Assembly (NCBI GenBank): GCA_036480375.1
Contig: JAZGGI010000010.1
Coordinates: forward strand, 1 to 64,000
Direction of reading: 5' to 3'
DNA from: Candidatus Zixiibacteriota bacterium
Lineage (GTDB): Bacteria > Zixibacteria > MSB-5A5 > GN15 > JAAZOE01
DNA: 64,000 bases
In this document: positions 1 through 64,000 of the stretch, in pieces
How the letters are laid out: each line of letters opens with the position of its first letter
How positions within the stretch are numbered: the first letter of the stretch is position 1
Notes under the pieces: generated by a model
Told to the model about the DNA's origin: nothing
Database searches by the model: none
What the model saw: only the letters and a program-made list of their open reading frames with translations
Position numbers and translations under genes: made by a program

Positions 1-55
1 CCTCAAGCGCAACTCGGGACTTAAATTCGGCGGAAAAACTTCGTCGCTTTCTCAT
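1..55 (-). CDS. IS3-family transposase OrfA, N-terminal fragment (continues beyond window)
   Basis: Reading leftwards from an ATG at 55, the first 18 codons give MRKRRSFSAEFKSRVALE, the classic opening of the HTH_Tnp_1 OrfA protein of IS3-family elements, which binds the terminal repeats and is normally joined to the OrfB integrase by a -1 frameshift. A good Shine-Dalgarno (GAGGAG, plus-strand 63-68) precedes the ATG. The rest lies outside the window, so intactness is unknown. The IS end should lie just beyond the start codon, roughly 90-125, where an IR-like TG/CA-bounded sequence is present. Confidence 0.8.
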   Translation of the reverse strand, partial: MRKRRSFSAEFKSRVALE

Positions 56-235
56 ACTTAAGCTCCTCATAATAATGTCTCATTTCCACCTTAACACATT
101 GTCCAAAATCCTGCAACCACCTCTATATTTCAACTGATTGGCTTGATAAAGGCGATAAGTCATTTTCTATTGTTAGGGATTTGGAAGCCAAATGATTAAG
201 CCAGTAGGGCAACATCCCTGCGATGCTGCCAATTT
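56..235. mobile_element. Probable terminal region of the IS3-type element and flank
   Basis: The sequence between the OrfA start and the palindromic repeat has no coding capacity on either strand. The first ~65 bases probably hold the IS terminal inverted repeat, with a TGTCC...CACCTCTA stretch at 101-126, but the partner end is outside the window so the boundary and target duplication cannot be set. The remainder shows nothing recognisable. Confidence 0.4.
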
Positions 236-337
236 GTTGTCATTCCCGAGAGCGAAGCCCCGTCAGGGGTGAAGCGAGTCGGGAATCCAGTCAGCGTCAG
301 TCAATTTCTGGATACCCGCCTTCGCGGGTATGACAAT
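236..337. repeat. Dispersed palindromic repeat, double unit
   Basis: Two related inverted units lie side by side. Unit one (239-290) opens GTCATTCCCG and closes CGGGAATCCAG around a GCGAAGCCCCGTCAGGGGTGAAGC hairpin-like core. Unit two (308-336) is a compact palindrome, CTGGATACCCGCC-TTC-GCGGGTATGAC. Degenerate relatives of unit one are at 17759-17810 and 31203-31255 in the opposite orientation. This is a REP/MITE-like intergenic element without coding capacity. Confidence 0.7.
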
Positions 338-390
338 GAGGTATAGCCCAGCTAAAAGCCATTGAAGCAAACAATCTTAGAAGATTATTG

Positions 391-396
391 TATAAT
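391..396 (+). promoter_or_regulatory. Possible -10 box upstream of the ECF sigma gene
   Basis: A perfect TATAAT sits 53 bases before the sigma gene start. The only -35-like hexamer (TTGAAG, 362-367) is 23 bases away, too far for a standard sigma-70 promoter, so this is only a candidate. Confidence 0.25.
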
Positions 397-448
397 AGTA
401 TGAAAAACTACCGTAACCTAAATCAGGGCAAAGGCGTCTTAGGATCAG

Positions 449-1018
449 ATGGAGTTAATGAGCGAGAGATTTTGGAAATTACTGGAACCGGAATATATCC
501 GGGCAATGATGTTCTGTCGAAAGTTAATGGGAGATCGTGATGCCGGAAACGACCTGTATCAGGATGCTCTGGTAAACGCCTTAAAAGGTTTTTCAACACT
601 GAATGAGCAATCATCCTTCCGGCCCTGGCTTTATAAAATAATCGTCAATACGTTTCACAGTTTAAACCGGCGTCCATGGTGGAAAAGGATGATTCCAATC
701 ACCGCCGAAATTGAAAATATTCCGACAGGCACAAGTCAACTCGAAATACTGACAGCAAAAAGATGGCTTCGGGAATTATTCAAGGTCTTATCAAAAGAGC
801 AACAGGCATTGATAACTCTTCATGAACTTGAAGGATGGCCGATTCGTGAACTGGCGGAATTAAACGGTAAATCGGAAGGAGCCATAAAAGCGAAATTATT
901 TCGGGCAAGAAATAAAATGAAAAATGCGCTTATGAATGCCGAAAAAAAAACAGCTCGAAAGAGCATGAACCTGAGCGCGACGGATAAGCCCGAATTGGCG
1001 GCCTTAAAACCTGATTAA
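449..1018 (+). CDS. ECF-family RNA polymerase sigma factor
   Basis: This 189-residue protein has the two-domain ECF layout. Sigma region 2 is at about residues 20-80, with the core-binding helix around DLYQDALVNALKGF. After a short linker, region 4 lies at about 105-160, with the HTH around LAELNGKSEGAIKAKLFRAR that contacts the -35 element. Length is normal for the family plus a ~30-residue charged tail. The start at 449 has only a weak Shine-Dalgarno (AGGA). The gene is followed 16 bases later by a single-TM protein that is a natural candidate for its anti-sigma partner, and then by two exported DUF1573 proteins that could be targets. The regulon is not visible from sequence. A second ECF factor lies at 19465-20013. 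Confidence 0.93.
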   Translation: MELMSERFWKLLEPEYIRAMMFCRKLMGDRDAGNDLYQDALVNALKGFSTLNEQSSFRPWLYKIIVNTFHSLNRRPWWKRMIPITAEIENIPTGTSQLEILTAKRWLRELFKVLSKEQQALITLHELEGWPIRELAELNGKSEGAIKAKLFRARNKMKNALMNAEKKTARKSMNLSATDKPELAALKPD

Positions 1019-1034
1019 ACCCTGGATTTAAGTT

Positions 1035-1628
1035 ATGAAAAACAAAAAGAACAAAAAGAATAAAAAGGATATTGAGCGAGCGGAAAAAGGATTACAAAAT
1101 ATCCTATCCGCGGCCGGTCGCGACGATAATGATAAAGTCATTCCGCTTTCGGGTATGAAATCCAAAATTGAAGCCAAAACAAATATTGACAGCGTCGCGA
1201 CATCCGACCAAAAAATGAGGTCAGGTTTTAATTTTCGAGCCTTCATTCGAAAGCCCGCATATTCAATAACCCTGGCCGCATTGACAATTATTATAATAAT
1301 CTCCGCGGTCATACCGCTAAAATATAAGAAGACAATCGGCTATGAGGTTGCCTTTTCCGGAGTGAACAAAGATTTGTACGACGACGATAATGTATTCTGC
1401 GATCTGTTGCAATATCTCGGGCTAAATGACGCCGATATAGATTTTCAGGGCTGTCAAGCCTCCTGCAGTCTGGTGGTCATCGATTTGAAAACCGAGGAAG
1501 AGGCGATGATGGTGGTATCCGCGTTCACGCAGATAGATACGGATAAAATAACGCCTCAGGTCATAACGATTCAAACAAATGAAATGAAAACCTTATTGGA
1601 TCAGGCCAATGAAAAGTTTTTAAACTAA
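1035..1628 (+). CDS. Single-pass membrane protein, putative anti-sigma factor
   Basis: This 197-residue protein begins with a very lysine/asparagine-rich stretch (KNKKNKKNKKD), has a cytoplasmic-looking N-terminal half, one strong membrane helix at about residues 75-94 (a run of L/I with TIIIIISAVIP) and a ~100-residue extracytoplasmic domain. The latter holds a close pair of cysteines (CQASC) and a ferredoxin-like or HMA-like pattern ending in an EEEAMMVVSAF helix. It starts 16 bases after the ECF sigma gene on the same strand. Position and topology (N-in, one TM) fit an anti-sigma factor, but no zinc-binding HxxxCxxC motif or known anti-sigma domain is recognisable, so the role is inferred from context only. 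Confidence 0.7.
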   Translation: MKNKKNKKNKKDIERAEKGLQNILSAAGRDDNDKVIPLSGMKSKIEAKTNIDSVATSDQKMRSGFNFRAFIRKPAYSITLAALTIIIIISAVIPLKYKKTIGYEVAFSGVNKDLYDDDNVFCDLLQYLGLNDADIDFQGCQASCSLVVIDLKTEEEAMMVVSAFTQIDTDKITPQVITIQTNEMKTLLDQANEKFLN

Positions 1629-1641
1629 CTGTGTAAATCAT

Positions 1642-1686
1642 AAGCCGGCGCCGGCTTTTACCGCGACCAAAAGCATGCATGGTCGC
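1642..1686 (+). terminator. Two consecutive stem-loops between the TM protein and the first DUF1573 gene
   Basis: A self-complementary AAGCCGGCGCCGGCTT (1642-1657) is followed by TTTA and could act as a weak terminator. Directly after it, GCGACCA (1663-1669) pairs with TGGTCGC (1680-1686) around an inner GCATGC palindrome. The second stem has no U-tract and would sit in the leader of the next gene. Either could separate expression of sigma/anti-sigma from the DUF1573 genes. Confidence 0.4.
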
Positions 1687-1728
1687 ACATATATCTGGTT
1701 AGAATAAAATAAAAAAGGAGAATGAATT

Positions 1729-2442
1729 ATGTTTAGACATGTACTTATCGGCGCCGCCATACTGATATTATTTGGCGCTATCAATGTTGCCGCGGGTCCC
1801 AAATTAACAATCTCAGAAAATGAGTTTGACTTTGGGTATGCGCCGCAAAAGGCGAAACTATCCCATACCTTTTGGGTGAAATCAACGGGCGATGAAGTCC
1901 TGAAGATATCCAAAGTTATCCCCGGATGCGGTTGCACTAAAGCTCCTATGGATAAGAAAATTATCGCTCCGGGCGATAGCGCCAGGCTCGAAATTATCTT
2001 CAGTACTCGAAATTATAAAGGAGCCATCCAAAAAAGCCCGCGAATTGAGTCCAATACTTTGAAAGGGAAGACTTTTGTCAATATCCGCACCAATATAGTA
2101 CAGGGCGAGCAATCGACAAAGACGATTGTTTTTTCACCCCCTATACTTAATCTGACAAAAGATAAATTGAGTGAAAACAATGAGATCTCATTTGATATTT
2201 CAAATGTTAACGCCAAAGATCTTCAATTGAAACTAATTGACTGGCCGGGTGAATTATTTGAGGTATCAATTCCGGAAAATATTCCCGCCGGGGAAACAAT
2301 CAAAGCGACGATTACTCTAGATAAAGATATATTGGGTGAGTCTTTTGAGAAATCCTTGACCTTTGAAATCAATAATGATACTTCGGATCGTTTTACATTA
2401 CCGATTAGAAAGCAAGTCTTTCTTGTGACCAGTCAAAATTGA
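1729..2442 (+). CDS. Exported DUF1573 domain protein (first of a tandem pair)
   Basis: This 237-residue protein has a clear Sec signal peptide (about residues 1-22, ending NVAAG) and a DUF1573 domain at about 25-120 with the hallmark segment FDFGYAPQKAKLSHTF followed by GCGCTKAP. DUF1573 folds as an ASH/Ig-like beta-sandwich common in Bacteroidota and other FCB envelopes; its biochemical role is not known. The second half (about 130-237) looks like another beta-sandwich. A strong AAGGAG ribosome site precedes the ATG. The next gene encodes a protein of the same length (237 aa) with the same domain order, so the pair arose by tandem duplication. A good intrinsic terminator follows. Confidence 0.88.
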   Translation: MFRHVLIGAAILILFGAINVAAGPKLTISENEFDFGYAPQKAKLSHTFWVKSTGDEVLKISKVIPGCGCTKAPMDKKIIAPGDSARLEIIFSTRNYKGAIQKSPRIESNTLKGKTFVNIRTNIVQGEQSTKTIVFSPPILNLTKDKLSENNEISFDISNVNAKDLQLKLIDWPGELFEVSIPENIPAGETIKATITLDKDILGESFEKSLTFEINNDTSDRFTLPIRKQVFLVTSQN

Positions 2443-2472
2443 CGAAATATTTCATAGATTTCACCATAATCT

Positions 2473-2500
2473 AAGGCGGAAGAGTTGCTTCCGCCTTTTT
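2473..2500 (+). terminator. Intrinsic terminator after the first DUF1573 gene
   Basis: A perfect 10-bp stem AAGGCGGAAG/CTTCCGCCTT with a 5-base loop (AGTTG) runs into a T tract. Confidence 0.92.
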
Positions 2501-2668
2501 GAATAAAATTAGATTGCACTAAAATTCAGGGTTAAATTTTCTGAAATTTAAACCATTTTTGACGATTTTAGTATAAAGAACAAAGCAATATCCAAACGGT
2601 AAAATTACCGCATTTATGTGGCGTCGCCCGAACAACCGATTATATTGGGCCGCAAGGAGAACCGAGAT

Positions 2669-3382
2669 ATGTACAAGATAGCGACTCTGACAGGATTAAT
2701 CTTTTTGATAATTGCCGCCGTTTCGGTATCGGCCGAGCCTGATATGAAAATCAATGGCGAGACCTTTGATTATGGCTATGTTCCCCAGCGGGCCAAAGTA
2801 GTCCATGCTTTTTGGTTGAAATCGGTAGGTGATACCACGCTATATATAAAAACCGTCAAACCGGCCTGCGGATGCACCAAAGCTCCTCTCGAAAAAAATC
2901 TAATTGAACCGGGCGATAGTTCCAAACTCGAAATAACTTTCAGCACCCGTAAATATACAGGATCGGTCAAAAAATCAATAAAAATAACGACCAATGCCAG
3001 CGACTCGGCGCAGAATATATATGTCGCGGCCAATGTCTTTACCGATCCGAGCGAATTGGCGCCTCTGACTGTTGAACCTTATACAGTCGAGATTACCGCT
3101 GAAACGGTTGACGCCAATGATGCCGTCTTATTTTCAATAACGAATAATTCAAATGCCGATGTTCGACTGAAACCTATAGAATGGGCGAAGCATTTGTTTG
3201 ATATTGATATTCCCGAAGTTATCAAAGCCGGAGAAACCAAACAGGGCAAAGTCATCCTATTTGCCGAATCTTATATGAAATCATTCTCCAAATCGATAAC
3301 GATTGAACTTGACGACGAGAACAAAATCCGGTATTCGCTGCCGGTGTTGAAGCAGACATTTTTTAAGAAGAAGACACAATAA
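2669..3382 (+). CDS. Exported DUF1573 domain protein (second of a tandem pair)
   Basis: I place the start at 2669 rather than the further upstream in-frame codon at 2618, because AAGGAG lies just upstream of 2669 and the resulting N-terminus is a textbook signal peptide (MYKIATLTG...VSA). The mature protein carries DUF1573 with FDYGYVPQRAKVVHAF and GCTKAPLEK, closely matching the preceding gene, then a second beta-rich domain. Both products are 237 residues. It has its own terminator downstream, and a terminator separates it from its paralogue, so the two are probably transcribed independently. Secreted or periplasmic location is well supported; molecular function is unknown. Confidence 0.88.
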   Translation: MYKIATLTGLIFLIIAAVSVSAEPDMKINGETFDYGYVPQRAKVVHAFWLKSVGDTTLYIKTVKPACGCTKAPLEKNLIEPGDSSKLEITFSTRKYTGSVKKSIKITTNASDSAQNIYVAANVFTDPSELAPLTVEPYTVEITAETVDANDAVLFSITNNSNADVRLKPIEWAKHLFDIDIPEVIKAGETKQGKVILFAESYMKSFSKSITIELDDENKIRYSLPVLKQTFFKKKTQ

Positions 3383-3402
3383 GAAATTAAGCGGAAATTG
3401 GC

Positions 3403-3429
3403 CGGGAATCGCATCCCGGCTTTTTTTAT
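3403..3429 (+). terminator. Intrinsic terminator after the second DUF1573 gene
   Basis: A 7-bp GC-rich stem GCCGGGA/TCCCGGC with a 6-base loop is followed by seven T residues. Confidence 0.92.
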
Positions 3430-3534
3430 CCTATCCGCTCTACTTGATTTCCCCATCTCGACTTTGTATATATAGGTTTATCATTTTTAACGATTAACCT
3501 TGAATGAATATTTTTTGGGTGATAAGGCAATAAT

Positions 3535-4482
3535 ATGAACACAATTCTTATAACCGGGGCGCTGGGGCAGATCGGGTCGGAATTGACCGCGGCACTACGA
3601 AATAAATGCGGCGAAAACAGTGTTATCGCAACCGATATTAGGATGCCTTCGGATTTGAAACTGCGTCATTCGGGGCCGTTTGAAATTCTCGATGTTACCG
3701 ACGAGCATCATATTACGCGCGTTATGCAGCAGTATAAGGTTGACACGATATATCACCTCGCGGCGATTTTGTCAGCAATCGGGGAAACCCGGCCGGGGAT
3801 CGCCTGGCAGATTAATATGGGCGGGCTGTATAATATGCTCGAAGCGGCTCGGCAATATCGCTGTAAGATGTTTTTCCCCAGTTCAATCGGAGCTTTCGGG
3901 CCGTCAACGCCGAAGAAAAACACACCTCAGATGCCGATTATGCGTCCGGAAACAATGTACGGAATCACTAAAGTTTCGGGCGAGCTATTGTGCGATTATT
4001 ATTTTCGGCGTTTTGGAGTCGATACGCGCAGCCTGAGGTTCCCCGGATTAATATCGTATGAAACCGAACCGGGGGGAGGGACGACCGATTACGCCGTCGA
4101 AATATTTTTTGACGCCATCAAGCATAAAAAATATACCTGTTACCTGCGGGGCGACTGCTCGCTGGATATGATGTATATGCCCGACGCCATAAAATCTCTT
4201 ATAGAACTTATGGAAGCCGATGGCGAGAAACTAATACATAGAAACGCCTACAATATTACCGCCATGAGCCTGACTCCCGATATGCTGGCCGATGAAATTC
4301 GCAAGCATATACCGGAATTTGAAATTGAGTACGAGATTGACCCTGTCCGGCAGGCGATTGCCGATTCATGGCCGGATTCGCTTGATGATACTGTGGCGCG
4401 GAAAGAATGGGGCTGGAAGCACAATTATGATTTGCCCACGATGGCAAAAGATATGCTCGATAAAATTGGAAAGAAAATTTAG
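3535..4482 (+). CDS. L-threonine 3-dehydrogenase, SDR (epimerase-like) type
   Basis: This 315-residue extended short-chain dehydrogenase/reductase oxidises L-threonine to 2-amino-3-ketobutyrate with NAD+. The Rossmann glycine motif is GALGQIGSE near the N-terminus. The catalytic YxxxK is Y142/K146 in MYGITK, with serines at 116-117 (FFPSSIGAFG) just before it. The substrate-domain signature RFPGLISYETEPGGGTTDYAVEIF is the feature that separates this threonine dehydrogenase family from UDP-sugar epimerases. It is unrelated to the zinc-dependent E. coli Tdh. The assignment is reinforced by kbl beginning 22 bases downstream. The reaction is cytoplasmic. Confidence 0.92.
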   Translation: MNTILITGALGQIGSELTAALRNKCGENSVIATDIRMPSDLKLRHSGPFEILDVTDEHHITRVMQQYKVDTIYHLAAILSAIGETRPGIAWQINMGGLYNMLEAARQYRCKMFFPSSIGAFGPSTPKKNTPQMPIMRPETMYGITKVSGELLCDYYFRRFGVDTRSLRFPGLISYETEPGGGTTDYAVEIFFDAIKHKKYTCYLRGDCSLDMMYMPDAIKSLIELMEADGEKLIHRNAYNITAMSLTPDMLADEIRKHIPEFEIEYEIDPVRQAIADSWPDSLDDTVARKEWGWKHNYDLPTMAKDMLDKIGKKI

Positions 4483-4504
4483 GATAAGCAAGGAGATTTT
4501 ATAG

Positions 4505-5728
4505 ATGCCATACGAAAGATTTTCGCGGTATTTGCAGACACAAATAGATGAATTGAACGCCACCGGCACGGCCAAAGGCAAAGAACTGGTTGTTACCGAA
4601 GTAATCAAAGCCGACGGTAAACGCGGGCCTCGATTTAAACTGGACGGTTATGGCGACAAAGAATTTATCCGGATGAATTCCAATTCATACCTGGGACTGC
4701 AATTTCAGGATCATATGCTCAAGGCGGAAGAAGAAGGCGCTCAACAATACGGCGTTGGTCCCGGAGCCGTCAGGTTTATCAGCGGCACCTACAAGCCGCA
4801 TATTGAATTGGAAAAGCGTCTGGCAAAATTCCACGGCCGCGATGACTGTATGCTCAACAGTTCAGCCTACACGACCGTTTTGGGCGTTATCTCGACTTTG
4901 GCCACTCCCGAAACTATAATTATCTCCGATGAGCTCAATCACAATTGCATAATCAATGCCATGAAACTGGCGCGTCCGAAAGGCAAAAAAATATTCAAAC
5001 ATCTCAATATGAATCAACTCGAGGAGCAAATTAAAGAATCGATCGGGCAATGTGAAAATATTATTCTCATTACCGACGGCGTATTCAGCATGCGTGGCGA
5101 CTACGCCCCACTGGATAAGATTTGTGAAATCACAGAGAAATATAATAGCGAATTTTCAAAAGATATAATTCTGATTGTCGATGATTCGCACGGTGTCGGA
5201 GCCTATGGAGCGACGGGGAGAGGTACTGAGGAGATTTGCAATGCCAAAGGCGTGGACATATTAGTCGCGACGCTGGGAAAAGCATTTGGCGTCAATGGAG
5301 GATATATTGTCGCTAACGGAGCCATCGTGCCATACTTGCGAGAGAAAAATCCATTCTATATATACACCAATCCGATCACGCCTTCTGAAACAACAACGGC
5401 TATTCAGGCCCTGGCAACACTCGACAGCGATGATGGTAAAAAACTTTTGGCGCATCTCTCAGAGATGACCAAAAAATATGAGCAGGGGCTTTTGGATCTG
5501 GGTTTCGAAACGATTCCCAGTCCGCATCCGATTGTGCCGCTTTTGGTGCGTGATACCGAAAAGACAACAAGGCTGGTGCAATATCTGAGAGATAACGGCG
5601 TTTTGGGGACGGGTCTGAATTACCCGGTCGTCCCGAAAGGCGATGAAACAATTCGCTTCCAGGTCTGCGCCGATCATACGCCATACGATATTGATTGTGT
5701 TCTGGAAGTGCTGAAGAAGTTTGAGTGA
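4505..5728 (+). CDS. kbl: 2-amino-3-ketobutyrate CoA ligase (glycine C-acetyltransferase)
   Basis: This 407-residue PLP enzyme of the alpha-oxoamine synthase family cleaves 2-amino-3-ketobutyrate with CoA to glycine and acetyl-CoA, completing threonine catabolism begun by the preceding gene. Visible hallmarks are the N-terminal NSNSYLGL, the glycine-rich GAVRFISGTYKPHIELE, the cofactor-binding VDDSHGVGAYGATGRG, and the Schiff-base lysine K259 in TLGKAFGVNGGY. Length matches the ~400-residue family. A strong AAGGAG precedes the ATG. 8-amino-7-oxononanoate synthase (BioF) is the nearest alternative, but the adjacent threonine dehydrogenase and the longer N-terminus favour Kbl. Confidence 0.93.
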   Translation: MPYERFSRYLQTQIDELNATGTAKGKELVVTEVIKADGKRGPRFKLDGYGDKEFIRMNSNSYLGLQFQDHMLKAEEEGAQQYGVGPGAVRFISGTYKPHIELEKRLAKFHGRDDCMLNSSAYTTVLGVISTLATPETIIISDELNHNCIINAMKLARPKGKKIFKHLNMNQLEEQIKESIGQCENIILITDGVFSMRGDYAPLDKICEITEKYNSEFSKDIILIVDDSHGVGAYGATGRGTEEICNAKGVDILVATLGKAFGVNGGYIVANGAIVPYLREKNPFYIYTNPITPSETTTAIQALATLDSDDGKKLLAHLSEMTKKYEQGLLDLGFETIPSPHPIVPLLVRDTEKTTRLVQYLRDNGVLGTGLNYPVVPKGDETIRFQVCADHTPYDIDCVLEVLKKFE

Positions 5729-5754
5729 ATAGGATAAGGCTATTTAATCAACCG

Positions 5755-5794
5755 TCAGTTCACAATTTCGCTTTTCTCGAAATCAAGAATTGAT
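5755..5794. repeat. Degenerate copy of a REP-like palindrome
   Basis: The order CACAATTTCG-CTTTT-CTCGAAATCAAGAAT matches the arrangement of the better preserved palindrome at 31491-31533 (CACAATTTTGC-TTC-GCAAAATCAAGAC). It lies downstream of kbl, where it may also act as a weak transcription end for either strand. Confidence 0.4.
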
Positions 5795-5825
5795 GGAACC
5801 TTATGACACCTAATTACATGTGTAA

Positions 5826-6587
5826 TCATGAATCACGCATCTCTGATTTCACGAGCAGAGCTTTTATTTCTGGTCTGCAAATAGACAAAATCGATTCAAT
5901 TATTTCGAGAACCCACTTCCCCATGAATGGTGATAAATATATTTCATCTATGAGCTCAGAAATATCTACACGAACGTATCTTCCAATTGAACTGTCATAT
6001 GGTGTTGCAACCCCTCCTTCCGAGCGAGGAAAGTGCAGGATGCATGCCCGAATTTCATTTTCGTAACGATAATATGTCTTTTTTGTCATCATGAGACTGA
6101 ATCTATTTACGTCGCATTTTGGAATGGAATCTTGGTATTGTACCCTGCCAACGTATAAATCTTCTGGGTAAGGATCGTCACCCTTCTCTATGGCCGAAGT
6201 GAGCCTCGAAACGCTGCTCTTAATTGCCGCACCGGCTAATCTGTTTCCCACGTAGATTTTCCAGAGTGCGTAGGACTCGCTTTCCCCCGCAGACCATGAG
6301 TTGACAAGATTTAAATCGCGCAAAAGGTGTCCAGAATTGTAGATGTAACTGGCAATTCCTTCTTCAAGGTCTCGATCTTTGAAACCCTTTTTTGCCAGTC
6401 GGCGTCTTTCTTCTTCGATCGTCGACATCGGGAGCGATGCCTCATATTGGTCCGATAGATTTTTCATATTTATGAAAAACAACCGCTGATTCATTATGAG
6501 GTCCAGGAATTTTGTAATATCCAGGTATCTCCAAATGGTTAGGTTTCCGGGAGGCTGTTCAAGTAAATCACTTTTTTTGATTATCAT
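5826..6587 (-). CDS. DUF2971 family protein
   Basis: This 253-residue protein shows the DUF2971 pattern. An N-terminal WRYLDITKFLDLIMNQRLFF segment is followed by a central NSWSAGESESYALWKIYVG motif with conserved W, S, E and ALW-Y residues, then GAAIKSS, and a late YYRYENEIRACI segment. DUF2971 proteins are soluble and widespread, often in variable genome regions; their activity is unknown. I use the ATG at 6587 rather than the TTG one codon earlier; no clear Shine-Dalgarno is seen. Codon use is less biased to GGC/GCC than in neighbouring metabolic genes. It stands alone between convergent metabolic operons and is probably an acquired gene. Confidence 0.8.
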   Translation of the reverse strand: MIIKKSDLLEQPPGNLTIWRYLDITKFLDLIMNQRLFFINMKNLSDQYEASLPMSTIEEERRRLAKKGFKDRDLEEGIASYIYNSGHLLRDLNLVNSWSAGESESYALWKIYVGNRLAGAAIKSSVSRLTSAIEKGDDPYPEDLYVGRVQYQDSIPKCDVNRFSLMMTKKTYYRYENEIRACILHFPRSEGGVATPYDSSIGRYVRVDISELIDEIYLSPFMGKWVLEIIESILSICRPEIKALLVKSEMRDS

Positions 6588-6629
6588 CAAACTAATGTAC
6601 CCTATATTGGTTGTTGTTTTCTTATGAAT

Positions 6630-8048
6630 CTACAACTTCAAATTAAAACAAACCACTTTCGGTTCGGTCATTTCCTGAAGAGAGAATTTTAATCCTTCCC
6701 GGCCCAGACCGGAATATTTGACTCCGCCGAACGGCATCGAATCCAAACGATAATCGGTCGAGTCATTTATCATCACGCCGCCGCAATCGAGCTCATACGA
6801 TGCTTTGAAAGCGATATCGATATTACTTGTAAATATCGCCGCCAGAAGACCGTAGGGGAGAGAATTAGCTTCGGCGATAGCTTTATCCAGATCATTGACA
6901 CGATAAAAATTGACCGTCGGGCCGAATACTTCTTCACAATGAATCGTGATATCATCAGGCAGATTTTCAAGAACAGTCGGCTCGTATAATGCTCCTTTGC
7001 GTTTTCCACCGGTCAATAATGTCGCGCCTTTTTCGACGGCTTCATTAACCCATTTCTCGACCCGCACCGCTTCAGCTTCGGTTATCATCGGGCCCATGTC
7101 GGTTTCTTCTTTCATTTTGTCACCGATGATATATTTATTTGTCTGAGCAACGAATTTTTCTTTGAACTCATCATAAATATCATCATGTATCAAAATTCTT
7201 TGGACGCCAATACAGTTTTGACCTGCCGCCCAGAACGCTCCGGAAACGCATGATTCGACGGCCAGATCAATATCGGCGTCTTTCCAGACAATGACGGGTG
7301 AGTTGGAACCGAGCTCCATCCCGATCTTTTTTATTCCAGCCTTGGAAGCGATCTGTTTTCCCGCCTCAACGCCGCCGGTGAAAGAAATCATCCGCACCCG
7401 TTCGTCACTGACGAGGGCATCCCCGATCTCGGAACCGTATCCGGTGACGACCTGAATTGCCTGTGGCGGCAATCCGGCTTCGAGCATCGCTTCCACCAGT
7501 TTAATTGCCGACAGCGGCGTAACCGTGGCCGGTTTTATTATCACCGAATTGCCGGCCGCAATGGCCGGGCCGATTTTATGCGCGACCAGATTCAGGGGGT
7601 CATTGAACGGCGTAATCGCCAGAATGACGCCGATTGGAAAGCGATAATAATACCCTTTACGGTTTTCGCCTCCGGGAAATGAATCGAATGGAATCGTTTC
7701 ACCAAGAATTCGTTTGGCTTCTTCGGCCGAGCAGGTAATTGTATTGACGCACCGGGACGCCTCTTTGCGGGCTTCTCGAATCGTTTTGGAACCTTCGCGC
7801 GCGATAGTCTCGGCGAAATCATCAAGTCTTTCCGAAATTATACTTGCCGTCTTAAATAGAATTTCGGCTCGCTCATATACCGTCATTCTCTTCGTGATTT
7901 CAAATCCGGCGACCGCGGATTTGAGTGCGGTTTCGACATCGTCGGCTGTTCCGGCCGGAACGGTATTAATTATTGAATTGTCAAAGGGATCGATTACATC
8001 AATCTTTTTATCTCTATCAACCCATTCGCCGTTCAATAACATCTTCAT
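6630..8048 (-). CDS. NAD(P)-dependent aldehyde dehydrogenase
   Basis: This 472-residue protein is a complete ALDH-superfamily enzyme, oxidising an aldehyde to an acid or thioester. The catalytic cysteine is C279 (AAGQNCIGVQ), the general-base glutamate E245 (GMELGSNSP), and the cofactor region has FTGGVEAGKQIA. ITPFNDPLNLVAHKIGPA resembles lactaldehyde, succinate-semialdehyde and non-phosphorylating glyceraldehyde-3-phosphate dehydrogenases, so the substrate cannot be read directly. Its start codon overlaps the stop of the upstream homoserine dehydrogenase-like gene (ATGA), so the two are translationally coupled. The most economical guess is that it handles the semialdehyde made by that partner. 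Confidence 0.9.
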   Translation of the reverse strand: MKMLLNGEWVDRDKKIDVIDPFDNSIINTVPAGTADDVETALKSAVAGFEITKRMTVYERAEILFKTASIISERLDDFAETIAREGSKTIREARKEASRCVNTITCSAEEAKRILGETIPFDSFPGGENRKGYYYRFPIGVILAITPFNDPLNLVAHKIGPAIAAGNSVIIKPATVTPLSAIKLVEAMLEAGLPPQAIQVVTGYGSEIGDALVSDERVRMISFTGGVEAGKQIASKAGIKKIGMELGSNSPVIVWKDADIDLAVESCVSGAFWAAGQNCIGVQRILIHDDIYDEFKEKFVAQTNKYIIGDKMKEETDMGPMITEAEAVRVEKWVNEAVEKGATLLTGGKRKGALYEPTVLENLPDDITIHCEEVFGPTVNFYRVNDLDKAIAEANSLPYGLLAAIFTSNIDIAFKASYELDCGGVMINDSTDYRLDSMPFGGVKYSGLGREGLKFSLQEMTEPKVVCFNLKL

Positions 8049-9064
8049 TTTTTCCCTCCCGCGTGAATTATATCAATCAGTGCGCTGTAACCGGTTTCGA
8101 TTTTTCCCGCCCCGGGCCCGACGATTGTGACATCGCCTAATGTATCGGTCGTAATCGTAACAGCGTTGGTGACGCCCATAACTCCGGCCAGGGGATGTGT
8201 CATGTCGATTTTCTCAGGCGCCACGCTGGCCTGAACTTTTCCGTTCTCTTTCCAGACGCACCCGATTAATTTGTATCTTTTACCATTGTATTTGGCATTG
8301 GCAATATCCTGAAGAGAAATATTCGTAATTCCTTCGCAACGAAAATCCTGTGGCTTGACTTTGACGCCGAAAACGGTATTAGCCAGAATCGTAACTTTGG
8401 CCAGAGTATCCCAACCCAATACATCGGCGTCAGGAACAGCTTCGGCGTACCCAAGTTCCTGCGCGGTTTTAAGAGCGTCATTATAATCCATGCCCTCTTC
8501 CATCTGCGACAGAATGTAATTCGTGGTGCCATTTAAAATGCCCTTAATTTCGGTAATTTCGCTTCCGGCTAATGTTTCCCGAATCATATTTAAAAGAGGC
8601 GTACCGCTTATAACCGTACCTTCATAATAAAAGCCGACGTTTTTCTCTTTAGCCAACTGGTTCAATTCATGAAAGTATAAAGCTACCGGACCCTTATTCA
8701 TTGTCGTAACATGCATGCGGTTTTCCAGAGCGGTGCGAATATGTGAAGTCGCCGGTTCGGCGATTTTTATATCGGTATAAGTAGCTTCGACCATCATATC
8801 CGCCCTGGCGTGTTTAATCATACTGAGGGTGTCGCCATCGAAACTGTCAGGTAATTCAGAAAATTTTTTGCCTTTATTGATCGTATCCAGAACAATTTGC
8901 AAGTCGATGCCATCTTCACAATAAATGTTTCCATGAATCATATCGGCAATACCAACTACGGATAAATCTTTGACAATTAATCTGGATAACATTTGTGATT
9001 TTTTGATTAGTAATTCGGCCAGGCCCTGCCCCACGGTGCCAAATCCAATAAGCAATAGCCGCAA
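8045..9064 (-). CDS. Homoserine dehydrogenase-like NAD(P) oxidoreductase
   Basis: From TTG at 9064 the product is 339 residues and opens directly with the Rossmann motif RLLLIGFGTVGQGL. I prefer this start over the upstream TTG at 9107-9109 because AAGGAGGG lies five bases before it and the N-terminus then matches the family. It has the catalytic-domain signature GILNGTTNYIL and the conserved LGWDTLAKVTIL with the family's D and K residues. It lacks the C-terminal ACT regulatory domain, so threonine feedback is not expected. Homoserine dehydrogenases interconvert aspartate semialdehyde and homoserine. Coupling to an aldehyde dehydrogenase instead of aspartokinase is unusual and may mean a catabolic direction or a different amino-alcohol substrate. 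Confidence 0.85.
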   Translation of the reverse strand: MRLLLIGFGTVGQGLAELLIKKSQMLSRLIVKDLSVVGIADMIHGNIYCEDGIDLQIVLDTINKGKKFSELPDSFDGDTLSMIKHARADMMVEATYTDIKIAEPATSHIRTALENRMHVTTMNKGPVALYFHELNQLAKEKNVGFYYEGTVISGTPLLNMIRETLAGSEITEIKGILNGTTNYILSQMEEGMDYNDALKTAQELGYAEAVPDADVLGWDTLAKVTILANTVFGVKVKPQDFRCEGITNISLQDIANAKYNGKRYKLIGCVWKENGKVQASVAPEKIDMTHPLAGVMGVTNAVTITTDTLGDVTIVGPGAGKIETGYSALIDIIHAGGKK

Positions 9065-9275
9065 GATGCCCTCCTTCCGCACTCGGTTGTCTGTTGTATT
9101 ATTTGTCAATCCTTTTTCAAAGACCTCGGATAATCTATGACCGGTTGACTCCCCAAATATCCATTATTTTTTGGAAATTCTTTGCCCGAGTCCCCAACAA
9201 ATGACTATAATAAAAAATAAAGAAAAATGAAAGACTATTTTTGTCAATTATTGTGGAAAAAGAAAAATACGCCGC

Positions 9276-9304
9276 TTGCCTTTTAACTTTATCTATTGTA
9301 TTAT
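9276..9304 (+). promoter_or_regulatory. Sigma-70-type promoter of the HMG-CoA synthase operon
   Basis: TTGCCT (9276-9281) and TATTAT (9299-9304) are separated by exactly 17 bases. The HMG-CoA synthase start follows about 72 bases later with an AGAGGT ribosome site. The surrounding DNA is AT-rich, as expected for a promoter. Confidence 0.55.
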
Positions 9305-9376
9305 ACTTAACTTTGCGTATTTGAAGAATGAAACGGTTAAATAAGTGGGACTCAACTTTTGAATAGAGGTATGTAA

Positions 9377-10423
9377 ATGGTTGGAATAGTTGGTTATGGC
9401 GCGCATATTCCTCGTCATCGCATCAAAGTGGAAGAGATCGCGAAAGTATGGGGAGCCGATGCGCCCAGTTATAAGAAAGGGCTGATGCTTCACGAAAAAT
9501 CAGTACCGACTCCCGACGTCGATACGATTACGCTTTCGGTGGGAGCCGCCAAAAACGCCCTGAAAAGAGCCATGATCGATCCCAAAGATATTGGGGCTGT
9601 TTATGTCGGTTCCGAATCGCATCCTTACGCGGTTAAGCCGTCAGGTACGGTTGTAGCCGAAGCGATCGGATGCGTTCCGGATTGTCATTGCGCTGATTTT
9701 GAATTCGCCTGCAAAGCCGGTTCCGAAGCGATGTTTGTAACTTTAGGGCTCGTTAAATCGGGCTTTGTTAAATACGCCCTGGCCGTGGGAGGCGATACTT
9801 CTCAAGGCGCCCCTGGCGACGCCTTAGAGTATTCAGCCTCGGCCGGAGCGGCGGCGTTCATCATGGGCAAGAAAGACTTAATCGCCGAATGTGTTGCGAC
9901 CTATTCATTTATGACCGATACTCCTGACTTCTGGCGAAGAGAGTATGAATTTTATCCTCAACACGGCGGACGCTTCACCGGTGAACCGGCTTATTTTAAA
10001 ACCGTTACGGGTGCCGCCGATGGAATTTTGAAAAAAGTGAAAATGAAACCGAAAGATTTTGCCTATGTGATCTTTCATCAACCGAACGGAAAATTTCCTC
10101 AGAGGATTGGTAAAAGGCTCGGTTTTACGCCCAAACAGATAGAACCGGGTTGGTTGGCCCCGAGACTGGGCAATACTTATTCCGGAGCCTCTCCGATAGG
10201 TTTAACCTCGACTCTCGATATTTCTAAACCGGGTGATATGATCCTGATGATTTCTTACGGCTCGGGAGCCGGTTCGGATGCTTTTGTCTGGAGAGTTACC
10301 GACCGCATAAATGAGGTTCGCGACCTGGCCGTTCACACGACCACTTTGCTGGATCAAAATAAAACTTACGTCGATTACGGTACTTACGCCAAATACCGGC
10401 ACAAAATCCTGAAGAATAATTAG
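9377..10423 (+). CDS. Archaeal-type hydroxymethylglutaryl-CoA synthase
   Basis: This 348-residue thiolase-fold enzyme condenses acetoacetyl-CoA with acetyl-CoA to HMG-CoA (reversible). The length, the opening GIVGYGAHIPRHRI and the segment CHCADFEFACKAG are those of the archaeal HMGCS group, not the longer eukaryotic/Gram-positive MvaS. Catalytic residues are visible: E80 (GSESHPYAVKP), C112 (FACKAG) and H234 (IFHQPNGKFP). It is followed immediately by an archaeal-type thiolase and a DUF35 protein. In methanogens these three products form one complex that shuttles acetoacetyl-CoA between thiolase and HMGCS active sites. A sigma-70 promoter and a good ribosome site precede it. In this context it may make HMG-CoA for isoprenoids or run in reverse on HMG-CoA from leucine breakdown. 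Confidence 0.92.
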   Translation: MVGIVGYGAHIPRHRIKVEEIAKVWGADAPSYKKGLMLHEKSVPTPDVDTITLSVGAAKNALKRAMIDPKDIGAVYVGSESHPYAVKPSGTVVAEAIGCVPDCHCADFEFACKAGSEAMFVTLGLVKSGFVKYALAVGGDTSQGAPGDALEYSASAGAAAFIMGKKDLIAECVATYSFMTDTPDFWRREYEFYPQHGGRFTGEPAYFKTVTGAADGILKKVKMKPKDFAYVIFHQPNGKFPQRIGKRLGFTPKQIEPGWLAPRLGNTYSGASPIGLTSTLDISKPGDMILMISYGSGAGSDAFVWRVTDRINEVRDLAVHTTTLLDQNKTYVDYGTYAKYRHKILKNN

Positions 10424-10435
10424 GAGGGAATTAAG

Positions 10436-11596
10436 ATGAGAGATGTTGCTGTTGTCGGTATAGGAATCATGAAATGGGGTGAGCTCTGGGAAAAATCGTT
10501 CCGCGATATATTCACCGAAGCCGCTCTGAATGCCATGGATGATGCCGGTGTCGATAAAATAGATTCATTGATTGTGGGATGTATGACCGGCGGTTTGTTT
10601 GTCGGTCAGGAGCATGTCGGCGCGATTATGGCTGATTACATTGGCCAGCGTCATATTCCGGCGGCGCACGTGGAATCAGCCTGCGCTTCCGGCGGATTGG
10701 CGTTTCGCCAGGCTTTTATAGAAGTTGCTTCAGGCATATCCGATGTCGTGATGGCAGGCGGTGTCGAAAAAATGACCGACATTTCCGGCGACGGGGCGAC
10801 TTACGCACTGGCTGCGGCCGCCGATCAGGAATATGAAGTATTTCACGGGGTAACTTTTCCGGGCTTATATGCCATGATGGCCCGCGTCTATATGAAAAAG
10901 TATAAAGTGACTCGTCGCCAGCTTTCGGCGGTGCCTTATAAATCGCATCTGAATGGTTCCAAGAATCCTTATGCTCAGTATCCATTCCCAATCAAACTTG
11001 AGGATGTGGAAAACGGTGTCAAGGTTGCCGATCCTTTGCATATTCTGGACTGCTCTCCGATAACTGACGGCGCCGCGGCTTGCATTTTGACCACGGTTGA
11101 AAGCGCAAAGAAAATGAAAAAGCCGTATATACGGATTACTGGTTCGGCAATGGCGACCGATACGATTGCTTTGCATCAGCGCGAAAGCCTGACGACTCTA
11201 AAATCGACTGAACTGGCCGGTAAGAGAGGTCTCAAAATGGCCGGACGCAAAATCAGCGAAATCGATTTAGTTGAGGTTCATGATTGTTTTTCGATCGCTG
11301 AAATTATCGTAACCGAATCGCTTGGATTTTTCAAACCGGGTCAAGGCGCAACGGCGGCCGCCTCGGGCGCGACGGCATTGGATGGAAAAATTCCGGTCAA
11401 TACTTCCGGCGGTTTGAAATCTAAAGGACATCCGGTTGGTGCGACCGGTATCGGTCAGGTGGTCGAGGTCGTCAAGCAGCTTCGCGGCGAAGCCGAAAAC
11501 GGCAGACAGATAAAGAGCAATCCCAAAGTCGGGATGACTCAAAACATGGGCGGCTCCGGCGCTTCCGCGGTGGTGCATATCCTGGAGGTGGCGTGA
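10436..11596 (+). CDS. Acetoacetyl-CoA thiolase (archaeal/SCP2-like type)
   Basis: This 386-residue thiolase-family protein interconverts two acetyl-CoA and acetoacetyl-CoA. The nucleophile is C83 ([12 protein letters not shown]). The conserved histidine is H332 ([14 protein letters not shown]), and the Asn/His block is [11 protein letters not shown]. The form is the archaeal/SCP2-thiolase type that needs a DUF35 partner. It starts 12 bases after the HMG-CoA synthase with a strong AGGAGG, and its stop overlaps the DUF35 start by 4 nt. The order HMGCS-thiolase-DUF35 is a conserved complex in archaea. Alternative substrates in the same family (longer 3-ketoacyl-CoAs) cannot be excluded. Confidence 0.9.
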
Positions 11597-11991
11597 TGTT
11601 TCCATCAAGAATCTGGAGAGAAATGCCTCAGCGTTACCGCCTCGAGGCCTCAATTTGTAAAAAATGCGGCAAGCGGTTTTATCCGCCGCGTTTGATTTGC
11701 GACCAATGCGGATTCCGTAAATTTGAGTCGTATAATTTACCGGAAGAAGGAAAACTGCAAACATTCACGGTCATTCGTATTCCGGCCTCACAATTTTCCG
11801 ACCAATCACCGTATGCCATTGGGATTGTCAAATTTGACGATAGTCTGCAATTGATGGCGCAAATTGTTGACTGTGACGTGGATAAACTCAAAATCGGCCA
11901 AAAGGTCAGGCTTGAATTCAGGCGGATTCAAACCGATAAATCGCATGGCGTTTTGAGTTATGCTTATAAACTCGTGCCCAAGTGGTATTAG
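11593..11991 (+). CDS. DUF35 zinc-ribbon/OB-fold protein, scaffold of the thiolase-HMGCS complex
   Basis: This 132-residue protein has an N-terminal rubredoxin-like zinc ribbon with four cysteines, C21/C24 and C35/C38 ([11 protein letters not shown]...ICDQCG), followed by an OB-fold (about residues 45-130). Proteins of this type act as non-catalytic bridges binding CoA between thiolase and HMG-CoA synthase. The ATG overlaps the thiolase stop (GTGATG) with GGAGGTG just upstream, so translation is coupled and stoichiometric production is likely. A terminator follows at 12002. Confidence 0.92.
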
Positions 11992-12001
11992 GAAAATATA
12001 G

Positions 12002-12024
12002 GGCTTCTTCGTGAAGCCTTTTTT
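12002..12024 (+). terminator. Intrinsic terminator between the HMGCS and MCC operons
   Basis: GGCTTC (12002-12007) pairs with GAAGCC (12013-12018) around a 5-base loop and is followed by six T residues. It makes HMGCS-thiolase-DUF35 and the carboxylase genes separate units, or limits read-through. Confidence 0.85.
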
Positions 12025-12086
12025 ATATATATTTATTTCAGCGGGGGTGCAATACAAAAACTATGCCTATAAATTGACAGGACAAT

Positions 12087-13694
12087 ATGTTTAGAATCGA
12101 ATCGAAAATTAGTACGGGTTCGTCGGCCTTTAAGGAAAACGACAAATTAAACCGGGAAGCCGCTCGTCTATACAAACGGCGAATTGAAGAAATTAAATTG
12201 GGCGGTCCGGAAAAAGCCCGAAAGCTTCACACCGATCGCGGTAAGATTCTTCCCCGTGAACGGGTTGAAAAACTGCTCGACAAGAACACTCCGTTTCTTG
12301 AATTGTCGCCTCTGGCCGCTTACGACATGTATAAGGGCAAAGCCCCCGGCGCGGGCGTTATTACCGGTATCGGAATTATCCAGGGCCGGGAGGTGATGAT
12401 TGTCGCCAATGACGCGACGGTTAAAGGCGGAACTTATTTTCCGGAAACAATCAAAAAACATATTCGAGCTCAGGATATTTCACTCGAAAATAATCTACCA
12501 TGCGTTTACCTGGTTGATTCCGGTGGTATTTTCCTCCCGCAGCAGGCGGGTGTATTCGCCGATAAAGAACACTTTGGTCATATCTTTTTCAATCAGGCCA
12601 AATTGTCGGCCAACCGCATTCCCCAAATCGCCGTTGTCATGGGTTCTTGCACGGCCGGGGGAGCTTACGTGCCGGCCATGTCGGATGAAACCGTTATCGT
12701 TCGCAAGCAAGGAACGATTTTTATCGGCGGGCCGCCTTTGGTGAAGGCCGCCACCGGCGAAGTTGTCTCACCTGAGGATTTGGGCGGCGCGGATGTTCAT
12801 TGCCGAATTTCAGGAGTGGCCGATCATTATGCCCAGAATGACGCTCATGCGATTTCCCTGACCCGCAATATTGTTGAAAATCTCGAACGAACTCAAAAAT
12901 ATCCGCTTGATATATCCGAACCGGAAGAACCGCATTATGATCCTGAAGAACTTTACGGAGTTGTACCTAATGATCTGCGTCAACCGTATGATGTCCGGGA
13001 AGTCATCGCCCGTATCGTTGACGGCTCGCGATTTCATGAATTCAAGCAACTATACGCGCCGACTCTCATTACCGGCTTTGCGCGCATCATGGGTTACCCG
13101 GTCGGGATACTCGGCAATAACGGCGTTATCTTTGGCGAATCTTCACAGAAGGGCGCCCATTTTGTCGAACTCTGCTGCGTGCGTAAAATCCCGTTGATAT
13201 TCCTGCAAAATATCACCGGTTTTATCGTCGGAAAGCAATATGAGCACAGCGGCATCGCCCGCGACGGAGCCAAAATGGTTCATGCCGTCGCCAACGCGCA
13301 GGTTCCCAAATTCACTGTCGTCATCGGCGCTTCGCACGGCGCGGGCAACTACGCTATGTGCGGACGGGGATACGAACCACGACTGATGTGGATATGGCCG
13401 ATGGGCAAAATTTCAGTTATGGGTGGCGAGCAGGCCGCCGGGGTATTGGCCGATGTTAAAGTTGCCCAGATGGCTCGCCAGGACAAAACTCTCACCGAGG
13501 AAGAAATCAACGCCATCAAGCAGCCGATACTTGACCAGTATGAAGATGAATCGTCACCATATTATGCCACCGCACGACTATGGGATGACGGCATCCTCGA
13601 TATGACCGAAACCCGACAGGCGTTGGCGCTGGGCATCGCGATGTCACTCAATCAACATATCCCCGATCATAAGTTCGGGGTTTTCAGGATGTAG
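12087..13694 (+). CDS. mccB: 3-methylcrotonyl-CoA carboxylase, carboxyltransferase (beta) subunit
   Basis: This 535-residue acyl-CoA carboxyltransferase transfers CO2 from carboxybiotin to 3-methylcrotonyl-CoA. The N-terminal [21 protein letters not shown], the [15 protein letters not shown] segment and the two crotonase-like halves (N-lobe with [19 protein letters not shown]-lobe with [19 protein letters not shown]) are the MCC-beta pattern and distinguish it from propionyl-CoA carboxylase beta. Length is right for MccB (~535). Hydratase, biotin carboxylase and biotin carrier genes follow within a few bases, defining a leucine-degradation (liu-like) operon. Geranyl-CoA carboxylase is a related alternative. 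Confidence 0.93.
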
Positions 13695-13699
13695 AATTA

Positions 13700-14491
13700 A
13701 TGGACAAAGAATATAAAACAGTCAAAGTCGAAATAGAAGGCCCGGTCGCGCGAGTCAATTTCTGCCGACCGGAAGTCCACAACGCCTTTAATGACGTTCT
13801 CATTTATGAGATGACCGATCTTTTTCAATCGCTCAAAAAAGAAGAAGGTTTGCGAGTTATAGTTTTATCGGGTGAAGGCAAATCATTTTGTGCCGGGGCT
13901 GATCTAAACTGGATGCGCCGCGTCAAAGATTACAGCTATGAAAAAAATCTCGAAGAATCTCTGGCCCTGGCCGATTTGTTTTACTTGATTTATACCATGC
14001 CTCTGCCGGTCATCGGACGCATCAACGGCGCGGCCATCGGAGGCGGCACCGGTTTTGTTTCCGTCTGCGATATTTCCGTCGCCGCCGAATCGGCTAAGTT
14101 CTCTTTCTCCGAAGTAAAAATCGGAATCGTTCCGGCTTGCATTGGACCTTATGTTATTAGGAAATTAGGAGAGGGGAAGGCTCGTGAATTTTTCATATCC
14201 GGCGAGAGACTGACCGCCGCCGAAGCGTATCGTATCGGACTCGTCAACCGATATTATCCCGATGATAAACTCGATGAAGAAATTGACAAATTGATAAAAA
14301 CGCTTCTTTCGTCCGGGCCCAACGCCATCGCGATGGCAAAAGAACTCGTTTCCAATATCCCGGGGATGAAACCCCACGAGTTCAAGCCATACACTGCCAA
14401 GATGATCGCCAAATTGCGCCTGTCGGATGAGGGGCAGGAGGGGATGGACGCCTTTTTGAATAAACGCAAACCGAACTGGGTAAAAGAATAA
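13700..14491 (+). CDS. Methylglutaconyl-CoA hydratase (enoyl-CoA hydratase family)
   Basis: This 263-residue crotonase-fold protein would hydrate 3-methylglutaconyl-CoA to HMG-CoA. The oxyanion-hole segments are SFCAGADLNWM and GAAIGGGTGFVSVCD. The second catalytic glutamate is in FSEVKIGIVPACI, while the position of the first glutamate of classical enoyl-CoA hydratases is replaced (GGGTGF). That pattern is seen in bacterial methylglutaconyl-CoA hydratases such as LiuC. The gene sits 6 bases after mccB and 3 bases before mccA, which makes the substrate assignment strong. Together with MCC it supplies HMG-CoA to, or draws it from, the HMG-CoA synthase operon upstream. Confidence 0.9.
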   Translation: MDKEYKTVKVEIEGPVARVNFCRPEVHNAFNDVLIYEMTDLFQSLKKEEGLRVIVLSGEGKSFCAGADLNWMRRVKDYSYEKNLEESLALADLFYLIYTMPLPVIGRINGAAIGGGTGFVSVCDISVAAESAKFSFSEVKIGIVPACIGPYVIRKLGEGKAREFFISGERLTAAEAYRIGLVNRYYPDDKLDEEIDKLIKTLLSSGPNAIAMAKELVSNIPGMKPHEFKPYTAKMIAKLRLSDEGQEGMDAFLNKRKPNWVKE

Positions 14492-14493
14492 AG

Positions 14494-16011
14494 ATGCCAA
14501 AACTGTTTAATAAAATCCTTGTCGCCAATCGTGGCGAGATCGCCGTGCGCGTGCTTCGCGCCTGCCAAACGCTCAATATAAAAACCGTTTCCGTTTATTC
14601 CACAGCAGATAAATACGCCGTCCATACATTGATGGGCGATGAAGCCTGCGAAATCGGACCTCCTCCTCCGCTCGAATCGTATTTGAATGTCGATAAAATT
14701 ATCGAAGCCGCCAAATTATCCGGCGCGGATGCGATTCATCCCGGTTACGGTTTTCTGGCAGAAAATTGCAATTTCGCCCAGGCTTGCCTCGATAACGGAT
14801 TCGTATTTATCGGCCCGCCGCCGGATGCCATTCTTTTGATGGGTAACAAGATCGAGTCGCGCAAGAAAATGGCCGGGGCCGGAGTGCCTTTGATTCCGGG
14901 CATGAAAAGCGCCGGTAATAGTCTCGATGAATTCAAAAAAGTCGCCGACGAATCCGGATACCCCGTTCTCATAAAGGCCGCAGCCGGAGGGGGCGGCAAG
15001 GGTATGCGAGTCGTCAATGATCCGGTCGATTTGGAAACCGCCATCGACGGAGCCAAACGCGAAGCCAAATCCGCCTTTGATGATGATACCGTCTATCTCG
15101 AAAAATATATCGTCGATCCCCGACATATCGAATTTCAGGTTTTCGCCGACTCGCACGGTAATGCTATCCATGTTTTCGAGCGGGAATGTTCAATCCAACG
15201 CCGGCATCAGAAAATTATTGAAGAAACGCCGTCAGTTGCCGTCACGCCTAAACTTCGCAAGAAGATGGGCGAGGCCGCCGTTGCCGTCACCAAAGCCTGT
15301 GGTTATGTCAATGCCGGCACGGTTGAATTTTTGCTCGATAAGAACGGCAAGTTTTATTTTCTGGAAATGAATACTCGCATCCAGGTCGAACATCCCGTTA
15401 CCGAAGAAGTCGTCGGAGTCGATCTGGTGGCCGAACAGATCAAAGTAGCGTCCGGATTTCCGCTTTCGGACAAATTCAAGAATCTGTCGCAGCGGGGTCA
15501 TGCTATCGAATGCCGAATTTATGCCGAAGATGCTGGGAATAATTTTATGCCATCGATTGGCAAAATACTTTTGTACCGCGAACCGACCGGGCCGGGTGTG
15601 CGGGTTGATTCGGGTGTTCGTCAGGACAGCGAAATCGGAATCGACTATGATCCGATTATGGCCAAACTGATTGTCTGGGGCGAAGATCGCGATATGGCTA
15701 TTGCTCGAATGATAAAAGCCTTGAGAGAATACAAGATACTGGGCATAAAGCAATCCATTAAATATCTCGCGGATATTGTTGCACACGAGAAATATAAGTC
15801 AGGGGAGACTTACACTGATTTTATCGATAAAAACTTCGCCGACTGGTCCGATGACGGCGCGGATAATATCGAATTGGCCCTTGCCGCCGCGGCTGTTATA
15901 AATGCGAACGGCGGACAAAAAGTAGCTTTTGGAAGTAATCGGCAATCGAGAAAAGACTACAACCCGTGGCTTTCAATCGGCCCCTGGCGACTGGGAGAGA
16001 AAATTAAGTGA
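14494..16011 (+). CDS. mccA: 3-methylcrotonyl-CoA carboxylase, biotin carboxylase subunit (lacking BCCP domain)
   Basis: This 505-residue protein has the N-terminal biotin-carboxylase fold (KILVANRGEIAVRV), an ATP-grasp domain with glycine loop AAGGGGKGMRVV, and the catalytic motif EMNTRIQVEH (E291-H300; R295 and E299 are the bicarbonate/ATP residues). A C-terminal domain of about 50 extra residues follows. Usual MccA proteins are ~650 residues with a C-terminal biotinyl domain; here the chain ends before that domain, and the biotin carrier is encoded by the overlapping next gene. It carboxylates biotin using ATP and bicarbonate in the cytoplasm. Confidence 0.92.
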   Translation: MPKLFNKILVANRGEIAVRVLRACQTLNIKTVSVYSTADKYAVHTLMGDEACEIGPPPPLESYLNVDKIIEAAKLSGADAIHPGYGFLAENCNFAQACLDNGFVFIGPPPDAILLMGNKIESRKKMAGAGVPLIPGMKSAGNSLDEFKKVADESGYPVLIKAAAGGGGKGMRVVNDPVDLETAIDGAKREAKSAFDDDTVYLEKYIVDPRHIEFQVFADSHGNAIHVFERECSIQRRHQKIIEETPSVAVTPKLRKKMGEAAVAVTKACGYVNAGTVEFLLDKNGKFYFLEMNTRIQVEHPVTEEVVGVDLVAEQIKVASGFPLSDKFKNLSQRGHAIECRIYAEDAGNNFMPSIGKILLYREPTGPGVRVDSGVRQDSEIGIDYDPIMAKLIVWGEDRDMAIARMIKALREYKILGIKQSIKYLADIVAHEKYKSGETYTDFIDKNFADWSDDGADNIELALAAAAVINANGGQKVAFGSNRQSRKDYNPWLSIGPWRLGEKIK

Positions 16012-16499
16012 TATACGAATTTATACATAATGGCGAAACCAAAACGGTTGAACTCAAAGACGGCAACAAAGCCGTTTTTGCCGACTCACAAAATACAATC
16101 GATATAAATTATACTCCCGACGGACGGATATTTATCCAGAACGCCGGTGCGTCAAAAGAAATCTTTGCCGTCACATCCGGCAATAAAACCTTTGTCGATA
16201 TCGACGGGACATTATTCGAATTCACGATTCCATCCGAAGAAAATGGGATAGGCGGCGCCGGGGGAGAGCTGACCGATCCTTCAAAAGTTTTCGCTCCGAT
16301 GCCCGGCAAGGTCGTCAAAGTCATGGTCAAGGTCGGTGATGAGGTTGAGAAGAAAGACCAGCTTATCATCGTCGAGGCGATGAAGATGGAACATATCTGT
16401 ATCGCCAGAGCCAAAGCCAAAGTCTCCGCCGTCAATTTTTCCATCGGCGACCAGGTTGACACGGATACACCGTTGATTGAATTGGAGTTGGTGGAGTAA
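16008..16499 (+). CDS. Biotin carboxyl carrier protein of the methylcrotonyl-CoA carboxylase
   Basis: This 163-residue protein uses a GTG start that overlaps the mccA stop by 4 nt (GTGA). Residues ~1-80 are a beta-rich linker like the BT domain that ties MccA to MccB. Residues ~90-163 are a biotinyl/lipoyl hammerhead with the biotinylation site K126 in EAMKME. An MccA split at this point gives a three-subunit carboxylase, the architecture known for some acetyl/propionyl-CoA carboxylases. Confidence 0.93.
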   Translation: MIYEFIHNGETKTVELKDGNKAVFADSQNTIDINYTPDGRIFIQNAGASKEIFAVTSGNKTFVDIDGTLFEFTIPSEENGIGGAGGELTDPSKVFAPMPGKVVKVMVKVGDEVEKKDQLIIVEAMKMEHICIARAKAKVSAVNFSIGDQVDTDTPLIELELVE

Positions 16500-16560
16500 T
16501 ATTTATTGGTGGAGCCTAAAAAATTCAGTACGAAACATGGTCATGATAAGGGAGTAGAGA

Positions 16561-17079
16561 GTGAAAACAAAGTTTGGTATAAAACTAAGGCCCAATGAAT
16601 CTATTCCATTTATTGGCTGGTTCTGGGTTATTTCAAGTATAGTTCTGTTTTTTTTGGGATTATTTAATTTTGTTATGTATGCTTCTTTACGAGAAGATGG
16701 TGCTACATTAGGTATTTATACTCTTATAATTTTTATTTCATCTCCTTTTGTTTTTATTTCGGCAATTCTATTTTTGAGAAAGAATTATTTGAGCAGAGCA
16801 GTTATCGAAATTGTATGTTGGCTTGCATTAATCCTGATCAACATCTATTTACTTGATTTTATATTTAACCAGAGCGATGCGGGTGTGTCTGCGTCTTCAG
16901 CGCTTATCACTCAGAGTTTTGCCGTGTTAACATCATTATTCATTGATGCAGGAATTATTGTAATGCTTCTTAATATCCGCAATCCTGAGTTAAGGGAAAT
17001 GTTTGTTCCCAAAAATTCCCAAGGATTGCATGGGCGGAGCCTGAGAGGCTACAGCCAAATGATTAATCGGGAAGATTAA
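16561..17079 (+). CDS. Four-TM membrane protein of unknown function
   Basis: This 172-residue hydrophobic protein starts at GTG 16561 (GGGAG upstream). It has predicted helices at about 17-41, 50-70, 78-102 and 116-140 and a short polar tail. No family is recognisable. The coding sequence is visibly more AT-rich than the carboxylase operon before it (runs such as TTTTTTTTGGG and ATTTTTATTTC). It is 60 bases beyond the biotin carrier gene, but nothing links it to that pathway. It is likely an accessory or transferred gene. Confidence 0.65.
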   Translation: MKTKFGIKLRPNESIPFIGWFWVISSIVLFFLGLFNFVMYASLREDGATLGIYTLIIFISSPFVFISAILFLRKNYLSRAVIEIVCWLALILINIYLLDFIFNQSDAGVSASSALITQSFAVLTSLFIDAGIIVMLLNIRNPELREMFVPKNSQGLHGRSLRGYSQMINRED

Positions 17080-17082
17080 TTA

Positions 17083-17538
17083 CTACTCCTTCGGGCCGTC
17101 GGTGCCGGTGTCGAAGACGTATTTCCAGCTTCCGTCATCCTGGCGTTTCCAGATCGTTATATAATATCCGCTGGCGGTACTCATCGTTCCGGCAGTTTCG
17201 GAAACTGAATAGGTCCAGCTTCCGATCGTATAACCCAAATCGTCCGATGCGGCAATATCGGCGAATATCGGTTCCCACGTGAGCCGTGCCCCTTCAGGCA
17301 AACTGTCGTACATGGCATTAATGGCGTCCCGTCCTGTTATGGGAAGACTTCCTTCAGTTAAAACAGTCGCGCTGTCGGCCATGTAAAAATCAAACGCGTA
17401 ACCGATTCCGCTATCGACCGACATTTGAGAAAATTCCTGATCGACAATCATTAACTGTTCTTTATCAGCAATGTTCTTATCGTCAGCAAAACTGACAGAT
17501 GCGATTAAAACCAAAATTAAGACATATAAATATTTCAT
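17083..17538 (-). CDS. Secreted DUF4440 / SnoaL-like (NTF2-fold) protein
   Basis: This 151-residue product has a Sec signal peptide (MKYLYVLILVLIASVSFA) and an NTF2-like domain with the DUF4440 arrangement. A helical DQEFSQMSVDSG lead is followed by the FYMADSATVL strand, ITGRDAI, an acidic middle and a terminal YYITIWKRQDDGSWKYVFDTG. The fold forms a cone-shaped pocket used for varied ligands; no catalytic residues can be named. A good AAAGGGG ribosome site precedes the ATG. It is convergent with the preceding gene, with only 3 bases between. Confidence 0.82.
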   Translation of the reverse strand: MKYLYVLILVLIASVSFADDKNIADKEQLMIVDQEFSQMSVDSGIGYAFDFYMADSATVLTEGSLPITGRDAINAMYDSLPEGARLTWEPIFADIAASDDLGYTIGSWTYSVSETAGTMSTASGYYITIWKRQDDGSWKYVFDTGTDGPKE

Positions 17539-17758
17539 GAGATGCCCCTTTGAATTGAAATTAACCTTACCTCTGGCATATTTGTATTTGAATAAAATAC
17601 GCTGATATTTAGGCAGAAATCAAGATTAATTCATCGCGAATCAAAAACCGCAAATACAATTATCCATCAAATCCGACGCTTTTTATGATTTCGACATATT
17701 ATATGGCATGAATACAAATTATCAATGTCTGGCTATTGCCGGATTTGTAACAACGCTG
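17539..17758. other. Gene-free AT-rich stretch upstream of the DUF4440 gene
   Basis: This stretch has no credible open reading frame on either strand. It should contain the promoter for the minus-strand DUF4440 gene, but I cannot pick a convincing -35/-10 pair. It leads into two repeat copies at 17759-18002. Confidence 0.5.
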
Positions 17759-17810
17759 CATGGATTCCCGATTCGTCTCCCCGTATCACGGGGAGACTCT
17801 CAGGAATGAT
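17759..17810 (+). repeat. Copy of the GGATTCCCGA palindromic repeat
   Basis: It opens ATGGATTCCCGATTCG and ends CTCTCAGGAATGAT, with a perfect 10-bp hairpin GTCTCCCCGT-ATC-ACGGGGAGAC (17775-17797) inside. It is related to the unit at 239-290 (opposite strand) and to 31203-31255, where the hairpin stem differs in sequence. Confidence 0.7.
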
Positions 17811-17904
17811 AGGTGGACTGTTAACACTTGCCTGCAGGCACCAGCCGGGCGGGATTATGCATAAAGGCCGAGCAATAGAAATGACAAGTTTTTTGGCAAA
17901 AATT

Positions 17905-18002
17905 CAGATAAACCGCGCGACAGCTGGAAACGGGCTTTTGCCCGAATCACCATCGATTTGATATGACCAAAAACGTTAATCTGAGGAAACAAACCCATTT
18001 TT
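17905..18002 (-). repeat. ~97-bp dispersed repeat, copy C (minus orientation)
   Basis: On the minus strand this reads AATGGGTTTGTTTCCTCAGA...TTAACG..., then TCATATCAA..CGATGGTGATTC, a hairpin CGGGC-AAAA-GCCCG, and GCTGTCGCGCGG. It is the same element as 28599-28699 and 28768-28866 with about 80% identity by eye, but the hairpin stem is different. It lies directly downstream of the minus-strand gene ending at 18037. Confidence 0.8.
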
Positions 18003-18036
18003 GGGGGATGATTTGGGTATCTGCCGCATACAAAAG

Positions 18037-18642
18037 TCAATCTGCTTTGGATGTATCTTGGGGAGCGGGATTAACATCTGTATCGAAAACAAATGAATTT
18101 GCCAGTTTGTCAAATTCAGGCTTGTATAAATTAAACAATGTTTCTCCGCAGCTAAACGAGAGGTGTACAAGAAAGTTATTGCCAAAAAAAGCATATGAAT
18201 ATAGTACTGTACCTATGGGAAAATCGCTGGCTTGAATAATTGATTTAGATATTTTGCAATTATTCAAGGTGTCGTATATTGGCTCTTCGACTTTGATAGT
18301 CTCGAAAGATCTAAGTGTATCTTTTTGGTTTTTTGAGCTTAAAATTGTCATATCCAATCTAACGGGGATAATAGAATCAGTAATTCCGTAAGCTGTGGAG
18401 ATTATACAAATCGGTAGTTGGAAAATAGAATTAGATTTTAGCGCAAGGCTTAATTCTATTTCAGGCAAAACTCGCGTATTACTCGAATCTTCAGCCAGAG
18501 GTTCAATGCTCGTTTCAGTTATTGGTGTCCAATTATCGTCATATGTAATTATGAAGTGGCCTTTTTCTGAATGGTATTCAGTGGCATTAGAAATTGAAAA
18601 AATAATTGACAAGATCAAAAAACAGATTGCAAAGTATTTCAT
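18037..18642 (-). CDS. Exported protein of unknown function (PsbP/DUF1795-like pattern)
   Basis: I start at 18642 (MKYFAICFLILSIIFS), because GAGGAAAC directly before it is an excellent ribosome site and the upstream in-frame ATG at 18657 would place that site inside the coding region. The 201-residue product has a signal peptide ending near SNA. The mature N-terminus YHSEKGHFIITYDDNWTPI recalls the PsbP/DUF1795 group of small exported alpha-beta proteins, but the match is weak. Codon use is AT-rich compared with the core operons. It is isolated, with repeats downstream, so its function stays open. Confidence 0.65.
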   Translation of the reverse strand: MKYFAICFLILSIIFSISNATEYHSEKGHFIITYDDNWTPITETSIEPLAEDSSNTRVLPEIELSLALKSNSIFQLPICIISTAYGITDSIIPVRLDMTILSSKNQKDTLRSFETIKVEEPIYDTLNNCKISKSIIQASDFPIGTVLYSYAFFGNNFLVHLSFSCGETLFNLYKPEFDKLANSFVFDTDVNPAPQDTSKAD

Positions 18643-18694
18643 GTTTCCTCTTCGCATTATGATGTCAAAGTATAAAGGACAAAATTACTGTTTA

Positions 18695-19015
18695 CTACTC
18701 ATCTTCAACAACTACAGCGGTGCCGTAGCATAACAATTCGGCGGCGCCCTGCATCATTGAGGATGTCGTGAAGCGCAGTGTTACAATTGCGTTAGCGCCC
18801 AGTTTTTCCCCCTCGGCGACCATGCGATCCAAAGCCTGCTCGCGTGACTCAGCGATCATTTTTGTGTATTCGGATATTTCACCACCGATCATGCCGCGAA
18901 AGACGGCCAGGATATCGCGACCGACGTGACGGGCGCGAATAGTGTTGCCTTTAACCAACCCCAGGACTTTGATTATTTTTTTCCCATGAATATCGTCTGA
19001 TGTCGCAAGAATCAT
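18695..19015 (-). CDS. YbjQ/UPF0145 family protein
   Basis: This 106-residue protein has the YbjQ signature: the GLVKGNTIRARHVGRDI segment, the helix YTKMIAESREQALDRM, GANAIVTLRF and a terminal YGTAVVV. YbjQ proteins form small homo-oligomeric rings; a heavy-metal-binding role has been proposed but is not established. It overlaps the end of the upstream anti-sigma-like gene by 4 nt, so it is the third gene of a sigma/anti-sigma/YbjQ operon. Confidence 0.92.
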   Translation of the reverse strand: MILATSDDIHGKKIIKVLGLVKGNTIRARHVGRDILAVFRGMIGGEISEYTKMIAESREQALDRMVAEGEKLGANAIVTLRFTTSSMMQGAAELLCYGTAVVVEDE

Positions 19016-19458
19016 CGCTTAACCTCCTTATACCTGTCTTGATTATAGGCAAACAATCGCTCGCGCGCAACAGAAACTAAAAGAACAATGCCTCCGATTA
19101 TCAATGCCCCGACTCCGAATTTGGGAAGTAAATCGACGGCCGGATCCAGAAAATAATCGCGCACGAGGTAAAATCCTCCGCAGCCGAGGAGAATCATCGC
19201 TCCGAGGGAAGTAAAAATCCACCCCACGCCGCGTTCGAAGCGGCGATACAGGTTTTGCCAGTACCCCTCCCAGACTTCCAGCGGTAAATCTTTGTACGTC
19301 ACTTTGTCGGTTACCTCCCTGATTTTTTGCAACCGGGCAAGTTCATCGCGCCATTCGGGCGATTCGGCCAGTTTCTTTTTAACCAGCTCAAGCTGCTCCG
19401 GGTCAAGCTCCCCATCCTGATACCCTGCCAGCAAAATTTTCATATCATCCCGGTTCAT
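19012..19458 (-). CDS. Anti-sigma factor-like membrane protein
   Basis: This 148-residue protein has an N-terminal anti-sigma-like helical domain (LLAGYQDGELDPEQLELVKKKL, about residues 8-60) and two membrane helices at about 77-98 and 112-132. The N-terminus resembles the zf-HC2 anti-sigma domain, but the usual HxxxCxxC zinc ligands are absent, so this would be the zinc-free version. It is 6 bases downstream of the ECF sigma gene, the classical arrangement for a sigma factor and its membrane-bound inhibitor. The signal it senses is unknown. Confidence 0.8.
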   Translation of the reverse strand: MNRDDMKILLAGYQDGELDPEQLELVKKKLAESPEWRDELARLQKIREVTDKVTYKDLPLEVWEGYWQNLYRRFERGVGWIFTSLGAMILLGCGGFYLVRDYFLDPAVDLLPKFGVGALIIGGIVLLVSVARERLFAYNQDRYKEVKR

Positions 19459-19464
19459 AATTGG

Positions 19465-20013
19465 TTATACCTCTTCTTCCAAAAGTTCGGCCAGGCGTTT
19501 TCTGGCGTAATACAGGCGAGACATCACCGTCCCCCTGGGGATGCCCAGCAGATTGGAAATCTCATCGTAGCTCATCATGCGAAAATGATTGAGATTGATA
19601 ATTTCCCGGTCGGCGAAATTCAAGTTCATCACGGCCGCATACAATTGCCGTTTTTGCTCGTTATCGAGATAATCGGATTCCGGGGTTTCGCGGTCGGTGA
19701 GCATATACTCAACGTCGGCAAGATCAACCGTGCGTGCGGCGACGACCTGTCTTTTGCGGAGAACGTTTCGACATAGATTGGTAACGATGGAATAAAACCA
19801 GGGGAAGAAACTTTGGGATTCGTCAAATGTCGATGCCGAGTTATACACGCGAAGAAACGCCTCCTGAGAAACATCGTAGGCATCATCGGAATTGCCGACC
19901 ATACCCAGAGCCAGAAAATAGGCCTGTTTTTTGTACCTTTCCACCAGCCCAGCCAAAGCCTTGGTTTTGCCTTTCTTAAGCTGAGCCATTATTTTGTTGT
20001 CATCCAAGTTCAT
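19465..20013 (-). CDS. ECF-family RNA polymerase sigma factor
   Basis: This 182-residue ECF sigma factor has region 2 at about residues 22-90 (SDDAYDVSQEAFLRVY for core binding; FFPWFYSIVTNLCRNVLRKR for -10 recognition). Region 4 is at about 120-175, with HTH SYDEISNLLGIPRGTVMSRLYYARKRL. It heads an operon with an anti-sigma-like protein and YbjQ. An AT-rich 220-bp stretch precedes it with a TATAAT on the minus strand (20041-20036) but no good -35, compatible with autoregulation by a non-sigma-70 promoter. Confidence 0.95.
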   Translation of the reverse strand: MNLDDNKIMAQLKKGKTKALAGLVERYKKQAYFLALGMVGNSDDAYDVSQEAFLRVYNSASTFDESQSFFPWFYSIVTNLCRNVLRKRQVVAARTVDLADVEYMLTDRETPESDYLDNEQKRQLYAAVMNLNFADREIINLNHFRMMSYDEISNLLGIPRGTVMSRLYYARKRLAELLEEEV

Positions 20014-20235
20014 TTCTAAAAGATATACCCGGCCGATTATAGATTATTCAAAATTTATTTAACTTAAACGCCCCCAAATTAAATTAATTTTTGGCGCTAT
20101 TTTACTAATTTGTTTTGCCTTATTGAATAAATTGAATATAAAACCAGAGCGTCCTAAATGAAATAAAAACTCATAGTTTGTTCAACTCTAAATGGCCAAT
20201 AGAATATGAATATAGAGGAAACGGATCCCGATTGC

Positions 20236-21855
20236 TCAAGCGCCCCGCATTCGCTTAATCTCTTTTTTAATTTCCGCGGGGGTGAGAGATTTTACATCGA
20301 TTATGTTGCGGCCTTGTACCGTTTTTTTGCTTACGGCGAGGTGGTTGTCGGCTCGGGAGGCTACAGGGGGGAGGTGACTGATTGTGATTACCTGGTGATT
20401 TTTGGAGAGTTCTTTTAGTTTTTCGGCAAGTTTATTAGCAGTTTGGCCGCCGATACCGGTATCGATTTCGTCAAAGACAATAGTCGGAAGTTTGTATTTC
20501 CCGGCGATTACGGTCAGAATCGCCAGCATAATTCGTGAGATTTCTCCTCCCGATGCGATTTTTGATAGAGGCCGTAAGGGTTCTTTTGGATTGGTCGAAA
20601 TCAGGAATTCCGCTGTTTCAAAACCGCAATTATTGGCTTTTAACATTTTTCCATTAACTTCAAAACCGCTTTCATCGCCTTCGGAAGTAAAATCGATTTT
20701 GAGCTGAGCGTCTTCGATAGCCAGGTCGTTGAGTTGTTTTATGATTTTCTTCTCAAATGTAGTCGCGGCTTTACGGCGTTTTTTTGAAATTTCAAGAGCC
20801 AACTCATAATATTCCCTGCGGGCTTCGGCAAGTTTATCTTTTAACTCGGCAATTAGAGATTGAATATCCGTCGATGACAGGCTTTGGTCTCGCAAATTGG
20901 ATAGCAAATCGATCAATCCGGCCTCATCGGTTTTGTATTTTTTCTTAAGACGATATAGTTCAGCAAGGCGGGCGTTGATATCGTCAAGACGTTGAGGATT
21001 ATCGTCAAGACGAGAGAAATATGATTCGATATTTCGAGTCAGTTCGTTAAGATTTATGCGGCTCTCGGAAAGCAGTTTGGCTTCTTCAGAAAGCCTCTCG
21101 TCAATACCGGCGGCATCGTTGAGACGAGATTCAAGTCTGGAGAGGACTGAGATGATTGAATTGTCGTTTTCGCTGAGAGAGTCGATTAGCGTCTGAGCCG
21201 TTTCCAGAAGCGTTTGAACTGATTCAAGTCTCTTTTTTTCAATTTCCAATTCGGTTTCTTCGCCGATTCGAAGATTGGATTCGGTCAGCTCGTCAATTTG
21301 AAAATTTATTAATTCCAATTTTTCACGAACCGCTTGAGCGTTTTCCTGCGTATTTTTCAATCTCTTTTCTAGTGAAATATAAGAGTCGAATAATTGCAAT
21401 AGCTTTTCAACTTTTGTATTCAATCCGGCATAGCTATCAATAAAGAATAGATGTCGTTCCTGCTCAAGAAGTCCACGCTGGTCTTGTTGTGAATGTAATT
21501 CACACAGATTATTAACGGTTTCATGTATTGTATTCAGATTCGTAATTGTCTCATTGATATAGGCTCGTGATGATCCGGTTGTGGATACTTCGCGACTAAA
21601 CGCAATTTCGGAGTCGGCTTTTATTTTCTTAAAAGATTTCGAGTCTGAATTAAAAACGGCATGGGCTGTAGATTTTTTTGTGCCGTGGCGTATTAAATCT
21701 TTGTCGGCTCGACCGCCCAGGGCGAGTCTGAGACCGCCGATGATGACCGATTTGCCGGCCCCGGTTTCACCGGTCAAGACAGTAAGCCCCGGTTTGAAAT
21801 CGATTTCGATTTCGTCAACCAGGGCATAGTTTTTGATATAAAGTTTTTTTAGCAA
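20236..21855 (-). CDS. recN: DNA repair protein RecN
   Basis: This 539-residue SMC-like ATPase acts in double-strand break repair. It has the N-terminal NYALVDEIEIDF and Walker A GETGAGKSV (about residues 29-38), and a long coiled coil (about 150-370). A C-terminal ABC signature LSKIASGGEISRIMLA and Walker B TIVFDEIDTGIGG follow, then the ITISHLPPVASRAD H-loop. Length is standard. It is the last gene of the minus-strand operon, 2 bases after the ASCH-winged helix gene. Confidence 0.96.
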   Translation of the reverse strand: MLKKLYIKNYALVDEIEIDFKPGLTVLTGETGAGKSVIIGGLRLALGGRADKDLIRHGTKKSTAHAVFNSDSKSFKKIKADSEIAFSREVSTTGSSRAYINETITNLNTIHETVNNLCELHSQQDQRGLLEQERHLFFIDSYAGLNTKVEKLLQLFDSYISLEKRLKNTQENAQAVREKLELINFQIDELTESNLRIGEETELEIEKKRLESVQTLLETAQTLIDSLSENDNSIISVLSRLESRLNDAAGIDERLSEEAKLLSESRINLNELTRNIESYFSRLDDNPQRLDDINARLAELYRLKKKYKTDEAGLIDLLSNLRDQSLSSTDIQSLIAELKDKLAEARREYYELALEISKKRRKAATTFEKKIIKQLNDLAIEDAQLKIDFTSEGDESGFEVNGKMLKANNCGFETAEFLISTNPKEPLRPLSKIASGGEISRIMLAILTVIAGKYKLPTIVFDEIDTGIGGQTANKLAEKLKELSKNHQVITISHLPPVASRADNHLAVSKKTVQGRNIIDVKSLTPAEIKKEIKRMRGA

Positions 21856-21857
21856 AG

Positions 21858-22454
21858 TTAAATTTGACTGTCTAAATACGCTTTTCCGCGAATGGATATG
21901 GTATAACCGTCGCGCCGAGAGTTGATCAATCCTTCGTTTTTAAGGGCGGTCATCCGCTTCATAACGTCATTTCGGGATATATTAAATTGCTTAGCGATGG
22001 ATACCGAGTTTTGGGCTTTTTCGATATCCAGAAATTCGAGGAGATCATCCGATTTCACATCGACATCGGAGAGGACGTCTATTTCCACCAGGCGTTCCAT
22101 AATTTTTATCATGTCACGTTCGGCGGGTTTAACGCCTCCGGCAGTACGATCTTCCGACCCCAGGTAGGTGAATTTTATCCGAATTAGTCGTCCGGAACCG
22201 AAATTGAATCCGGGATTACGTTTGCGGAAGGCCTTTTTAAATTCGTCCAGATCATAAAAGCCGGCGGCCTCCAAATCCTCATCGAGAATTTTCTTGAAAT
22301 CGACATAATCGACTTCCTCAATGCGAACATATCCGAGTCCGAATGATTTGTATTCTTTTCCGGCTTCGATCCGAAGTTTATCCCAATCGCGAAATGTTAC
22401 GGTAATTCTCCCGAGCCTTATATCATCAAATTCTTCTTTCTTAAATAGCAGCAT
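21858..22454 (-). CDS. ASCH-domain/winged-helix fusion protein
   Basis: The N-terminal half (about residues 1-110) carries the ASCH/PUA-like pattern IRLGRITVTFRDWDKLRI...GLGYVRIEEVDYVDF...LDEFKKAFRKRNPGF...IRIKFTYLG. This fold binds RNA or modified nucleotides. The C-terminal third (about 130-198) is a winged helix (SVSIAKQFNISRNDVMKRMTALKNEGLI...GYTISIRGKAYLDS) like those in archaeal regulators. I do not know a named family with this exact combination. Location between dnaG and recN in a housekeeping operon suggests a role in nucleic-acid metabolism or regulation of the operon. It could also be a general archaeal-like transcription regulator. Confidence 0.75.
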   Translation of the reverse strand: MLLFKKEEFDDIRLGRITVTFRDWDKLRIEAGKEYKSFGLGYVRIEEVDYVDFKKILDEDLEAAGFYDLDEFKKAFRKRNPGFNFGSGRLIRIKFTYLGSEDRTAGGVKPAERDMIKIMERLVEIDVLSDVDVKSDDLLEFLDIEKAQNSVSIAKQFNISRNDVMKRMTALKNEGLINSRRDGYTISIRGKAYLDSQI

Positions 22455-22512
22455 TTAGTACCTCGAATAAAAAATTTACATGACCTGAATTACAGGCAAT
22501 AATAAAACGGAT

Positions 22513-24243
22513 TTAAACCTTCTTTTCAAGCAGATAATTTATTTCGGTCGTTAATTTTATTGATAATTCACGGTCTCCTTTTTCCTCAGCGGCGGCGAGT
22601 TGTTCTTTTAATTGAGTAATCTGACGATTTCGTTTCTGATTTAACAGCATTTGCCGGTATTCTTTGACCACGCCAGTCAGATCGATATCGCCCCAATCTA
22701 AAGTTGAAATAAAGGCCAGCCCCGAAACCAGGGATGGGTCTTTTATAGATTCAATCATTTTATCAGGATTTATTTCCCCGGTCCTTTTGTAGGCTTCCAA
22801 CATATTAGCGTAAATATCGCCGTGACCGGGACCGGAAAAATCATTGGGAGAGATATCGTTCCAGATAAGCTCTATTAGAGGAGGGTGATTGACGCATAGG
22901 GACAGCAGTTCGGATTCGAGAATGTTGATGTTTCTGGTTGATTCAAGAGGTATCTGATTTGTATCACGTGGAGTAGTGGATCTCAATGATGAAATTTTGA
23001 GATTTAGTCTTTCTGCAGCCGAAGCTATTAGGATATCACGCTTTAATGGGTCATTTATCTTTGAAGCCAATGATTTTATTGCTTTTGCGATCCTTTCCTT
23101 TTCTCTACTGGAAAAGTCATGTGATTTGGCATCTCCAAAGCGAAACAATATGTAATTTTCATGATTTTGAATTAGCTTCTGAACAGCCTCTGCTCCATTA
23201 TTTCGCACAAATGTATCAGGATCAAATTTGGGTGGAGTTGATACAATTAGCGGTTCAATGTCGGCATTATAGAAATTTTCAATTGAACGCAATGCGGCGC
23301 TTCGCCCAGCTACATCAGCATCAAAAAAAATATATGCTTTTGAAGCATATCGATGTATCAATCGCGCCTGTTGTGGAGTAAACGAAGTACCCGAAACGGC
23401 AATGACGTTCTCAATTCCAGCCTGATGCAAAGCGATAAGATCAAAATAACCTTCGACCAAAATTGCCGAGCCGGATTCCCGTATGGCCTGTTTGGCGAAA
23501 TTCAGTCCGTACAAGATGAATGATTTATTGTAAAGTGGAGTTTCCGGGGAATTGATGTATTTGGCTGATTCACCTTTTTTGAGAGCGCGTCCTCCGAAAG
23601 CGACGATTTTTCCGGTGATATCAAAAATGGGAATCATCAGACGTATGCGGAATCGGTCGTAATATTCGCCGGTTTTATCCGATTTTGAGGCCAGGCCCGC
23701 TTCGGCCAGTTCTTCAGGTTTTATGTCTTTTTTCCGGGCATAATCAACGAGACCCTGCCAGTCGTCGGTGGCCAGGCCAATTTGGAATTTATCAATCGTT
23801 GATTTTTCGAGTCCCCTGACATCATATAAATAATTCTCGATTTTTTGCTTATATCTGGAATCGGAGAGGTTGGACTGAAAATACTCCGCCGCAGTTTGAT
23901 TGGCATAGAGCAGTCGTTCGGTGCGGGTATCTTTTTCTTTTTCGTATTTGGGAAGCACGACTCCGTAACGGTCAGCCAATAGCTTAATGGCCTCGATAAA
24001 GCTCAGATTTTCATGCTCCATCAAAAACGTAAAGACGTTGCCGCCTTTGCCGCACCCGAAGCAATGGAAAATTTGTTTTTCGGGTGAGACCGAAAAAGAC
24101 GGCGTTTTTTCATCGTGAAAGGGGCAAAGAGCCATGAAATTTCGGCCGCGCTTCTTCAAGGGAAGGTATCCGGATAACACCTCCGCAATGTCAGCCGCCA
24201 TGCGGACTTCATCGATTTTATTTTCAGGAATACGTGCTGCCAT
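22513..24243 (-). CDS. dnaG: DNA primase
   Basis: This 576-residue replication primase synthesises RNA primers at the fork. The N-terminal CHC2 zinc finger shows CPFHDEKTPSFSVSP and FHCFGCGKGG. The catalytic core TOPRIM region has ILVEGYFDLIALHQAG with its glutamate and YIFFDADVAGRSAA with the DxD. The C-terminal part (about 430-576) corresponds to the helicase-interaction domain. The ATG overlaps the mutS2 stop by one base. In many bacteria dnaG sits between rpsU/yqeY and rpoD; here rpsU and yqeY are upstream but cvpA-mutS2 intervene and no rpoD follows. Confidence 0.97.
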   Translation of the reverse strand: MAARIPENKIDEVRMAADIAEVLSGYLPLKKRGRNFMALCPFHDEKTPSFSVSPEKQIFHCFGCGKGGNVFTFLMEHENLSFIEAIKLLADRYGVVLPKYEKEKDTRTERLLYANQTAAEYFQSNLSDSRYKQKIENYLYDVRGLEKSTIDKFQIGLATDDWQGLVDYARKKDIKPEELAEAGLASKSDKTGEYYDRFRIRLMIPIFDITGKIVAFGGRALKKGESAKYINSPETPLYNKSFILYGLNFAKQAIRESGSAILVEGYFDLIALHQAGIENVIAVSGTSFTPQQARLIHRYASKAYIFFDADVAGRSAALRSIENFYNADIEPLIVSTPPKFDPDTFVRNNGAEAVQKLIQNHENYILFRFGDAKSHDFSSREKERIAKAIKSLASKINDPLKRDILIASAAERLNLKISSLRSTTPRDTNQIPLESTRNINILESELLSLCVNHPPLIELIWNDISPNDFSGPGHGDIYANMLEAYKRTGEINPDKMIESIKDPSLVSGLAFISTLDWGDIDLTGVVKEYRQMLLNQKRNRQITQLKEQLAAAEEKGDRELSIKLTTEINYLLEKKV

Positions 24244-26630
24244 TATGTTTTTAGTCGGGCGATGGTGACTCCATGCCCGCCCTCATTCCAATTACCTATA
24301 CGCAAAGATTCGACAGCGCTGTGGTTATTTAGATAGGCCGTCAGGTTTTTTCGAAGGATACCGGTGCCCTTGCCGTGAATTATATAAACCTGTGCCAACC
24401 CGGCGATTATCGCGTCGTCGAGGAATTTATCGAGTGATTCCAGGGCTTCTTCGACAGTCATTCCCCGCAGCATGATTTCAGGACGAAAATCGCTTTTTAC
24501 CGAAGCGTTGACCAGCCCGTATGGTTTTACTTTCTTTTTCTTCGGGTCGTCGGAGTTTTTATTCTGACGAGTGACATCAATGGTATCGACAATCATGGTT
24601 GCGTTGCCGATTATGACTTTGGCCCGTTTGTGGTCGAGCATTTCGATCACTTCTCCTTCGGTATTGAATTTATCAATCCAGACGGTTTCACCGGGGGAGA
24701 GGATTTTGGCGTCCTGAAGTTTTTTCGACCTTAATTTTTGTTTTTGGTCCGCGATTTCTTTTGAGCGATTTTTCAGGAATTTATGTGATTTTTTAACCTG
24801 CTTAGAATCGGCCTGAGATTCGCGAATGCTTTTGACTAATTTGTCGATTTCCCGACGGCCGTTTTCAATCTGCTTTTCAAGTTCCTTAATTTGCTTTTCG
24901 GCAAATTCTTTTTCCTTATCATCGAGATGGTTTTTTCTGGCGAGATAATATTCTTCGAGAATTTTGGCCTTAGCGAGACGCTCATCAAGTTCGGCTCTTT
25001 CTTTGCGAACATGCTCCAGGTCGGTGTCGAGTTTTTCTATTAGTTTATCGAGGGAGCGCGTTCGAGTTCCCAGTAGCTCCGCGGATTTGTCGGCCATTTC
25101 ATCGGGGAGCCCCAGGCGTCGGGCGATATCAATGGCATAACTGGCACCGGGAATACCTAATTTCAATCTGAAGGTCGGTTTCAGGTTTTTTCGATCAAAC
25201 TCAAGAGAGGCATTTATAAGGCCTGGATATTCCAGAGGCAAAGTTTTCAATTGTGAATAATGGGTTGTCGCCAGAATATTGCATCCAAGTTCCAATAGAG
25301 TCAGAATAATTACTTCGGCAAGAGCGGCGCCTTCTTTGGGATCGGTTCCGGCTCCGATTTCATCAAACAAAACCAGCGTGTTTTTATCGGCTTCATTTAT
25401 GGCAGCGATAATGTTTCGGATATGCGAGGAAAAAGTCGAAAGCGAAAGTTCGAGTGATTGTTCATCGCCGATATCGGCGAAAATTTTGCCGTAAATTCCG
25501 ATTTGGCTTTTGGGATTGGCCGGGATTTCCAGACCGGACATGGCCATCAAGGTCAAAAGACCGATAGTTTTTATGGCTACGGTTTTACCTCCGGTATTCG
25601 GGCCAGTCATTAATATGCCCTGATTATCCTTATCAAGCGTGATGCTTAAGGGGATGATATCATCACTCGATTCGGCGGTATAAATTAAAAGGGGATGCCG
25701 GGCGTCGATCAAGTTTAGCTCGCCCTGATCGAATATATCGGGAGAATCACTTTCAATTTTCAAGGCAAATCCGGCGCAGGCATGAATGAAATCGAGTCTT
25801 CCGTAAATGTCAATATCGCAGGCGATATCCTCCGCTGATTGGCCCACCATGGCCGTGAGCTCTCGAAGTATTCGGCTGATTTCTATTTTTTCATCCTGTT
25901 GCAATTGACGAAGCTTATTATTTATCGGAATCGCTGAGTCGGGTTCGACATAGAGAGTCGCGCCACTGTGGGATTTATCATGTATGATTCCTTTGGTCTG
26001 CTTAAAATCCGAAGATAAGACGGGAATAACAAAGCGTCCGTCGCGAATAGTGATGACATCATCCTGCCAGCCGGTATGCTTTTTCCTGCTCGACAGGATT
26101 TTATTTAGATGATTTTTTATTTTGGCTGCGGAATCGTTAATGTCTCTTCTGATTTTAGCCAGAGCGCTTGACGCCTTGTCAAGAATTTCCCCGGAGGAAT
26201 CGATTGCCTTTCCAATGGCCGCGGCGATTTCGCGCTTGGGATGAAATTCTTTAATAATGTTAACAATATCGGGAAATTTCTCATTGCGATCCTCGGCCTT
26301 GCCGTATATGACCAGATCGCACACAGTGTCGAGGAAAAGTTTTATCCGGAGCAGAGATTTGGGTTCGAGATTCAGGCCTTCGACGCGCGATTTTTCAATC
26401 AACTCTGTAATGTCTTCAATGCGAATAAGAGGGATAGCTTCTTCAAAGCGGATAATTTCCCTCATTTGTGAAGACTGCCGCAAGCGCAGGATTATTTCAT
26501 CCCGGTCAAATAACGGCCGCAAGTTTTCGGCGCGTATTTGACCGAAAGGAGATAGGGTCAAGCCTCGAATTAATTCCGTGATCTTTGGGAATTCGAGGAC
26601 TTTGATTGTATGGGCATCAATTTCCCGCAT
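24243..26630 (-). CDS. mutS2: Endonuclease MutS2 (MutS-family ATPase with Smr domain)
   Basis: This 795-residue protein has the MutS2 core: N-terminal LEFPKITELIRGL, lever/clamp helices, and an ATPase with Walker A GPNTGGKTVAIKT. The Walker B/signature area is TLVLFDEIGAGTDPKEGAALAE, followed by the ATTHYSQLK H-motif. A long charged coiled coil (about 515-620) and a C-terminal Smr nuclease domain with YIIHGKGTGILRKNL complete it. MutS2 acts on branched DNA and on collided ribosomes rather than in mismatch repair. No Shine-Dalgarno precedes the ATG; instead the U-tract of a terminator-like hairpin abuts it (see 26631-26664). Confidence 0.96.
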   Translation of the reverse strand: MREIDAHTIKVLEFPKITELIRGLTLSPFGQIRAENLRPLFDRDEIILRLRQSSQMREIIRFEEAIPLIRIEDITELIEKSRVEGLNLEPKSLLRIKLFLDTVCDLVIYGKAEDRNEKFPDIVNIIKEFHPKREIAAAIGKAIDSSGEILDKASSALAKIRRDINDSAAKIKNHLNKILSSRKKHTGWQDDVITIRDGRFVIPVLSSDFKQTKGIIHDKSHSGATLYVEPDSAIPINNKLRQLQQDEKIEISRILRELTAMVGQSAEDIACDIDIYGRLDFIHACAGFALKIESDSPDIFDQGELNLIDARHPLLIYTAESSDDIIPLSITLDKDNQGILMTGPNTGGKTVAIKTIGLLTLMAMSGLEIPANPKSQIGIYGKIFADIGDEQSLELSLSTFSSHIRNIIAAINEADKNTLVLFDEIGAGTDPKEGAALAEVIILTLLELGCNILATTHYSQLKTLPLEYPGLINASLEFDRKNLKPTFRLKLGIPGASYAIDIARRLGLPDEMADKSAELLGTRTRSLDKLIEKLDTDLEHVRKERAELDERLAKAKILEEYYLARKNHLDDKEKEFAEKQIKELEKQIENGRREIDKLVKSIRESQADSKQVKKSHKFLKNRSKEIADQKQKLRSKKLQDAKILSPGETVWIDKFNTEGEVIEMLDHKRAKVIIGNATMIVDTIDVTRQNKNSDDPKKKKVKPYGLVNASVKSDFRPEIMLRGMTVEEALESLDKFLDDAIIAGLAQVYIIHGKGTGILRKNLTAYLNNHSAVESLRIGNWNEGGHGVTIARLKT

Positions 26631-26664
26631 AAAAAAAATCCGGCGATTTTATTCAAACCGCCGG
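26631..26664 (-). terminator. Intrinsic terminator-like hairpin abutting the mutS2 start
   Basis: On the minus strand CCGGCG (26664-26659) pairs with CGCCGG (26645-26640), followed by A and eight T residues that end directly at the mutS2 ATG (26630). It would end transcription from cvpA or attenuate mutS2-dnaG-recN expression, and leaves no room for a ribosome site upstream of mutS2. Confidence 0.75.
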
Positions 26665-26703
26665 TAACATACAAAATATTTGGAATATTGCCAATAATTT
26701 CAA

Positions 26704-27327
26704 TCAGGGCGTTGTGGCTGAGCTGAAAAATCTCTCTATTTGCAGAAGAACAAGCTCGACTTCCGCACGGGCATCGCCGGTTGGCCGCAATTTGGAATTT
26801 TTTAGCATCAGAGTCGATTCAATCTTTTTGTAGAACGATGGATTGTTGGGATGCAGGGCACTGCTGGTCTCATATATAGTTGGGATGGTTTTAATAAGAG
26901 TAGGACCGAACAATGAATCCTCCACAACGAGATAAAAAGTGGCCGGCATTGGCAGCAGGAAAAGCAGGAAAAAAATGAATGAAATAAGTATCCAACCGCG
27001 GGCGAATCCGATAAAGGCTCCACCCATTTGATCTTTTTTGCCTTTGCGCTGAATATTAACAATTTTGGCAATGCCGATGCCAATTAGTTTAAATACGGCA
27101 TAAGCAATTCCCAAAAGCAGGATAAAACTCAGGAACGCGACGACCATCGGTGAACCGCCGATTTTCTCATAAACCGCCACGGAAAAAGTATCCATAAAAT
27201 TGATCGAGACGATAACCGCGGGGATTAAAGTGAAGAAAGCTGTCAACTCCCTGAGCAAGCCTTTTTTGGAGCCGACGATAATCATGGCCACCAATAGTCC
27301 CAGCAATATATAGTCAACAATATTCAT
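26704..27327 (-). CDS. cvpA: CvpA family membrane protein
   Basis: This 207-residue integral membrane protein has four predicted helices and the CvpA pattern: N-terminal NIVDYILLGLLVAMIIVGSKKGLLRE, the central helix LSFILLLGIAYAVFKLIG, then GGAFIGFARGWILI. CvpA was named for colicin V production and is commonly found beside mutS2; its role in envelope integrity is not well defined. It lies between yqeY (93 bases upstream) and mutS2, separated from the latter by a hairpin terminator. GGCGGA precedes the ATG. Confidence 0.92.
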   Translation of the reverse strand: MNIVDYILLGLLVAMIIVGSKKGLLRELTAFFTLIPAVIVSINFMDTFSVAVYEKIGGSPMVVAFLSFILLLGIAYAVFKLIGIGIAKIVNIQRKGKKDQMGGAFIGFARGWILISFIFFLLFLLPMPATFYLVVEDSLFGPTLIKTIPTIYETSSALHPNNPSFYKKIESTLMLKNSKLRPTGDARAEVELVLLQIERFFSSATTP

Positions 27328-27420
27328 ATATCCGCCAATCCTTTATACGGTTGATGACGAAAAATGGCGAAATTGAAAAATAGAGGCAATAAAAAAATGG
27401 ATTTTTTTTGGAGGGCATAA

Positions 27421-27873
27421 TCAGGCTTGATACAGAAGGCGTGAAACGATTTCTTTAATAGCTTTTCCGTCGGCCCGGCCTTTGGTTTTGGGCATGACCG
27501 TTTTCATGACTTTACCCATATCGGACATACCGGTCGCCTCGGTCTCCTCGATGACCTCGACGACAAGCTTTTTAATTTCTTCCGGCGATAGCTGCTCCGG
27601 AAGGTAGGTCGTAATAAGATTCAGTTCGGCCTTTTCTTTTTCTACCAGATCATCACGGCCGCCCTGTTGAAATTTCTCAATCGAGTCACGCCGCTGTTTG
27701 GCGGCGGATGATAAAACTTTGATGATATCGTCATCTTTGAGTTCTTCGATCTGATTGTCGATGCGATAATATTTTATATCAGAATTAAGGCCCCTAAGAG
27801 TCGTCACGGTGTCTTTTTCGCCGCTCTTAAGGGCCTTAATTACATCTTCGTCAATACGTTTTTGGAGAGACAT
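27421..27873 (-). CDS. yqeY: GatB/YqeY family protein
   Basis: This 150-residue protein matches YqeY over its whole length: a helical N-terminal domain (SLQKRIDEDVIKALKSGEKD, LRGLNSDIKYY) and a C-terminal domain with YLPEQLSPEEIKKLV and GMSDMGKVMKTVMPKTKGRADGK. The latter resembles the tail domain of GatB, which binds tRNA. Its role outside amidotransferase complexes is unclear. The start is immediately adjacent to the rpsU stop, the standard rpsU-yqeY pairing. Confidence 0.96.
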   Translation of the reverse strand: MSLQKRIDEDVIKALKSGEKDTVTTLRGLNSDIKYYRIDNQIEELKDDDIIKVLSSAAKQRRDSIEKFQQGGRDDLVEKEKAELNLITTYLPEQLSPEEIKKLVVEVIEETEATGMSDMGKVMKTVMPKTKGRADGKAIKEIVSRLLYQA

Positions 27874-28071
27874 TTAGTCCTGGTTCTCCTTCATAAGCTT
27901 ACGCATTTTTCTCTTGGCCGCATTGCGCTTCCGTTTTTTACGTTCGGACGGTTTTTCGAAATGCTGATGCTTTTTAATATCGGACAGAATTCCCATCTTT
28001 TCGCAAAACTTGTTGAATCTCCGCAGGGCTTTTTCAAATGATTCGTCATCGCGAACCTTAACGCCTGTCAT
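27874..28071 (-). CDS. rpsU: 30S ribosomal protein S21
   Basis: This 65-residue basic protein is S21: it opens GVKVRDDESFEKALRRFNKFCEKMGIL and ends in an Arg/Lys-rich tail (ERKKRKRNAAKRKMRK). S21 sits on the small subunit platform near the anti-Shine-Dalgarno sequence. It is the promoter-proximal gene of the rpsU-yqeY pair, ahead of cvpA-mutS2-dnaG. Confidence 0.97.
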   Translation of the reverse strand: MTGVKVRDDESFEKALRRFNKFCEKMGILSDIKKHQHFEKPSERKKRKRNAAKRKMRKLMKENQD

Positions 28072-28167
28072 TCTTAGATATCACTCCCTTCAAAACGTAT
28101 TAAGGTTATAGATATAAATTTCCTCCGTGAAGATACTCTATTTTTTTTATTAGTCAACTCAAAATTA

Positions 28168-28512
28168 TTACAAATCAAGCTCAATTGTTTCTTCTTTCAA
28201 ATCCTTTAACCACGACAGAAAGTGCACGTGAAGATGATAAACAATTTGTCCCCCCCGAGGGCCGTTGTTAATTGTCATCCTGAACCCATTCTCCACCTTC
28301 AAATATTCGGCCATTTTTCGGCAAACCTTATATAAATAGGCGATCTCCTCATTAGGCGCGTCCATGAAGGTTGGGTAGTGCTTTTTGGGACAGACCAAAA
28401 GATGAATATTGGCCTGTGGACGATAATCATGAAATATGATTACTCGTTCGTTTTCAAAGACAATACGAGCAGGGGAGTTTTTATCGATTATTTCGCAAAA
28501 TATACAATCCAT
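28168..28512 (-). CDS. HIT family hydrolase (HinT-like)
   Basis: I choose the ATG at 28512 because the resulting 114-residue protein has the usual HinT length and N-terminus (MDCIFCEIIDKNSPARIV). Two in-frame ATGs upstream would add 13 residues with no support, and none has a strong ribosome site. The core has FHDYRPQANIHLLVCPKKHY, the NNGPRGGQIVYH segment and the catalytic HLHVHFLSW histidine triad, where the middle histidine attacks the phosphoramidate of AMP-linked substrates. It lies about 100 bases upstream of rpsU on the same strand. Confidence 0.95.
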   Translation of the reverse strand: MDCIFCEIIDKNSPARIVFENERVIIFHDYRPQANIHLLVCPKKHYPTFMDAPNEEIAYLYKVCRKMAEYLKVENGFRMTINNGPRGGQIVYHLHVHFLSWLKDLKEETIELDL

Positions 28513-28598
28513 ACAATCTTTCGTCTTTGACGCCATAAATACGGATTTCATGTGCTATGTGTCAACTATTAACGAGAAATGCAGGCAAAAGCTTCGGA

Positions 28599-28699
28599 AA
28601 ATGGGTTTGTTTCCTCAGATTAACGTTTTGAGTCATATCAACTCGATGGTGATTCCGACAGGCAAAAGGGGATGTCATCCCTTTTCGGCTGTCGCGCGG
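28599..28699 (+). repeat. ~100-bp dispersed repeat, copy A
   Basis: It starts AAATGGGTTTGTTTCCTCAG, continues through AGTCATATCAACTCGATGG, and ends in a long hairpin. CGACAG (28656-28661) pairs with CTGTCG (28689-28694), enclosing AAAAGGGGAT/ATCCCTTTT with loop GTC. Copy B begins 69 bases after copy A ends. Confidence 0.85.
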
Positions 28700-28767
28700 T
28701 CTATCTGGTTTTATTGCCAATAGATAAAAACATTTGGCAGGATTACTCCTTACAGTATTGATATAAA

Positions 28768-28866
28768 AAATGGGTTTGTTTCCTCAGATTAACGTTTTGA
28801 GTCATATCAACTCGGTGGTGATTCCGAAAGGCGAGGGGGATGTCATCCCTTTTTGGCTGTCGCGCA
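28768..28866 (+). repeat. ~100-bp dispersed repeat, copy B
   Basis: This copy is near-identical to copy A for the first ~60 bases (only one difference in the ACTCGRTGG region). The hairpin keeps GGGGGATGTCATCCC, but the outer stem is weakened (CGAAAG opposite CTGTCG). Confidence 0.85.
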
Positions 28867-29432
28867 GATGATCTGAACTTTTGTCAAGAAATTAGTCATT
28901 TATCTTATTCTACCTTAATGTTTTCTTTGTCTTTCCTGCGGGGATCGTTACGGGAATCCAGAGAAGTTATCCACAATTGCATTTCTGAAAAATCCTCATA
29001 TATGAATGTGTTCGTATGGGTTACAGCGAATTGGGTTCGTTTTGTCCTTTTTAGTACTTCGTAAATTCTATATCATCCACGTTGATCTCGCCCTGAATCC
29101 GCTATGTGAATTATTAGTCTTCATCCTATAAAATGGGGATGATTTCGGAAACAGTGGTGGATTTGATGGGTAATCGTGGATGCTCTTTGCGGGAACCCAC
29201 CGCAACAAGTTGCAGTGGGCCACCGATCCATCCAAAAAAATTCTATGCTTATTTTTCGGACGGGCTGGCGGTCAAGTCTGAAGACTTGAGGCACCTGGCA
29301 GATCCATTATATCTATTGTATCACAATGAGTTACAGGGTGATTAGCAACGTCAATTATCCATTCTTAGCACACCTGGACAGAGAAGAAAGCTGGATAATT
29401 TGCACTGCTCTATGACTTTATAAATTTTTAGT

Positions 29433-29996
29433 TTAAGAAAATATTTCTTTGATCTTTGTGTCTAATGCATCTTGTGACACTTTGAGTAACGTAAAGCTGA
29501 TGTTCTTAGAAAGGTCCAAAGCCTCTAAAAACTCTTTACTTGTTTTCATATCTTCAAACTCCATTTCATTGAACTTTTTAAGTTGATCAATAAAGCAAAT
29601 CTTTTCCTTTTCCGGCATGGACTCTATTTCAGGTTCGCTAATTATTGTTTCTGGGTGTGGGAAGATCGATTTAATGTCTTTAAGTAGCAATTTTGCGCCC
29701 TCCTTATCGTCATTAATTTCTTCCTCATTTTTTGCGATTATGATTTTGGCCTGACAGCTGTAAATTGCGGTGATAAATTCTTGAAGTCCTTTGATGTTTC
29801 TATCGTACCTTTCTTTGTACATTTCAAATAACAATTCTTTTCCTTTAGCTCTTTCAGTGCCAGCCAATTCTATCACTTTTGTTTTTAAATGATAGCGGCT
29901 CACCATGATTGCTACGATTGCGGCTCCTGCAGCAGGTCCCAGGATTTTTATTGCCTCCAGCAAAACGTAATACAGGTTATATTCAAATGTGGGCAT
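29433..29996 (-). CDS. Membrane-anchored orphan protein
   Basis: This 187-residue product has one N-terminal membrane helix (about residues 13-33, ILGPAAGAAIVAIMV). A long, highly charged helical cytoplasmic domain follows, rich in K/E and likely partly coiled coil (ERAKGKELLFEMYKERYDRN; EEEINDDKEGAKLLLKD). The ribosome site GGGAGGT is excellent, so the gene is probably expressed. No family is recognised. It diverges from two further membrane proteins at 30142 and 30840 and, like them, is AT-rich and bounded by repeats. Confidence 0.65.
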   Translation of the reverse strand: MPTFEYNLYYVLLEAIKILGPAAGAAIVAIMVSRYHLKTKVIELAGTERAKGKELLFEMYKERYDRNIKGLQEFITAIYSCQAKIIIAKNEEEINDDKEGAKLLLKDIKSIFPHPETIISEPEIESMPEKEKICFIDQLKKFNEMEFEDMKTSKEFLEALDLSKNISFTLLKVSQDALDTKIKEIFS

Positions 29997-30141
29997 TGTG
30001 ATACCTCCCGTTTTTGCGATTTTTCTTGATTAATGATAAACTGATGTTAAACATGAAAGTAATAGCCGTCAAGCGATTTTATTCTCTTGCTATCCGCGGC
30101 GCCTCACACTATAATTCATAAACTTATCTATGGGAGGGGAG

Positions 30142-30843
30142 ATGAGCTATTTCCGTTTCAAGAAATCTTCACGTTCTAAACAGCGCCCAATTATCAAGGT
30201 CGAGTGTAATCACGATGATTCAAATAGAATTGGCAAAAAATGGGATCATACATTTAGGCTAATTACAGTAATTGCCGCTCTAATAGCAGCAGGAGCTGCC
30301 GGTTTTTCGTTGATCTTTCTTTATCAACAATTGGAAGAGGTTAAAAAACAAAACGATGCGATTTGGTATTCTATGCGACCTCGACTAAATGTTTACCCAA
30401 CAGTTGATAGTTATTTTAAGATTATTCGGGCAGATAAACTAGATGACTTCGATAGTTTTATCAGTGCGGACATAAATTTCAATATTAAAAACGTCGGGAT
30501 TTCTTTTGCTACTATTGATTCTATTTTTCTGCGGATAGTTTATTGTAATGAATATTCTCATAATCGTGGCTTGCCGAGCGGGTATTTTATTTCACCTGGG
30601 GACACTTTGGCCCAAAAAGCAAGGATAACCCTTTGCGAGAACACGGTGAATTATATTAATTTATCTATTTTCTATACTTGGGAAGATTATCCACATAAAG
30701 CGAAGAATAAATACACACTTGATTTTTATTGGGATATCCAGTACGGCTTCAAAGACTGGTCGATATATAGGTTAAATTCTATAGACTTTAATAAAGTATG
30801 GAATGGTATAAATCCAAGCCACAATATCCGGGAGGGGAGATGA
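30142..30843 (+). CDS. Membrane-anchored orphan protein with extracytoplasmic beta-rich domain
   Basis: I start at the second ATG (30142), which has GGGAGGGGAG immediately upstream; the in-frame ATG at 30130 overlaps that site. The 233-residue product has a basic cytoplasmic segment (~40 residues), a membrane helix (about 42-65, LITVIAALIAAGAAGFSLIF) and a short coiled coil (YQQLEEVKKQND). A beta-rich domain follows (ADINFNIKNVGISFATIDSIF) that resembles the immunoglobulin-like domains of other bacterial single-TM proteins. Family is unknown. It overlaps the next gene by 4 nt, so the two are coupled. Confidence 0.65.
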   Translation: MSYFRFKKSSRSKQRPIIKVECNHDDSNRIGKKWDHTFRLITVIAALIAAGAAGFSLIFLYQQLEEVKKQNDAIWYSMRPRLNVYPTVDSYFKIIRADKLDDFDSFISADINFNIKNVGISFATIDSIFLRIVYCNEYSHNRGLPSGYFISPGDTLAQKARITLCENTVNYINLSIFYTWEDYPHKAKNKYTLDFYWDIQYGFKDWSIYRLNSIDFNKVWNGINPSHNIREGR

Positions 30844-31121
30844 AATTTAATCTCTATCAGCGAATTATAATAGGCATTGGAATGGTTTTGATTCTGCTTA
30901 CTTTTTTGTTTCCGTGCTGGCGTAGTGAACCAAAGAGGATTCACAGCGGAATTATCCTTGAGTACTCGTTTGTCTTTTCTGCACCAGATTATCATGTTAT
31001 TGATTATGAGCCGCCAATCATCGATTTTCGATTGATGGCATTTCAATTTATTACAATCATTTTACTGACTACTGGCGGCACATTGATAGCTAAATCAAGA
31101 AATAACAAGGCGGCCCGGTAG
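30840..31121 (+). CDS. Small two-TM orphan membrane protein
   Basis: This 93-residue protein starts at ATG 30840 (GGGAGGGGAG upstream, the same ribosome site sequence as the previous gene). Its ATG overlaps the previous stop. Two helices (about 7-25 and 66-86) flank a ~40-residue extracytoplasmic loop. No family is recognisable. A hairpin starts directly after the stop codon. Confidence 0.6.
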   Translation: MKFNLYQRIIIGIGMVLILLTFLFPCWRSEPKRIHSGIILEYSFVFSAPDYHVIDYEPPIIDFRLMAFQFITIILLTTGGTLIAKSRNNKAAR

Positions 31122-31490
31122 CCCACAGTCTTGCTGTGGGAAAATACGAGGATTGTCGCTACAAGGCATTTGGCTGGAGCCCGATGGGCTCCATCCCTAC
31201 GACTGGATTCCCGACTCGTTCTCCCGTCAAAAATGGGAAAACTCTCAGAGATGACAGGCAAAGGCTTTTTTTTTGGCTGTCGGGGATGTCATCCCTTTTC
31301 AGCTGTCGCGCAGTGTATCAAAAGTACGAGGAAACCACGACAACTCGAGAGTTGTCGCTACACATAGTTGGCAGGAGTCTGGGAATTATAAATTCCTCGA
31401 CGCTGCCATTCATCTAACTTATTAATGTCTTTAATTCTACTTGTCAATTTCTATAAAATTAATTAATTGGCGGCAATGGATTGTTATCAA
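31122..31490. repeat. Mosaic of hairpins and repeat fragments
   Basis: This gene-free DNA holds in order: hairpin CCCACAG-TCTTG-CTGTGGG (31122-31140); perfect hairpin GGAGCCC-GAT-GGGCTCC (31176-31192); and a copy of the GGATTCCCGACTCG palindromic repeat (31203-31255). Next come the 3' part of the ~100-bp repeat (GGGATGTCATCCC to GCTGTCGCGCA, 31282-31312) and a perfect 9-bp hairpin CGACAACTC/GAGTTGTCG (31338-31357). The rest, to 31490, is unremarkable. Confidence 0.8.
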
Positions 31491-31533
31491 GTGTCGGGTC
31501 ACAATTTTGCTTCGCAAAATCAAGACCTGACAC
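31491..31533. repeat. REP-like palindrome upstream of the asparaginase gene
   Basis: The outer arms GTGTCGGGTC and GACCTGACAC match in 9 of 10 pairs, and the inner arms ATTTTGC/GCAAAAT are perfect around TTC. A degenerate relative lies at 5755-5794. It ends 40 bases before the asparaginase start and would form a stable hairpin in its leader. Confidence 0.75.
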
Positions 31534-31573
31534 AACACGGCAATACGTTATTTATTTGGCCAAGGTTGATACA

Positions 31574-32581
31574 ATGTATGAAGTTGTCGCGAAAGTTTAT
31601 CGGGGGGAGGGGATCGAATCGGTTCATCATGGTTCGGTCATAGTCGTCAATGATAAAAAAGAAATGACGCATTATGTCGGCGATCCCGAGTTTTTTACGC
31701 AGGCCCGCAGTGAAGCCAAACCGTTTCAGATTATTCCGCTGATTGAAACCGGGGCGGCCGACCATTTTGGTTTTACCGATAAACAAATCGCGATTATGTG
31801 CGGATCGCATATCGGGGCTGAGGAACATGTCGAAGTTGTGCGGTCTATTCTTAATGTGATTGGGCTCGATGAATCAGCTTTGCAATGCGGCACTCATCAA
31901 CCGATGTATCAGACGATGCAGAATATTCCTGTCAAAGAGGGCGAGAAATTCAGCCCGCTTCAGCATAATTGTTCTGGCAAGCATGCCGGTTTTCTGGCCT
32001 TGTCGAAATTTATCGGTGATGATATTAAAGAATACATCAATCCAAAAAGTAAAACTCAACAGTTGGTTCTAAGCGCCGTCAGCAAAACCTATGATTATCC
32101 TCCGGGGAAAATAAAAATCGGGATTGACGGGTGCAGCGCTCCGGTGTTCGGGATGCCTCTGCGGCAGGCGGCGACGGCGTACATGTCGCTGGCCAATCAG
32201 ATATGCGAGGTCAAAGAATTGGAGCCGATTCTGGGCCGGGTGAAAGCTATTATGACTAAACATCCGGAAATGGTGTCAGGCGAAGGCCGATTCGATCTTG
32301 CTTTGGCCCGGACATTCTCCGGAAATGTGATCAATAAAATCGGTGCCGAAGGAATTGAGGGTGTCGGATTCCGCGAGCCTAAAATAGGGATAGCCGTAAA
32401 AATTCTGGATGGAAATTTCAGGGCATTGTATCCAGTAGTGATCGACGCATTGCGGCAACTGGGATTGATCGAAGGCGTGGACATGACTCACCTGGAGCCG
32501 TTCATGCACCCCAAAGTCTACAATTGGCGAAATCTCGAAGTCGGCAAAATTGTTACCGATTTCGAATTGAAAAGAGTATAG
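31574..32581 (+). CDS. L-asparaginase II family protein
   Basis: From ATG 31574 the 335-residue product opens YEVVAKVYRGEGIESVHHGS, the family's normal N-terminus. An upstream in-frame start (31481) would translate through the palindromic repeat and is rejected. The asparaginase_II (thermolabile, Rhizobium-type) pattern continues with SEAKPFQIIPLIETGA, CGSHIGAEEHV, NCSGKHAGFLAL and GIDGCSAPVFGMPLRQ. This family, related to beta-lactamase/penicillin-binding folds and distinct from E. coli AnsA/AnsB, hydrolyses asparagine to aspartate and ammonia. The tryptophanase gene follows 22 bases later, suggesting an amino-acid catabolic pair. Confidence 0.9.
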   Translation: MYEVVAKVYRGEGIESVHHGSVIVVNDKKEMTHYVGDPEFFTQARSEAKPFQIIPLIETGAADHFGFTDKQIAIMCGSHIGAEEHVEVVRSILNVIGLDESALQCGTHQPMYQTMQNIPVKEGEKFSPLQHNCSGKHAGFLALSKFIGDDIKEYINPKSKTQQLVLSAVSKTYDYPPGKIKIGIDGCSAPVFGMPLRQAATAYMSLANQICEVKELEPILGRVKAIMTKHPEMVSGEGRFDLALARTFSGNVINKIGAEGIEGVGFREPKIGIAVKILDGNFRALYPVVIDALRQLGLIEGVDMTHLEPFMHPKVYNWRNLEVGKIVTDFELKRV

Positions 32582-32603
32582 AATTTCAATATATTAGGAC
32601 GGA

Positions 32604-34028
32604 ATGGGATTATTAAAGGGACGCATGATGACAAAAAAACCGATTGAGCCTTTTCGTATAAAAGTAACCGAACCGATTAGTCTGCTGTCTGAGAAGGAAC
32701 GGATAAAAAAGATTGAAGAGGCCGGGTATAATATTTTCAAGATTCGGGCCGAGGATATTTTTATTGATCTGTTGACCGACTCGGGAACGGGAGCGTTGTC
32801 GCAAAATCAATGGGCCGGTCTGATGGTTGGCGATGAATCCTACGCCTGCGGACGCAACTGGTATCATTTTGAAGAAATCGTTAAAGATATTTTTCAAAAA
32901 GAATTTGTCCTCCCCTGTCATCAGGGAAGAGTGGCCGAGAATATTTTATTTTCCACGCTTCTGAAAAAAGGCGATTACGTTCCCAATAATACTCATTTCG
33001 ATACGACCCGGGCCAATACCATGCATAAAGGCGGTATCCCGCTCGATTTACCCTGTGAGGAAATTGATAAAGATGATTCTGATTTTCGATTTAAGGGTAA
33101 TTTCGATACGGAAGCTCTGGAAGATTTGATTAAGCGCGTCGGGCCGGATAAAATTCCGCTTGTGATTATTACAATTACCAATAATTCGGCAGGCGGCCTG
33201 GGTGTTTCGATGGAAAATATTCGCGAGGTTCGTTCGATTTGCGACCGCTATGGAATTCCGATGTTTTTCGACGCCGCCCGATTCGCGGAAAACGCTTTCT
33301 TTATTAAAAAATTCGAACCGGAATTCAAAAATCATACAATAAAAGCAATCGCCCAGGAAATGCTGGGGTATGCCGATGGCGCCATGATGTCGGCTAAAAA
33401 AGACGGACTTTCCAATATGGGAGGTTTTCTGGTCGTCAATGATGAAGGGCTGGCCGGGCGGTTGAAAGAATTATTGATATTAATTGAAGGATTCCCGACT
33501 TATGGCGGTCTCAGCGGCCGCGACCTTGAAGCTATTGCCATAGGGTTAAAAGAAGCATTGAATGAAGATTACCTGGAATATCGAACGGGTCAGATCGCGT
33601 ATTTTGGAGAAATCCTGACGCAGGCAGGCGTGCCGATTATAACGCCGACCGGAGGGCATGCCGTTTTTATTGACGCAGGGAAGATGCTGCCGCATATCGC
33701 GCCGAAACATTTTCCGGGACAGTCTTTGACGGTTGAGCTTTACCGCAAAGGCGGAGTTCGAGCCGTTGAGATTGGTTCTTTGATGTTTGGCGGCGCAGAT
33801 CCCAATACCGGTAAGAAGCTGACGGCCAAAAAGGAATCAGTGCGTTTGGCCGTTCCGCGAAGAATGTACACGGCCAGCCATCTGGAGTATGTCGCTGATA
33901 TTGCCGCAGAGATAGTGAAGACCAAAGAAAAACTTCATGGATATAAGATTGTACAGGAGCCGAAATATCTGCGTCATTTTACCTGCGTATTGAAAGAAAT
34001 GACGGAAGATTTCGCGAAAGTTTTGTAA
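32604..34028 (+). CDS. tnaA: Tryptophanase (beta-eliminating PLP lyase)
   Basis: This 474-residue member of the tryptophanase/tyrosine phenol-lyase family carries PEPFRIKV-like EPFRIKVTEPISL, LLTDSGTGALSQNQWAG, a PLP-lysine segment MSAKKDGLSNMGG (K266 counted from 32604) and the SARFAEN-like DAARFAENAFFIK. RAVEIGSLMFG with GADPNTGKKL and HIAPKHFPGQSL match tryptophanase better than tyrosine phenol-lyase. It would split tryptophan to indole, pyruvate and ammonia. Translation may start at 32604 (AGGACGG upstream) or at 32625 (AAAGGG upstream). No leader peptide or TnaC-like signal is seen. Confidence 0.9.
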   Translation: MGLLKGRMMTKKPIEPFRIKVTEPISLLSEKERIKKIEEAGYNIFKIRAEDIFIDLLTDSGTGALSQNQWAGLMVGDESYACGRNWYHFEEIVKDIFQKEFVLPCHQGRVAENILFSTLLKKGDYVPNNTHFDTTRANTMHKGGIPLDLPCEEIDKDDSDFRFKGNFDTEALEDLIKRVGPDKIPLVIITITNNSAGGLGVSMENIREVRSICDRYGIPMFFDAARFAENAFFIKKFEPEFKNHTIKAIAQEMLGYADGAMMSAKKDGLSNMGGFLVVNDEGLAGRLKELLILIEGFPTYGGLSGRDLEAIAIGLKEALNEDYLEYRTGQIAYFGEILTQAGVPIITPTGGHAVFIDAGKMLPHIAPKHFPGQSLTVELYRKGGVRAVEIGSLMFGGADPNTGKKLTAKKESVRLAVPRRMYTASHLEYVADIAAEIVKTKEKLHGYKIVQEPKYLRHFTCVLKEMTEDFAKVL

Positions 34029-34809
34029 TTTCCGTATATTTATAAGGTGCATAGAGTTACTCTCATCTCGTCAAGATATTCATTGATATTCTGTAAAATC
34101 TTTTGTGTAAAATTGTATTGCATGGCATAAAATAAAGGGGCATATCCAATTAATAACTTTTTAGAGGAGGATATGCCCATGCGTGAATTAAACTTCACAG
34201 AGAAGAATTTACGGAATCGTTGGTTGGGAGTCAACAGTATTTGGTATTTAATTCAGGGTGAGACCAAACGTTTTGTAAAACGTCGTTTAGAGGGGGCGTT
34301 GTATTCTGAGTTGAGCACACTGTATCGTTTCAGCCAAATCCGGACATGGAGGACCTGAAGTCAAGACGTAGTTTGTAGATTTGGCATTGCCCGTGTTCTT
34401 GATAGGGATCCGATGTTCTTTAGCCGTTTGCCAAATCGAAATTCAGAGTATCAGAAGGTTCTTCATAAACCAAAAAGTTGCGGAATTCGTATAGCCAATC
34501 CCGCTTTTTTTATTTTGGTCGCGAAGCCGTCCTTTTTTTTATGGGTATAATTGCGGCCGCTCGTTTCCCAGCAATATGTCACTTTTACCGGAAACTAAGG
34601 GCGATCTTCGTCAACCCCATTTTTTTTCTTGACCCCATCGCACAGTGGGATTATTTTTATGTTCACAATTGAGACCGTGAAAATTCAAATCAAGTGTAGA
34701 TTGAAAGTATCCGCCCCCAAAAGTGGGCAACCGGCTCTTCAAAAGAAAATTGGGCCATTTACCGGTATTGTGGAGCGAACATCGGATATATATATGAGGA
34801 GGACGTGTC
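34029..34809. other. Degenerate intergenic region with one short well-signalled ORF
   Basis: Apart from the 61-codon ORF at 34173 (listed separately) I see no gene. It contains CAAAAAGTTGCGGAATTCGTATAG (34471-34494), which recurs with one change at 35626-35649. T-rich tracts near 34500 and 34620 could end transcription. The look is of decayed or invaded DNA between tnaA and an orphan gene. Confidence 0.5.
34173..34358 (+). pseudogene. Short ORF with strong ribosome site, possible remnant of a longer gene
   Basis: The 61-codon frame starts MPMRELNFTEKNLRNRWLGV and is basic and tryptophan/arginine-rich (IWYLIQGETKRFVKRRLEG), suggesting a nucleic-acid-binding start of a longer protein such as a transposase. 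AGAGGAGG sits just before the ATG. The frame ends abruptly after TLYRFSQIRTWRT and downstream DNA has no continuing frame. It may be a truncated gene or a genuine small protein; I cannot name a family. Confidence 0.35.
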
Positions 34810-35466
34810 ATGGTAGAGGCACTGGGCTTAATTGCTGCGCTGATAGCCATTGGCGGATTCATTTGGGGAACAATAAGACGCTTGCAACCCGAGAAAGCAA
34901 AACGAGCACAGGCTCTTAATGAGGCCAAGACCAATTTTGCATACTGTTACAATAACTGGCAGGAAGCAACTCTCTCATCGAAACATCTGCATCTTCTATC
35001 GAATGAGGATTTCAAAAAGGTGGTTTTCCACAAGGCCCAGATAACTGCTCTGTCGGAGAATGAAAGACTCTTCATGTTTGTGTGCTCTATAGTGCACGGG
35101 CTCTGGGGCGATTGGATACCCAGGGACATTGATCCTGAAAAGATCCTGACAGCCGTTGTTACGCTTCTAGATGGCCGTCGAGGCTGGCGGCCAGTGTGGC
35201 GCTCAGCATATATCGTAGAAATGTTGACCGGCGAATCGAAAAACGCCTGGCATATCCACGTACCCAAGGAACTCCAGGATAATGATAATCTCAAGCTTGT
35301 GCGCAAGATAATTTCTGGCATTGGTGTAATTCCGTACTTGGCCGCTTTGGCAAAAGGTGACAATCGGCATCTCTTGGACAAGTCCTATGCACTGCTCCAA
35401 GAAATCGACGCGTTTAATCCGGGCAAAATCCCACCGGAATTCAACAAGGCCAATGTATCTCTCTAA
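34810..35466 (+). CDS. Orphan protein with N-terminal membrane anchor
   Basis: This 218-residue protein begins with a membrane helix (about residues 3-21, EALGLIAALIAIGGFIWG), then a positively charged stretch and a soluble helical domain (SNEDFKKVVFHKAQITALSE; DIDPEKILTAVVTLLDGRRGW). GAGGAGG is well placed before the ATG. I recognise no family; the anchored-helical architecture resembles small accessory membrane proteins of variable islands. It is isolated between tnaA and the T9SS-like cluster, with DNA of uncertain origin on both sides. Confidence 0.6.
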   Translation: MVEALGLIAALIAIGGFIWGTIRRLQPEKAKRAQALNEAKTNFAYCYNNWQEATLSSKHLHLLSNEDFKKVVFHKAQITALSENERLFMFVCSIVHGLWGDWIPRDIDPEKILTAVVTLLDGRRGWRPVWRSAYIVEMLTGESKNAWHIHVPKELQDNDNLKLVRKIISGIGVIPYLAALAKGDNRHLLDKSYALLQEIDAFNPGKIPPEFNKANVSL

Positions 35467-36083
35467 ATGAAAAGACTTGGACTAGCGTTATGATGCGACA
35501 CTACAATAGTTATCGGATATCCTAAAAACTCAGATTGAAATCTTTGTCGAGTATTATAACTGCCAGCGGTATTAAGAGTAACTTGACAATGGAACATTCA
35601 AGAAAGCTGAAAATCTTTCAAACATCAAAAAGTTGCGAAATTCGTATAATGATCCCGGCTCAAACCCAATAAATTTGTGCACATTGTGAAACCGAGTTCA
35701 TGGTTTTCACATTTCCCGCGGCAAAAATGGCACGAAATTCAGGGAACCTGCATGAGCCAGAGTTGTTAAATGATTGAGAGACATAGTAAAGGAGATGTTT
35801 GATTATTTATGTGAAAATCCGGCCGGAATTTTGCAGTGTATGTTTTCGGATGAATCGCCAATCTGCTTGACAATTTTGGCCTAAATGTTTAACTTATAAC
35901 GCATAAAGGGATCAAACAGGAATATAAAAGGAGTGACTATCGAACTTAGTTAAAGGGTAATTGAAACGAAGTTTTTATTTAGGGTCAGGATTTGACCGCA
36001 AAATGAAATAGTAATTTATGTTGCACCCTTTGATTACGGTTGGATAGTAGATTGTCCGGCCGTGTTCGGGCTTTGCCCGGGAC
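35467..36083. other. 617-bp region without a gene, upstream of the PorU-like gene
   Basis: No credible ORF is present. The features seen are the second copy of the AAAAAGTTGCGRAATTCGTATA motif (35627-35649), a TTGACA (35867-35872) without a well-spaced -10 box, and a hairpin CGGGC-TTT-GCCCG (36067-36079) just before the PorU-like start codon. It probably includes the promoter and leader of the envelope gene cluster. Confidence 0.5.
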
Positions 36084-39000
36084 ATGGTTTTTTTTGTGCT
36101 AAAAAGAAACGCGCTCACATATTTAGTTCTTATTGTCCTTTCATTTACCGGAAACTCGATTTGCCGGGCCGAATCATCCGCCAACGCGCATTATCCTGAT
36201 TTTGAAATCGACTATATCGCCGATAACCATATTTCGATAAAGTATTCCCCCTTATATTCAAACGATTATTCTTCAATAAGACGTTTGGCGCGACATAATT
36301 ACAACGGTAAAGAGGTATTGGGCCGTTCGGTATTAGTCGTGGTTCCGGAGTGGGGCGAAATGAACTTCACTTTCAATTTTAAAAAAGTCGGAGCATTAGG
36401 GTTTGATAATAAGGGTGACTATGTGTCCGAGCAGTCGCCGCTGGTCGTCAAACATTCAGAATTTATGGCCCGGGGGCACAGAATAGTCAGATTTTTGATA
36501 TTTCCTCAGAGAATAGAAGAGACTGGACTGGGCTCCTATGATGATTTTGCGATAGATGTTTATTTTGAGAAAACCGCGCGCTCTTCTTCCCTTGTTGAGA
36601 AGCAAGCGCGTTTGGATTCTCTTTTGGCTCGGACCGTGATTAACGACAGGCAATTTTTCTCATTCGGCGCTTCCCGAAATAATATGGTGGTTTATAAGCC
36701 TGTTGAATCCAATTTTGGAAACGCCACGAAATGGCTGAAAATCGCGGTTGATGAATACGGTGTTTATCGAATTACCGGAAGTGATTTGGTCAATGTTGGC
36801 GTAAATCTTTCAGGTCTATCTTCTGATTCATTGCGGTTATTTTACGGAGGCGGAAAAAATCCTCCGATCGGATTTTCGGAATCATTGCCCGAGTTATATG
36901 AAATTCCCGTGGATATTATTGACGGCGGTGACGGCGTCTTCAATTCGGGAGATTATATTTTGTTTTACGGTCAGGCGGTAAATCGATATGATTACTTTCA
37001 GGATCCCCCGGGTTACATCAGGAATATTTATAATCGGCTGAATTATTACTGGCTGGCGGTCGGCGGCGATCATTCGTCTTCGCCTTTGCGCTGGCGGCAA
37101 ATTGTGTCTGAGAATGGGACGCCTGATTTGACATTAAATAATTTCAGACAGCTCAAAATGGTTGAGCAGGATCATGATTTACGGGTTGATAGCGACGGCC
37201 ATATCCGCAATTACTATACCTGGTACTGGTCGAATATGCCCAATGTTACGGCATCTTTTAGTCTCGATAATCCGGCTCCCGATGATATTATAGAAATAGA
37301 GATGGCGGCTATCGCCAATTTTTCAGGATCATCTCTTGTGCTGAACGGAACCGAGATGACTCGAACGACCGGCTCGGGAACAGTATACAAATATGAGGTC
37401 AATTCCGATGCCGGTTCCGCGGGATTGAATACCGCACAAGTTTCGTTGCAGCCAAATATTCGCGGAACCTATCTTGATTATCTAAGCGTTAATTATCCGC
37501 AGATTTTGGAATATGCGAATCCTCAATTGGCTTTCAGTTCCTTTACCTATTCGGGGCTGATTAAATACCATATCGCTAATGTTGGACAATTTTCGCGAGT
37601 ACTGGATATTACACTTCCGGACGATCCGGCCATCATTGAAAATATGAGCTTGTCAGGCGATACTGCAGAATTTCAGATGATGGTGGGAGATGATATATCG
37701 CGTTTTGTATTATTCTCTGAGTATGACGTTTTACAGCCAGAATGGATTAGAAATTGGGAAGGTGAAAATCTACGAAATGATATTTCTCAATACGATTGTA
37801 TTATTGTGGGGCCAGGCGGATTTGCAGGGGCCGTTGATGAATATGTATCGTATCGGCAGGGGCAAGGATATAGCCTGAAGCCTGTCGCCGTGGAAGATAT
37901 TTATGATCAATTCGGATTCGGTCTGGAATCTCCTCTCGCGATACGTAACTATCTGAAATTCGCCTACGAAAATTTCGCCTCTCCGGCTCCATATGCCGTT
38001 CTATTGGTGGGGGACGGTCATTATGATTTTCTGGATAATATGGAGCATCATTCTCCTTCGTATATGCCTCCCTTTATCTGGGAATTTGATCATTCGGCCG
38101 GAGATGACAATTTTGTCTATTTTGGCGATTTTGCTATGCTTGATTCGGACAGCAGTTACGTCATCAATTCTGACCGGGGCTGGGATATGATGGTTGCTCG
38201 CTGGCCGGTGAGGTCTTCTTATGAAGTTTCCTCCTATATTGAGAAAGTAAAACGATATGAATCGGAAGAGAATCAGGGCATTTGGAGAAGCAAAGTTACT
38301 TTTGTCGCTGATGATGAGTTTAAGAGTAATTATACGGGAGAGATAATTCATACCGCCCAAGCGGAGACGCTGGCGGTATTTCATACGCCTCCTGAAATTA
38401 CAAAGCAGAAAATTTATGCCACTGAATATTCTTTCGCCTCCAGCGGCGAAAAGCCGATGGTCAATGATGCTATCGTCAAGACTATAAACGAAGGGACGCT
38501 AATTATAAATTACATTGGGCATGGTTCTCCGGATGTTTGGGCTGATGAGCATATATTCAAGAAAAATTCTGATCTGGGACGGCTGCGCAATCTTGATAAA
38601 CCGGTTATCGTAATCGCCGGCTCATGTTCCATAGGAAAATTCGATCAACCCTCCAAAGAGGGTATGGCGGAGATGATATTCCGCCAGGAAAACGGCGCTA
38701 TTGAAACCGTCTCGGCGACGCGGCTCGTCTACTCGAGGGATAACGCTATTTTCAGTTACGATTTGTATGATGCCGTTTTTGGTGGTTCCAAAAATATAAC
38801 GGAAGCGGTATTCGCAGCCAAGCTCTTGCATCAATACGAACGGTCAGAGCAGGTTAATCTTCTTCGGAACGACCGTTCTTATGTCGTTTTTGGCGATCCG
38901 CTCGGGGATATGGGAATCCCCGAATATAAAATAACTATTAATCCGACGTCCGCGAGTACGCTGGTACCATTGGAGAATTTTGAATTTTCAGGCGAGGTCG

Positions 39001-39971
39001 TCGATAACGATGATAATATTGTCGTGGTAGATGGGTTAGTCAACGTGGACGTTTATGATTCTCGATTTGTCCGCCATCACCCCATGGGAATGGATTATTC
39101 TCTCGGCGGCCCGCGGATTTTCAGCGGTGTTTTTGAAGTCAGTTCCGGCCGGTTTGAGGGAGGATTTATTGTCCCTCTGGATATTGATTATGGTGGCAAT
39201 GCCGCGCAGATATCATGTTTTGGATCTTTCGGTATCGGCTCCGCTCTGGGATGTCTCGATTCTATAGAAATTTCCCAAAACGCAGGAACGACGACGGATA
39301 ATGACGGTCCCGTAATTGAATATACATTTGAGGAAAATCCTGATTTTGTAAATGGAGGAAGAATTCCTTCAAATGCAACTCTTGTTCTAAATATCGCCGA
39401 TAATTCGGGAATTAATCTCACCGGCGGATTGGGGCATAGGATTGAATTGACAATCGATAACGATAATAACTCGACTTTGAATTTAACCGATTATTTTGCG
39501 TATAATCAGGGCAGTTATCAGGAAGGTCAAATAAGTTACCGCCTGCCGGAATTAACGCCGGAGAAGCATATTTTCAGGGTAAAAGTATGGGATAACGCCA
39601 ACAATCCGGGTATAATCGAGTTTGAGGTATTATCTTCTCAGGCAGGCAGTATCACCATTCACAATGTCTTAAACTATCCCAATCCGATGGAAGAATCGAC
39701 TGAATTTTATTTTGAATTGAGCGAACCCGCGGAATGGGCGGAACTAAAGATATTTACGCTGGCGGGCCGCCAAATAAAAACGCTTCGTGAGACGGATTTG
39801 AATTGCGGTCGAAATCGCCGCTTTTTCTGGAATGGGCGCGACCTCGATAGCGATCGTATCGCCGAGGGAGTCTATCTTTATAAAATTACGGTAAAAGGTA
39901 AGGTGTTTTCCAGCGGTAGAACTACCGATAACTTGACCGAGGCATTCGGTAAACTGGTTTTACTGAATTAA
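36084..39971 (+). CDS. porU: PorU-like C25 (gingipain-family) peptidase/sortase
   Basis: This 1295-residue secreted protein has a signal peptide (hydrophobic core TYLVLIVLSFTG, cleavage near CRA) and a large N-terminal beta-rich region. A C25 caspase-like domain lies at about residues 580-950, with catalytic H813 (NYIGHGSPDVW) and C848 (IAGSCSIGKFDQ). Ig-like domains follow, and the last ~85 residues are a FlgD/T9SS-type C-terminal domain (NYPNPMEESTEFYF...GVYLYKITVKG). PorU of Bacteroidota is the type IX sortase that cleaves C-terminal signals and attaches cargo to the surface, and is encoded next to porV, exactly as here. A non-sortase surface gingipain is the alternative. A hairpin precedes the start and no good ribosome site is seen. 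Confidence 0.78.
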   Translation: MVFFVLKRNALTYLVLIVLSFTGNSICRAESSANAHYPDFEIDYIADNHISIKYSPLYSNDYSSIRRLARHNYNGKEVLGRSVLVVVPEWGEMNFTFNFKKVGALGFDNKGDYVSEQSPLVVKHSEFMARGHRIVRFLIFPQRIEETGLGSYDDFAIDVYFEKTARSSSLVEKQARLDSLLARTVINDRQFFSFGASRNNMVVYKPVESNFGNATKWLKIAVDEYGVYRITGSDLVNVGVNLSGLSSDSLRLFYGGGKNPPIGFSESLPELYEIPVDIIDGGDGVFNSGDYILFYGQAVNRYDYFQDPPGYIRNIYNRLNYYWLAVGGDHSSSPLRWRQIVSENGTPDLTLNNFRQLKMVEQDHDLRVDSDGHIRNYYTWYWSNMPNVTASFSLDNPAPDDIIEIEMAAIANFSGSSLVLNGTEMTRTTGSGTVYKYEVNSDAGSAGLNTAQVSLQPNIRGTYLDYLSVNYPQILEYANPQLAFSSFTYSGLIKYHIANVGQFSRVLDITLPDDPAIIENMSLSGDTAEFQMMVGDDISRFVLFSEYDVLQPEWIRNWEGENLRNDISQYDCIIVGPGGFAGAVDEYVSYRQGQGYSLKPVAVEDIYDQFGFGLESPLAIRNYLKFAYENFASPAPYAVLLVGDGHYDFLDNMEHHSPSYMPPFIWEFDHSAGDDNFVYFGDFAMLDSDSSYVINSDRGWDMMVARWPVRSSYEVSSYIEKVKRYESEENQGIWRSKVTFVADDEFKSNYTGEIIHTAQAETLAVFHTPPEITKQKIYATEYSFASSGEKPMVNDAIVKTINEGTLIINYIGHGSPDVWADEHIFKKNSDLGRLRNLDKPVIVIAGSCSIGKFDQPSKEGMAEMIFRQENGAIETVSATRLVYSRDNAIFSYDLYDAVFGGSKNITEAVFAAKLLHQYERSEQVNLLRNDRSYVVFGDPLGDMGIPEYKITINPTSASTLVPLENFEFSGEVVDNDDNIVVVDGLVNVDVYDSRFVRHHPMGMDYSLGGPRIFSGVFEVSSGRFEGGFIVPLDIDYGGNAAQISCFGSFGIGSALGCLDSIEISQNAGTTTDNDGPVIEYTFEENPDFVNGGRIPSNATLVLNIADNSGINLTGGLGHRIELTIDNDNNSTLNLTDYFAYNQGSYQEGQISYRLPELTPEKHIFRVKVWDNANNPGIIEFEVLSSQAGSITIHNVLNYPNPMEESTEFYFELSEPAEWAELKIFTLAGRQIKTLRETDLNCGRNRRFFWNGRDLDSDRIAEGVYLYKITVKGKVFSSGRTTDNLTEAFGKLVLLN

Positions 39972-40015
39972 ACGGAAAATTTTGTTCTAAATAATCTATT
40001 TTGGAGATGGAAATT

Positions 40016-42787
40016 ATGAAGAAGGTACACATCCTGTTAATTCTCACCGCCGCATTAATGTTATCGACCTCACAATCGGTTTTGGCGGGAGTTTCCGACG
40101 CGGCGGTATTGTATCTGCGAGTCGCCGCGGGGGCGCGCCCGGGAGGAATGGGAGAAGCATTCGTGTCCGTGGCTGATGACGCTACGGCTACCTATTGGAA
40201 TCCCGCCGGTTTGGGTAACGCGCCTATAGCGGGAATACTGAAAACGGAGAAATTTCCATCTCGTTTTGGCGAGATTTCGGATGTCATAACGCTCAAGAGA
40301 AAATCGGGCCAGGAAAATTGGTTTATCGCCGGAAACAGCCTGATAATGTACGATGGAATCTCCTGGAAGACCGGCAAAGAATATGTGACTTCATCGGATC
40401 AGACCTTAACTGATTTTGTCAATAGTATTGTTTCGATTAAAAGCGATGAACAGGCCGAATTGATGTCCCACAAAATCGTCGAGGTAAATTGTTGGGTTAC
40501 CGAAGCCGAGGTTAGTAGTTTTATCGAATCGGTCAGGTCAAAAATCCCGGATGATTATAAAGAGCTGGACGTATTGAATAAAGGGCTTGATACTCTGGCC
40601 GCCGGATATAAACTTTGCCTTCTCAAACCGGATCGATTCAAAGATTTAAGAAATAAACTAAATGACGGTCTCAAAGATGAAACTTTGTCTTCCGATGAAC
40701 TGGATCGCGTCACCTTTTCTATTGAGCAGGCGGTATCACGTTTTCTTCCCAGTCGTTTGACGGTACCTTTCTCATCGGCTATAGACGGCAAACTAACCTG
40801 CCTGGGTAAAACAGCGGGATATCTATGGGTTGGAACCGATAAGGGATTGTTTCGCTTATCCGGTATGCAATGGGCCAATTTTACGACTGATGAAGGATTG
40901 CCTTCCAATGAAATTACGGTTTTAAGCGACGCTGGAGATCATATTCTGATAGGTACTACCAATGGTTTGGCCAAATATTATCACGGTTCCTTCGTTACCT
41001 ACGAAACGCTTCCGCAGAGCGCGGTTCAGGCGGTTACGATGGCTACGCCGATTAACGCCTATGCCGTAATTGATGGCATAATCTATTGTTTCAATGGCTC
41101 GGAATGGTCGGATAGTTATGATTATACGGTGCGTATTGATGATTCGATTGAAGATATCGCTCGTAGGTCGGCGATCTACGGGACGCCTTCCGAGGTGGAA
41201 AGCATTATCGGCCGGATTCGTGAATTGAACGCGGGATCTGCCCAAATAGCTACTGATGAAGTCTCCGCAGATGTCGAACAGACCGAAGATGCCTCTCTGG
41301 AAGCCGAACCGGGAACGGAAGAAACAGATACAACGGCCAATGAAAATGCCGAAATATTAGCTGAGCAGTCTGATGAAACAATAGTCGAAGGCGCATCGGA
41401 TCTCTGGTTTTCCGAGGGCAATGTCATCCAGATTCCTTATTCGGTCGGTTTGAGATTCGATGTTACAGAGATGGCAGTTGGTGGTGCAGTCCCAAAAGAT
41501 TTATGGGAGAATACAGGTGGTGCCCCATCTAATATACTCTGGATTGGTACAAAGAGCGGTTTATTATCCTTTTACGGTGATAAATGGGTACGGTTTGGAT
41601 ATGCCGAATTTTCGATACCTGTCGGAGATGCTGATGGCGAAGTTGCGTCTATGACTGTGTCGGATATCGCGGCCAAATTCATACCCGATGGTAATCCCGA
41701 TAAAATCGCCGTCCTGGCGTCCAATATAAGTGATTATAATGACCTCGATGGAGAAGAGGTTGAACCGGGCCGAACGGTTTATGTTTATAATTCAAACATC
41801 GGATCGTCGATTCGTTCAATCGGATTTGTTAATAGTAAAATATATGTCGGAACCGAATACGGCCTCGAAACAAGAGGTTCTTCGGGTTGGGAACCGGTTG
41901 ATTTTGAAGGCCTTGATCGGAAACAGGTCATTGATTGTTATGATTATGAAGGTCAATCATACTATGTGTCAACCGAGGGTATTACCAGCGAAAGTGAGGG
42001 GCAGCGTGAGATAGTTTTCATGCATGTCAACTGGCTGCCGTCGTTTAATCTCGATATTTATTATGATTTTCTATCTTATGTCCATCATAAGCGCGGTTTG
42101 GGTACATTTGGAATCAGTGTAATTTATTTAAATTACGGTAGTATCCCTGGAAGAGACGAAAGCGGGAATGAAACGGGTACTCTCACTCCTTTTGAAATTG
42201 CAATTTCAGCATCGTATGGTACTTCCATTAATTCCAGACTCAAATGGGGTATGACAGGCAGGTTTATCCATTCCCGGCTTTCTCCTCAGGGTGCCGGCCT
42301 CGAGATGGGTTCAGGTATCGCTTCGACTTTCTCCGTGGATATGGGTATTCTATATAAAGTGACGCGGAAGCTCCAATTTGGAGCGGCGATAACCAATGTT
42401 GGTCCCGATATTACTTATATCGATGCAGATCAATCGGATGCCTTACCTCGTAACATCGGTATAGGATTATCTTATAAAGTATGGGACAGTCCGTATAACA
42501 GCCTGATGGTTCAGGGTGAAATTAACAAAATCCTGGTCGGCGTAGATCGCGATTTCAAAACTGAATTGGAATACGCCATTCGCCATATTGGTTTTGAATA
42601 TTGGTACGCCAAATTTATCGCTCTGCGGGCCGGGTATAAGTATGATAAAGAAGGACAGGTTAAGCATTTGACGTTTGGCGCCGGATTGAAATTGAATCTG
42701 CTGCGTCTTGATTTTGCTTATGTGCCGTCTTCAATAGATTCACCGTTAGCCAACACATTGAGAATATCTGCTACGGTAACATTTTAG
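40016..42787 (+). CDS. porV: PorV-like outer-membrane protein with large beta-propeller insertion
   Basis: I start at ATG 40016 (GGAGATGG just upstream), not the TTG at 40001. The 923-residue product has a signal peptide, then the PorV/UPF0164 opening DAAVLYLRVAAGARPGGMGEAF...DDATATYWNPAGLG (about 25-75). It resumes the PorV-type barrel at about 670 (HVNWLPSFNLDIYYDFLSY) and runs to the end with paired amphipathic strands. Between them sit ~590 residues with propeller blades (LWVGTDKGLFRLSGMQW; TTNGLAKYYHGSF; LWIGTKSGLLSFYGDKW) and an acidic spacer near 410-460. PorV shuttles type IX cargo to PorU; an insertion this size is not something I know of in Bacteroidota PorV. Confidence 0.8.
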   Translation: MKKVHILLILTAALMLSTSQSVLAGVSDAAVLYLRVAAGARPGGMGEAFVSVADDATATYWNPAGLGNAPIAGILKTEKFPSRFGEISDVITLKRKSGQENWFIAGNSLIMYDGISWKTGKEYVTSSDQTLTDFVNSIVSIKSDEQAELMSHKIVEVNCWVTEAEVSSFIESVRSKIPDDYKELDVLNKGLDTLAAGYKLCLLKPDRFKDLRNKLNDGLKDETLSSDELDRVTFSIEQAVSRFLPSRLTVPFSSAIDGKLTCLGKTAGYLWVGTDKGLFRLSGMQWANFTTDEGLPSNEITVLSDAGDHILIGTTNGLAKYYHGSFVTYETLPQSAVQAVTMATPINAYAVIDGIIYCFNGSEWSDSYDYTVRIDDSIEDIARRSAIYGTPSEVESIIGRIRELNAGSAQIATDEVSADVEQTEDASLEAEPGTEETDTTANENAEILAEQSDETIVEGASDLWFSEGNVIQIPYSVGLRFDVTEMAVGGAVPKDLWENTGGAPSNILWIGTKSGLLSFYGDKWVRFGYAEFSIPVGDADGEVASMTVSDIAAKFIPDGNPDKIAVLASNISDYNDLDGEEVEPGRTVYVYNSNIGSSIRSIGFVNSKIYVGTEYGLETRGSSGWEPVDFEGLDRKQVIDCYDYEGQSYYVSTEGITSESEGQREIVFMHVNWLPSFNLDIYYDFLSYVHHKRGLGTFGISVIYLNYGSIPGRDESGNETGTLTPFEIAISASYGTSINSRLKWGMTGRFIHSRLSPQGAGLEMGSGIASTFSVDMGILYKVTRKLQFGAAITNVGPDITYIDADQSDALPRNIGIGLSYKVWDSPYNSLMVQGEINKILVGVDRDFKTELEYAIRHIGFEYWYAKFIALRAGYKYDKEGQVKHLTFGAGLKLNLLRLDFAYVPSSIDSPLANTLRISATVTF

Positions 42788-42845
42788 GTTGATAAGGGGA
42801 CGATTTCCCCTTATCATTGCTTACACAAAATTCAAACATCATGGG

Positions 42846-45800
42846 ATGATGATTAAAAAATTCTTATACGCTATCAGCATCATTTTTCTGCTCAGCGGCT
42901 ACTTGTGCGCTGATGATGTCCTCAGGATAAAAGACAAGCAAACAATTATTAACACCGATGAAATTACCGGCAAAAAAGGATTTTATTCCGGGCGGGCTCA
43001 GGAAAATTTTCTAAATCTGAAGCGGGATAAACCGTACGGTTTGCCAAAAGCGGCTTTGTCGGCCGGGACGGTCGATACCATCAGTATCCTCGCGCTTCGC
43101 ATCGGTTTTATTTATGAAGGAACCGATGACCCGACTACAACCGGCCGGGGCAATTTCGACACTCGCGACAGCGCGACGTTTGTCAATGACGAAGGTCATT
43201 GGCTCGATCCGGCCCCTCATAACAAGCATTATTTTGAAGCTCATTTAAGGTCTTTGAGCCATTACTGGTCGGTTGTCAGCAATGGCAAGCTTCACATTGA
43301 ATACGAAGTCTGGCCGAACGGCGCCGATGAAGATATCGGCTATTACCTTTTGGATCATTCAATGAGCTATTACGGTGAACAGCCTCCGAATTGGGGTCTG
43401 GGTGAATTTTTCCATAATGCCATAACTCGGGCGCATGACGTTGACGGTGATAATTTTGATTTCAGAGATACGCGCGGTAATAAGAAAGCGATTATTCTGT
43501 TTCATGCCGGAGCGGACCGCCAGACTGATCTGTCGTTTTCGGCCACGCCGACGCCCAATGATCTTTTTACTGGGTTTGTTACCTTTGATTCATTAAATTA
43601 CTTAATTCTCGATGCTGACACCATCGTCGAAGGCATCATTATGCCCGAGACGATGGCGCAGGATAATCGCATCACGGTCATGAACGCCGTCATGGCGCAT
43701 GAATTCGGGCATCAGCTGGGGTTAATCGATCTTTATAATACCGGTAGTTCGCCATTTTTGAGCCAGATGGGCGATTTTGCCTTGATGGACAATAACGGTT
43801 TGAATACGGCAGCGTATATTGATGAATTCGGAACGGGCGCGTTCGGAACGGTTCCGATCTTTCCGTGTGCCTGGTCGCGGGCTTTTTTGGGATTTGAAGA
43901 AGTGGTCGAATATCGGGAAGGAACATGGATTGAATTGGCGGCGGTGAAGATGGAAACGGAAAATATCAAGATCGTCAAAATTCCGATATCCGCGACTGAG
44001 TATTACCTTTTAGAAAATCGACGTTCCGATATTGACGGGAATCTTGACGGTCTCAGGGTTGATAGCACTTCCAATGTCATTTTGTGGCCGGTTAAAGTTC
44101 AGGATATTCTCGATGGCGACAGCATCATTACCGTTATGACTCCGGTTGCGGAATATGATGTTTATCTTCCGGGAAGCGGGGCGGGGATTGCGATCTGGCA
44201 TGTCGATGAAGCCGTGGCGGCCATGGATTATTATCCGTTCGATATTCATGAAAATAATTTTCAGGCCAATACTTTGCAATGGGATCGCAACCGACGGTTC
44301 ATACGTTTAGTTGAAGCGGACGGACTTATAGATTTTGGCGGCAATTATTCCCGGGGTTACGGGGTAGCGGAAGATTTATTTTATGCCGGTAATAATAGTA
44401 CGTTCGGTTCATATACAAATCCCCCTTCGATATCAAACAGCGGCGGATATACTCATATAAAAGTTGAAAACATATCCGAAGCGGATATGGTGATGACGTT
44501 TGATATCGTCAAGGAAAAGATGGCCGATAATTTTCCGCGGCGGATGTCGATTCCTTATGATCCTGATTTATCGCCCATCGCCGCCGATCTGGACGGCGAC
44601 GGCAATGATGAAATCATCGCGGTATCCGGTGATAAATTATTGGCGATGAGGCCGGATGGCCGGGACTATATGGACCCTTATGATTCACTGCTTGACAATG
44701 ACATGATCCTGAGCGTGATAAATATCGATACCGATGTCAATATCTTCCGTCCGACGGATACTCAGTATGCGTCAATGCCGCTGTTTGCACAATTGCCTCT
44801 CGGTAATATAATTACCAAACCGATTGTAGCGGAAATTCTGGATACAACTCTGGTCATGGTCGGGGCGAGCAATGGCTGGATTTATTCATATCTGCCGTTT
44901 ACCGATGTGACCACTTCACCGGGAAAATATCGAGCCAAGCTCCATTCGCTTCGTTCTTTGCAGGGCTCGGCCGGAGTCAGTTCCATAATAGTTGACGATG
45001 AGAACAATATCATCTACGGTTTTTATTTCGACGGAAATATTTTAGCCGCGCCGTATGACAGTATTGCATCGTTTGTTCAGCCGACTTTCGTGCGGATGCC
45101 AATGATTGTCGGCGTATGTAAATATGGCGGCGGTATGGCGGTACTATATGACAGACACGATTATTCGATTTTATATCAAACGCGATTCGCGCCATTTGCC
45201 GATTTGACTGATTCGTTTTTTATCGACAGCGTAATTATCGATGAAACCGATTTCCACAGGTCTCCAATAGCATCTGATTTTAATCGTGATGGGATTGATG
45301 AAATTATAATTGTTTCGGAAAGCGGCCAGGTTTTTGCTTATAGTTTTACCGCAGATGATATAGTTGACTATGACGAATTGAATATACAGACCGGAGATAC
45401 GGTCGCGTCCGATCCGGCCATAGCTGATAGGGATAATGACGGATTTCCGGAACTTTATATTCCCGGAATCAATAAAATATATGGATATGATCGATACGGA
45501 ACGGCGATGACTGATTTTCCCCTGGATATTGATTTTGATCGCCCCGGACAGGTTATTATTGGCGGGCCGATTATATCGGATATCAACGGGGATAATATTA
45601 TTGATGTGGCGGTAATCGGATTGGATTCGATCATCTATGAGCGAACGATACCGGCTTTTTATATCATGTATCCCGATACGATTAATTATCCCGATTCGGC
45701 GATTGTTATTGATACCGTATTGGATTATGCCTATTACAATTATTACAGCAATCTCTATGCGATAACACCCGGATACGGAATTTTACCGGGTTATCCGACT

Positions 45801-46331
45801 CCGGCGGGGATGCTGGGAATGAGACAGGTTAATGATACGATCAACGGCATCGGAACACCACTTCATGTTCGGAACGGTTCCGGCGGACTGCTGGTAACTT
45901 TCGGCGGTGATGGCTGGATGGATGCCTGGGATTGCGACTGGTCGGATATCAGCGCCGGTTGGCCGATGAGCGGAGGTTATGCCGACGGTTCGGGATATAC
46001 GCCCTTAGATTCTTTGGGTCAGGAAAAAGTGCTGGCGGATTTGCTTCCGGAATCGAGTTTTTATAATTATCCCAATCCGGCTTCCGGTGAGAAGACCACG
46101 ATTCGATTTTATGTCAATCAACCGGCGCGGGTGACGGTTTCGATGTTTGACGCCACGGGCGATTTAGTTGAGGAAAAATTCACCGAGGTCGCCGACGGCA
46201 ATCGCAATGTCGAGATTGATTGGTATCTTTCGGGCGTGGCTTCGGGGATTTACCATTGCCGGGTCGAAGCGGCGCCGATGGCTGGCGGGGATACGGAAGT
46301 AGCCTTTACAACCATTGCCATTGTTAGATAG
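42846..46331 (+). CDS. Secreted M6-family metalloprotease with FG-GAP-like repeats and T9SS-like C-terminal domain
   Basis: The start is uncertain; ATG 42846 or 42849 gives a proper signal peptide (MIKKFLYAISIIFLLSGYLCA), while the TTG at 42789 adds an unlikely extension. The 1161-residue protein has an M6 (immune inhibitor A-like) domain with zinc motif HEFGHQLGLID (H285, E286, H289). Integrin/FG-GAP-like repeats follow (IAADLDGDGNDEII; ASDFNRDGIDEIII; ADRDNDGFPELYI; SDINGDNIIDVAVI). A terminal sorting-like domain FYNYPNPASGEKTTIRFYV...GIYHCRVEA of the same type as in the PorU-like protein completes it. It is the natural cargo for the adjacent PorU/PorV pair. Confidence 0.85.
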   Translation: MMIKKFLYAISIIFLLSGYLCADDVLRIKDKQTIINTDEITGKKGFYSGRAQENFLNLKRDKPYGLPKAALSAGTVDTISILALRIGFIYEGTDDPTTTGRGNFDTRDSATFVNDEGHWLDPAPHNKHYFEAHLRSLSHYWSVVSNGKLHIEYEVWPNGADEDIGYYLLDHSMSYYGEQPPNWGLGEFFHNAITRAHDVDGDNFDFRDTRGNKKAIILFHAGADRQTDLSFSATPTPNDLFTGFVTFDSLNYLILDADTIVEGIIMPETMAQDNRITVMNAVMAHEFGHQLGLIDLYNTGSSPFLSQMGDFALMDNNGLNTAAYIDEFGTGAFGTVPIFPCAWSRAFLGFEEVVEYREGTWIELAAVKMETENIKIVKIPISATEYYLLENRRSDIDGNLDGLRVDSTSNVILWPVKVQDILDGDSIITVMTPVAEYDVYLPGSGAGIAIWHVDEAVAAMDYYPFDIHENNFQANTLQWDRNRRFIRLVEADGLIDFGGNYSRGYGVAEDLFYAGNNSTFGSYTNPPSISNSGGYTHIKVENISEADMVMTFDIVKEKMADNFPRRMSIPYDPDLSPIAADLDGDGNDEIIAVSGDKLLAMRPDGRDYMDPYDSLLDNDMILSVINIDTDVNIFRPTDTQYASMPLFAQLPLGNIITKPIVAEILDTTLVMVGASNGWIYSYLPFTDVTTSPGKYRAKLHSLRSLQGSAGVSSIIVDDENNIIYGFYFDGNILAAPYDSIASFVQPTFVRMPMIVGVCKYGGGMAVLYDRHDYSILYQTRFAPFADLTDSFFIDSVIIDETDFHRSPIASDFNRDGIDEIIIVSESGQVFAYSFTADDIVDYDELNIQTGDTVASDPAIADRDNDGFPELYIPGINKIYGYDRYGTAMTDFPLDIDFDRPGQVIIGGPIISDINGDNIIDVAVIGLDSIIYERTIPAFYIMYPDTINYPDSAIVIDTVLDYAYYNYYSNLYAITPGYGILPGYPTPAGMLGMRQVNDTINGIGTPLHVRNGSGGLLVTFGGDGWMDAWDCDWSDISAGWPMSGGYADGSGYTPLDSLGQEKVLADLLPESSFYNYPNPASGEKTTIRFYVNQPARVTVSMFDATGDLVEEKFTEVADGNRNVEIDWYLSGVASGIYHCRVEAAPMAGGDTEVAFTTIAIVR

Positions 46332-46351
46332 GATTACTGGAGGATGCATCT

Positions 46352-47254
46352 ATGAATGTGAGATTTGTTTCAATCTACAGTACACTTATGCTGGCATGTG
46401 TTTGTTCATGTTCTTTATGTTATGCTTCCGATGAAATAAATCCTCCATATACAAATAACGGATCCGGGTTTTCGATCAATCAATATTTGAATGAAATCAA
46501 TTCTTATTCAGTTCTGACATTAAATGATGACGATGGAAACGATAAAGGCAAGACTTTGAATTTTCGCGAGGGCGTCCAAAAAGAAAAAAAATCAAGCGGC
46601 CATAAAAGCCCGGTTAGGGCGTTTATTTATTCTGCCATAATTCCGGGAGCGGGACAGATGTATAACGGCTCCAAAATTAAAGCAGTGGCGTTTTTGGGAT
46701 TGGAGGCGCTGGCCTGGACCGGCCATATTATCTACAACGGCAAGGGCGATGACAAGACAACGGCCTATGAGACTTATGCCAATACTAATTGGAGCGAGGG
46801 AACATACAGTGATTGGTTGGAAATGCACTGGGGTTATAGAGATGATGAGTTAGTTCTGAATGATCGCGGATTTCCGCTTTTTACTCATCATTTACCAGAC
46901 ACCAGGACTCAGCAATATTATGAGATGATAGGTAAGTACAATCAGTTTGTTTACGGCTGGGCGGATGTCAATTATCAAGATTCCGACGGGGACCCGCACC
47001 CTGGAACTTATTCGGCAATGCGGATGCATTATGAAACGATGCGGCATGATGCCAATAAAATGTATGATAAGGCGACGACTTCGATTGTTGTTTCGATGAT
47101 TAATCATGTTATCTCCGGATTTGAAGCGGCTCTGGCGGCCCGAAGCCATAATAAAAACCTGGATACACTGGCAAATAAAGTTTCGGTCAAAGCCCATACG
47201 GCGCAATTGAATGATGAATATTTTCCAATGTTAACAATGACATATAAATTTTAG
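46352..47254 (+). CDS. DUF5683-type envelope protein (first of tandem pair)
   Basis: This 300-residue product has a signal peptide (hydrophobic LMLACVCSCSLCYA) and a DUF5683-like core, SPVRAFIYSAIIPGAGQMYNGSKIKAVAFLGLEALAW, with two short hydrophobic segments, and then a helical region ending AALAARSHN. A further beta-strand pair at the C-terminus ends in an aromatic (MTYKF), as in outer-membrane proteins. The family's function is unknown. GGAGG precedes the start. The next gene is a diverged paralogue with the same IPGAG-xYxGS core. Confidence 0.75.
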   Translation: MNVRFVSIYSTLMLACVCSCSLCYASDEINPPYTNNGSGFSINQYLNEINSYSVLTLNDDDGNDKGKTLNFREGVQKEKKSSGHKSPVRAFIYSAIIPGAGQMYNGSKIKAVAFLGLEALAWTGHIIYNGKGDDKTTAYETYANTNWSEGTYSDWLEMHWGYRDDELVLNDRGFPLFTHHLPDTRTQQYYEMIGKYNQFVYGWADVNYQDSDGDPHPGTYSAMRMHYETMRHDANKMYDKATTSIVVSMINHVISGFEAALAARSHNKNLDTLANKVSVKAHTAQLNDEYFPMLTMTYKF

Positions 47255-47260
47255 GATGAT

Positions 47261-48046
47261 ATGAACAAGATATTTTTATCTATAGCGTTAGTATTATTGA
47301 TATTCGCGGGTAATTGTCTGGCGGTGGAGTTTTCTTTCAATTCATCGAGTGTGATTAAGCCGTTTCCTCCAATATCAAGGCATTTCCTTATGTCAGGACT
47401 GAGCGATACCGGCAAGACTTTTCTCGATATGTCCCAGCCCGAATCGGATAAAAGCAAATTGTCCATGAAGAAGGCTTTGTTTCTATCCATTCTTATCCCA
47501 GGAGCGGGAGAATATTATGCCGGTTCCAGGTTCAAAGGTCAGGTATTTTTGGGAGTCGAGGCGGCTATCTGGAGCGGTTTTATTGCCTATCGTGTTTACG
47601 GCGGATGGAAAAAGGATGACTATTTGTCGCTTGCTTCCGCTTATGGCGGAGTCAATACGTCCGGTAAAGATGATGTTTTTTATGATATGGTTGGATTTTA
47701 TGATAATCGGGATGAATACAATCAATTCGGCCGTTTATATCATCCCGACCGACCGTATTACCCCGATACTGATGAATACGATTGGCAATGGGATTCGGAA
47801 GAGCGGCGTCTGAGATACAAAGAATTGAAAGATCAGGCCAAGACCGCTTTTCGCAATTCGACTTTTCTTATCGGTCTGGCGATTGCCAATCGGGTTGTTT
47901 CTGCTATTGATACCTACCGGACGGTTAAATCGGCCAAGAAAAAAGTAAGTTCATTAACGCAATTTGGCGAATATCATATGAAAGTGTCACCAAAGATCTT
48001 TGGGAGGAATCCCGAGATTAAATTATCTTTGACGCGGAAGTTTTGA
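47261..48046 (+). CDS. DUF5683-type envelope protein (second of tandem pair)
   Basis: This 261-residue paralogue of the preceding protein has a signal peptide (MNKIFLSIALVLLIFAGNCLA), the core SILIPGAGEYYAGSRFKGQVFLGVEAAIWSGFIAYRV, the later helix FLIGLAIANRVVSAIDTYR and a C-terminal strand ending in phenylalanine (LSLTRKF). It is 6 bases after its partner and one base before the NHL lipoprotein gene. A joint role with the partner in the envelope is likely, mechanism unknown. Confidence 0.75.
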   Translation: MNKIFLSIALVLLIFAGNCLAVEFSFNSSSVIKPFPPISRHFLMSGLSDTGKTFLDMSQPESDKSKLSMKKALFLSILIPGAGEYYAGSRFKGQVFLGVEAAIWSGFIAYRVYGGWKKDDYLSLASAYGGVNTSGKDDVFYDMVGFYDNRDEYNQFGRLYHPDRPYYPDTDEYDWQWDSEERRLRYKELKDQAKTAFRNSTFLIGLAIANRVVSAIDTYRTVKSAKKKVSSLTQFGEYHMKVSPKIFGRNPEIKLSLTRKF

Positions 48047-48047
48047 G

Positions 48048-49013
48048 ATGCGACCGGCGGTAATTATCTGTCTGATAATTCTCGTTTCATGCGGTGGTAA
48101 CGCGCCGCCTCCCGTTCCGGATAATATTAATAGCTCGATTACAGGACCTGTTTCTCTCATTTTTGAAAATAAAATTTCCGGGCGGATATTGACACATGAT
48201 TTACTGCAGCCTTCCGGTCTGGCGATTGATACACGAGGCGATATATATATAAGCGATAATGGCAATCATCGTATAATAAAGCTTGATCAGAATTTAAAGA
48301 CGATTCGTGATTACGGCGGCTATGGGACAGGTATGGGACGTCTGCAAAACCCGAATGATTTATTCGTTGATCGGGTACTCAATCTTTATGTTCTCGATAC
48401 CGGAAACAGGCGCGTGGTACATCTTGACGCCAATTTGAATTTTGTCGAGGAAATTATCCCGGAAGACGACCCCGAAGAGATTATATCAACGTTGACCTAC
48501 TATTCGGGTTTGGCAGTGTCGCCGATGGGGGAATTGACGGTAGCCGACTATGATAATTCGCGCCTTATCCGGATGGATAATTTTAATCATTTCAGTCGGT
48601 ACATCGGTGATTTTGGATACGGCCAGGGAACGCTTCTTAATCCAAAATCGCTGGCACTCGATCAGGATGGTAATCATTATGTCGCCGATATGGGAAACAA
48701 ACGCATCGCCGTTTTTGATGATTATGGAAATTTCATTCGGCAAATTGGAAGTCAAATGCTTGAAAGTCCCGAAGCGGTGGCGGTTGGAAACAATGGTTTG
48801 GTCTGGGTATCAGATAGTCGGTTAAGGACAATTATGGCTTTTCATAATTCCGGAAAACTAATATTTGACGGCCTTAAAGAAATGAGTCCGGATACAAAAT
48901 TGGATAATGTACAAGCCCTGACGGTAACTCCCGATGGCAAGTTATTTGTTGCCAATACCGGTAATAACGAAATTTTAATCTACCGTATAATTTATGAGGC
49001 CAATAAGGATTAA
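48048..49013 (+). CDS. NHL-repeat lipoprotein
   Basis: This 321-residue protein has a lipoprotein signal peptide with lipobox LVSC (C16 or nearby) and about six NHL beta-propeller blades. These show the recurring pattern PSGLAIDTRGDIYISDNGNHRIIKLD, PNDLFVDRVLNLYVLDTGNRRVV, PKSLALDQDGNHYVADMGNKRIAVFD and so on. Lipidated propellers of this kind line the periplasm or surface and often bind peptides or glycans. It sits inside the T9SS-like cluster and overlaps the next gene's start by 20 nt. PorE-like accessory lipoproteins of type IX systems also contain propeller repeats, so it could be a functional counterpart. Confidence 0.85.
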   Translation: MRPAVIICLIILVSCGGNAPPPVPDNINSSITGPVSLIFENKISGRILTHDLLQPSGLAIDTRGDIYISDNGNHRIIKLDQNLKTIRDYGGYGTGMGRLQNPNDLFVDRVLNLYVLDTGNRRVVHLDANLNFVEEIIPEDDPEEIISTLTYYSGLAVSPMGELTVADYDNSRLIRMDNFNHFSRYIGDFGYGQGTLLNPKSLALDQDGNHYVADMGNKRIAVFDDYGNFIRQIGSQMLESPEAVAVGNNGLVWVSDSRLRTIMAFHNSGKLIFDGLKEMSPDTKLDNVQALTVTPDGKLFVANTGNNEILIYRIIYEANKD

Positions 49014-52000
49014 TCCGGATAGATGTCAAGTGGCGGTTATTTTTTTGGCGTTAGCCGCGTTATCTATTTTCCTTAATCCTTGCGCGCACGGGGAATATCT
49101 CAGCATAAAATTGGCAATTCAACCGGATGATACTCTAATTCAGACCGGTTTGGAGCCGTTTGCGGATAATTCCGATTCCATTTATTGCGGCGGCAAGATC
49201 CTTCGGCGGGGAATCGACTATCGCCTTCATCCTCGCACAGGCAGACTGAAGATTTTAACGAGGATTGATTGCGATAGTATCGACGTCCGTATTTTTCACC
49301 TTCCCAAATGGCTGTTTGAATCATCGGGAAATAAACCGGGAGAGGGTAGAAAATTTATCAATCTGCCCGGTTCCGGTATCAGGCCATCAACAGATCGACA
49401 TCGCCCATCGGATTTAAGGAAGATAAACCTATCGGGTAACAAATCATTCGCATTTAACGTCGGAAAATCGGGTCAGAGTAATTTTTCTCAGGGATTATCG
49501 GTTGACTTTGATGCCCGCATTGGTTCGGATTTAGAAATCAAGGGTTCGGTTTCCGATAAGATCAATTCCGTAAATAACCCGATAGGTCCGGGCGGATCGA
49601 CAATGCTATTATCGGAACTCGATAAATATTATTTTGAGATCAAGGGAAAACAACTGACGGCCCGAGCGGGAGATATTCCATCCATATCAAATCCATATTT
49701 ACCGCAAAAACGAATTACAGGAATATCGAGTGTCTTTAAATTCAATCAATATAAAGCCGCGGCTTCAATCGGGCGGCCGGCCGGTAAATTTCATATCGCA
49801 CGAATCCGGGGTATTGACGGCAAACAGGGGCCTTATCAAGTAAACAGCCGGGCGGGCGTTCCGGTTGCGATTGTGGCGGGTTCGGAAAAAATCTATGTCG
49901 ACGGACGGCTCCTCGAAGGACGCACTGATCGCCATTATGTTATTGATTATTCCGCCGGAAGGATAACATTTTCACCGGCAGTATTGATAACCTCCCGCAG
50001 CCGCATGGAGATTGATTTTGAGGAAGCTGACAATTTTTATTCTCAGGCAGTCTATGAATTGTCACAGGATATAAATCTATTCAGCAATCGATTGAGATTA
50101 TCATTCGGAGGGAGGCGCGAGTTAGAGGAAAAAGACAGGCTAAGATTTTTGTCATTGAGTCCGGCGGATATCGTTAGTTTGTCTGCAGCGGGTGATTCAA
50201 TTTCGCGCGCCTTTCAAAGCGGCGCCACGGCCGATACAGCAGGAGACTATGTGCTTACAATTGATACCGCGGGGAACCAGTATTATGAATTCGTCGGATC
50301 GGGAAGGGGGGAATATTCTGTTCAGTTTTCATTCGTCGGGGAAAGTCAGGGTGATTATATCCGCCTTGGCGAAAATGTATTTCAATTCAACGGGGCGGGG
50401 CAAGGTGATTATTTGCCGGTTAGATTATTGCCCCTGCCGTCATCAAACAGTTTTTTCTACTCTGCCGCGGAAATAAGGCCGTACAGTGAAGGCATAATCA
50501 GTATTGAATATCACGGCAATGACCGTGATGAAAATTTATTTTCCAATATCGACGACGAGGATAATTTTCGCAGCCGAATGAAGGCGAAGTTTTCGCATAC
50601 TAATAAAAAAATGCAATCTCAGACCATGGTCAGATACCAGAGCAAGAATTATAATCCGATCTATCGAGTCAATATCCCCGATAATAACAGGATGTGGGCG
50701 CTTCCCGAAGAGATAATTGATGGGGACGAATTTCGCTTCGAATCCGAGCACCGGTTTACATTCTCTAATCATAAATTCGCATTTGATGGTGGATTTATTA
50801 ATTATGGTGAAATTTTGAGAGCGTATCGATTTAATATTGAAGCTGCAAATTTCACGGATAATTTTATAAGCCCGCGAATGAATTACAAAGTTGGGAATTC
50901 GCATGATAAAATACTTTCTGAATCGAAGGGGCTTTTTGAACAATACTCGGCGGGATTGCTCATAAAAGGTCCTAAAACATCCCGGATTGATCTGGAATTT
51001 ATAAACGAATTGAAGAAGGATTTTTTCGAGAATGTACCGGATGTCGAAAAATACTCTGAATACAAATCGGATCTATTCATTCGTAATACTGTCCTTACAG
51101 TTTCTCGGCGGGTTGATTTTCAAAGCGATGATTATGGGCGCAAAGGGCCGAGACTTGACAAGGTAACGTTTAATTCGGATGAGAATCTTGGGCGGCTGAA
51201 GCTTAATTTTACCGGTACAATCCTTAATCAAAAGCGCCTTGATTCATTTCGCGATGATCGAACCGCAAGGCTTTTCGCCACGACTATGCGATATCTGGCT
51301 CCGGACGGGTGGTTGTCCCTTCAGGCGGATTATCGTCAAAATAGCGAGCTGGGGAAATCATCGGAATTCAGATATATTGAAGTAGAAAGCGGTCAGGGAA
51401 ATTATCGTTTTGAGGATGACCAGTATTTTTTTGATATAGATGGCGATTTTATCAGGGTCCGTCAAGAAGTCGGTCAGGCGGTTTCAATTACACGAGGTGA
51501 GAAAACGCACAATATTACCTTAAATCCGGGACGGGCAGGATTTCTCGAAAAATATCATTTATGGTTAAGCCAGTTTGCTTTCCGCCTGCGGTCTGAAATT
51601 GTTGAGGAGGCCGTGGGTAAAGACAGAAGAAATCTATCGTGGGTGCTCCCGTGGACAAGTCGATCGGGTGTGGATTATGTGAACCGCATCCGCCGAGAAC
51701 GATATATGTTATTACTTTTCCCCCGAATGAGATTCTATGTGCTAAATTTCATTTTTACTCACAATTTCAGAGAGCAAGACGGCGGCCTATCTAATTTTAA
51801 AGACTCGAAAAACTACAAAGCCGAAATAAAAAATGCTCTTTCTTCAAAACTGAATTCAATTTTGAAATATAATCATATCCGCACCGGGCAATCGGGCAGC
51901 GGATTAATTGCCGCGAAAATACGAACCTCGAAATATGGATGGGAATTGATATATGCAGGTGGAATATTTCAAATTATGCCTGAGCTTGAGCATGTGCGTT

Positions 52001-52311
52001 TTAATGAATCAAAAAATGGGGGACGGGGAGAAGGGTTTGCCACAAAAATCGAGGCAATCGCCCGATATTCCGGCCGGGGTGAATTTCGTTTTCGAGGGGA
52101 ATTTCGTAATTTATCCGAAAAGGAACATTTCACCACACCGGAATATTTCGTGACCGACGGTCATCGTTTCGGAAAATCAGGGCAAATTTCAGTGATAGTG
52201 AATTATAAAATCGGTAAAGCGATGAGAATAACCGCCAGTATGAGAAATGTATTCTATGAAAATCGAGAATCTGAATTTACCGGAAGAGGTGAGCTGGTTG
52301 CGTTATTCTAA
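48994..52311 (+). CDS. Large outer-membrane beta-barrel protein, SprA-reminiscent
   Basis: This 1105-residue product has a signal peptide (VAVIFLALAALSIFLNPCAHG). The second half is dominated by alternating amphipathic strands and ends in an aromatic/hydrophobic strand (RGELVALF), as in barrels. The N-terminal region has a plug-like HYVIDYSAGRITFSPAVLITS...RMEIDFEE segment resembling the repeated domain of SprA, the type IX translocon, and DARIGSDLEIKGSVSDKINS typical of its strands. A GxGxY motif recurs: GSGRGEYSV, GESQGDYIRL, GAGQGDYLPV, ESGQGNYRFE. It is half the length of Bacteroidota SprA (~2400). I cannot prove homology by eye. Confidence 0.6.
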   Translation: MRPIRINPDRCQVAVIFLALAALSIFLNPCAHGEYLSIKLAIQPDDTLIQTGLEPFADNSDSIYCGGKILRRGIDYRLHPRTGRLKILTRIDCDSIDVRIFHLPKWLFESSGNKPGEGRKFINLPGSGIRPSTDRHRPSDLRKINLSGNKSFAFNVGKSGQSNFSQGLSVDFDARIGSDLEIKGSVSDKINSVNNPIGPGGSTMLLSELDKYYFEIKGKQLTARAGDIPSISNPYLPQKRITGISSVFKFNQYKAAASIGRPAGKFHIARIRGIDGKQGPYQVNSRAGVPVAIVAGSEKIYVDGRLLEGRTDRHYVIDYSAGRITFSPAVLITSRSRMEIDFEEADNFYSQAVYELSQDINLFSNRLRLSFGGRRELEEKDRLRFLSLSPADIVSLSAAGDSISRAFQSGATADTAGDYVLTIDTAGNQYYEFVGSGRGEYSVQFSFVGESQGDYIRLGENVFQFNGAGQGDYLPVRLLPLPSSNSFFYSAAEIRPYSEGIISIEYHGNDRDENLFSNIDDEDNFRSRMKAKFSHTNKKMQSQTMVRYQSKNYNPIYRVNIPDNNRMWALPEEIIDGDEFRFESEHRFTFSNHKFAFDGGFINYGEILRAYRFNIEAANFTDNFISPRMNYKVGNSHDKILSESKGLFEQYSAGLLIKGPKTSRIDLEFINELKKDFFENVPDVEKYSEYKSDLFIRNTVLTVSRRVDFQSDDYGRKGPRLDKVTFNSDENLGRLKLNFTGTILNQKRLDSFRDDRTARLFATTMRYLAPDGWLSLQADYRQNSELGKSSEFRYIEVESGQGNYRFEDDQYFFDIDGDFIRVRQEVGQAVSITRGEKTHNITLNPGRAGFLEKYHLWLSQFAFRLRSEIVEEAVGKDRRNLSWVLPWTSRSGVDYVNRIRRERYMLLLFPRMRFYVLNFIFTHNFREQDGGLSNFKDSKNYKAEIKNALSSKLNSILKYNHIRTGQSGSGLIAAKIRTSKYGWELIYAGGIFQIMPELEHVRFNESKNGGRGEGFATKIEAIARYSGRGEFRFRGEFRNLSEKEHFTTPEYFVTDGHRFGKSGQISVIVNYKIGKAMRITASMRNVFYENRESEFTGRGELVALF

Positions 52312-53974
52312 TTTCATATTATACATAAGCGCCTGTATATGTTTGTGCATGAATATAAGCGCCAATCAATTCGCGGTTGAATACACCGGAGATATGCCCG
52401 ATACATTCGTCAAAACCGGCATTGAAAAAATCATTGCGAATATCAAGCGCGACAGGGCCACGGATACGTTGGGTGAGTTTCTTATCTCGTCAGGTTATTT
52501 GAATAATCAAATATCCATTAATGATTCGACAATAACCATTATTGCGGGACCGGTGTATTATGTTGACCTGATAAATCTTGAAATAATAAAATCTGACGGC
52601 GAAAAAATTAGTAAGCAAATCAATCAATTGACCGATGTAATTGCGTCGAGGGAAAATATCGAATCTATCAAATCAGAGATTTTAGATGAATATCAAGATG
52701 AGGGGTATTTTTTTGCATCTTTAAACGTAGTTGGTGTGACGCATTATAACAATTCATTAGAACTCAATTTAAGACTTATAACCGGTCCTCCCGTGAATCT
52801 GGAGCGGGTCAGGTTTAAGGGGCTTTCCAAAACGTCTCCCGATTTTGTTGAAAAATTATCGGGGCTTAAAGCTGGAGATGCCTTAATTTTCTCTAATATC
52901 GAAAGCGCCGCTGAAAAAATAAGTAATAGCGGATTTTTGTCTATTGACACAATTCCATCGGTAATCCCAAATCAGAATTATGATGGGGTAGAACTGACAT
53001 TCATCTTATCTGAGTTGAAAAGTAACCAGATTGAATTTGCCGGAGGTTATTTGCCCGGACGGGGCGACCGGGACGGTGAGTTTGTCGGCTATTTGAATTT
53101 CAAATCGAAGAACATTTTTGGCGGCGGTCGCCGAATTGATTTGTTGCTTGACCGAAAAGACAGACTGTCGTCAAGAATCGAATTCGGGTATCTTCAGCCG
53201 GTATTTACTCCTGATTTATTGGAAATTTCCGGGCGTTTTCGTCAAATTGATAACGGTGATTTTTACCATCTGTTTTCAATCGAAGGGGCTCTCACGATTC
53301 AGATCAGAAAACATACTAAATTATCAGGTGCGATTTCATGGACGAAAACCGAAGCTCAAAATATGTTACAAGCGCCTTCTCGGGCGTGGACAGGGGAGTT
53401 TTCTTATCAGTATTCCAATCTTGATGACGCACTGAATCCATCGAAGGGGAGTTCGCTCGGCGGGAGTATTTCATATATTCGCAGGGTAAGCTGGCCCGAT
53501 ACCGTCGCGACAGGTGTTATCAATAACGACAGCAAAGTTTCCATTTCGGCTGATAATTTTATACCTCTTACAAATCATATAGTATTTCGCTTGAATTTTG
53601 AAAATCGGATATATATTACTTCCCGTGACCTCATTGATTTCTCGGAGCAATTTAAGCTCGGGGGATACGGATCATTGAGAGGATATCGGCAGGAACAGTT
53701 TGCCGGACGACGCGTAGCCCTTGGGCAGGCGGAATTGCGCTACCGACCCTCTACCGCCGCATCACTATACATATTTTCGGATATAGGTTATATCTATTCT
53801 CTCAAATTATCTCCGGGAAGCGATCTGATAAACGAAGAACTACTCAAACCCGGTTTCGGAGCGGGGATATTTGCGGCGAAGTCAAATACTTCAGTTACTC
53901 TTGAAGCCGGATGGGGCGAGAACGATAATCTGGGGCAGGGGAAGCTTCATTTTGGTTTGCGGACCAAGTTTTAG
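52298..53974 (+). CDS. Omp85/BamA-TamA family outer-membrane protein
   Basis: I choose TTG 52298 (AGAGGTGAG upstream), which yields a signal peptide (FILYISACICLCMNISA). Starting at 52247 would bury that and increase overlap with the previous gene from 14 to 65 nt. The 558-residue protein has two to three POTRA-like domains (about 30-250; INQLTDVIASRENIESIKSEI...GYFFASLNV; RVRFKGLSKTSPDFVEKLSGLKAGD). A D15/bacterial surface antigen barrel with GGYGSLRGYRQEQFAGRRVALGQAELRYRP follows, whose RGY is the hallmark. The end FGLRTKF is a terminal barrel strand. The family inserts or exports proteins at the outer membrane. Confidence 0.88.
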   Translation: MRYSNFILYISACICLCMNISANQFAVEYTGDMPDTFVKTGIEKIIANIKRDRATDTLGEFLISSGYLNNQISINDSTITIIAGPVYYVDLINLEIIKSDGEKISKQINQLTDVIASRENIESIKSEILDEYQDEGYFFASLNVVGVTHYNNSLELNLRLITGPPVNLERVRFKGLSKTSPDFVEKLSGLKAGDALIFSNIESAAEKISNSGFLSIDTIPSVIPNQNYDGVELTFILSELKSNQIEFAGGYLPGRGDRDGEFVGYLNFKSKNIFGGGRRIDLLLDRKDRLSSRIEFGYLQPVFTPDLLEISGRFRQIDNGDFYHLFSIEGALTIQIRKHTKLSGAISWTKTEAQNMLQAPSRAWTGEFSYQYSNLDDALNPSKGSSLGGSISYIRRVSWPDTVATGVINNDSKVSISADNFIPLTNHIVFRLNFENRIYITSRDLIDFSEQFKLGGYGSLRGYRQEQFAGRRVALGQAELRYRPSTAASLYIFSDIGYIYSLKLSPGSDLINEELLKPGFGAGIFAAKSNTSVTLEAGWGENDNLGQGKLHFGLRTKF

Positions 53975-54010
53975 CTTGACTGAAGCCTGGTAATCATCTA
54001 AATCATAAAG

Positions 54011-54865
54011 GTGACCGATTATTGGAAATATTCCAGCTTGATTCGACTTCCTAATTGCCTGATCGCTTCTCTGGCCGTCATAGTGGGGCAGTATCTGGCT
54101 TCAATCCCAGGAGAATTCAAAATAATATATATACCGGCGATTGCGGCGTTTTTTGTGTGTGCTTACGGTAATGTTGTCAATGATATCGTAGATAGAAAAT
54201 CGGATGTTATAAATCATCCGTGCCGTCCGCTTCCAACCGGACAAATATCGATCGGCTCGGCGCGCGCCTTGGCTATTATGTTTTTGGCAGCTTCCGGAAT
54301 TTTCGCTTTTTTTCTCAACTGGGCTGGAATCACAATCGCTATTCTCGGGATAATTCTGGTGACGTGGTATAATCTAAGGCTCAAGCATACTCCGTACTGG
54401 GGAAATGCTGTTATCTCAATATTGGGAGGGTTAACTTTTATCCTTGGAGGAGTGGCGGCTCGACCCGAAGATATTTTTATTTATCCGGGAGTTTTGGCCG
54501 CGGCGGGATTCGCCTTTATCGCTCATTTTGGCCGTGAAATCATAAAAGATATCCAGGATTGTACCGGAGATTCGGTTATGGGAAGTCGAACGGGACCGAT
54601 TTCAGGAAGCCCTATCAAAGCAATAATAATTGTATATATATTGTTTACCGTCCTGACGGTAATGACTATTGGCGTATATAAGCTGGAGTGGTTTAATATA
54701 GTGTTTTTGTATATCACATTATTGGGAGTGATATTACCTGCACTTTTACAGTTTATCTGGCTGGGATTTTCATTAAACAGGAAGAGATTGAGACTCGTCT
54801 CACTTTTCATGAAACTTGAAATGCTGCTCGGGATATTGGCATTAATTTTGGGCCGTGAATATTAA
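54011..54865 (+). CDS. UbiA-family prenyltransferase, DGGGP synthase-like
   Basis: This 284-residue polytopic protein has about eight helices and the two Asp-rich UbiA motifs: N57-D65 (NDIVDRKSD) and DIQDCTGDS in the second half. Both coordinate Mg-diphosphate of the prenyl donor. Length, LIRLPNCLIASLAVIVGQYLA at the start, HPCRPLPTGQIS and FGREIIKDIQD match the geranylgeranylglyceryl-phosphate geranylgeranyltransferase group of archaeal lipid synthesis and its FCB homologues. Chlorophyll- or heme-related UbiA enzymes are alternatives. GTG start at 54011. It lies between the envelope cluster and the Bat operon, with no other lipid gene nearby. Confidence 0.85.
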   Translation: MTDYWKYSSLIRLPNCLIASLAVIVGQYLASIPGEFKIIYIPAIAAFFVCAYGNVVNDIVDRKSDVINHPCRPLPTGQISIGSARALAIMFLAASGIFAFFLNWAGITIAILGIILVTWYNLRLKHTPYWGNAVISILGGLTFILGGVAARPEDIFIYPGVLAAAGFAFIAHFGREIIKDIQDCTGDSVMGSRTGPISGSPIKAIIIVYILFTVLTVMTIGVYKLEWFNIVFLYITLLGVILPALLQFIWLGFSLNRKRLRLVSLFMKLEMLLGILALILGREY

Positions 54866-54981
54866 CAGACATTAACATATTTTTTGAAAACTTTTCCAAA
54901 TCTACTCTGTATAATTGACCTTAGCCCAGGATATAAAAGAACTTGACTGATTTTGGAAGTGGTGATTAATTGGTGTCTATT

Positions 54982-55863
54982 ATGAGAAAAATATTTAACG
55001 CGGCAACGATTTTTAGTACGATTTTCTTTGTGATTTTATCCGCCTCGGCTCATTCGGGCAGCATCGGAATTTCGGCCGAAATCTCAAACGGAGCCATCGC
55101 GTTCGAACAAAAGGATACCCTGGTCATTCAATTAACCTGGGAGGGTGAGCCTTCTTTATATCAGATTGATAATTTTCCTATCCCTGAACTGGATAAATTC
55201 CAGATCCTTGGGTCATCTTCAACAATTTTGGCCACTCCAACGGATAGCGCGTCAAATCTTGAATTAACAACACGGAAATTCGTCTACATCCTTGAGCCGA
55301 CCGATTACGGAACCGGAGTAATTCATCCTCTATCTCTCAATGCTACCAATACTGTTACCGGTGAAATTCAACCCTTGCAAACGAGTCAACTGATGGTGGA
55401 AATAGCAAAGCCGGTTCCCAAAGAAGAATCGGATAATACGGTATTGCTGATTGTCATCGCGGTCGTGATGATTATCGGCATTGCCGTAATTGCTTATTTC
55501 TATATTAAGCGTTCCAAAGAACGGGACGCAGAAGTCAGGGTCGAAGATCGCTTTTATATAACGTCAATGGGAGAGATTAAAAAAGATACCGTAGCCGATA
55601 AGAAGTTGTTTTATTCGCGGACGTATCGGCTTTTGATAAATTATCTGGAGAAAGAACTCAATCTTGAGGTTTCGAGTAAAACCGGCGAGGAAATAATCGC
55701 GAAAGTCCAGGAACTAGATGACAGCGAAGACAAAACGTCCTTAATTGCCTGGCTGGAATTATTGCAGAAAGAAAAATATAGCCCTGTTTCTCCTTCTCCG
55801 GGTGAGGTTGAGGAATTGTACCAAAAGATATATCGATTTTTCGAAAACAAATTATCTAAATAA
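54982..55863 (+). CDS. BatD-like single-TM protein, first copy
   Basis: I start at ATG 54982 (MRKIFNAATIFSTIFFVILSASA); an upstream TTG or GTG (54970/54973) would extend it by only 3-4 residues. The 293-residue product has a signal peptide, a BatD-like beta-sandwich (about 25-150), a membrane helix (about 157-180, VLLIVIAVVMIIGIAVIAYF) and a cytoplasmic helical domain (KKLFYSRTYRLLINYLEKELNLEV). The same layout occurs at 58670, so the operon contains two BatD-like paralogues in addition to BatD itself. It precedes moxR by 12 bases. Confidence 0.75.
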   Translation: MRKIFNAATIFSTIFFVILSASAHSGSIGISAEISNGAIAFEQKDTLVIQLTWEGEPSLYQIDNFPIPELDKFQILGSSSTILATPTDSASNLELTTRKFVYILEPTDYGTGVIHPLSLNATNTVTGEIQPLQTSQLMVEIAKPVPKEESDNTVLLIVIAVVMIIGIAVIAYFYIKRSKERDAEVRVEDRFYITSMGEIKKDTVADKKLFYSRTYRLLINYLEKELNLEVSSKTGEEIIAKVQELDDSEDKTSLIAWLELLQKEKYSPVSPSPGEVEELYQKIYRFFENKLSK

Positions 55864-55875
55864 AGTGGAGGATAT

Positions 55876-56865
55876 ATGGACCTCGATATCAAACAGATTC
55901 AGGAAGAAGTGGCGCGGAAATCTGAATTTATCGAAAAACTTTCAGCGGAACTGGGGACGATAATTGTAGGTCAGAAATATATGATTGAGCGGCTGATGAT
56001 CGGACTTCTGGCGGACGGGCATATACTACTTGAGGGCGTTCCGGGATTGGCAAAAACCCTGGCGGTGAAATCTCTGGCAGGAGCTATCGACACCGGGTTC
56101 AGGCGGATTCAGTTTACTCCCGATCTGTTGCCAGCCGACCTGATTGGAACGATGATATATAATCCTCAAAAAGGAGAATTTTCGGTTAAAAAGGGACCAA
56201 TCTTTTCCAATATAATTCTGGCCGATGAAATCAACCGCGCCCCTGCAAAAGTGCAATCGGCATTACTGGAGGCGATGCAGGAACGGCAAGTGACAATTGG
56301 CGATGAGACTTTTGCTCTTGATCAGCCGTTTTTGGTTCTCGCGACGCAGAACCCGATTGAGCAGGAGGGGACTTATCCGCTCCCCGAAGCGCAGATTGAT
56401 AGATTCATTTTCAAATTGAAAATAACTTATCCTTCTATCGAAGAAGAACGAATTATTATGGATCGCATGACGGTTGGCAATGAATTGAAAGTGTCGGCAA
56501 CGGTTAGCTCGGAAGACATTATTGAGGCTCGCAAAGTCGTCACCGGAATATATGTTGATGAGAAAGTAAAAGAATATATCCTTAATATCGTTTTTGCGAC
56601 CCGTAATCCCGAAAAATACGGATTGGGAAGCCTGACCGACCTGATTGCCTACGGCGCATCGCCGAGAGCGTCGATATATCTTAACCTGGCCGCCAAGGCT
56701 CACGCCTTTTTGAAAGGCCGCGGATATATTACTCCCGAAGATGTCAAGGCAATAGGTCTGGATGTGTTGCGTCACCGGATACTGGTTACTTACGAAGCGG
56801 AAGCCGAAGAAACGACGGCGGACGATATTGTCCAGAGGATTTTTGATACGATTGAGGTGCCGTAA
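55876..56865 (+). CDS. MoxR family AAA+ ATPase
   Basis: This 329-residue MoxR ATPase has Walker A GVPGLAKTLAVKS (about residues 53-65), Walker B IILADEINRAPAKVQSALLEAMQE and the FLVLATQNPIEQEGTYPLPEAQ sensor segment. The C-terminal lid has GASPRASIYLNLAAKA. MoxR proteins act as chaperones that activate or load von Willebrand-domain partners; here DUF58 and the two BatA/BatB VWA proteins are encoded downstream. GTGGAGG precedes the ATG. It is the regulatory engine of the Bat operon. Confidence 0.96.
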   Translation: MDLDIKQIQEEVARKSEFIEKLSAELGTIIVGQKYMIERLMIGLLADGHILLEGVPGLAKTLAVKSLAGAIDTGFRRIQFTPDLLPADLIGTMIYNPQKGEFSVKKGPIFSNIILADEINRAPAKVQSALLEAMQERQVTIGDETFALDQPFLVLATQNPIEQEGTYPLPEAQIDRFIFKLKITYPSIEEERIIMDRMTVGNELKVSATVSSEDIIEARKVVTGIYVDEKVKEYILNIVFATRNPEKYGLGSLTDLIAYGASPRASIYLNLAAKAHAFLKGRGYITPEDVKAIGLDVLRHRILVTYEAEAEETTADDIVQRIFDTIEVP

Positions 56866-56871
56866 GCCGCT

Positions 56872-57747
56872 ATGATACCCAAAGATATTTTCAAAAAAAT
56901 CAGGCGTATAGAGATTCGCACACGCAAACTGGTCAATGACCTCTTTTCCGGAGTATATCATTCGACGTTTAAAGGACAGGGGATTGAGTTTGAAGAAGTG
57001 CGTGAATATTATCCCGGAGACGATATCCGCCTGATTGACTGGAATGTTACGGCTCGAACAGGAATTCCCCACGTCAAGAAATTTAAGGAAGAACGCGAAT
57101 TAACGGTAACACTTCTGGTTGACGCTTCTTCTTCGGGACGGTTTGGGACTTTTGAGAGATATAAAGAGGAATTGGCGGCGGAGCTTTGCGCTCTTCTGGC
57201 GTTTTCGGCCATCAAAAACAATGACAAAGTCGGCCTGATAATTTTCACCGATAAAATAGAAAAATATATCCCGCCTCAAAAAGGCAAACCGCACGTGCTG
57301 AGGCTTATCAGGGAAATTTTATATTTTACTCCGGAGCATACCAAAACCGATATAGCCGGAGCGCTGGAGTTTTTCAGCAAAGTAACAAAACGTCGTTCGG
57401 TAGTATTTTTGATATCGGATTTTCTGTCGGAAGATTACTTCAGGCCGCTTCAGATAGCCAACCGTAAGCATGATGTTATCGCAATCAAAATATCCGATCC
57501 ACGCGAAATAGCCTTTGATAATTATGGATTGATTGAATTGGAAGATGCCGAGACGGGTGAAGTGATTGTGCTCGATACCTCGTCAGCCCGATTCCGGAAA
57601 GAATTCTCAGAGCAGGTTCAGGAAACAGTTAGTAATCTACAGCGAGATCTCAAATTGATCGATATGGATTTTATTCAAATCAGGACGGATAAGCCGTATA
57701 CGATACCGCTGGTACAGTTTTTCAAAATGAGGGAGAAACGACGCTGA
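56872..57747 (+). CDS. DUF58 domain protein (VWA-like, MoxR partner)
   Basis: This 291-residue protein has the DUF58 signature FKGQGIEFEEVREYYPGDDIRLIDWNVTAR, followed by a von Willebrand A-like fold with an MIDAS-like start VTLLVDASSSGRFG (the metal site D-x-S-x-S). The later VVFLISDFLSEDYF matches the family's second half. Such proteins almost always follow moxR. It starts 6 bases after moxR and shares one base with the following gene. It is a soluble cytoplasmic protein here, as no membrane helix is visible. Confidence 0.95.
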   Translation: MIPKDIFKKIRRIEIRTRKLVNDLFSGVYHSTFKGQGIEFEEVREYYPGDDIRLIDWNVTARTGIPHVKKFKEERELTVTLLVDASSSGRFGTFERYKEELAAELCALLAFSAIKNNDKVGLIIFTDKIEKYIPPQKGKPHVLRLIREILYFTPEHTKTDIAGALEFFSKVTKRRSVVFLISDFLSEDYFRPLQIANRKHDVIAIKISDPREIAFDNYGLIELEDAETGEVIVLDTSSARFRKEFSEQVQETVSNLQRDLKLIDMDFIQIRTDKPYTIPLVQFFKMREKRR

Positions 57748-58670
57748 TGGCTGGACAAAGTAAAATTTCGGTGATGCAGATTATAACAATGGTTCTCGCA
57801 CTTGGTGCTCTGGCGGTAGCTGTTTTGATATATTTTAATTTGCCGCCCCGTCCGGAAGATGAAATTGTATCTTCGGCTCGGAAACTGGCGGGAGAACTGG
57901 CCGATAACAATCTGCCCGAAGCGGCCATTGAGGAATATCAAAAAATCCTGAATGAAGCTGAACTCAACTCGGCAGAGCGAGGCGCGATAAATTATTTGAT
58001 CGCGAAGATATACTTCGAGGAAATCGGCGATTATCAACAGGCCGCGGCGCATTATATCCGTTCCCGTTCTCTCGACGAAAACGGGTCGTATTATGATGAG
58101 GCGGGCAAAAACCTGATTGCCAGCCTGGAAAAAATGGGACGGCGTCTCGATGCTCGCCGTGAGTTGGATGCTCAAGCCAGCGCCCATCCCGATACAGCCG
58201 TTGGGAAAATTGTGGCAATCGTAGGGTCGGATAAGATTACCCTGGTTGATTTTAATAAGGCTCTCGAATCGATCCCGGAAAGTATGCGCAATCAGTACTT
58301 ATCGCCGGAAGGAAAGAAAGAGTTTCTCAATCAGCTAATAGGCCGGGAGTTGATTTATCATGCGGCCATGCGCGAAGGATTTGATCGTTCCGGCGAAATG
58401 CAAAAAGCCTTGAAGGACATCGAAAAGGACTATTTGGTTCAATACTATACCAGCAAAAAGATTGCCCCCACGGTCAAGCCGGATACATCTGAGTTAAAAA
58501 TGTATTATGAGGCAAATAAAGAAAAGTACGACAATCAGGATTTTGATGCTATTAATCAGAACGTTGCTCAGGATTATATGAATTATCTGGGGCAGAAAGC
58601 GATGAATGAATATATCAGCGTTTTATTGCAGGCCGAACCGGTTCAGAAATTCGAGGAGAATTTGAAATAA
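57747..58670 (+). CDS. SurA-N-like protein with N-terminal anchor and TPR
   Basis: This 307-residue protein has an N-terminal membrane helix (about 10-30, IITMVLALGALAVAVLIYF) and a TPR-like helical segment (about 45-130; NNLPEAAIEEYQKIL; GDYQQAAAHYIRSRSL). A SurA-N-like region follows (about 150-270; VGSDKITLVDFNKALESIP, EFLNQLIGRELIYHAAMREGF, ADTSELKMYYEANKEKY-like). No parvulin domain is present, so prolyl isomerase activity is not expected; it would be a chaperone or scaffold. It overlaps dUF58 by 1 nt and the next gene by 1 nt, so it is an integral part of this Bat operon, where such a gene is not standard. Confidence 0.75.
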   Translation: MAGQSKISVMQIITMVLALGALAVAVLIYFNLPPRPEDEIVSSARKLAGELADNNLPEAAIEEYQKILNEAELNSAERGAINYLIAKIYFEEIGDYQQAAAHYIRSRSLDENGSYYDEAGKNLIASLEKMGRRLDARRELDAQASAHPDTAVGKIVAIVGSDKITLVDFNKALESIPESMRNQYLSPEGKKEFLNQLIGRELIYHAAMREGFDRSGEMQKALKDIEKDYLVQYYTSKKIAPTVKPDTSELKMYYEANKEKYDNQDFDAINQNVAQDYMNYLGQKAMNEYISVLLQAEPVQKFEENLK

Positions 58671-59755
58671 TGAATTGGCGGCATCCAGTAATTATTTTAT
58701 CCGCAGTCGTTGTCTTATGCGGTAATATATACGCAACGGGTGAAATCGAGATAACCGCCTCGGTTGATAAACAGACGGCGTTTATCGGGGATTTGATTGA
58801 ATATACGATTAGCGTCGCCTATGATTCAACTATCGTCCTTACTCCTCCCGCGGTGGGAGCTAATCTCGGTCAATTCGATGTCAAAGATTATAAGGCCGGA
58901 GAAGAAGAAAAACTCGAAGACGGCCGGTTACGGCAGACGCTCTGGTTCAGTATGAGAACCTTTACGACCGGCGAGTATATCATCCCACCGCTTCCGATAG
59001 AATATATGATGCCCGATTCGACGAAACGGGTTCTATCGTCGGATCCGATAAAGATTAATATCAAATCGGTTCTGGGGGAGGGAGCGCAGACCGATACGTT
59101 GCGGTTAGTGGATATCCGTGGCCAGGTTTCAATTCCGGGTGATAACACGGTTTTGATCTGGAGTATTTTTGGGGCGGTAATATTTGTCAGCGGGGGGATA
59201 TTCGCTTTATGGTGGTTCAAATGGAGGAAAAGAGAAGAGGAAGAATACATTGATCCTCGTCCCGCATGGGAAATCGCTTTTGCCGATCTGGCGGAACTCA
59301 AAGATAAAAATCTTCCCGAAAAAGGCGAATTGAAATTATTTTATATTGAGCTGACCGAGATTATCAGGCGCTTTGTCGGTAAGAAATTTGAGTTCGACGC
59401 CATTGATTTGACAACCTCGGAAATTAAAGAAAAATTAAATGAACTTTCGGTTGATGAAAATTATACGAAAGAATTTACCGAATTTCTCGAACAGGCCGAC
59501 CTGATAAAATTCGCCAAATTTATTCCGCCCACTGAACAGCCGGTAACTGACTGGCAAACCACTTTTTCGCTGATTGATAGAGGCCGTGATTTGACCTATA
59601 CGTTGCCGGAGCATGAGACTCCGGATATATATATCCCTTCTTATCAAGGAATTCAGGACGAGGAATTCGGTGAATTGAAATATGCCCCACCGGAACTGCG
59701 TGCTGTGCTGGCGGCCAATTCTGCCTCAGACGAGAATAAGGAGGATGCGGAATGA
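58670..59755 (+). CDS. BatD-like/DUF4381-like single-TM protein, second copy
   Basis: This 361-residue product has a signal peptide (IILSAVVVLCGNIYA) and an N-terminal beta-sandwich like those in BatD (ITASVDKQTAFIGDLIEYTI; TGEYIIPPLPIEYMM). A membrane helix (about 163-186, VLIWSIFGAVIFVSGGIFALWWF) is followed by a cytoplasmic helical domain (ELKLFYIELTEIIRRFVGKKFEFDAIDLTTSEI). The same order is seen in the protein at 54982. It overlaps the previous gene by 1 nt and the BatA gene by 4 nt. The role is inferred as a partner of the VWA proteins. Confidence 0.8.
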   Translation: MNWRHPVIILSAVVVLCGNIYATGEIEITASVDKQTAFIGDLIEYTISVAYDSTIVLTPPAVGANLGQFDVKDYKAGEEEKLEDGRLRQTLWFSMRTFTTGEYIIPPLPIEYMMPDSTKRVLSSDPIKINIKSVLGEGAQTDTLRLVDIRGQVSIPGDNTVLIWSIFGAVIFVSGGIFALWWFKWRKREEEEYIDPRPAWEIAFADLAELKDKNLPEKGELKLFYIELTEIIRRFVGKKFEFDAIDLTTSEIKEKLNELSVDENYTKEFTEFLEQADLIKFAKFIPPTEQPVTDWQTTFSLIDRGRDLTYTLPEHETPDIYIPSYQGIQDEEFGELKYAPPELRAVLAANSASDENKEDAE

Positions 59756-60780
59756 GAATCCTGAAATTCGAAGGATGGGACATAATTTTGTTCCAGATTC
59801 CGGGCTGGTTTATATTTCTCATCGGGGCTCTGATAATCGGGTTGATGGTCTGGTATTATATCAAGAAAATGCCGGGCCGTTCGGCATCGATGCGTTATTC
59901 GGATGTGTCGCTCGTCAAGACCGGCAAGAAAACTATGCGCCAAAAATTCAGACCGCTTTTATTTTGGCTTCGTCTTCTGGCTCTTGCTTTTCTGATTATT
60001 GCTATGGCTCGCCCGCAATCGGGCACCGAACAGCGTGACATTGATGCCGAGGGAATCGATATTATAATGGCGCTTGATATTTCGGGCTCAATGGAAGCGG
60101 AAGATTTCAAGCCGCATAATCGCCTGTATGTGGCCAAAGAAGAAATTGGGAAATTTATTGATCGGCGTACCAATGACAGAATCGGACTGGTCGTTTTTGC
60201 CCGGAATTCATTCACCCAATGCCCGCTGACACTTGATTATGGAATACTGAAAAGTTTCCTTGAACAGATTGACTTTGGAATGATCGAAGACGGCACGGCG
60301 ATTGGGATGGCGCTGGCCAATTCGGTTAATCGTCTGCGGGAGAGCGAAGCAAGGTCAAAAATAATTGTTCTTTTGACTGATGGAGTCAATAACGCCGGTG
60401 AGATTGATCCTCTTACGGCGGCCAATGTCGCCAAAACGATGGGTATTAAAATATATACTATCGGTGCCGGTAAACCGGGTAACGCCATGTATCCGGTACA
60501 GACGATTTTTGGTAAAAGGTATCAGTATTTGCCCAATGAAATCGATGAGGAATTACTGACCCAGGTTGCCGATAAAACCGGGGGCAAATATTACCGGGCA
60601 CGCTCCGAGACAGAACTGGAACAGATTTATTCGGAAATCGACCAACTGGAAAAAACGAAAATTTATGTTCATGAGTACACGCAGTATGAGGAATTGTTTT
60701 TCGAGTTTGTGATTTTCGGATTTATAATTCTAATGGTAGAGATGTTTTTGAGTCAGACCTATTTCAGGAAAATACCGTAG
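59752..60780 (+). CDS. batA: BatA-like VWA membrane protein
   Basis: This 342-residue protein has N-terminal membrane helices (about 20-37 and 62-82), a von Willebrand A domain with MIDAS DISGSMEAEDF, the family's GLVVFARNSFTQCPLTLDY, GTAIGMALANSVNRL and VLLTDGVNNAGEIDP, and a C-terminal helix (about 318-335). BatA and BatB are paired periplasmic-facing VWA proteins of the aerotolerance operon. The start overlaps the previous stop by 4 nt (ATGA). Length and order match Bacteroidota batA. Confidence 0.93.
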   Translation: MRILKFEGWDIILFQIPGWFIFLIGALIIGLMVWYYIKKMPGRSASMRYSDVSLVKTGKKTMRQKFRPLLFWLRLLALAFLIIAMARPQSGTEQRDIDAEGIDIIMALDISGSMEAEDFKPHNRLYVAKEEIGKFIDRRTNDRIGLVVFARNSFTQCPLTLDYGILKSFLEQIDFGMIEDGTAIGMALANSVNRLRESEARSKIIVLLTDGVNNAGEIDPLTAANVAKTMGIKIYTIGAGKPGNAMYPVQTIFGKRYQYLPNEIDEELLTQVADKTGGKYYRARSETELEQIYSEIDQLEKTKIYVHEYTQYEELFFEFVIFGFIILMVEMFLSQTYFRKIP

Positions 60781-60791
60781 GGCATGATGCG

Positions 60792-61826
60792 ATGAGATTT
60801 TATGAACCGTTATATCTGCTGGGAATACTTCTGATTCCCATATTGGGATTATTCTACTGGATTGCCATTGAGCGGAAAAAGAAAATTCTGGCCCGGTTCG
60901 GCGAGATTCCTTTAATCATGCGAGCCGCATCGGGCATATCGTTTTCCCGGCAGGCAGGCAAGGCGGCCATGCTTTTGTCGGCCATACTTTTCCTGAGTCT
61001 GGCGGCGGCCAAGCCTCAGTTGGGGACGCACATGGAAATGGTAAAACGGGAAGGGCTCGACGTTATGATTGCCATCGATGTATCTCGTTCGATGGAGGCG
61101 CTGGACGTCATACCGGGGCCGATTTCCCGATTGGATAAAGCCAGGCAGGAAATACGTGGTTTGATGACTCCGGAAAGATTGCAGGGCGACCGGGTCGGTT
61201 TGGTTGCCTTTGCGGGAGAAGCGTTTATTCAATGCCCGCTGACCCTGGATTACCGGGCCGCCCGGATATTTCTCGATATCATCAAGACAGAGATCATAAA
61301 TGTTCCGGGGACGGCAATCGGCAGCGCGATTCGCAAAGCAACGACCGGTTTTGAACGCCGGGAACGAAAACACAAAGTACTTATTCTATTGACCGACGGC
61401 GAGGATCATGACACTGACCCCATCGCTGCCGCCGAAGAGGCAAGGAAGCAGGGAATTAAAATATATACTATCGGCATCGGTAATCCCCAGGGCGAGCCGA
61501 TTCCTATATATAACAAGCAGGGCGAACGGATAAGTTTTAAGAAAGATGAAGAGGGCGAGATTATAATTTCCAAAATGGATGAAGCGATTCTGCAAAAAAT
61601 CGCTCTCGAAACCGGGGGCAGGTATTTCCGCGCGACACCGTCTGAGCTTGAATTGGATAAGATATTTGACGAGATATCGGGGATGGAAAAAAAGGAACTC
61701 GAAGGAAAACTGCTGTTACAATATGATGACCGGTTTCAATGGCCGCTGGCATTCGCTTTGATGTTTATTATTTGGGAAGTTTTTATTCCCGAACGTATAA
61801 AGAAGAAAAAGGATGAGTTCGTATGA
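60792..61826 (+). CDS. batB: BatB-like VWA membrane protein
   Basis: This 344-residue paralogue of BatA has two N-terminal helices (about 7-24 and 54-75), MIDAS DVSRSMEALDV, a GLVAFAGEAFIQCPLTLDYRAARIF block, ILLTDGEDHDTDPI and a C-terminal helix (about 310-328). The MIDAS has R in place of the second G of the usual SGS, but all metal ligands D-x-S-x-S remain. It is 11 bases after batA and overlaps batC by 4 nt. BatA/BatB are believed to act together under MoxR control in envelope stress or oxygen tolerance. Confidence 0.93.
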   Translation: MRFYEPLYLLGILLIPILGLFYWIAIERKKKILARFGEIPLIMRAASGISFSRQAGKAAMLLSAILFLSLAAAKPQLGTHMEMVKREGLDVMIAIDVSRSMEALDVIPGPISRLDKARQEIRGLMTPERLQGDRVGLVAFAGEAFIQCPLTLDYRAARIFLDIIKTEIINVPGTAIGSAIRKATTGFERRERKHKVLILLTDGEDHDTDPIAAAEEARKQGIKIYTIGIGNPQGEPIPIYNKQGERISFKKDEEGEIIISKMDEAILQKIALETGGRYFRATPSELELDKIFDEISGMEKKELEGKLLLQYDDRFQWPLAFALMFIIWEVFIPERIKKKKDEFV

Positions 61827-62572
61827 TAAAAAGATTAGCATTTTCAGTATTGTTGTTATTGGTAAGCCCGGCGCTGGGAGCCAGCGTTTCTTCGCTGATT
61901 GATAAGGGGAATGAGGCATTTGACGCCGGCGAATACAGTAAGGCGCTTGAATTTTATCATGAAGCCGAGATTGAACGGCCGGAGACGCCTGAAATATATT
62001 TTAATCAGGGAAACGCGCTTTTAAAATCAGGCAAATACGAGGAGGCAGTAGAGAAGTATAATCATGCCCTCAATACCGAGAATGTTGATTTGCAGGCGAA
62101 TGCGTACTTCAATCAGGGCAGTGGCTATTTCCTTCAGTCGGCTTATGATAAGGCGATTAACTCATTTGAAAGAGTATTGGAGATAAATCCCGATGATATG
62201 GACGCGAAATATAATTTGGAGCTGGCAAGGAATAGCTTGAGAGAACAAATGGAAAGACAGCCCAAAGGTCAGAATCAACAGTGCGATAAAGAGAATTGTC
62301 AGGACCCGCAACATAACCATGATCAGGAACAGCAAGAACAAAAGCAGATGAAGGAAGAACAGGCTCAGCAAAAAGAATCGGGCGAAGAAGGTGATAAAAA
62401 CGAGGAGCAAGAAAAACAACAGGCGCAGGAACAACAGGAAGTTGATCCCAATGAAATGAGCAAAGAAGACGCTCTTCGCATATTACGGGCTTTGGAAGAA
62501 GACGAGAAGAAGAATCAGGAAAATAAAAAGCAAATGAAAATTCGTTCAAATTATCGGGGTAAGGATTGGTAA
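61823..62572 (+). CDS. batC: BatC-like TPR protein
   Basis: This 249-residue protein has a signal peptide (IKRLAFSVLLLLVSPALGA) and about three TPR units (about 22-135; GNEAFDAGEYSKALEFYHEAE; QGNALLKSGKYEEAVEKYNHAL; GSGYFLQSAYDKAINSFERVL). A very low-complexity Q/E/K-rich segment (about 148-220, QEQQEQKQMKEEQAQQKE) and a short helix (SKEDALRILRALEEDEKK) follow, as in other BatC proteins. It overlaps batB by 4 nt and batD by 7 nt. It is periplasmic and presumed to scaffold the BatA-BatB-BatD complex. Confidence 0.92.
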   Translation: MIKRLAFSVLLLLVSPALGASVSSLIDKGNEAFDAGEYSKALEFYHEAEIERPETPEIYFNQGNALLKSGKYEEAVEKYNHALNTENVDLQANAYFNQGSGYFLQSAYDKAINSFERVLEINPDDMDAKYNLELARNSLREQMERQPKGQNQQCDKENCQDPQHNHDQEQQEQKQMKEEQAQQKESGEEGDKNEEQEKQQAQEQQEVDPNEMSKEDALRILRALEEDEKKNQENKKQMKIRSNYRGKDW

Positions 62573-64000
62573 AACGGGATTTCATATACAGGGCGATTAT
62601 TATCACTCTGACGGTAATTTTTTGCATTATTCCTGATATTGCATTTGCTGCGGAAGATATCAAGCTGGAAATATCTCTCAGCCGGGATAAAATCGGTCAG
62701 GAAGAGAAAGCAACGCTGAGCATCAAAGTCATCACCAGTAAGCAACTCAATCTACCGGACCCAAAACTTCCACCGTTGCCGATGTTTGATATTTCTCCCT
62801 CGGGAAAGTCTTCGATGTTTAATCAGAGCAATAATGAAATCAATATTACGCTGACGTATAATTTTGTTTTATCTCCCAAACGAACCGGTAAATTTCCCAT
62901 TCGTTCCGCATGGCTGGTTTATGGTAATGAACGATATGAATCGAATGAACTGGCAATAGAAGTTGTAGGCTCGGCTCGCGAAGCGTCGGGACCTCTGGGT
63001 AATCAATCAGTCGATTCCCAGGGTCGGCAAAGAGAAGTTTTTATGACGGCCGAAGTGGATAAGACCGGGGCTTATGTGGATGAGCAGATAACTCTCAGCA
63101 TTAAATTTTACAGGCAGTCCCGGATAAGCAATCCGCAAGCAAAATATGATACGCCCAGCGTGACTGATTTTTGGCCGATTGTTATCCCGCCCCAAAGAAC
63201 ATATAATCAAATTTTAAACGGGAAAGAGTATTCGGTAGTTGAACTACGGCAGGCCCTATTTCCTACAAAGCCGGGAAAGCTAACGATTGGTCCGGCCCGA
63301 ATTACGGCTTTAGTGCCTGAAAGACAAAGTAGACGCAGCCGGGATCCTTTTTCCCTATTTGACAATTTTTTCCAACCGACCAAGAGAGTTCAAATTAAAT
63401 CGAATCCGATAACTGTTACGGTGAAACCTTTGCCCTCGGCGGGGAAGTCCGGTGAGTTTTCCGGTGCGGTTGGCGATTATCGAATATCGGCGAGCGTCGA
63501 TAAACCCGAAGTCGAGGTCAATGAGGCGATCGCTCTTACGGTAAAAATAGCGGGACGGGGTAATACTCGCTCGATTCCTGAGCCGCGATTTCCATCAATG
63601 GATAATTTCCGATTTGAAAAATCATCTTCGGATTTAAAGCCGGCCAATATCGGAAATGAAATCGGCGGTACCAAAACTTTCGAGTATTTGTTAATACCCA
63701 AACTTCCCGGGATGCAGACGATTGAACCTTTGGAATTGACATTTTTTGATCCGGAAAAGGGCCGATATCGAGTCGCCAGGACATCACCCATCGCATTTAA
63801 CGTAAAACAGGGCGAACTAACGGCGGGAACAGATATCCCTTATAATCCTGTCGCGGGTCAGATAATTAATCTTCAGGCGACCGATATCAGGCATATAAAA
63901 ACAGAAAACGGTTCGCTGTATCCTGTCGGCAGCGTCATTTTGACCTCTCCTTATTTCCTGACGGCGGTAGCATTACCGGCCCTGGTTCTTTTAGGTGGAT
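62566..64000 (+). CDS. batD: BatD-like oxygen-tolerance protein, partial (continues beyond window)
   Basis: The frame stays open from TTG 62566 (GGGGT five bases upstream, overlapping the batC stop) to the window edge, at least 478 codons. The product opens with a signal peptide (IITLTVIFCIIPDIAFA), has tandem BatD beta-sandwiches (IKLEISLSRDKIGQEEKATL; LSPKRTGKFPIRSAWL; VEVNEAIALTVKIAGRGN), the family's YNPVAGQIINLQATDIRHIK lead and a membrane helix starting at about 463 (FLTAVALPALVLLGG). Later residues and the cytoplasmic domain are outside the window. Confidence 0.9.
   Translation, partial: MVKRDFIYRAIIITLTVIFCIIPDIAFAAEDIKLEISLSRDKIGQEEKATLSIKVITSKQLNLPDPKLPPLPMFDISPSGKSSMFNQSNNEINITLTYNFVLSPKRTGKFPIRSAWLVYGNERYESNELAIEVVGSAREASGPLGNQSVDSQGRQREVFMTAEVDKTGAYVDEQITLSIKFYRQSRISNPQAKYDTPSVTDFWPIVIPPQRTYNQILNGKEYSVVELRQALFPTKPGKLTIGPARITALVPERQSRRSRDPFSLFDNFFQPTKRVQIKSNPITVTVKPLPSAGKSGEFSGAVGDYRISASVDKPEVEVNEAIALTVKIAGRGNTRSIPEPRFPSMDNFRFEKSSSDLKPANIGNEIGGTKTFEYLLIPKLPGMQTIEPLELTFFDPEKGRYRVARTSPIAFNVKQGELTAGTDIPYNPVAGQIINLQATDIRHIKTENGSLYPVGSVILTSPYFLTAVALPALVLLGG

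Follow-up and report, generated by a model that had tools for sequence, protein, structure and literature searches.

The window, by which we mean the whole stretch of 64,000 nucleotides analysed here, holds several copies of a short repeat whose hairpin changes its letters from copy to copy while its two arms still pair. What kind of element is this, and is its stem held by selection for structure? The initial annotation had proposed a unit of about 100 bp with a constant opening and end and a hairpin kept by selection, as in a mobilised or RNA-acting element.

Copies and modules

Copies A (28599-28699), B (28768-28866) and C (18002-17905, minus strand) are present as the initial annotation described. 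Copy A matches copy B at 94% identity over 98 bases (E 5e-37) and copy C at 79% identity (E 1e-19). The hairpins of A and C do differ, being GGGGAT-GTC-ATCCC in A and CGGGC-AAAA-GCCCG in C, and copy B carries the same hairpin as A. The proposed 3' fragment at 31282-31312 turned out instead to be part of a stand-alone pair of hairpin units. The repeat of about 100 bp exists, but the true unit is larger and modular, composed of a head, exchangeable hairpin units and conserved sequence past GCTGTCGCGC, and GCTGTCGCGC, which had been taken for the end of the element, instead closes each hairpin unit. The gap between genes at 28552-29432 contains, in order, H1-hairpin, H1-hairpin and L-H2-R, the last being a further element (28965-29176) directly past copy B (Table 1). 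The contrast between A and C comes from another hairpin module in A plus one compensated pair in C: copy A has a module of the GGGAT class and its CAGGC hairpin is without the 3' arm, and copy C has a CAGGC-class hairpin in which one A-U pair has become G-C.

Table 1. Modules of the repeat system located in the window
Feature	Position	Strand	Description
Head b (H1), copy A	28599..28656	+	AAATGGGTTTGTTTCCTCAGATTAACGTTTTGAGTCATATCAACTCGATGGTGATTCC; at least 68 genome copies, first 18 bases invariant
Hairpin unit, copy A	28657..28697	+	remnant GACAGGCAAAA, stem GGGGAT/ATCCC (28668-28681), T-run, CGGCTGTCGCGC
Head b (H1), copy B	28768..28826	+	
Hairpin unit, copy B	28827..28865	+	stem GGGGAT/ATCCC (28836-28849), TTTTT, GGCTGTCGCGC
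L module of neighbouring head-a element	28965..29027	+	AGTTATCCACA..., sharp left edge; head a follows at about 61 nt in nearly all copies
Head a (H2)	29028..29060	+	GAATTGGGTTCGTTTTGTCCTTTTT; core conserved across the order
R module (right arm)	29135..29176	+	closes the composite
Head b (H1), copy C	17945..18000	-	about 36 nt past the end of ORF 18037-18657 (minus)
Hairpin unit, copy C	17913..17944	-	CGGGC/GCCCG (17944-17931), one compensated pair vs CAGGC/GCCTG, then CAGCTGTCGCGC
Two head-less hairpin units	31254..31312	+	first (CAGGCAAAGGCTTTTT) with broken 3' arm; second GGGGAT/ATCCC

When the first 101 bases were used as query, 60 matches were found in the window's genome (3.59 Mb, 50 contigs), and a pattern covering both head types gave 119 exact matches there, against 0 for the reversed control. 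The exact head pattern had no match in the named genomes searched. The window's genome very probably belongs to a Zixiibacteriota bacterium, since its closest biotin carboxylase match (75% identity) and the majority of the hits that follow come from Candidatus Zixiibacteriota. Modules were counted in 664 kb of the same genome, namely the window, 20 stretches of 20 kb and the flanks of head copies. These contained at least 68 H1 heads (AAATGGGTTTGTTTCCTCAG..., the head of the initial annotation) and 32 H2 heads (GAATTGGGTTCGTTTTGTCC). None of the 68 H1 heads was within a predicted gene, the gene calls being those of a home-made gene finder that misses short genes. The full composite runs L (AGTTATCCACA), head a, hairpin units, head b, hairpin units or palindromes, and R. 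H2 lies about 61 bases 3' of L, which starts sharply with AGTTATCCACA, and between the heads and R there are hairpin units, CGTC-type palindromes (TGTCATTCCCGCGAAAGCGGGAATCCA), GTAG-type palindromes and others. In all 49 clusters with several modules, every module had the same strand and the arrangement was L-H2-(H1)n-R or H1-L-H2-R. Fixed flanking modules thus enclose a variable middle, L-H2-(hairpin-U-H1)n-R with 0-3 heads b, as in a BOX-type element. A head acting alone as a terminator was considered and rejected, since the orientation relative to genes (27:18) was not significant.

Three observations touch the backbone. In nearly every copy, L starts with TTATCCACA (28967-28975 in the window and about 30 others), which is identical to the DnaA-box consensus of E. 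coli and is a candidate DnaA-binding site. In the G000 clusters with |GC skew| above 0.05, 14 of 17 elements (14:3) were on the G-rich strand; a replication-strand bias was rejected as its cause, because this ratio comes from short flanks and is inseparable from gene strand. Contigs C1, C4, C22, C23, C33 and C49 of G000 end about 120 bases or less from a head. The repeats probably break the assembly at several sites, so that copies are possibly undercounted.

The hairpin is a separate unit, also found without the repeat of about 100 bp. It has a 5-bp stem, a purine-rich loop mostly of 3-4 bases, a T-run and the tag GGCTGTCGCG. Its end is the T-run followed by GGCTGTCG(CG) or GCTGTCG, and its classes are exchangeable and occur in tandem. 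In the window's own genome the stem classes are CAGGC/GCCTG, GGGAT/ATCCC and GTGGC/GCCAC, together with singletons that include CAGCC/GGCTG and the CGGGC/GCCCG of copy C. Diversity within the main class is about 0.05 in the stem compared with about 0.04 in the head and 0.40-0.57 in the loop. The stem types of this genome are mostly discrete, near-invariant modules that are swapped, not one drifting stem.

The hairpin unit and the head differ in range. With a covariance model, five genera of the window's family yielded 82, 100, 72, 14 and 11 hairpin units and a sixth genus yielded single hits; in 72 genomes that belong to the order but not to the family, the model gave isolated weak single hits only. 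The hairpin unit is thus restricted to the family, where a genome has as many as about 100 copies. The head core WTGGGTTYGTTTTG ranges more widely, with 0-50 copies per genome in one order and background elsewhere in the class. Turnover is supported, with head-core copies that range from 0 to 40 inside one genus. Two species of one genus (G015 and G024) have shared loci with the same head-to-R layout, and at the orthologous loci L236/L256 and L240/L268 one species is longer by an additional head unit (about 140 and 62 bases). This indicates that the elements remain in place and gain or lose units. No clean empty site was found among the orthologous loci compared, which differed by gain or loss of units, and a search for target-site duplications found none.

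Pairing of the stem

The repeat system is real and large, and its hairpin covaries. Nine stem types over five genera all pair. In 22 chosen sequences, every one of 110 cells pairs, compared with 74.5% after the 3' letters were reassigned between copies, and four of the five stem pairs vary on both sides. The covariation score was 0.851, compared with 0.329 for shuffled sequences and at most 0.117 for slid controls. Since a hairpin finder had supplied most of the 22 sequences, a second test used 130 tails picked solely for their sequence, a T-run plus NGCTGTCGC/G. All five pairs were formed in 115 of these 130 tails and in 70 of 650 (11%) shuffled upstream stretches given the same freedom, kinship being uncorrected. 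Among 26 distinct arm pairs, a few of which are accidental, 91.5% of positions were paired as opposed to 63.6% after reassignment (maximum of 1000 shuffles, 73.8%), again uncorrected for kinship. The types seen in other genera are CCGGC and GCGGC (G002), GGGAC (G001) and GGGGC (G004), at loci detected by a model of which the stem is part.

The proposal of a kept stem with changing letters thus agrees with the data, and the examination of further copies for a lack of base-pair covariation showed that covariation held across genera. Across genera the stems covary; within the window's genome the differences are mostly an exchange of discrete modules. As for the proposed cause, the covariation fits both selection for structure and template-switch repair of palindromes, which can yield it as well, so that selection is likely and not proven.

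The paired changes could then be purely mutational, with template-switch repair perfecting palindromes and modules recombining between identical T-run/GGCTGTCG tags. We give this explanation a minor but appreciable chance of being right. The variation within the window's genome is mostly among a few discrete, near-invariant stems, which stand in tandem with identical tags between them, and copy A resembles a fusion in which one hairpin has lost its 3' arm. However, wobble pairs account for only about half of the one-sided stem changes and mismatches for the others, so that repair is incomplete, and the same-strand position of the units after genes suggests a function beyond mutation alone. For the first unit of each hairpin array, the nearest upstream gene was on the same strand in 52 cases and on the opposite strand in 23 (p = 0.001); within 60 nt of the upstream gene the ratio was 10:0 (p = 0.002). 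The units are thus enriched downstream of same-strand genes, as terminators would be.

A stem followed by a T-run downstream of a same-strand gene is the usual look of a transcription terminator. In the hairpin units TTT precedes 33 of 37 exact GGCTGTCGCG tags, and in the 115 tails with perfect stems a G+C-rich stem is likewise followed by a T-run. From the stem, the T-run and the placement on the same strand, we infer that hairpin units terminate transcription at least in some places. Against this reading, the stems are just 5-6 bp long, and a conserved tag past the T-run is superfluous for a terminator.

Nature and spread of the elements

We consider it reasonably probable that the system is a modular, probably non-autonomous repeat of gene gaps, in which mobile terminator-like hairpins are carried in a BOX/NIME-like mosaic. 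The backbone (L, head a, head b and R) would be a long-established family found in one Zixiibacteriota order. A second repeat, which is specific to the window's family and consists of a 5-bp hairpin, a purine-rich loop, a T-run and GGCTGTCGCG, would have had its units set into this backbone and into other gene gaps, where they may stop transcription when the T-run strand is read. The copies would move as DNA, through an enzyme supplied in trans together with recombination between heads, and the stem would be held by selection for pairing, with palindrome repair helping or mimicking it. A mobilising enzyme was looked for and none was found. In a bolder version, which we regard as unlikely, the hairpin units form a mobile terminator family that keeps pairing over sequence: the tag and T-run would have spread across five genera while the stem was re-made, the units would serve as insertable stops for the host, and a library of modules would be shuffled inside the order-wide backbone.

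The initial annotation had suggested a RAYT-type transposase as the mobiliser. In that case the hairpin units would be REP-like ends moved on single strands by a Y1 (RAYT-type) enzyme. The units are strand-asymmetric and without inverted ends, and Y1_Tnp genes are present in 12 of the 13 genomes searched, with seven matches in the window's own. A hairpin unit was found within 450 bp of 6 of the 25 Y1 genes examined, against about 0.7 expected from a rough estimate based on unit density. However, none of the seven Y1 genes of the window's own genome has a hairpin unit within this distance, and some genomes have Y1 genes without the hairpin unit. Directly beside most RAYT genes lie other palindromes, such as GTAGGTCGAAACC...GGTTTCGAC, and the hairpin unit is bounded by a varying 5' sequence and by the T-run plus GGCTGTCG, not by GTAG/CGTC tags. 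RAYT as the direct mobiliser was rejected on account of these other repeats, and we hold the whole REP/RAYT explanation to be decidedly unlikely. Since repeat-rich gaps attract one another, no enzyme was assigned. An RNA-acting element was weighed in the same way. It is highly improbable that the composite works in trans as a regulatory or structural RNA, although every module is on one strand, the hairpin covaries and the head is highly conserved. There was no Rfam match at gathering thresholds, by which a known RNA family was rejected, the strand of the head relative to genes is mixed, and the copy number varies between 0 and 40 in one genus. Pairing between the left and right arms was slightly above that of shuffled sequences (-19.4 versus -15.5) and no better within copies than between them, so that a long RNA structure formed by these arms was rejected. 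The arms have at most a weak inverted repetition of the kind seen in the terminal inverted repeats of MITEs.

The mosaic that we favour has likenesses among known systems. SPRITE of Streptococcus pneumoniae is a rho-independent-terminator-like repeat with an 18-bp stem before a long U-rich tract, is concentrated near the 3' ends of genes and is considered to have been co-opted for termination (PMC3049150). The present units resemble it as dispersed hairpins followed by a T-rich tract near the 3' ends of genes, but differ in their 5-6 bp stem, short T-run, conserved GGCTGTCGCG tag, tandem arrangement and several stem types, and so fall short of SPRITE's own stem and U-rich tract. BOX of the same species (PMC3049150) also has flanking modules around a variable middle and lies in gene gaps mixed with other small repeats. 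Its modules are different, the hairpin units here also occur alone, and the phylum is another one; the likeness noted here is one of architecture. Neisserial intergenic mosaic elements with dRS3 (PMC3898611) likewise form intergenic arrays of repeat units and short palindromes of the ATTCCC...GGGAAT type, whereas the elements described here have modules on one strand, limited orders and terminator-like hairpins. REP/BIME elements are GTAG-/CGTC-tagged palindromes of gene gaps (PMC3733652), and GTAG-like and CGTC-like repeats adjoin our elements in the same genome, but the hairpin unit has a 5-bp stem and a T-run and is without a GTAG/CGTC tag. By analogy, the system would work as SPRITE-type units do, set in a mosaic resembling BOX, a likeness that does not by itself make it a member of any of these groups. 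The literature searched on Zixibacteria and repeats, with most subscription journals outside its coverage, held nothing on such repeats.

These small interspersed repeats of an uncultured phylum are dense and order-wide, and their hairpin stems covary across genera. They provide natural variants with which to ask whether function or palindrome repair maintains terminator-like repeats, and they show modular gene-gap repeats growing and shrinking by units at fixed loci.

Some observations lie beside this argument. The tag sequence TGGCTGTCGCG is shared with tRNA-Gly(GCC) at locus L323 (G000 C16:84228-84287), and the tRNA stretch with it shows little or no difference among six of the seven genomes of the window's family; a tRNA origin of the hairpin unit is possible on this resemblance. 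At locus L341 (G002 C55, about 900-1750), a RAYT-type gene lies between near-identical direct repeats of about 100 bp that include a hairpin unit, like a composite mobile unit. Near heads of G015 (L232-L251) there are other palindromes in which the frame is kept and the centre pair is changed: GGTCCACGGACC, GGGCCACGGCCC and GGACCACGGTCC.

Follow-up and report, generated by a model that had tools for sequence, protein, structure and literature searches.

The window analysed here, the first 64,000 nucleotides of contig JAZGGI010000010.1 of a Candidatus Zixiibacteriota bacterium, carries a tightly packed T9SS cluster that encodes PorU, a PorV-family protein, an M6-like protein, two DUF5683 proteins, an NHL lipoprotein, a protein of 1,105 amino acids, and an Omp85 protein (Table 1). 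The gene for the 1,105-residue protein begins with ATG, overlaps the 3' end of the NHL gene by 20 bases, and coincides exactly with the gene of about 1,100 residues proposed in the initial annotation. Its translation includes DYSAGRITF, and the segment singled out in that annotation, DYSAGRITFSPAVLITS, is found at about residues 318-334. The claimed half length relative to SprA also holds, the SprA proteins of the same genome and of Flavobacterium johnsoniae having 2,025 and 2,403 residues, respectively.

Table 1. Genes of the T9SS cluster in the window and predicted features of the 1,105-residue protein
Feature	Position	Strand	Evidence
PorU T9SS sortase	36084..39971	+	NF033707 633 bits (cut-off 420); Peptidase_C25
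PorV/PorQ-family barrel behind propeller-like region (fusion)	40001..42787	+	NF033709 246 bits, aa 666-928; PF19572
T9SS-type M6-like protein, C-terminal sorting domain	42789..46331	+	TIGR04183 26.9 bits (cut-off 23); NF052323 326 bits, below cut-off 600
DUF5683 protein a	46352..47254	+	PF18935 34.8 bits
DUF5683-like protein b	47261..48046	+	PF18935 25.8 bits, slightly below cut-off 26.7
NHL-repeat lipoprotein-like gene	48048..49013	+	PF01436 105.6 bits; lipobox by eye
Predicted compact SprA-related giant outer-membrane barrel, 1,105 aa	48994..52311	+	ORF translation; AF2 model; family alignments
Signal-peptide-like N terminus, aa 1-33	48994..49092	+	By eye; model helix 11-27
First DY module, aa 34-102, precedes barrel	49093..49299	+	SprA profile match; model strands within 34-102
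Predicted barrel-type strands 1-8, aa 144-272	49423..49809	+	Models; weak SprA alignment
Second DY module with DYSAGRITF, aa 273-336	49810..50001	+	TIGR04189; profile match; conservation
GxGxY loop domain, aa 384-483, candidate cap or plug	50143..50442	+	Motif count; conservation
Predicted remaining barrel, aa 484-1105, last residue Phe	50443..52308	+	Hydrophobic alternation (in-out) along the strands
Second GxGxY loop, aa 797-818, motif at 800, tip of long hairpin	51382..51447	+	Motif; conservation; model strands 774-796, 819-843
Partner Omp85, POTRA and barrel, 575 aa, TamA-sized	52247..53974	+	PF01103 E 6.6e-16; PF07244

No Pfam or NCBIfam model matched the 1,105-residue protein at E values up to 10, a PDB sequence search with the protein gave no match, and searches with family alignments A1 and A3 gave matches at chance level only. 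Relatives that a search of the genome contigs with the single sequence had failed to find were recovered by a profile scan. The resulting family is FCB-wide, mostly single-copy and of mostly constant length, with members in about 112 of the 132 genomes of Zixibacteria and in 225 of the 394 genomes of Bacteroidota.

AlphaFold2 models of the protein (pLDDT 85.5, pTM 0.75) and of a distant ortholog (pLDDT 83.8) both contain the strand-rich body that had been claimed, and instead of a barrel of ordinary size each predicts approximately 40 barrel-type strands in the same order. In the family of the protein, 26 of the 40 strands alternate at p < 0.05; mean alternation is 3.55 versus 2.02 (s.d. 0.14) in shuffled sequences, none of 300 reaching 3.55, and clear alternation is absent from several of the first eleven strands. 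Phenylalanine is C-terminal in 58 of 61 rows of the family alignment, and the N terminus, where a putative signal peptide was read by eye, is modelled as a helix. The amphipathic strands and the C-terminal aromatic residue point to an outer-membrane beta-barrel, and the predicted strand elements would match a giant barrel of the SprA class (approximately 36 strands). The models predict a SprA-sized pore made from less than half of SprA's amino acids: the chain is half-size, the predicted barrel is not.

The kinship with SprA suggested in the initial annotation is supported by matches to the SprA model, by profile alignment, and by structure. The TIGR04189 model of SprA matches the window at 49843-50046 (residues 284-351; E 9.4e-5) and, at E values up to 1, detects 18 of the 24 members of the family, its best value being 5.7e-8. 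Of eight Bacteroidota members, three match it, with scores of 16.9 to 29.3 bits. Against the curated cut-off of 200 bits, the protein scores only 20.1 bits and the genome's own SprA, on contig C7, 622.5; the C7 SprA is also the only match in the genome to SprA_N (PF14349) at E values up to 10, with nothing on contig C10. In profile-profile comparison, the second DY module, which is the most conserved region of the family (mean 2.63 bits), aligns at residues 290-380 with SprA 639-728 (probability 97.3 %, score 120), and the first aligns at residues 46-110 with SprA 632-699 (probability 90 %). Two weaker alignments involve an N-terminal barrel segment (residues 141-274 with SprA 169-313; E 0.0019, score 45, probability 14 %) and a C-terminal segment (residues 1016-1090; score 42, probability 8 %). 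Segments 141-274, 290-380, and 1016-1090 follow the SprA order, and controls with reversed SprA, Omp85, and PorV scored at most 27.5. Among the structural matches listed, SprA is the only solved chain whose alignment spans the entire barrel: it covers 663 and 688 residues in the two models at 8.7-8.8 A, against 457 and 380 residues for the next-longest alignments. The Z-scores (14.8 and 14.1) are tied with those of porins and are not specific to SprA, with FimD ushers and porins equal or higher. A SusC chain was the top match in Foldseek; a TonB-dependent receptor of the SusC kind was rejected on the absence of any Pfam or NCBIfam profile match at E values up to 10 and on the far larger number of strands.

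These comparisons support the view that the protein is a distant relative of SprA, belonging to a parallel or sister family. The DY module also weakly matches phage distal tail proteins, so the recognised segment is insufficient by itself for a claim of kinship with SprA. Convergence, in which SprA and the 1,105-residue protein have only a mobile DY module in common and the large barrel arose separately, would fit the finding that this module is the only strong sequence match and also weakly matches phage tail proteins. Yet segments near both ends align in SprA order and above the controls, the DY module comes after the same N-terminal segment in both proteins, and the whole-barrel alignment is to SprA alone among the matches listed; we consider convergence unlikely and retain common descent with SprA.

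Four GxGxY segments had been claimed, three of them within residues 430-490. Strict matches number three, at residues 437, 469, and 800, where 0.35 is expected per shuffle and 91 of 20,000 shuffles reach three; the remaining cluster member, GESQGDY from residue 449, carries a degenerate motif near 451 that does not fit the pattern. Comparison across 23 relatives reveals the motif (with Y or F) to be clearly conserved as a cluster at approximately 360-505 and once more near 760-855, the sole exception being L051, from which it is absent. Residues G417, Y419, G435, G453, Y455, and G471 are invariant in family alignment A1, and with mean conservation of 2.24 bits in the loop domain and 2.59 bits in the second loop, the GxGxY segments are among the best-conserved parts of the protein. 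Strand parity places them in extracellular loops, and a role as a cap or plug is plausible. The motif was rejected as a feature of SprA itself, three of eight displayed Zixibacteria SprA chains having one isolated match each and no cluster.

Genomes carrying the family nearly always carry SprA as well. Both proteins are present in 109 of 132 Zixibacteria genomes (SprA only in 17, the family only in three, neither in three) and in 224 of 394 Bacteroidota genomes (SprA only in 78, the family only in one, neither in 91). Before counting, 14 Zixibacteria genomes with best E values between 1.5e-8 and 5.2e-13 and one Bacteroidota genome (G233, E 7.5e-8), moved accordingly in the tally, were set aside. 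The matches in three of the former (G029, G006, and G105) fall within SprA ORFs, and the remaining Zixibacteria matches set aside presumably also originate from SprA; short fragments at contig ends in G071 and G001 were counted as family members. SprA was also present in all 16 queried non-Zixibacteria genomes that supplied loci of the family. Since 17 of 126 SprA-bearing Zixibacteria genomes and 78 of 302 such Bacteroidota genomes lack the family, SprA does not depend on it, and if the T9SS of these genomes works, the family is not needed universally for T9SS secretion. Given how widely this mostly single-copy family occurs, and that a separate full-length SprA accompanies it in the window's own genome as almost everywhere, the protein is not a broken SprA, nor does it replace SprA.

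The association with the T9SS is seen in the PorU, PorV-family, and sorting-domain genes of the window, in the conservation of the cluster, and in the presence of SprA in 109 of 112 Zixibacteria and 224 of 225 Bacteroidota genomes that carry the family. The order PorV-M6i-DUF5683-DUF5683-NHL-barrel-Omp85 recurs across the sampled Zixibacteria families; the NHL gene lies directly 5' of the barrel gene in 17 of 20 wide loci and the Omp85 gene directly 3' in 41 of the 43 genomes examined; in the remaining two, a contig end interrupts the locus. A reading of the locus as a TamA/TamB pair was rejected because TamB, with an Omp85 neighbour of its own, sits on contig C50. The Bacteroidota loci that were read place the gene outside T9SS clusters, among unrelated genes that vary by lineage, with an NHL gene at or next to the upstream place in five of 39. 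Outside Zixibacteria, what ties the family to the T9SS is mostly co-occurrence, which is confounded by shared ancestry.

The neighbourhood bears on two further explanations. The barrel and its Omp85, perhaps with the NHL propeller lipoprotein, could form an outer-membrane assembly machine resembling BAM or TAM that builds SprA, PorV, and other large barrels, the barrel itself acting as a scaffold. The constant Omp85 neighbour in Zixibacteria, found also in Krumholzibacteriota (L109, L135), Aegiribacteria (L121, L125, L133), and L128, would be expected of such a machine, as would the near-constant presence of SprA, and the F. johnsoniae BAM has an extra outer-membrane barrel, BamG, according to excerpts of PMC12611786. 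However, Omp85 is directly adjacent in none of 39 readable Bacteroidota loci, further Omp85 proteins, including one next to TamB, are encoded in the genome, and BamG is likened in the same excerpts to FadL, a far smaller barrel. An assembly role is accordingly improbable in our estimation. The second explanation is a giant exporter or importer of polymer or lipid, such as a surface glycan, with no functional tie to the T9SS, cluster and co-occurrence then reflecting shared ancestry of the FCB envelope. It would accommodate the unrelated Bacteroidota neighbours, and the alginate exporter AlgE is among the structural matches of high Z. Against it, one of 225 Bacteroidota genomes with the family lacks SprA, versus 91 of 394 that lack both, and the location in the Zixibacteria T9SS cluster is stable. 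Known polymer exporters, moreover, are far smaller than the predicted barrel, and we attach only a low probability to this explanation. A functionless, degenerate or truncated SprA paralog, for which the half length and distant SprA likeness might speak, is very unlikely given the open frame, cross-phylum conservation, invariant residues, mostly constant length, and approximately 40 predicted barrel strands.

The initial annotation had also proposed a reduced translocon. The protein has less mass than SprA but no fewer predicted strands, and its genome also encodes a full-length SprA, which argues for a parallel family instead of a reduced SprA. Calculation establishes the family and its conservation, the gene cluster, the predicted strand number, and the distant sequence kinship; from these we infer a role in the T9SS. 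We see about an even chance that the protein represents, for Zixibacteria, an unnamed family of giant barrels that spans the FCB bacteria, is sister to SprA, and acts as an accessory T9SS conduit or docking barrel. The protein is likely a giant outer-membrane conduit tied to the T9SS, with a dedicated Omp85 inserting it in Zixibacteria.

In such a scheme, approximately 40 strands would be packed into approximately 1,100 residues, with no space for SprA's large insertions, and the protein would form a wide outer-membrane pore, inserted in Zixibacteria by the adjacent Omp85. Closure or gating of this pore may fall to the DY module together with the conserved GxGxY loops. For the T9SS, the pore would be a further conduit, or a docking barrel, for clients that are folded and bound to the surface; the PorU, PorV-family, and M6-like proteins of the same cluster would be the first candidate clients or partners. 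Many genomes carry SprA without it, and the protein would for that reason be an accessory outside the minimal T9SS. More speculatively, and with a probability that we place well below even, the family could constitute a second FCB-wide class of T9SS-linked translocon, a minimal giant barrel whose approximately 40 strands would exceed the 36 of SprA, closed by conserved GxGxY and DY loops, which in Zixibacteria would be inserted by a dedicated Omp85 and would act at the cell surface together with PorU and PorV. If this account is true, a conserved relative of SprA that occurs in over half of the Bacteroidota genomes sampled and in most Zixibacteria, yet has no Pfam or NCBIfam model, has gone unnoticed in the FCB outer membrane, a pore of SprA size needs only approximately 1,100 residues, and the tight Omp85 pairing makes the insertion of giant barrels directly testable.

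Several known systems invite comparison. The phage distal tail proteins of DUF2460/TIGR02217 have the small DY module in common with the family and give weak profile matches; their models are short (about 205-210 positions), and no barrel is known among them. FimD and PapC ushers are large plugged barrels that export protein, with 24 strands against approximately 40 in our models; they gave the highest structural Z-scores (17.4 across 360 residues and 18.4 across 327) and no sequence match. Omp85/TamA, encoded next to the family in Zixibacteria and in some further phyla, is dissimilar in profile comparison (best score 27.5) and is a partner, not a relative. BamG resembles the family as an additional outer-membrane barrel conserved over FCB phyla and differs in being a BAM component superimposed on FadL, as described in excerpts of PMC12611786.

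The excerpts of PMC10994853 and PMC7463736 give SprA 36 strands, and those of the latter, a 2020 review, call it the largest outer-membrane barrel then identified; the T9SS component list excerpted from that review contains no second barrel of its class. No mention of a second SprA-like family was found in searches of the open-access literature or in excerpts of PMC10994853, PMC12611786, PMC9581022, and PMC7463736. The closest known system is SprA/Sov (TIGR04189, PF14349; PDB 6H3I, 8GL6), which, like the predicted barrel described here, is a giant single-chain barrel in which an N-terminal barrel segment is followed by a DY module, and which has an FCB distribution, the two co-occurring almost constantly. 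In SprA, PorV or Plug binds a lateral opening and SkpA binds the N terminus. The 1,105-residue protein differs from SprA/Sov in being about half as long, in scoring far under the TIGR04189 cut-off, in giving no SprA_N match, in its conserved GxGxY cluster and the extra DY module before the barrel, and in coexisting with a separate SprA.

Judged from its gene content, the region surrounding the target, a protein of an unnamed family, is a type IX secretion system (T9SS) cluster in a genome (G000) of 3.59 Mb in 50 contigs. Its named relatives place this genome in Candidatus Zixiibacteriota. The 5′ end of the target gene shares 20 bases with the end of the NHL gene upstream, and its 3′ end overlaps the Omp85 gene downstream, in the longest reading of the latter. 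Beyond Omp85, the interval 54011-62572 carries UbiA prenyltransferase, MoxR, DUF58, SurA-like PPIase, and BatD-like/vWA genes (MoxR, DUF58, and vWA were named by eye), in an order that is largely conserved too among Zixibacteria. Nearly all genes in window positions 32000-64000 are on the + strand, and GC skew reaches about +0.11 from 32 kb onward.

Predicted features of the T9SS cluster around the target
Feature	Position	Strand	Remark
PorU sortase	36084-39971		T9SS cluster member
PorV/PorQ-family barrel behind propeller-like region	40001-42787		
M6-like protein with T9SS sorting domain	42789-46331		
Two DUF5683-type proteins, NHL protein, target, then Omp85 with POTRA domains			Gene order after M6-like protein
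Target	48994-52311	+	1105 aa, from ORF and translation

The target belongs to a separate family, distinct from SprA, the T9SS translocon; a complete SprA (2025 aa, 622.5 bits in TIGR04189) is encoded elsewhere in the same genome, on contig C7. No Pfam or NCBIfam model scored above cut-off against the target or eight Bacteroidota members. Where a contig end does not truncate them, family open frames mostly span about 1050-1250 aa, and most genomes hold a single copy. Within the Zixibacteria phylum, the target alone as query found matches in 111 of 132 genomes and a family profile (A2) in 126, of which 14 scored about as SprA's own module does and were set aside, leaving 112 target-bearing genomes. 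Matches occur in 226 of 394 Bacteroidota genomes (225 without G233), and further members were found in records labelled Krumholzibacteriota, Cloacimonadota, Hydrothermus, Aegiribacteria, Ignavibacteriales, and Rhodothermales.

SprA is present in 126 of the 132 Zixibacteria genomes (both proteins in 109, SprA only in 17, target only in 3, neither in 3) and in 302 of the 394 Bacteroidota genomes (both 224, target only 1, SprA only 78, neither 91, with G233 moved; 225, 1, 77, and 91 before that correction, the target-only genome being G416). Outside Zixibacteria, it was found in all 16 genomes checked among those that supplied target loci in the profile scan, a part of that set. From these raw genome counts, which are confounded by shared ancestry, the target is nearly confined to SprA-bearing genomes, whereas SprA does not need the target. 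The three Zixibacteria exceptions are G069, G005, and G098. G069, 93% complete, has the target, M6-like, and PorV-family genes in place (locus L042) and no SprA match at E 1e-10; either the assembly has a gap or this cluster functions without SprA.

The order PorV, M6-like, DUF5683, DUF5683, NHL, target, Omp85 recurs in Zixibacteria. Omp85 directly follows the target in 41 of 43 distinct genomes, the remaining two being cut by a contig end; at one locus (L055) only target, Omp85, and UbiA are still together. Omp85 also follows the target in Krumholzibacteriota and Aegiribacteria loci, and adjoins it in none of 39 readable Bacteroidota loci (40 fetched, L201 left out). In 5 of these 39 the NHL gene lies directly upstream of the target or one ORF away; by eye, six (L209, L211, L212, L218, L219, and L238) have a putative ExbB-ExbD-ExbD set after it. 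Since G000 has six other Omp85 matches, one adjoining TamB, the copy beside the target is an additional Omp85.

The SprA-like segment noticed in the initial annotation is present and forms part of a small conserved module (the DY module), which occurs twice, at about residues 34-102 and 273-336. TIGR04189 matches it weakly in the target (20 bits, E 9.4e-5); with E up to 1 allowed, the model finds 18 of 24 family members, the best of them at 5.7e-8. The module also weakly matches phage distal tail families in profile searches. A 273-aa frame on another contig (G000:C28:257196-257483; loci L040, L007, and L008) matches the SprA DY module weakly in two places (E 0.09 and 0.4) and may perhaps encode a small protein made of such modules. 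Four GxGxY segments had also been proposed: three are strict, at 437, 469, and 800 (0.35 expected), but the fourth, near 451, is degenerate. The motif, ending in Y or F, is conserved among relatives, with 1 of 23 lacking it. The best-conserved parts of the target are the DY module (2.63 bits), a hairpin tip at 797-818 (2.59), and the GxGxY domain at 384-483 (mean 2.24), against 1.41-1.51 bits for the barrel wall (from residue 484 on, mostly).

Distant kinship with SprA, which had been recognised from one module, is supported. In hhalign comparisons of 98 target chains with 48 SprA chains, target residues 290-380 match SprA 639-728 (score 119.7, probability 97.3%) and 46-110 match 632-699 (74.3, 90.1%); an earlier run with fewer chains gave only these two DY-module matches clearly. 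Weak matches join 141-274 to 169-313 (45.0, 14%), 477-560 to 1301-1381 (42.9, 10%), and 1016-1090 to 1932-2005 (41.7, 8%). Each barrel-segment match is weak; together they keep the SprA order, with scores above the control maxima (reversed SprA 25.1, Omp85 27.5, PorV 24.4).

AlphaFold2 models of the target (A2, 61 rows; pLDDT 85.5, pTM 0.75) and of a Rhodothermaceae-like ortholog, L138 (alignment A3, 51 rows; 83.8, 0.74), each have 40 predicted barrel strands. The count starts at the first barrel strand, runs as far as the C terminus, leaves out the inserted loops and takes in strands of at least 7 residues, among them a short one (8-9 residues) ahead of the tenth; residues 1039-1052 of the L138 model are taken as one strand. 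Because both termini should be periplasmic, the true number is likely 38 or 40; SprA, with 36, was described as the largest barrel then identified (PMC10994853, PMC7463736, PMC9581022). "Half-size" is true of the chain but not of the predicted pore. Hydrophobic alternation along the 40 strands, with Trp and Tyr taken as membrane-facing, averages 3.55 versus 2.02 in shuffles (s.d. 0.14; 0 of 300 reach it); 26 strands alternate individually at p below 0.05, and eight of the other 14 are among the first eleven.

VIA-align superposed 663 residues of the first model (140-1105) on SprA 8gl6_A (132-2401; Z 14.8, 8.7 Å) and, for the second model, 688 residues (Z 14.1, 8.8 Å). The longest non-SprA alignments were 457 residues (8agd_A, SDBC assembly) and 380 (FecA), respectively. 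Z does not favour SprA (FimD 17.4 and 18.4, porins about 14-16), and in the Foldseek list SprA takes ranks 3-5 (E 5e-8 to 8e-8), with SusC chains immediately ahead of it.

With strand direction counted back from the C terminus, 384-483 and 797-818 are placed on the outer side. In so wide a barrel, outer loops that are conserved hint at a cap or plug, just as SprA is described as capped on the outside (PMC10994853). The reading that assumes least is that of a giant pore with a gate, which the neighbouring Omp85 would insert into the outer membrane and T9SS clients would use. The target may instead be part of an assembly machine, or a transporter outside the T9SS.

Elsewhere in the cluster, the product of 40001-42787 carries, ahead of its PorV/PorQ-family barrel (residues 666-928), a region that weakly resembles two-component propellers and, at the N terminus, a PorV-like part (residues 6-77 versus PorV of 6h3i, E 0.0043). 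The layout resembles PorV with a propeller placed inside it or joined to it. In other T9SS, PorZ and PorV are separate, whereas here propeller-like and PorV parts lie in one protein.
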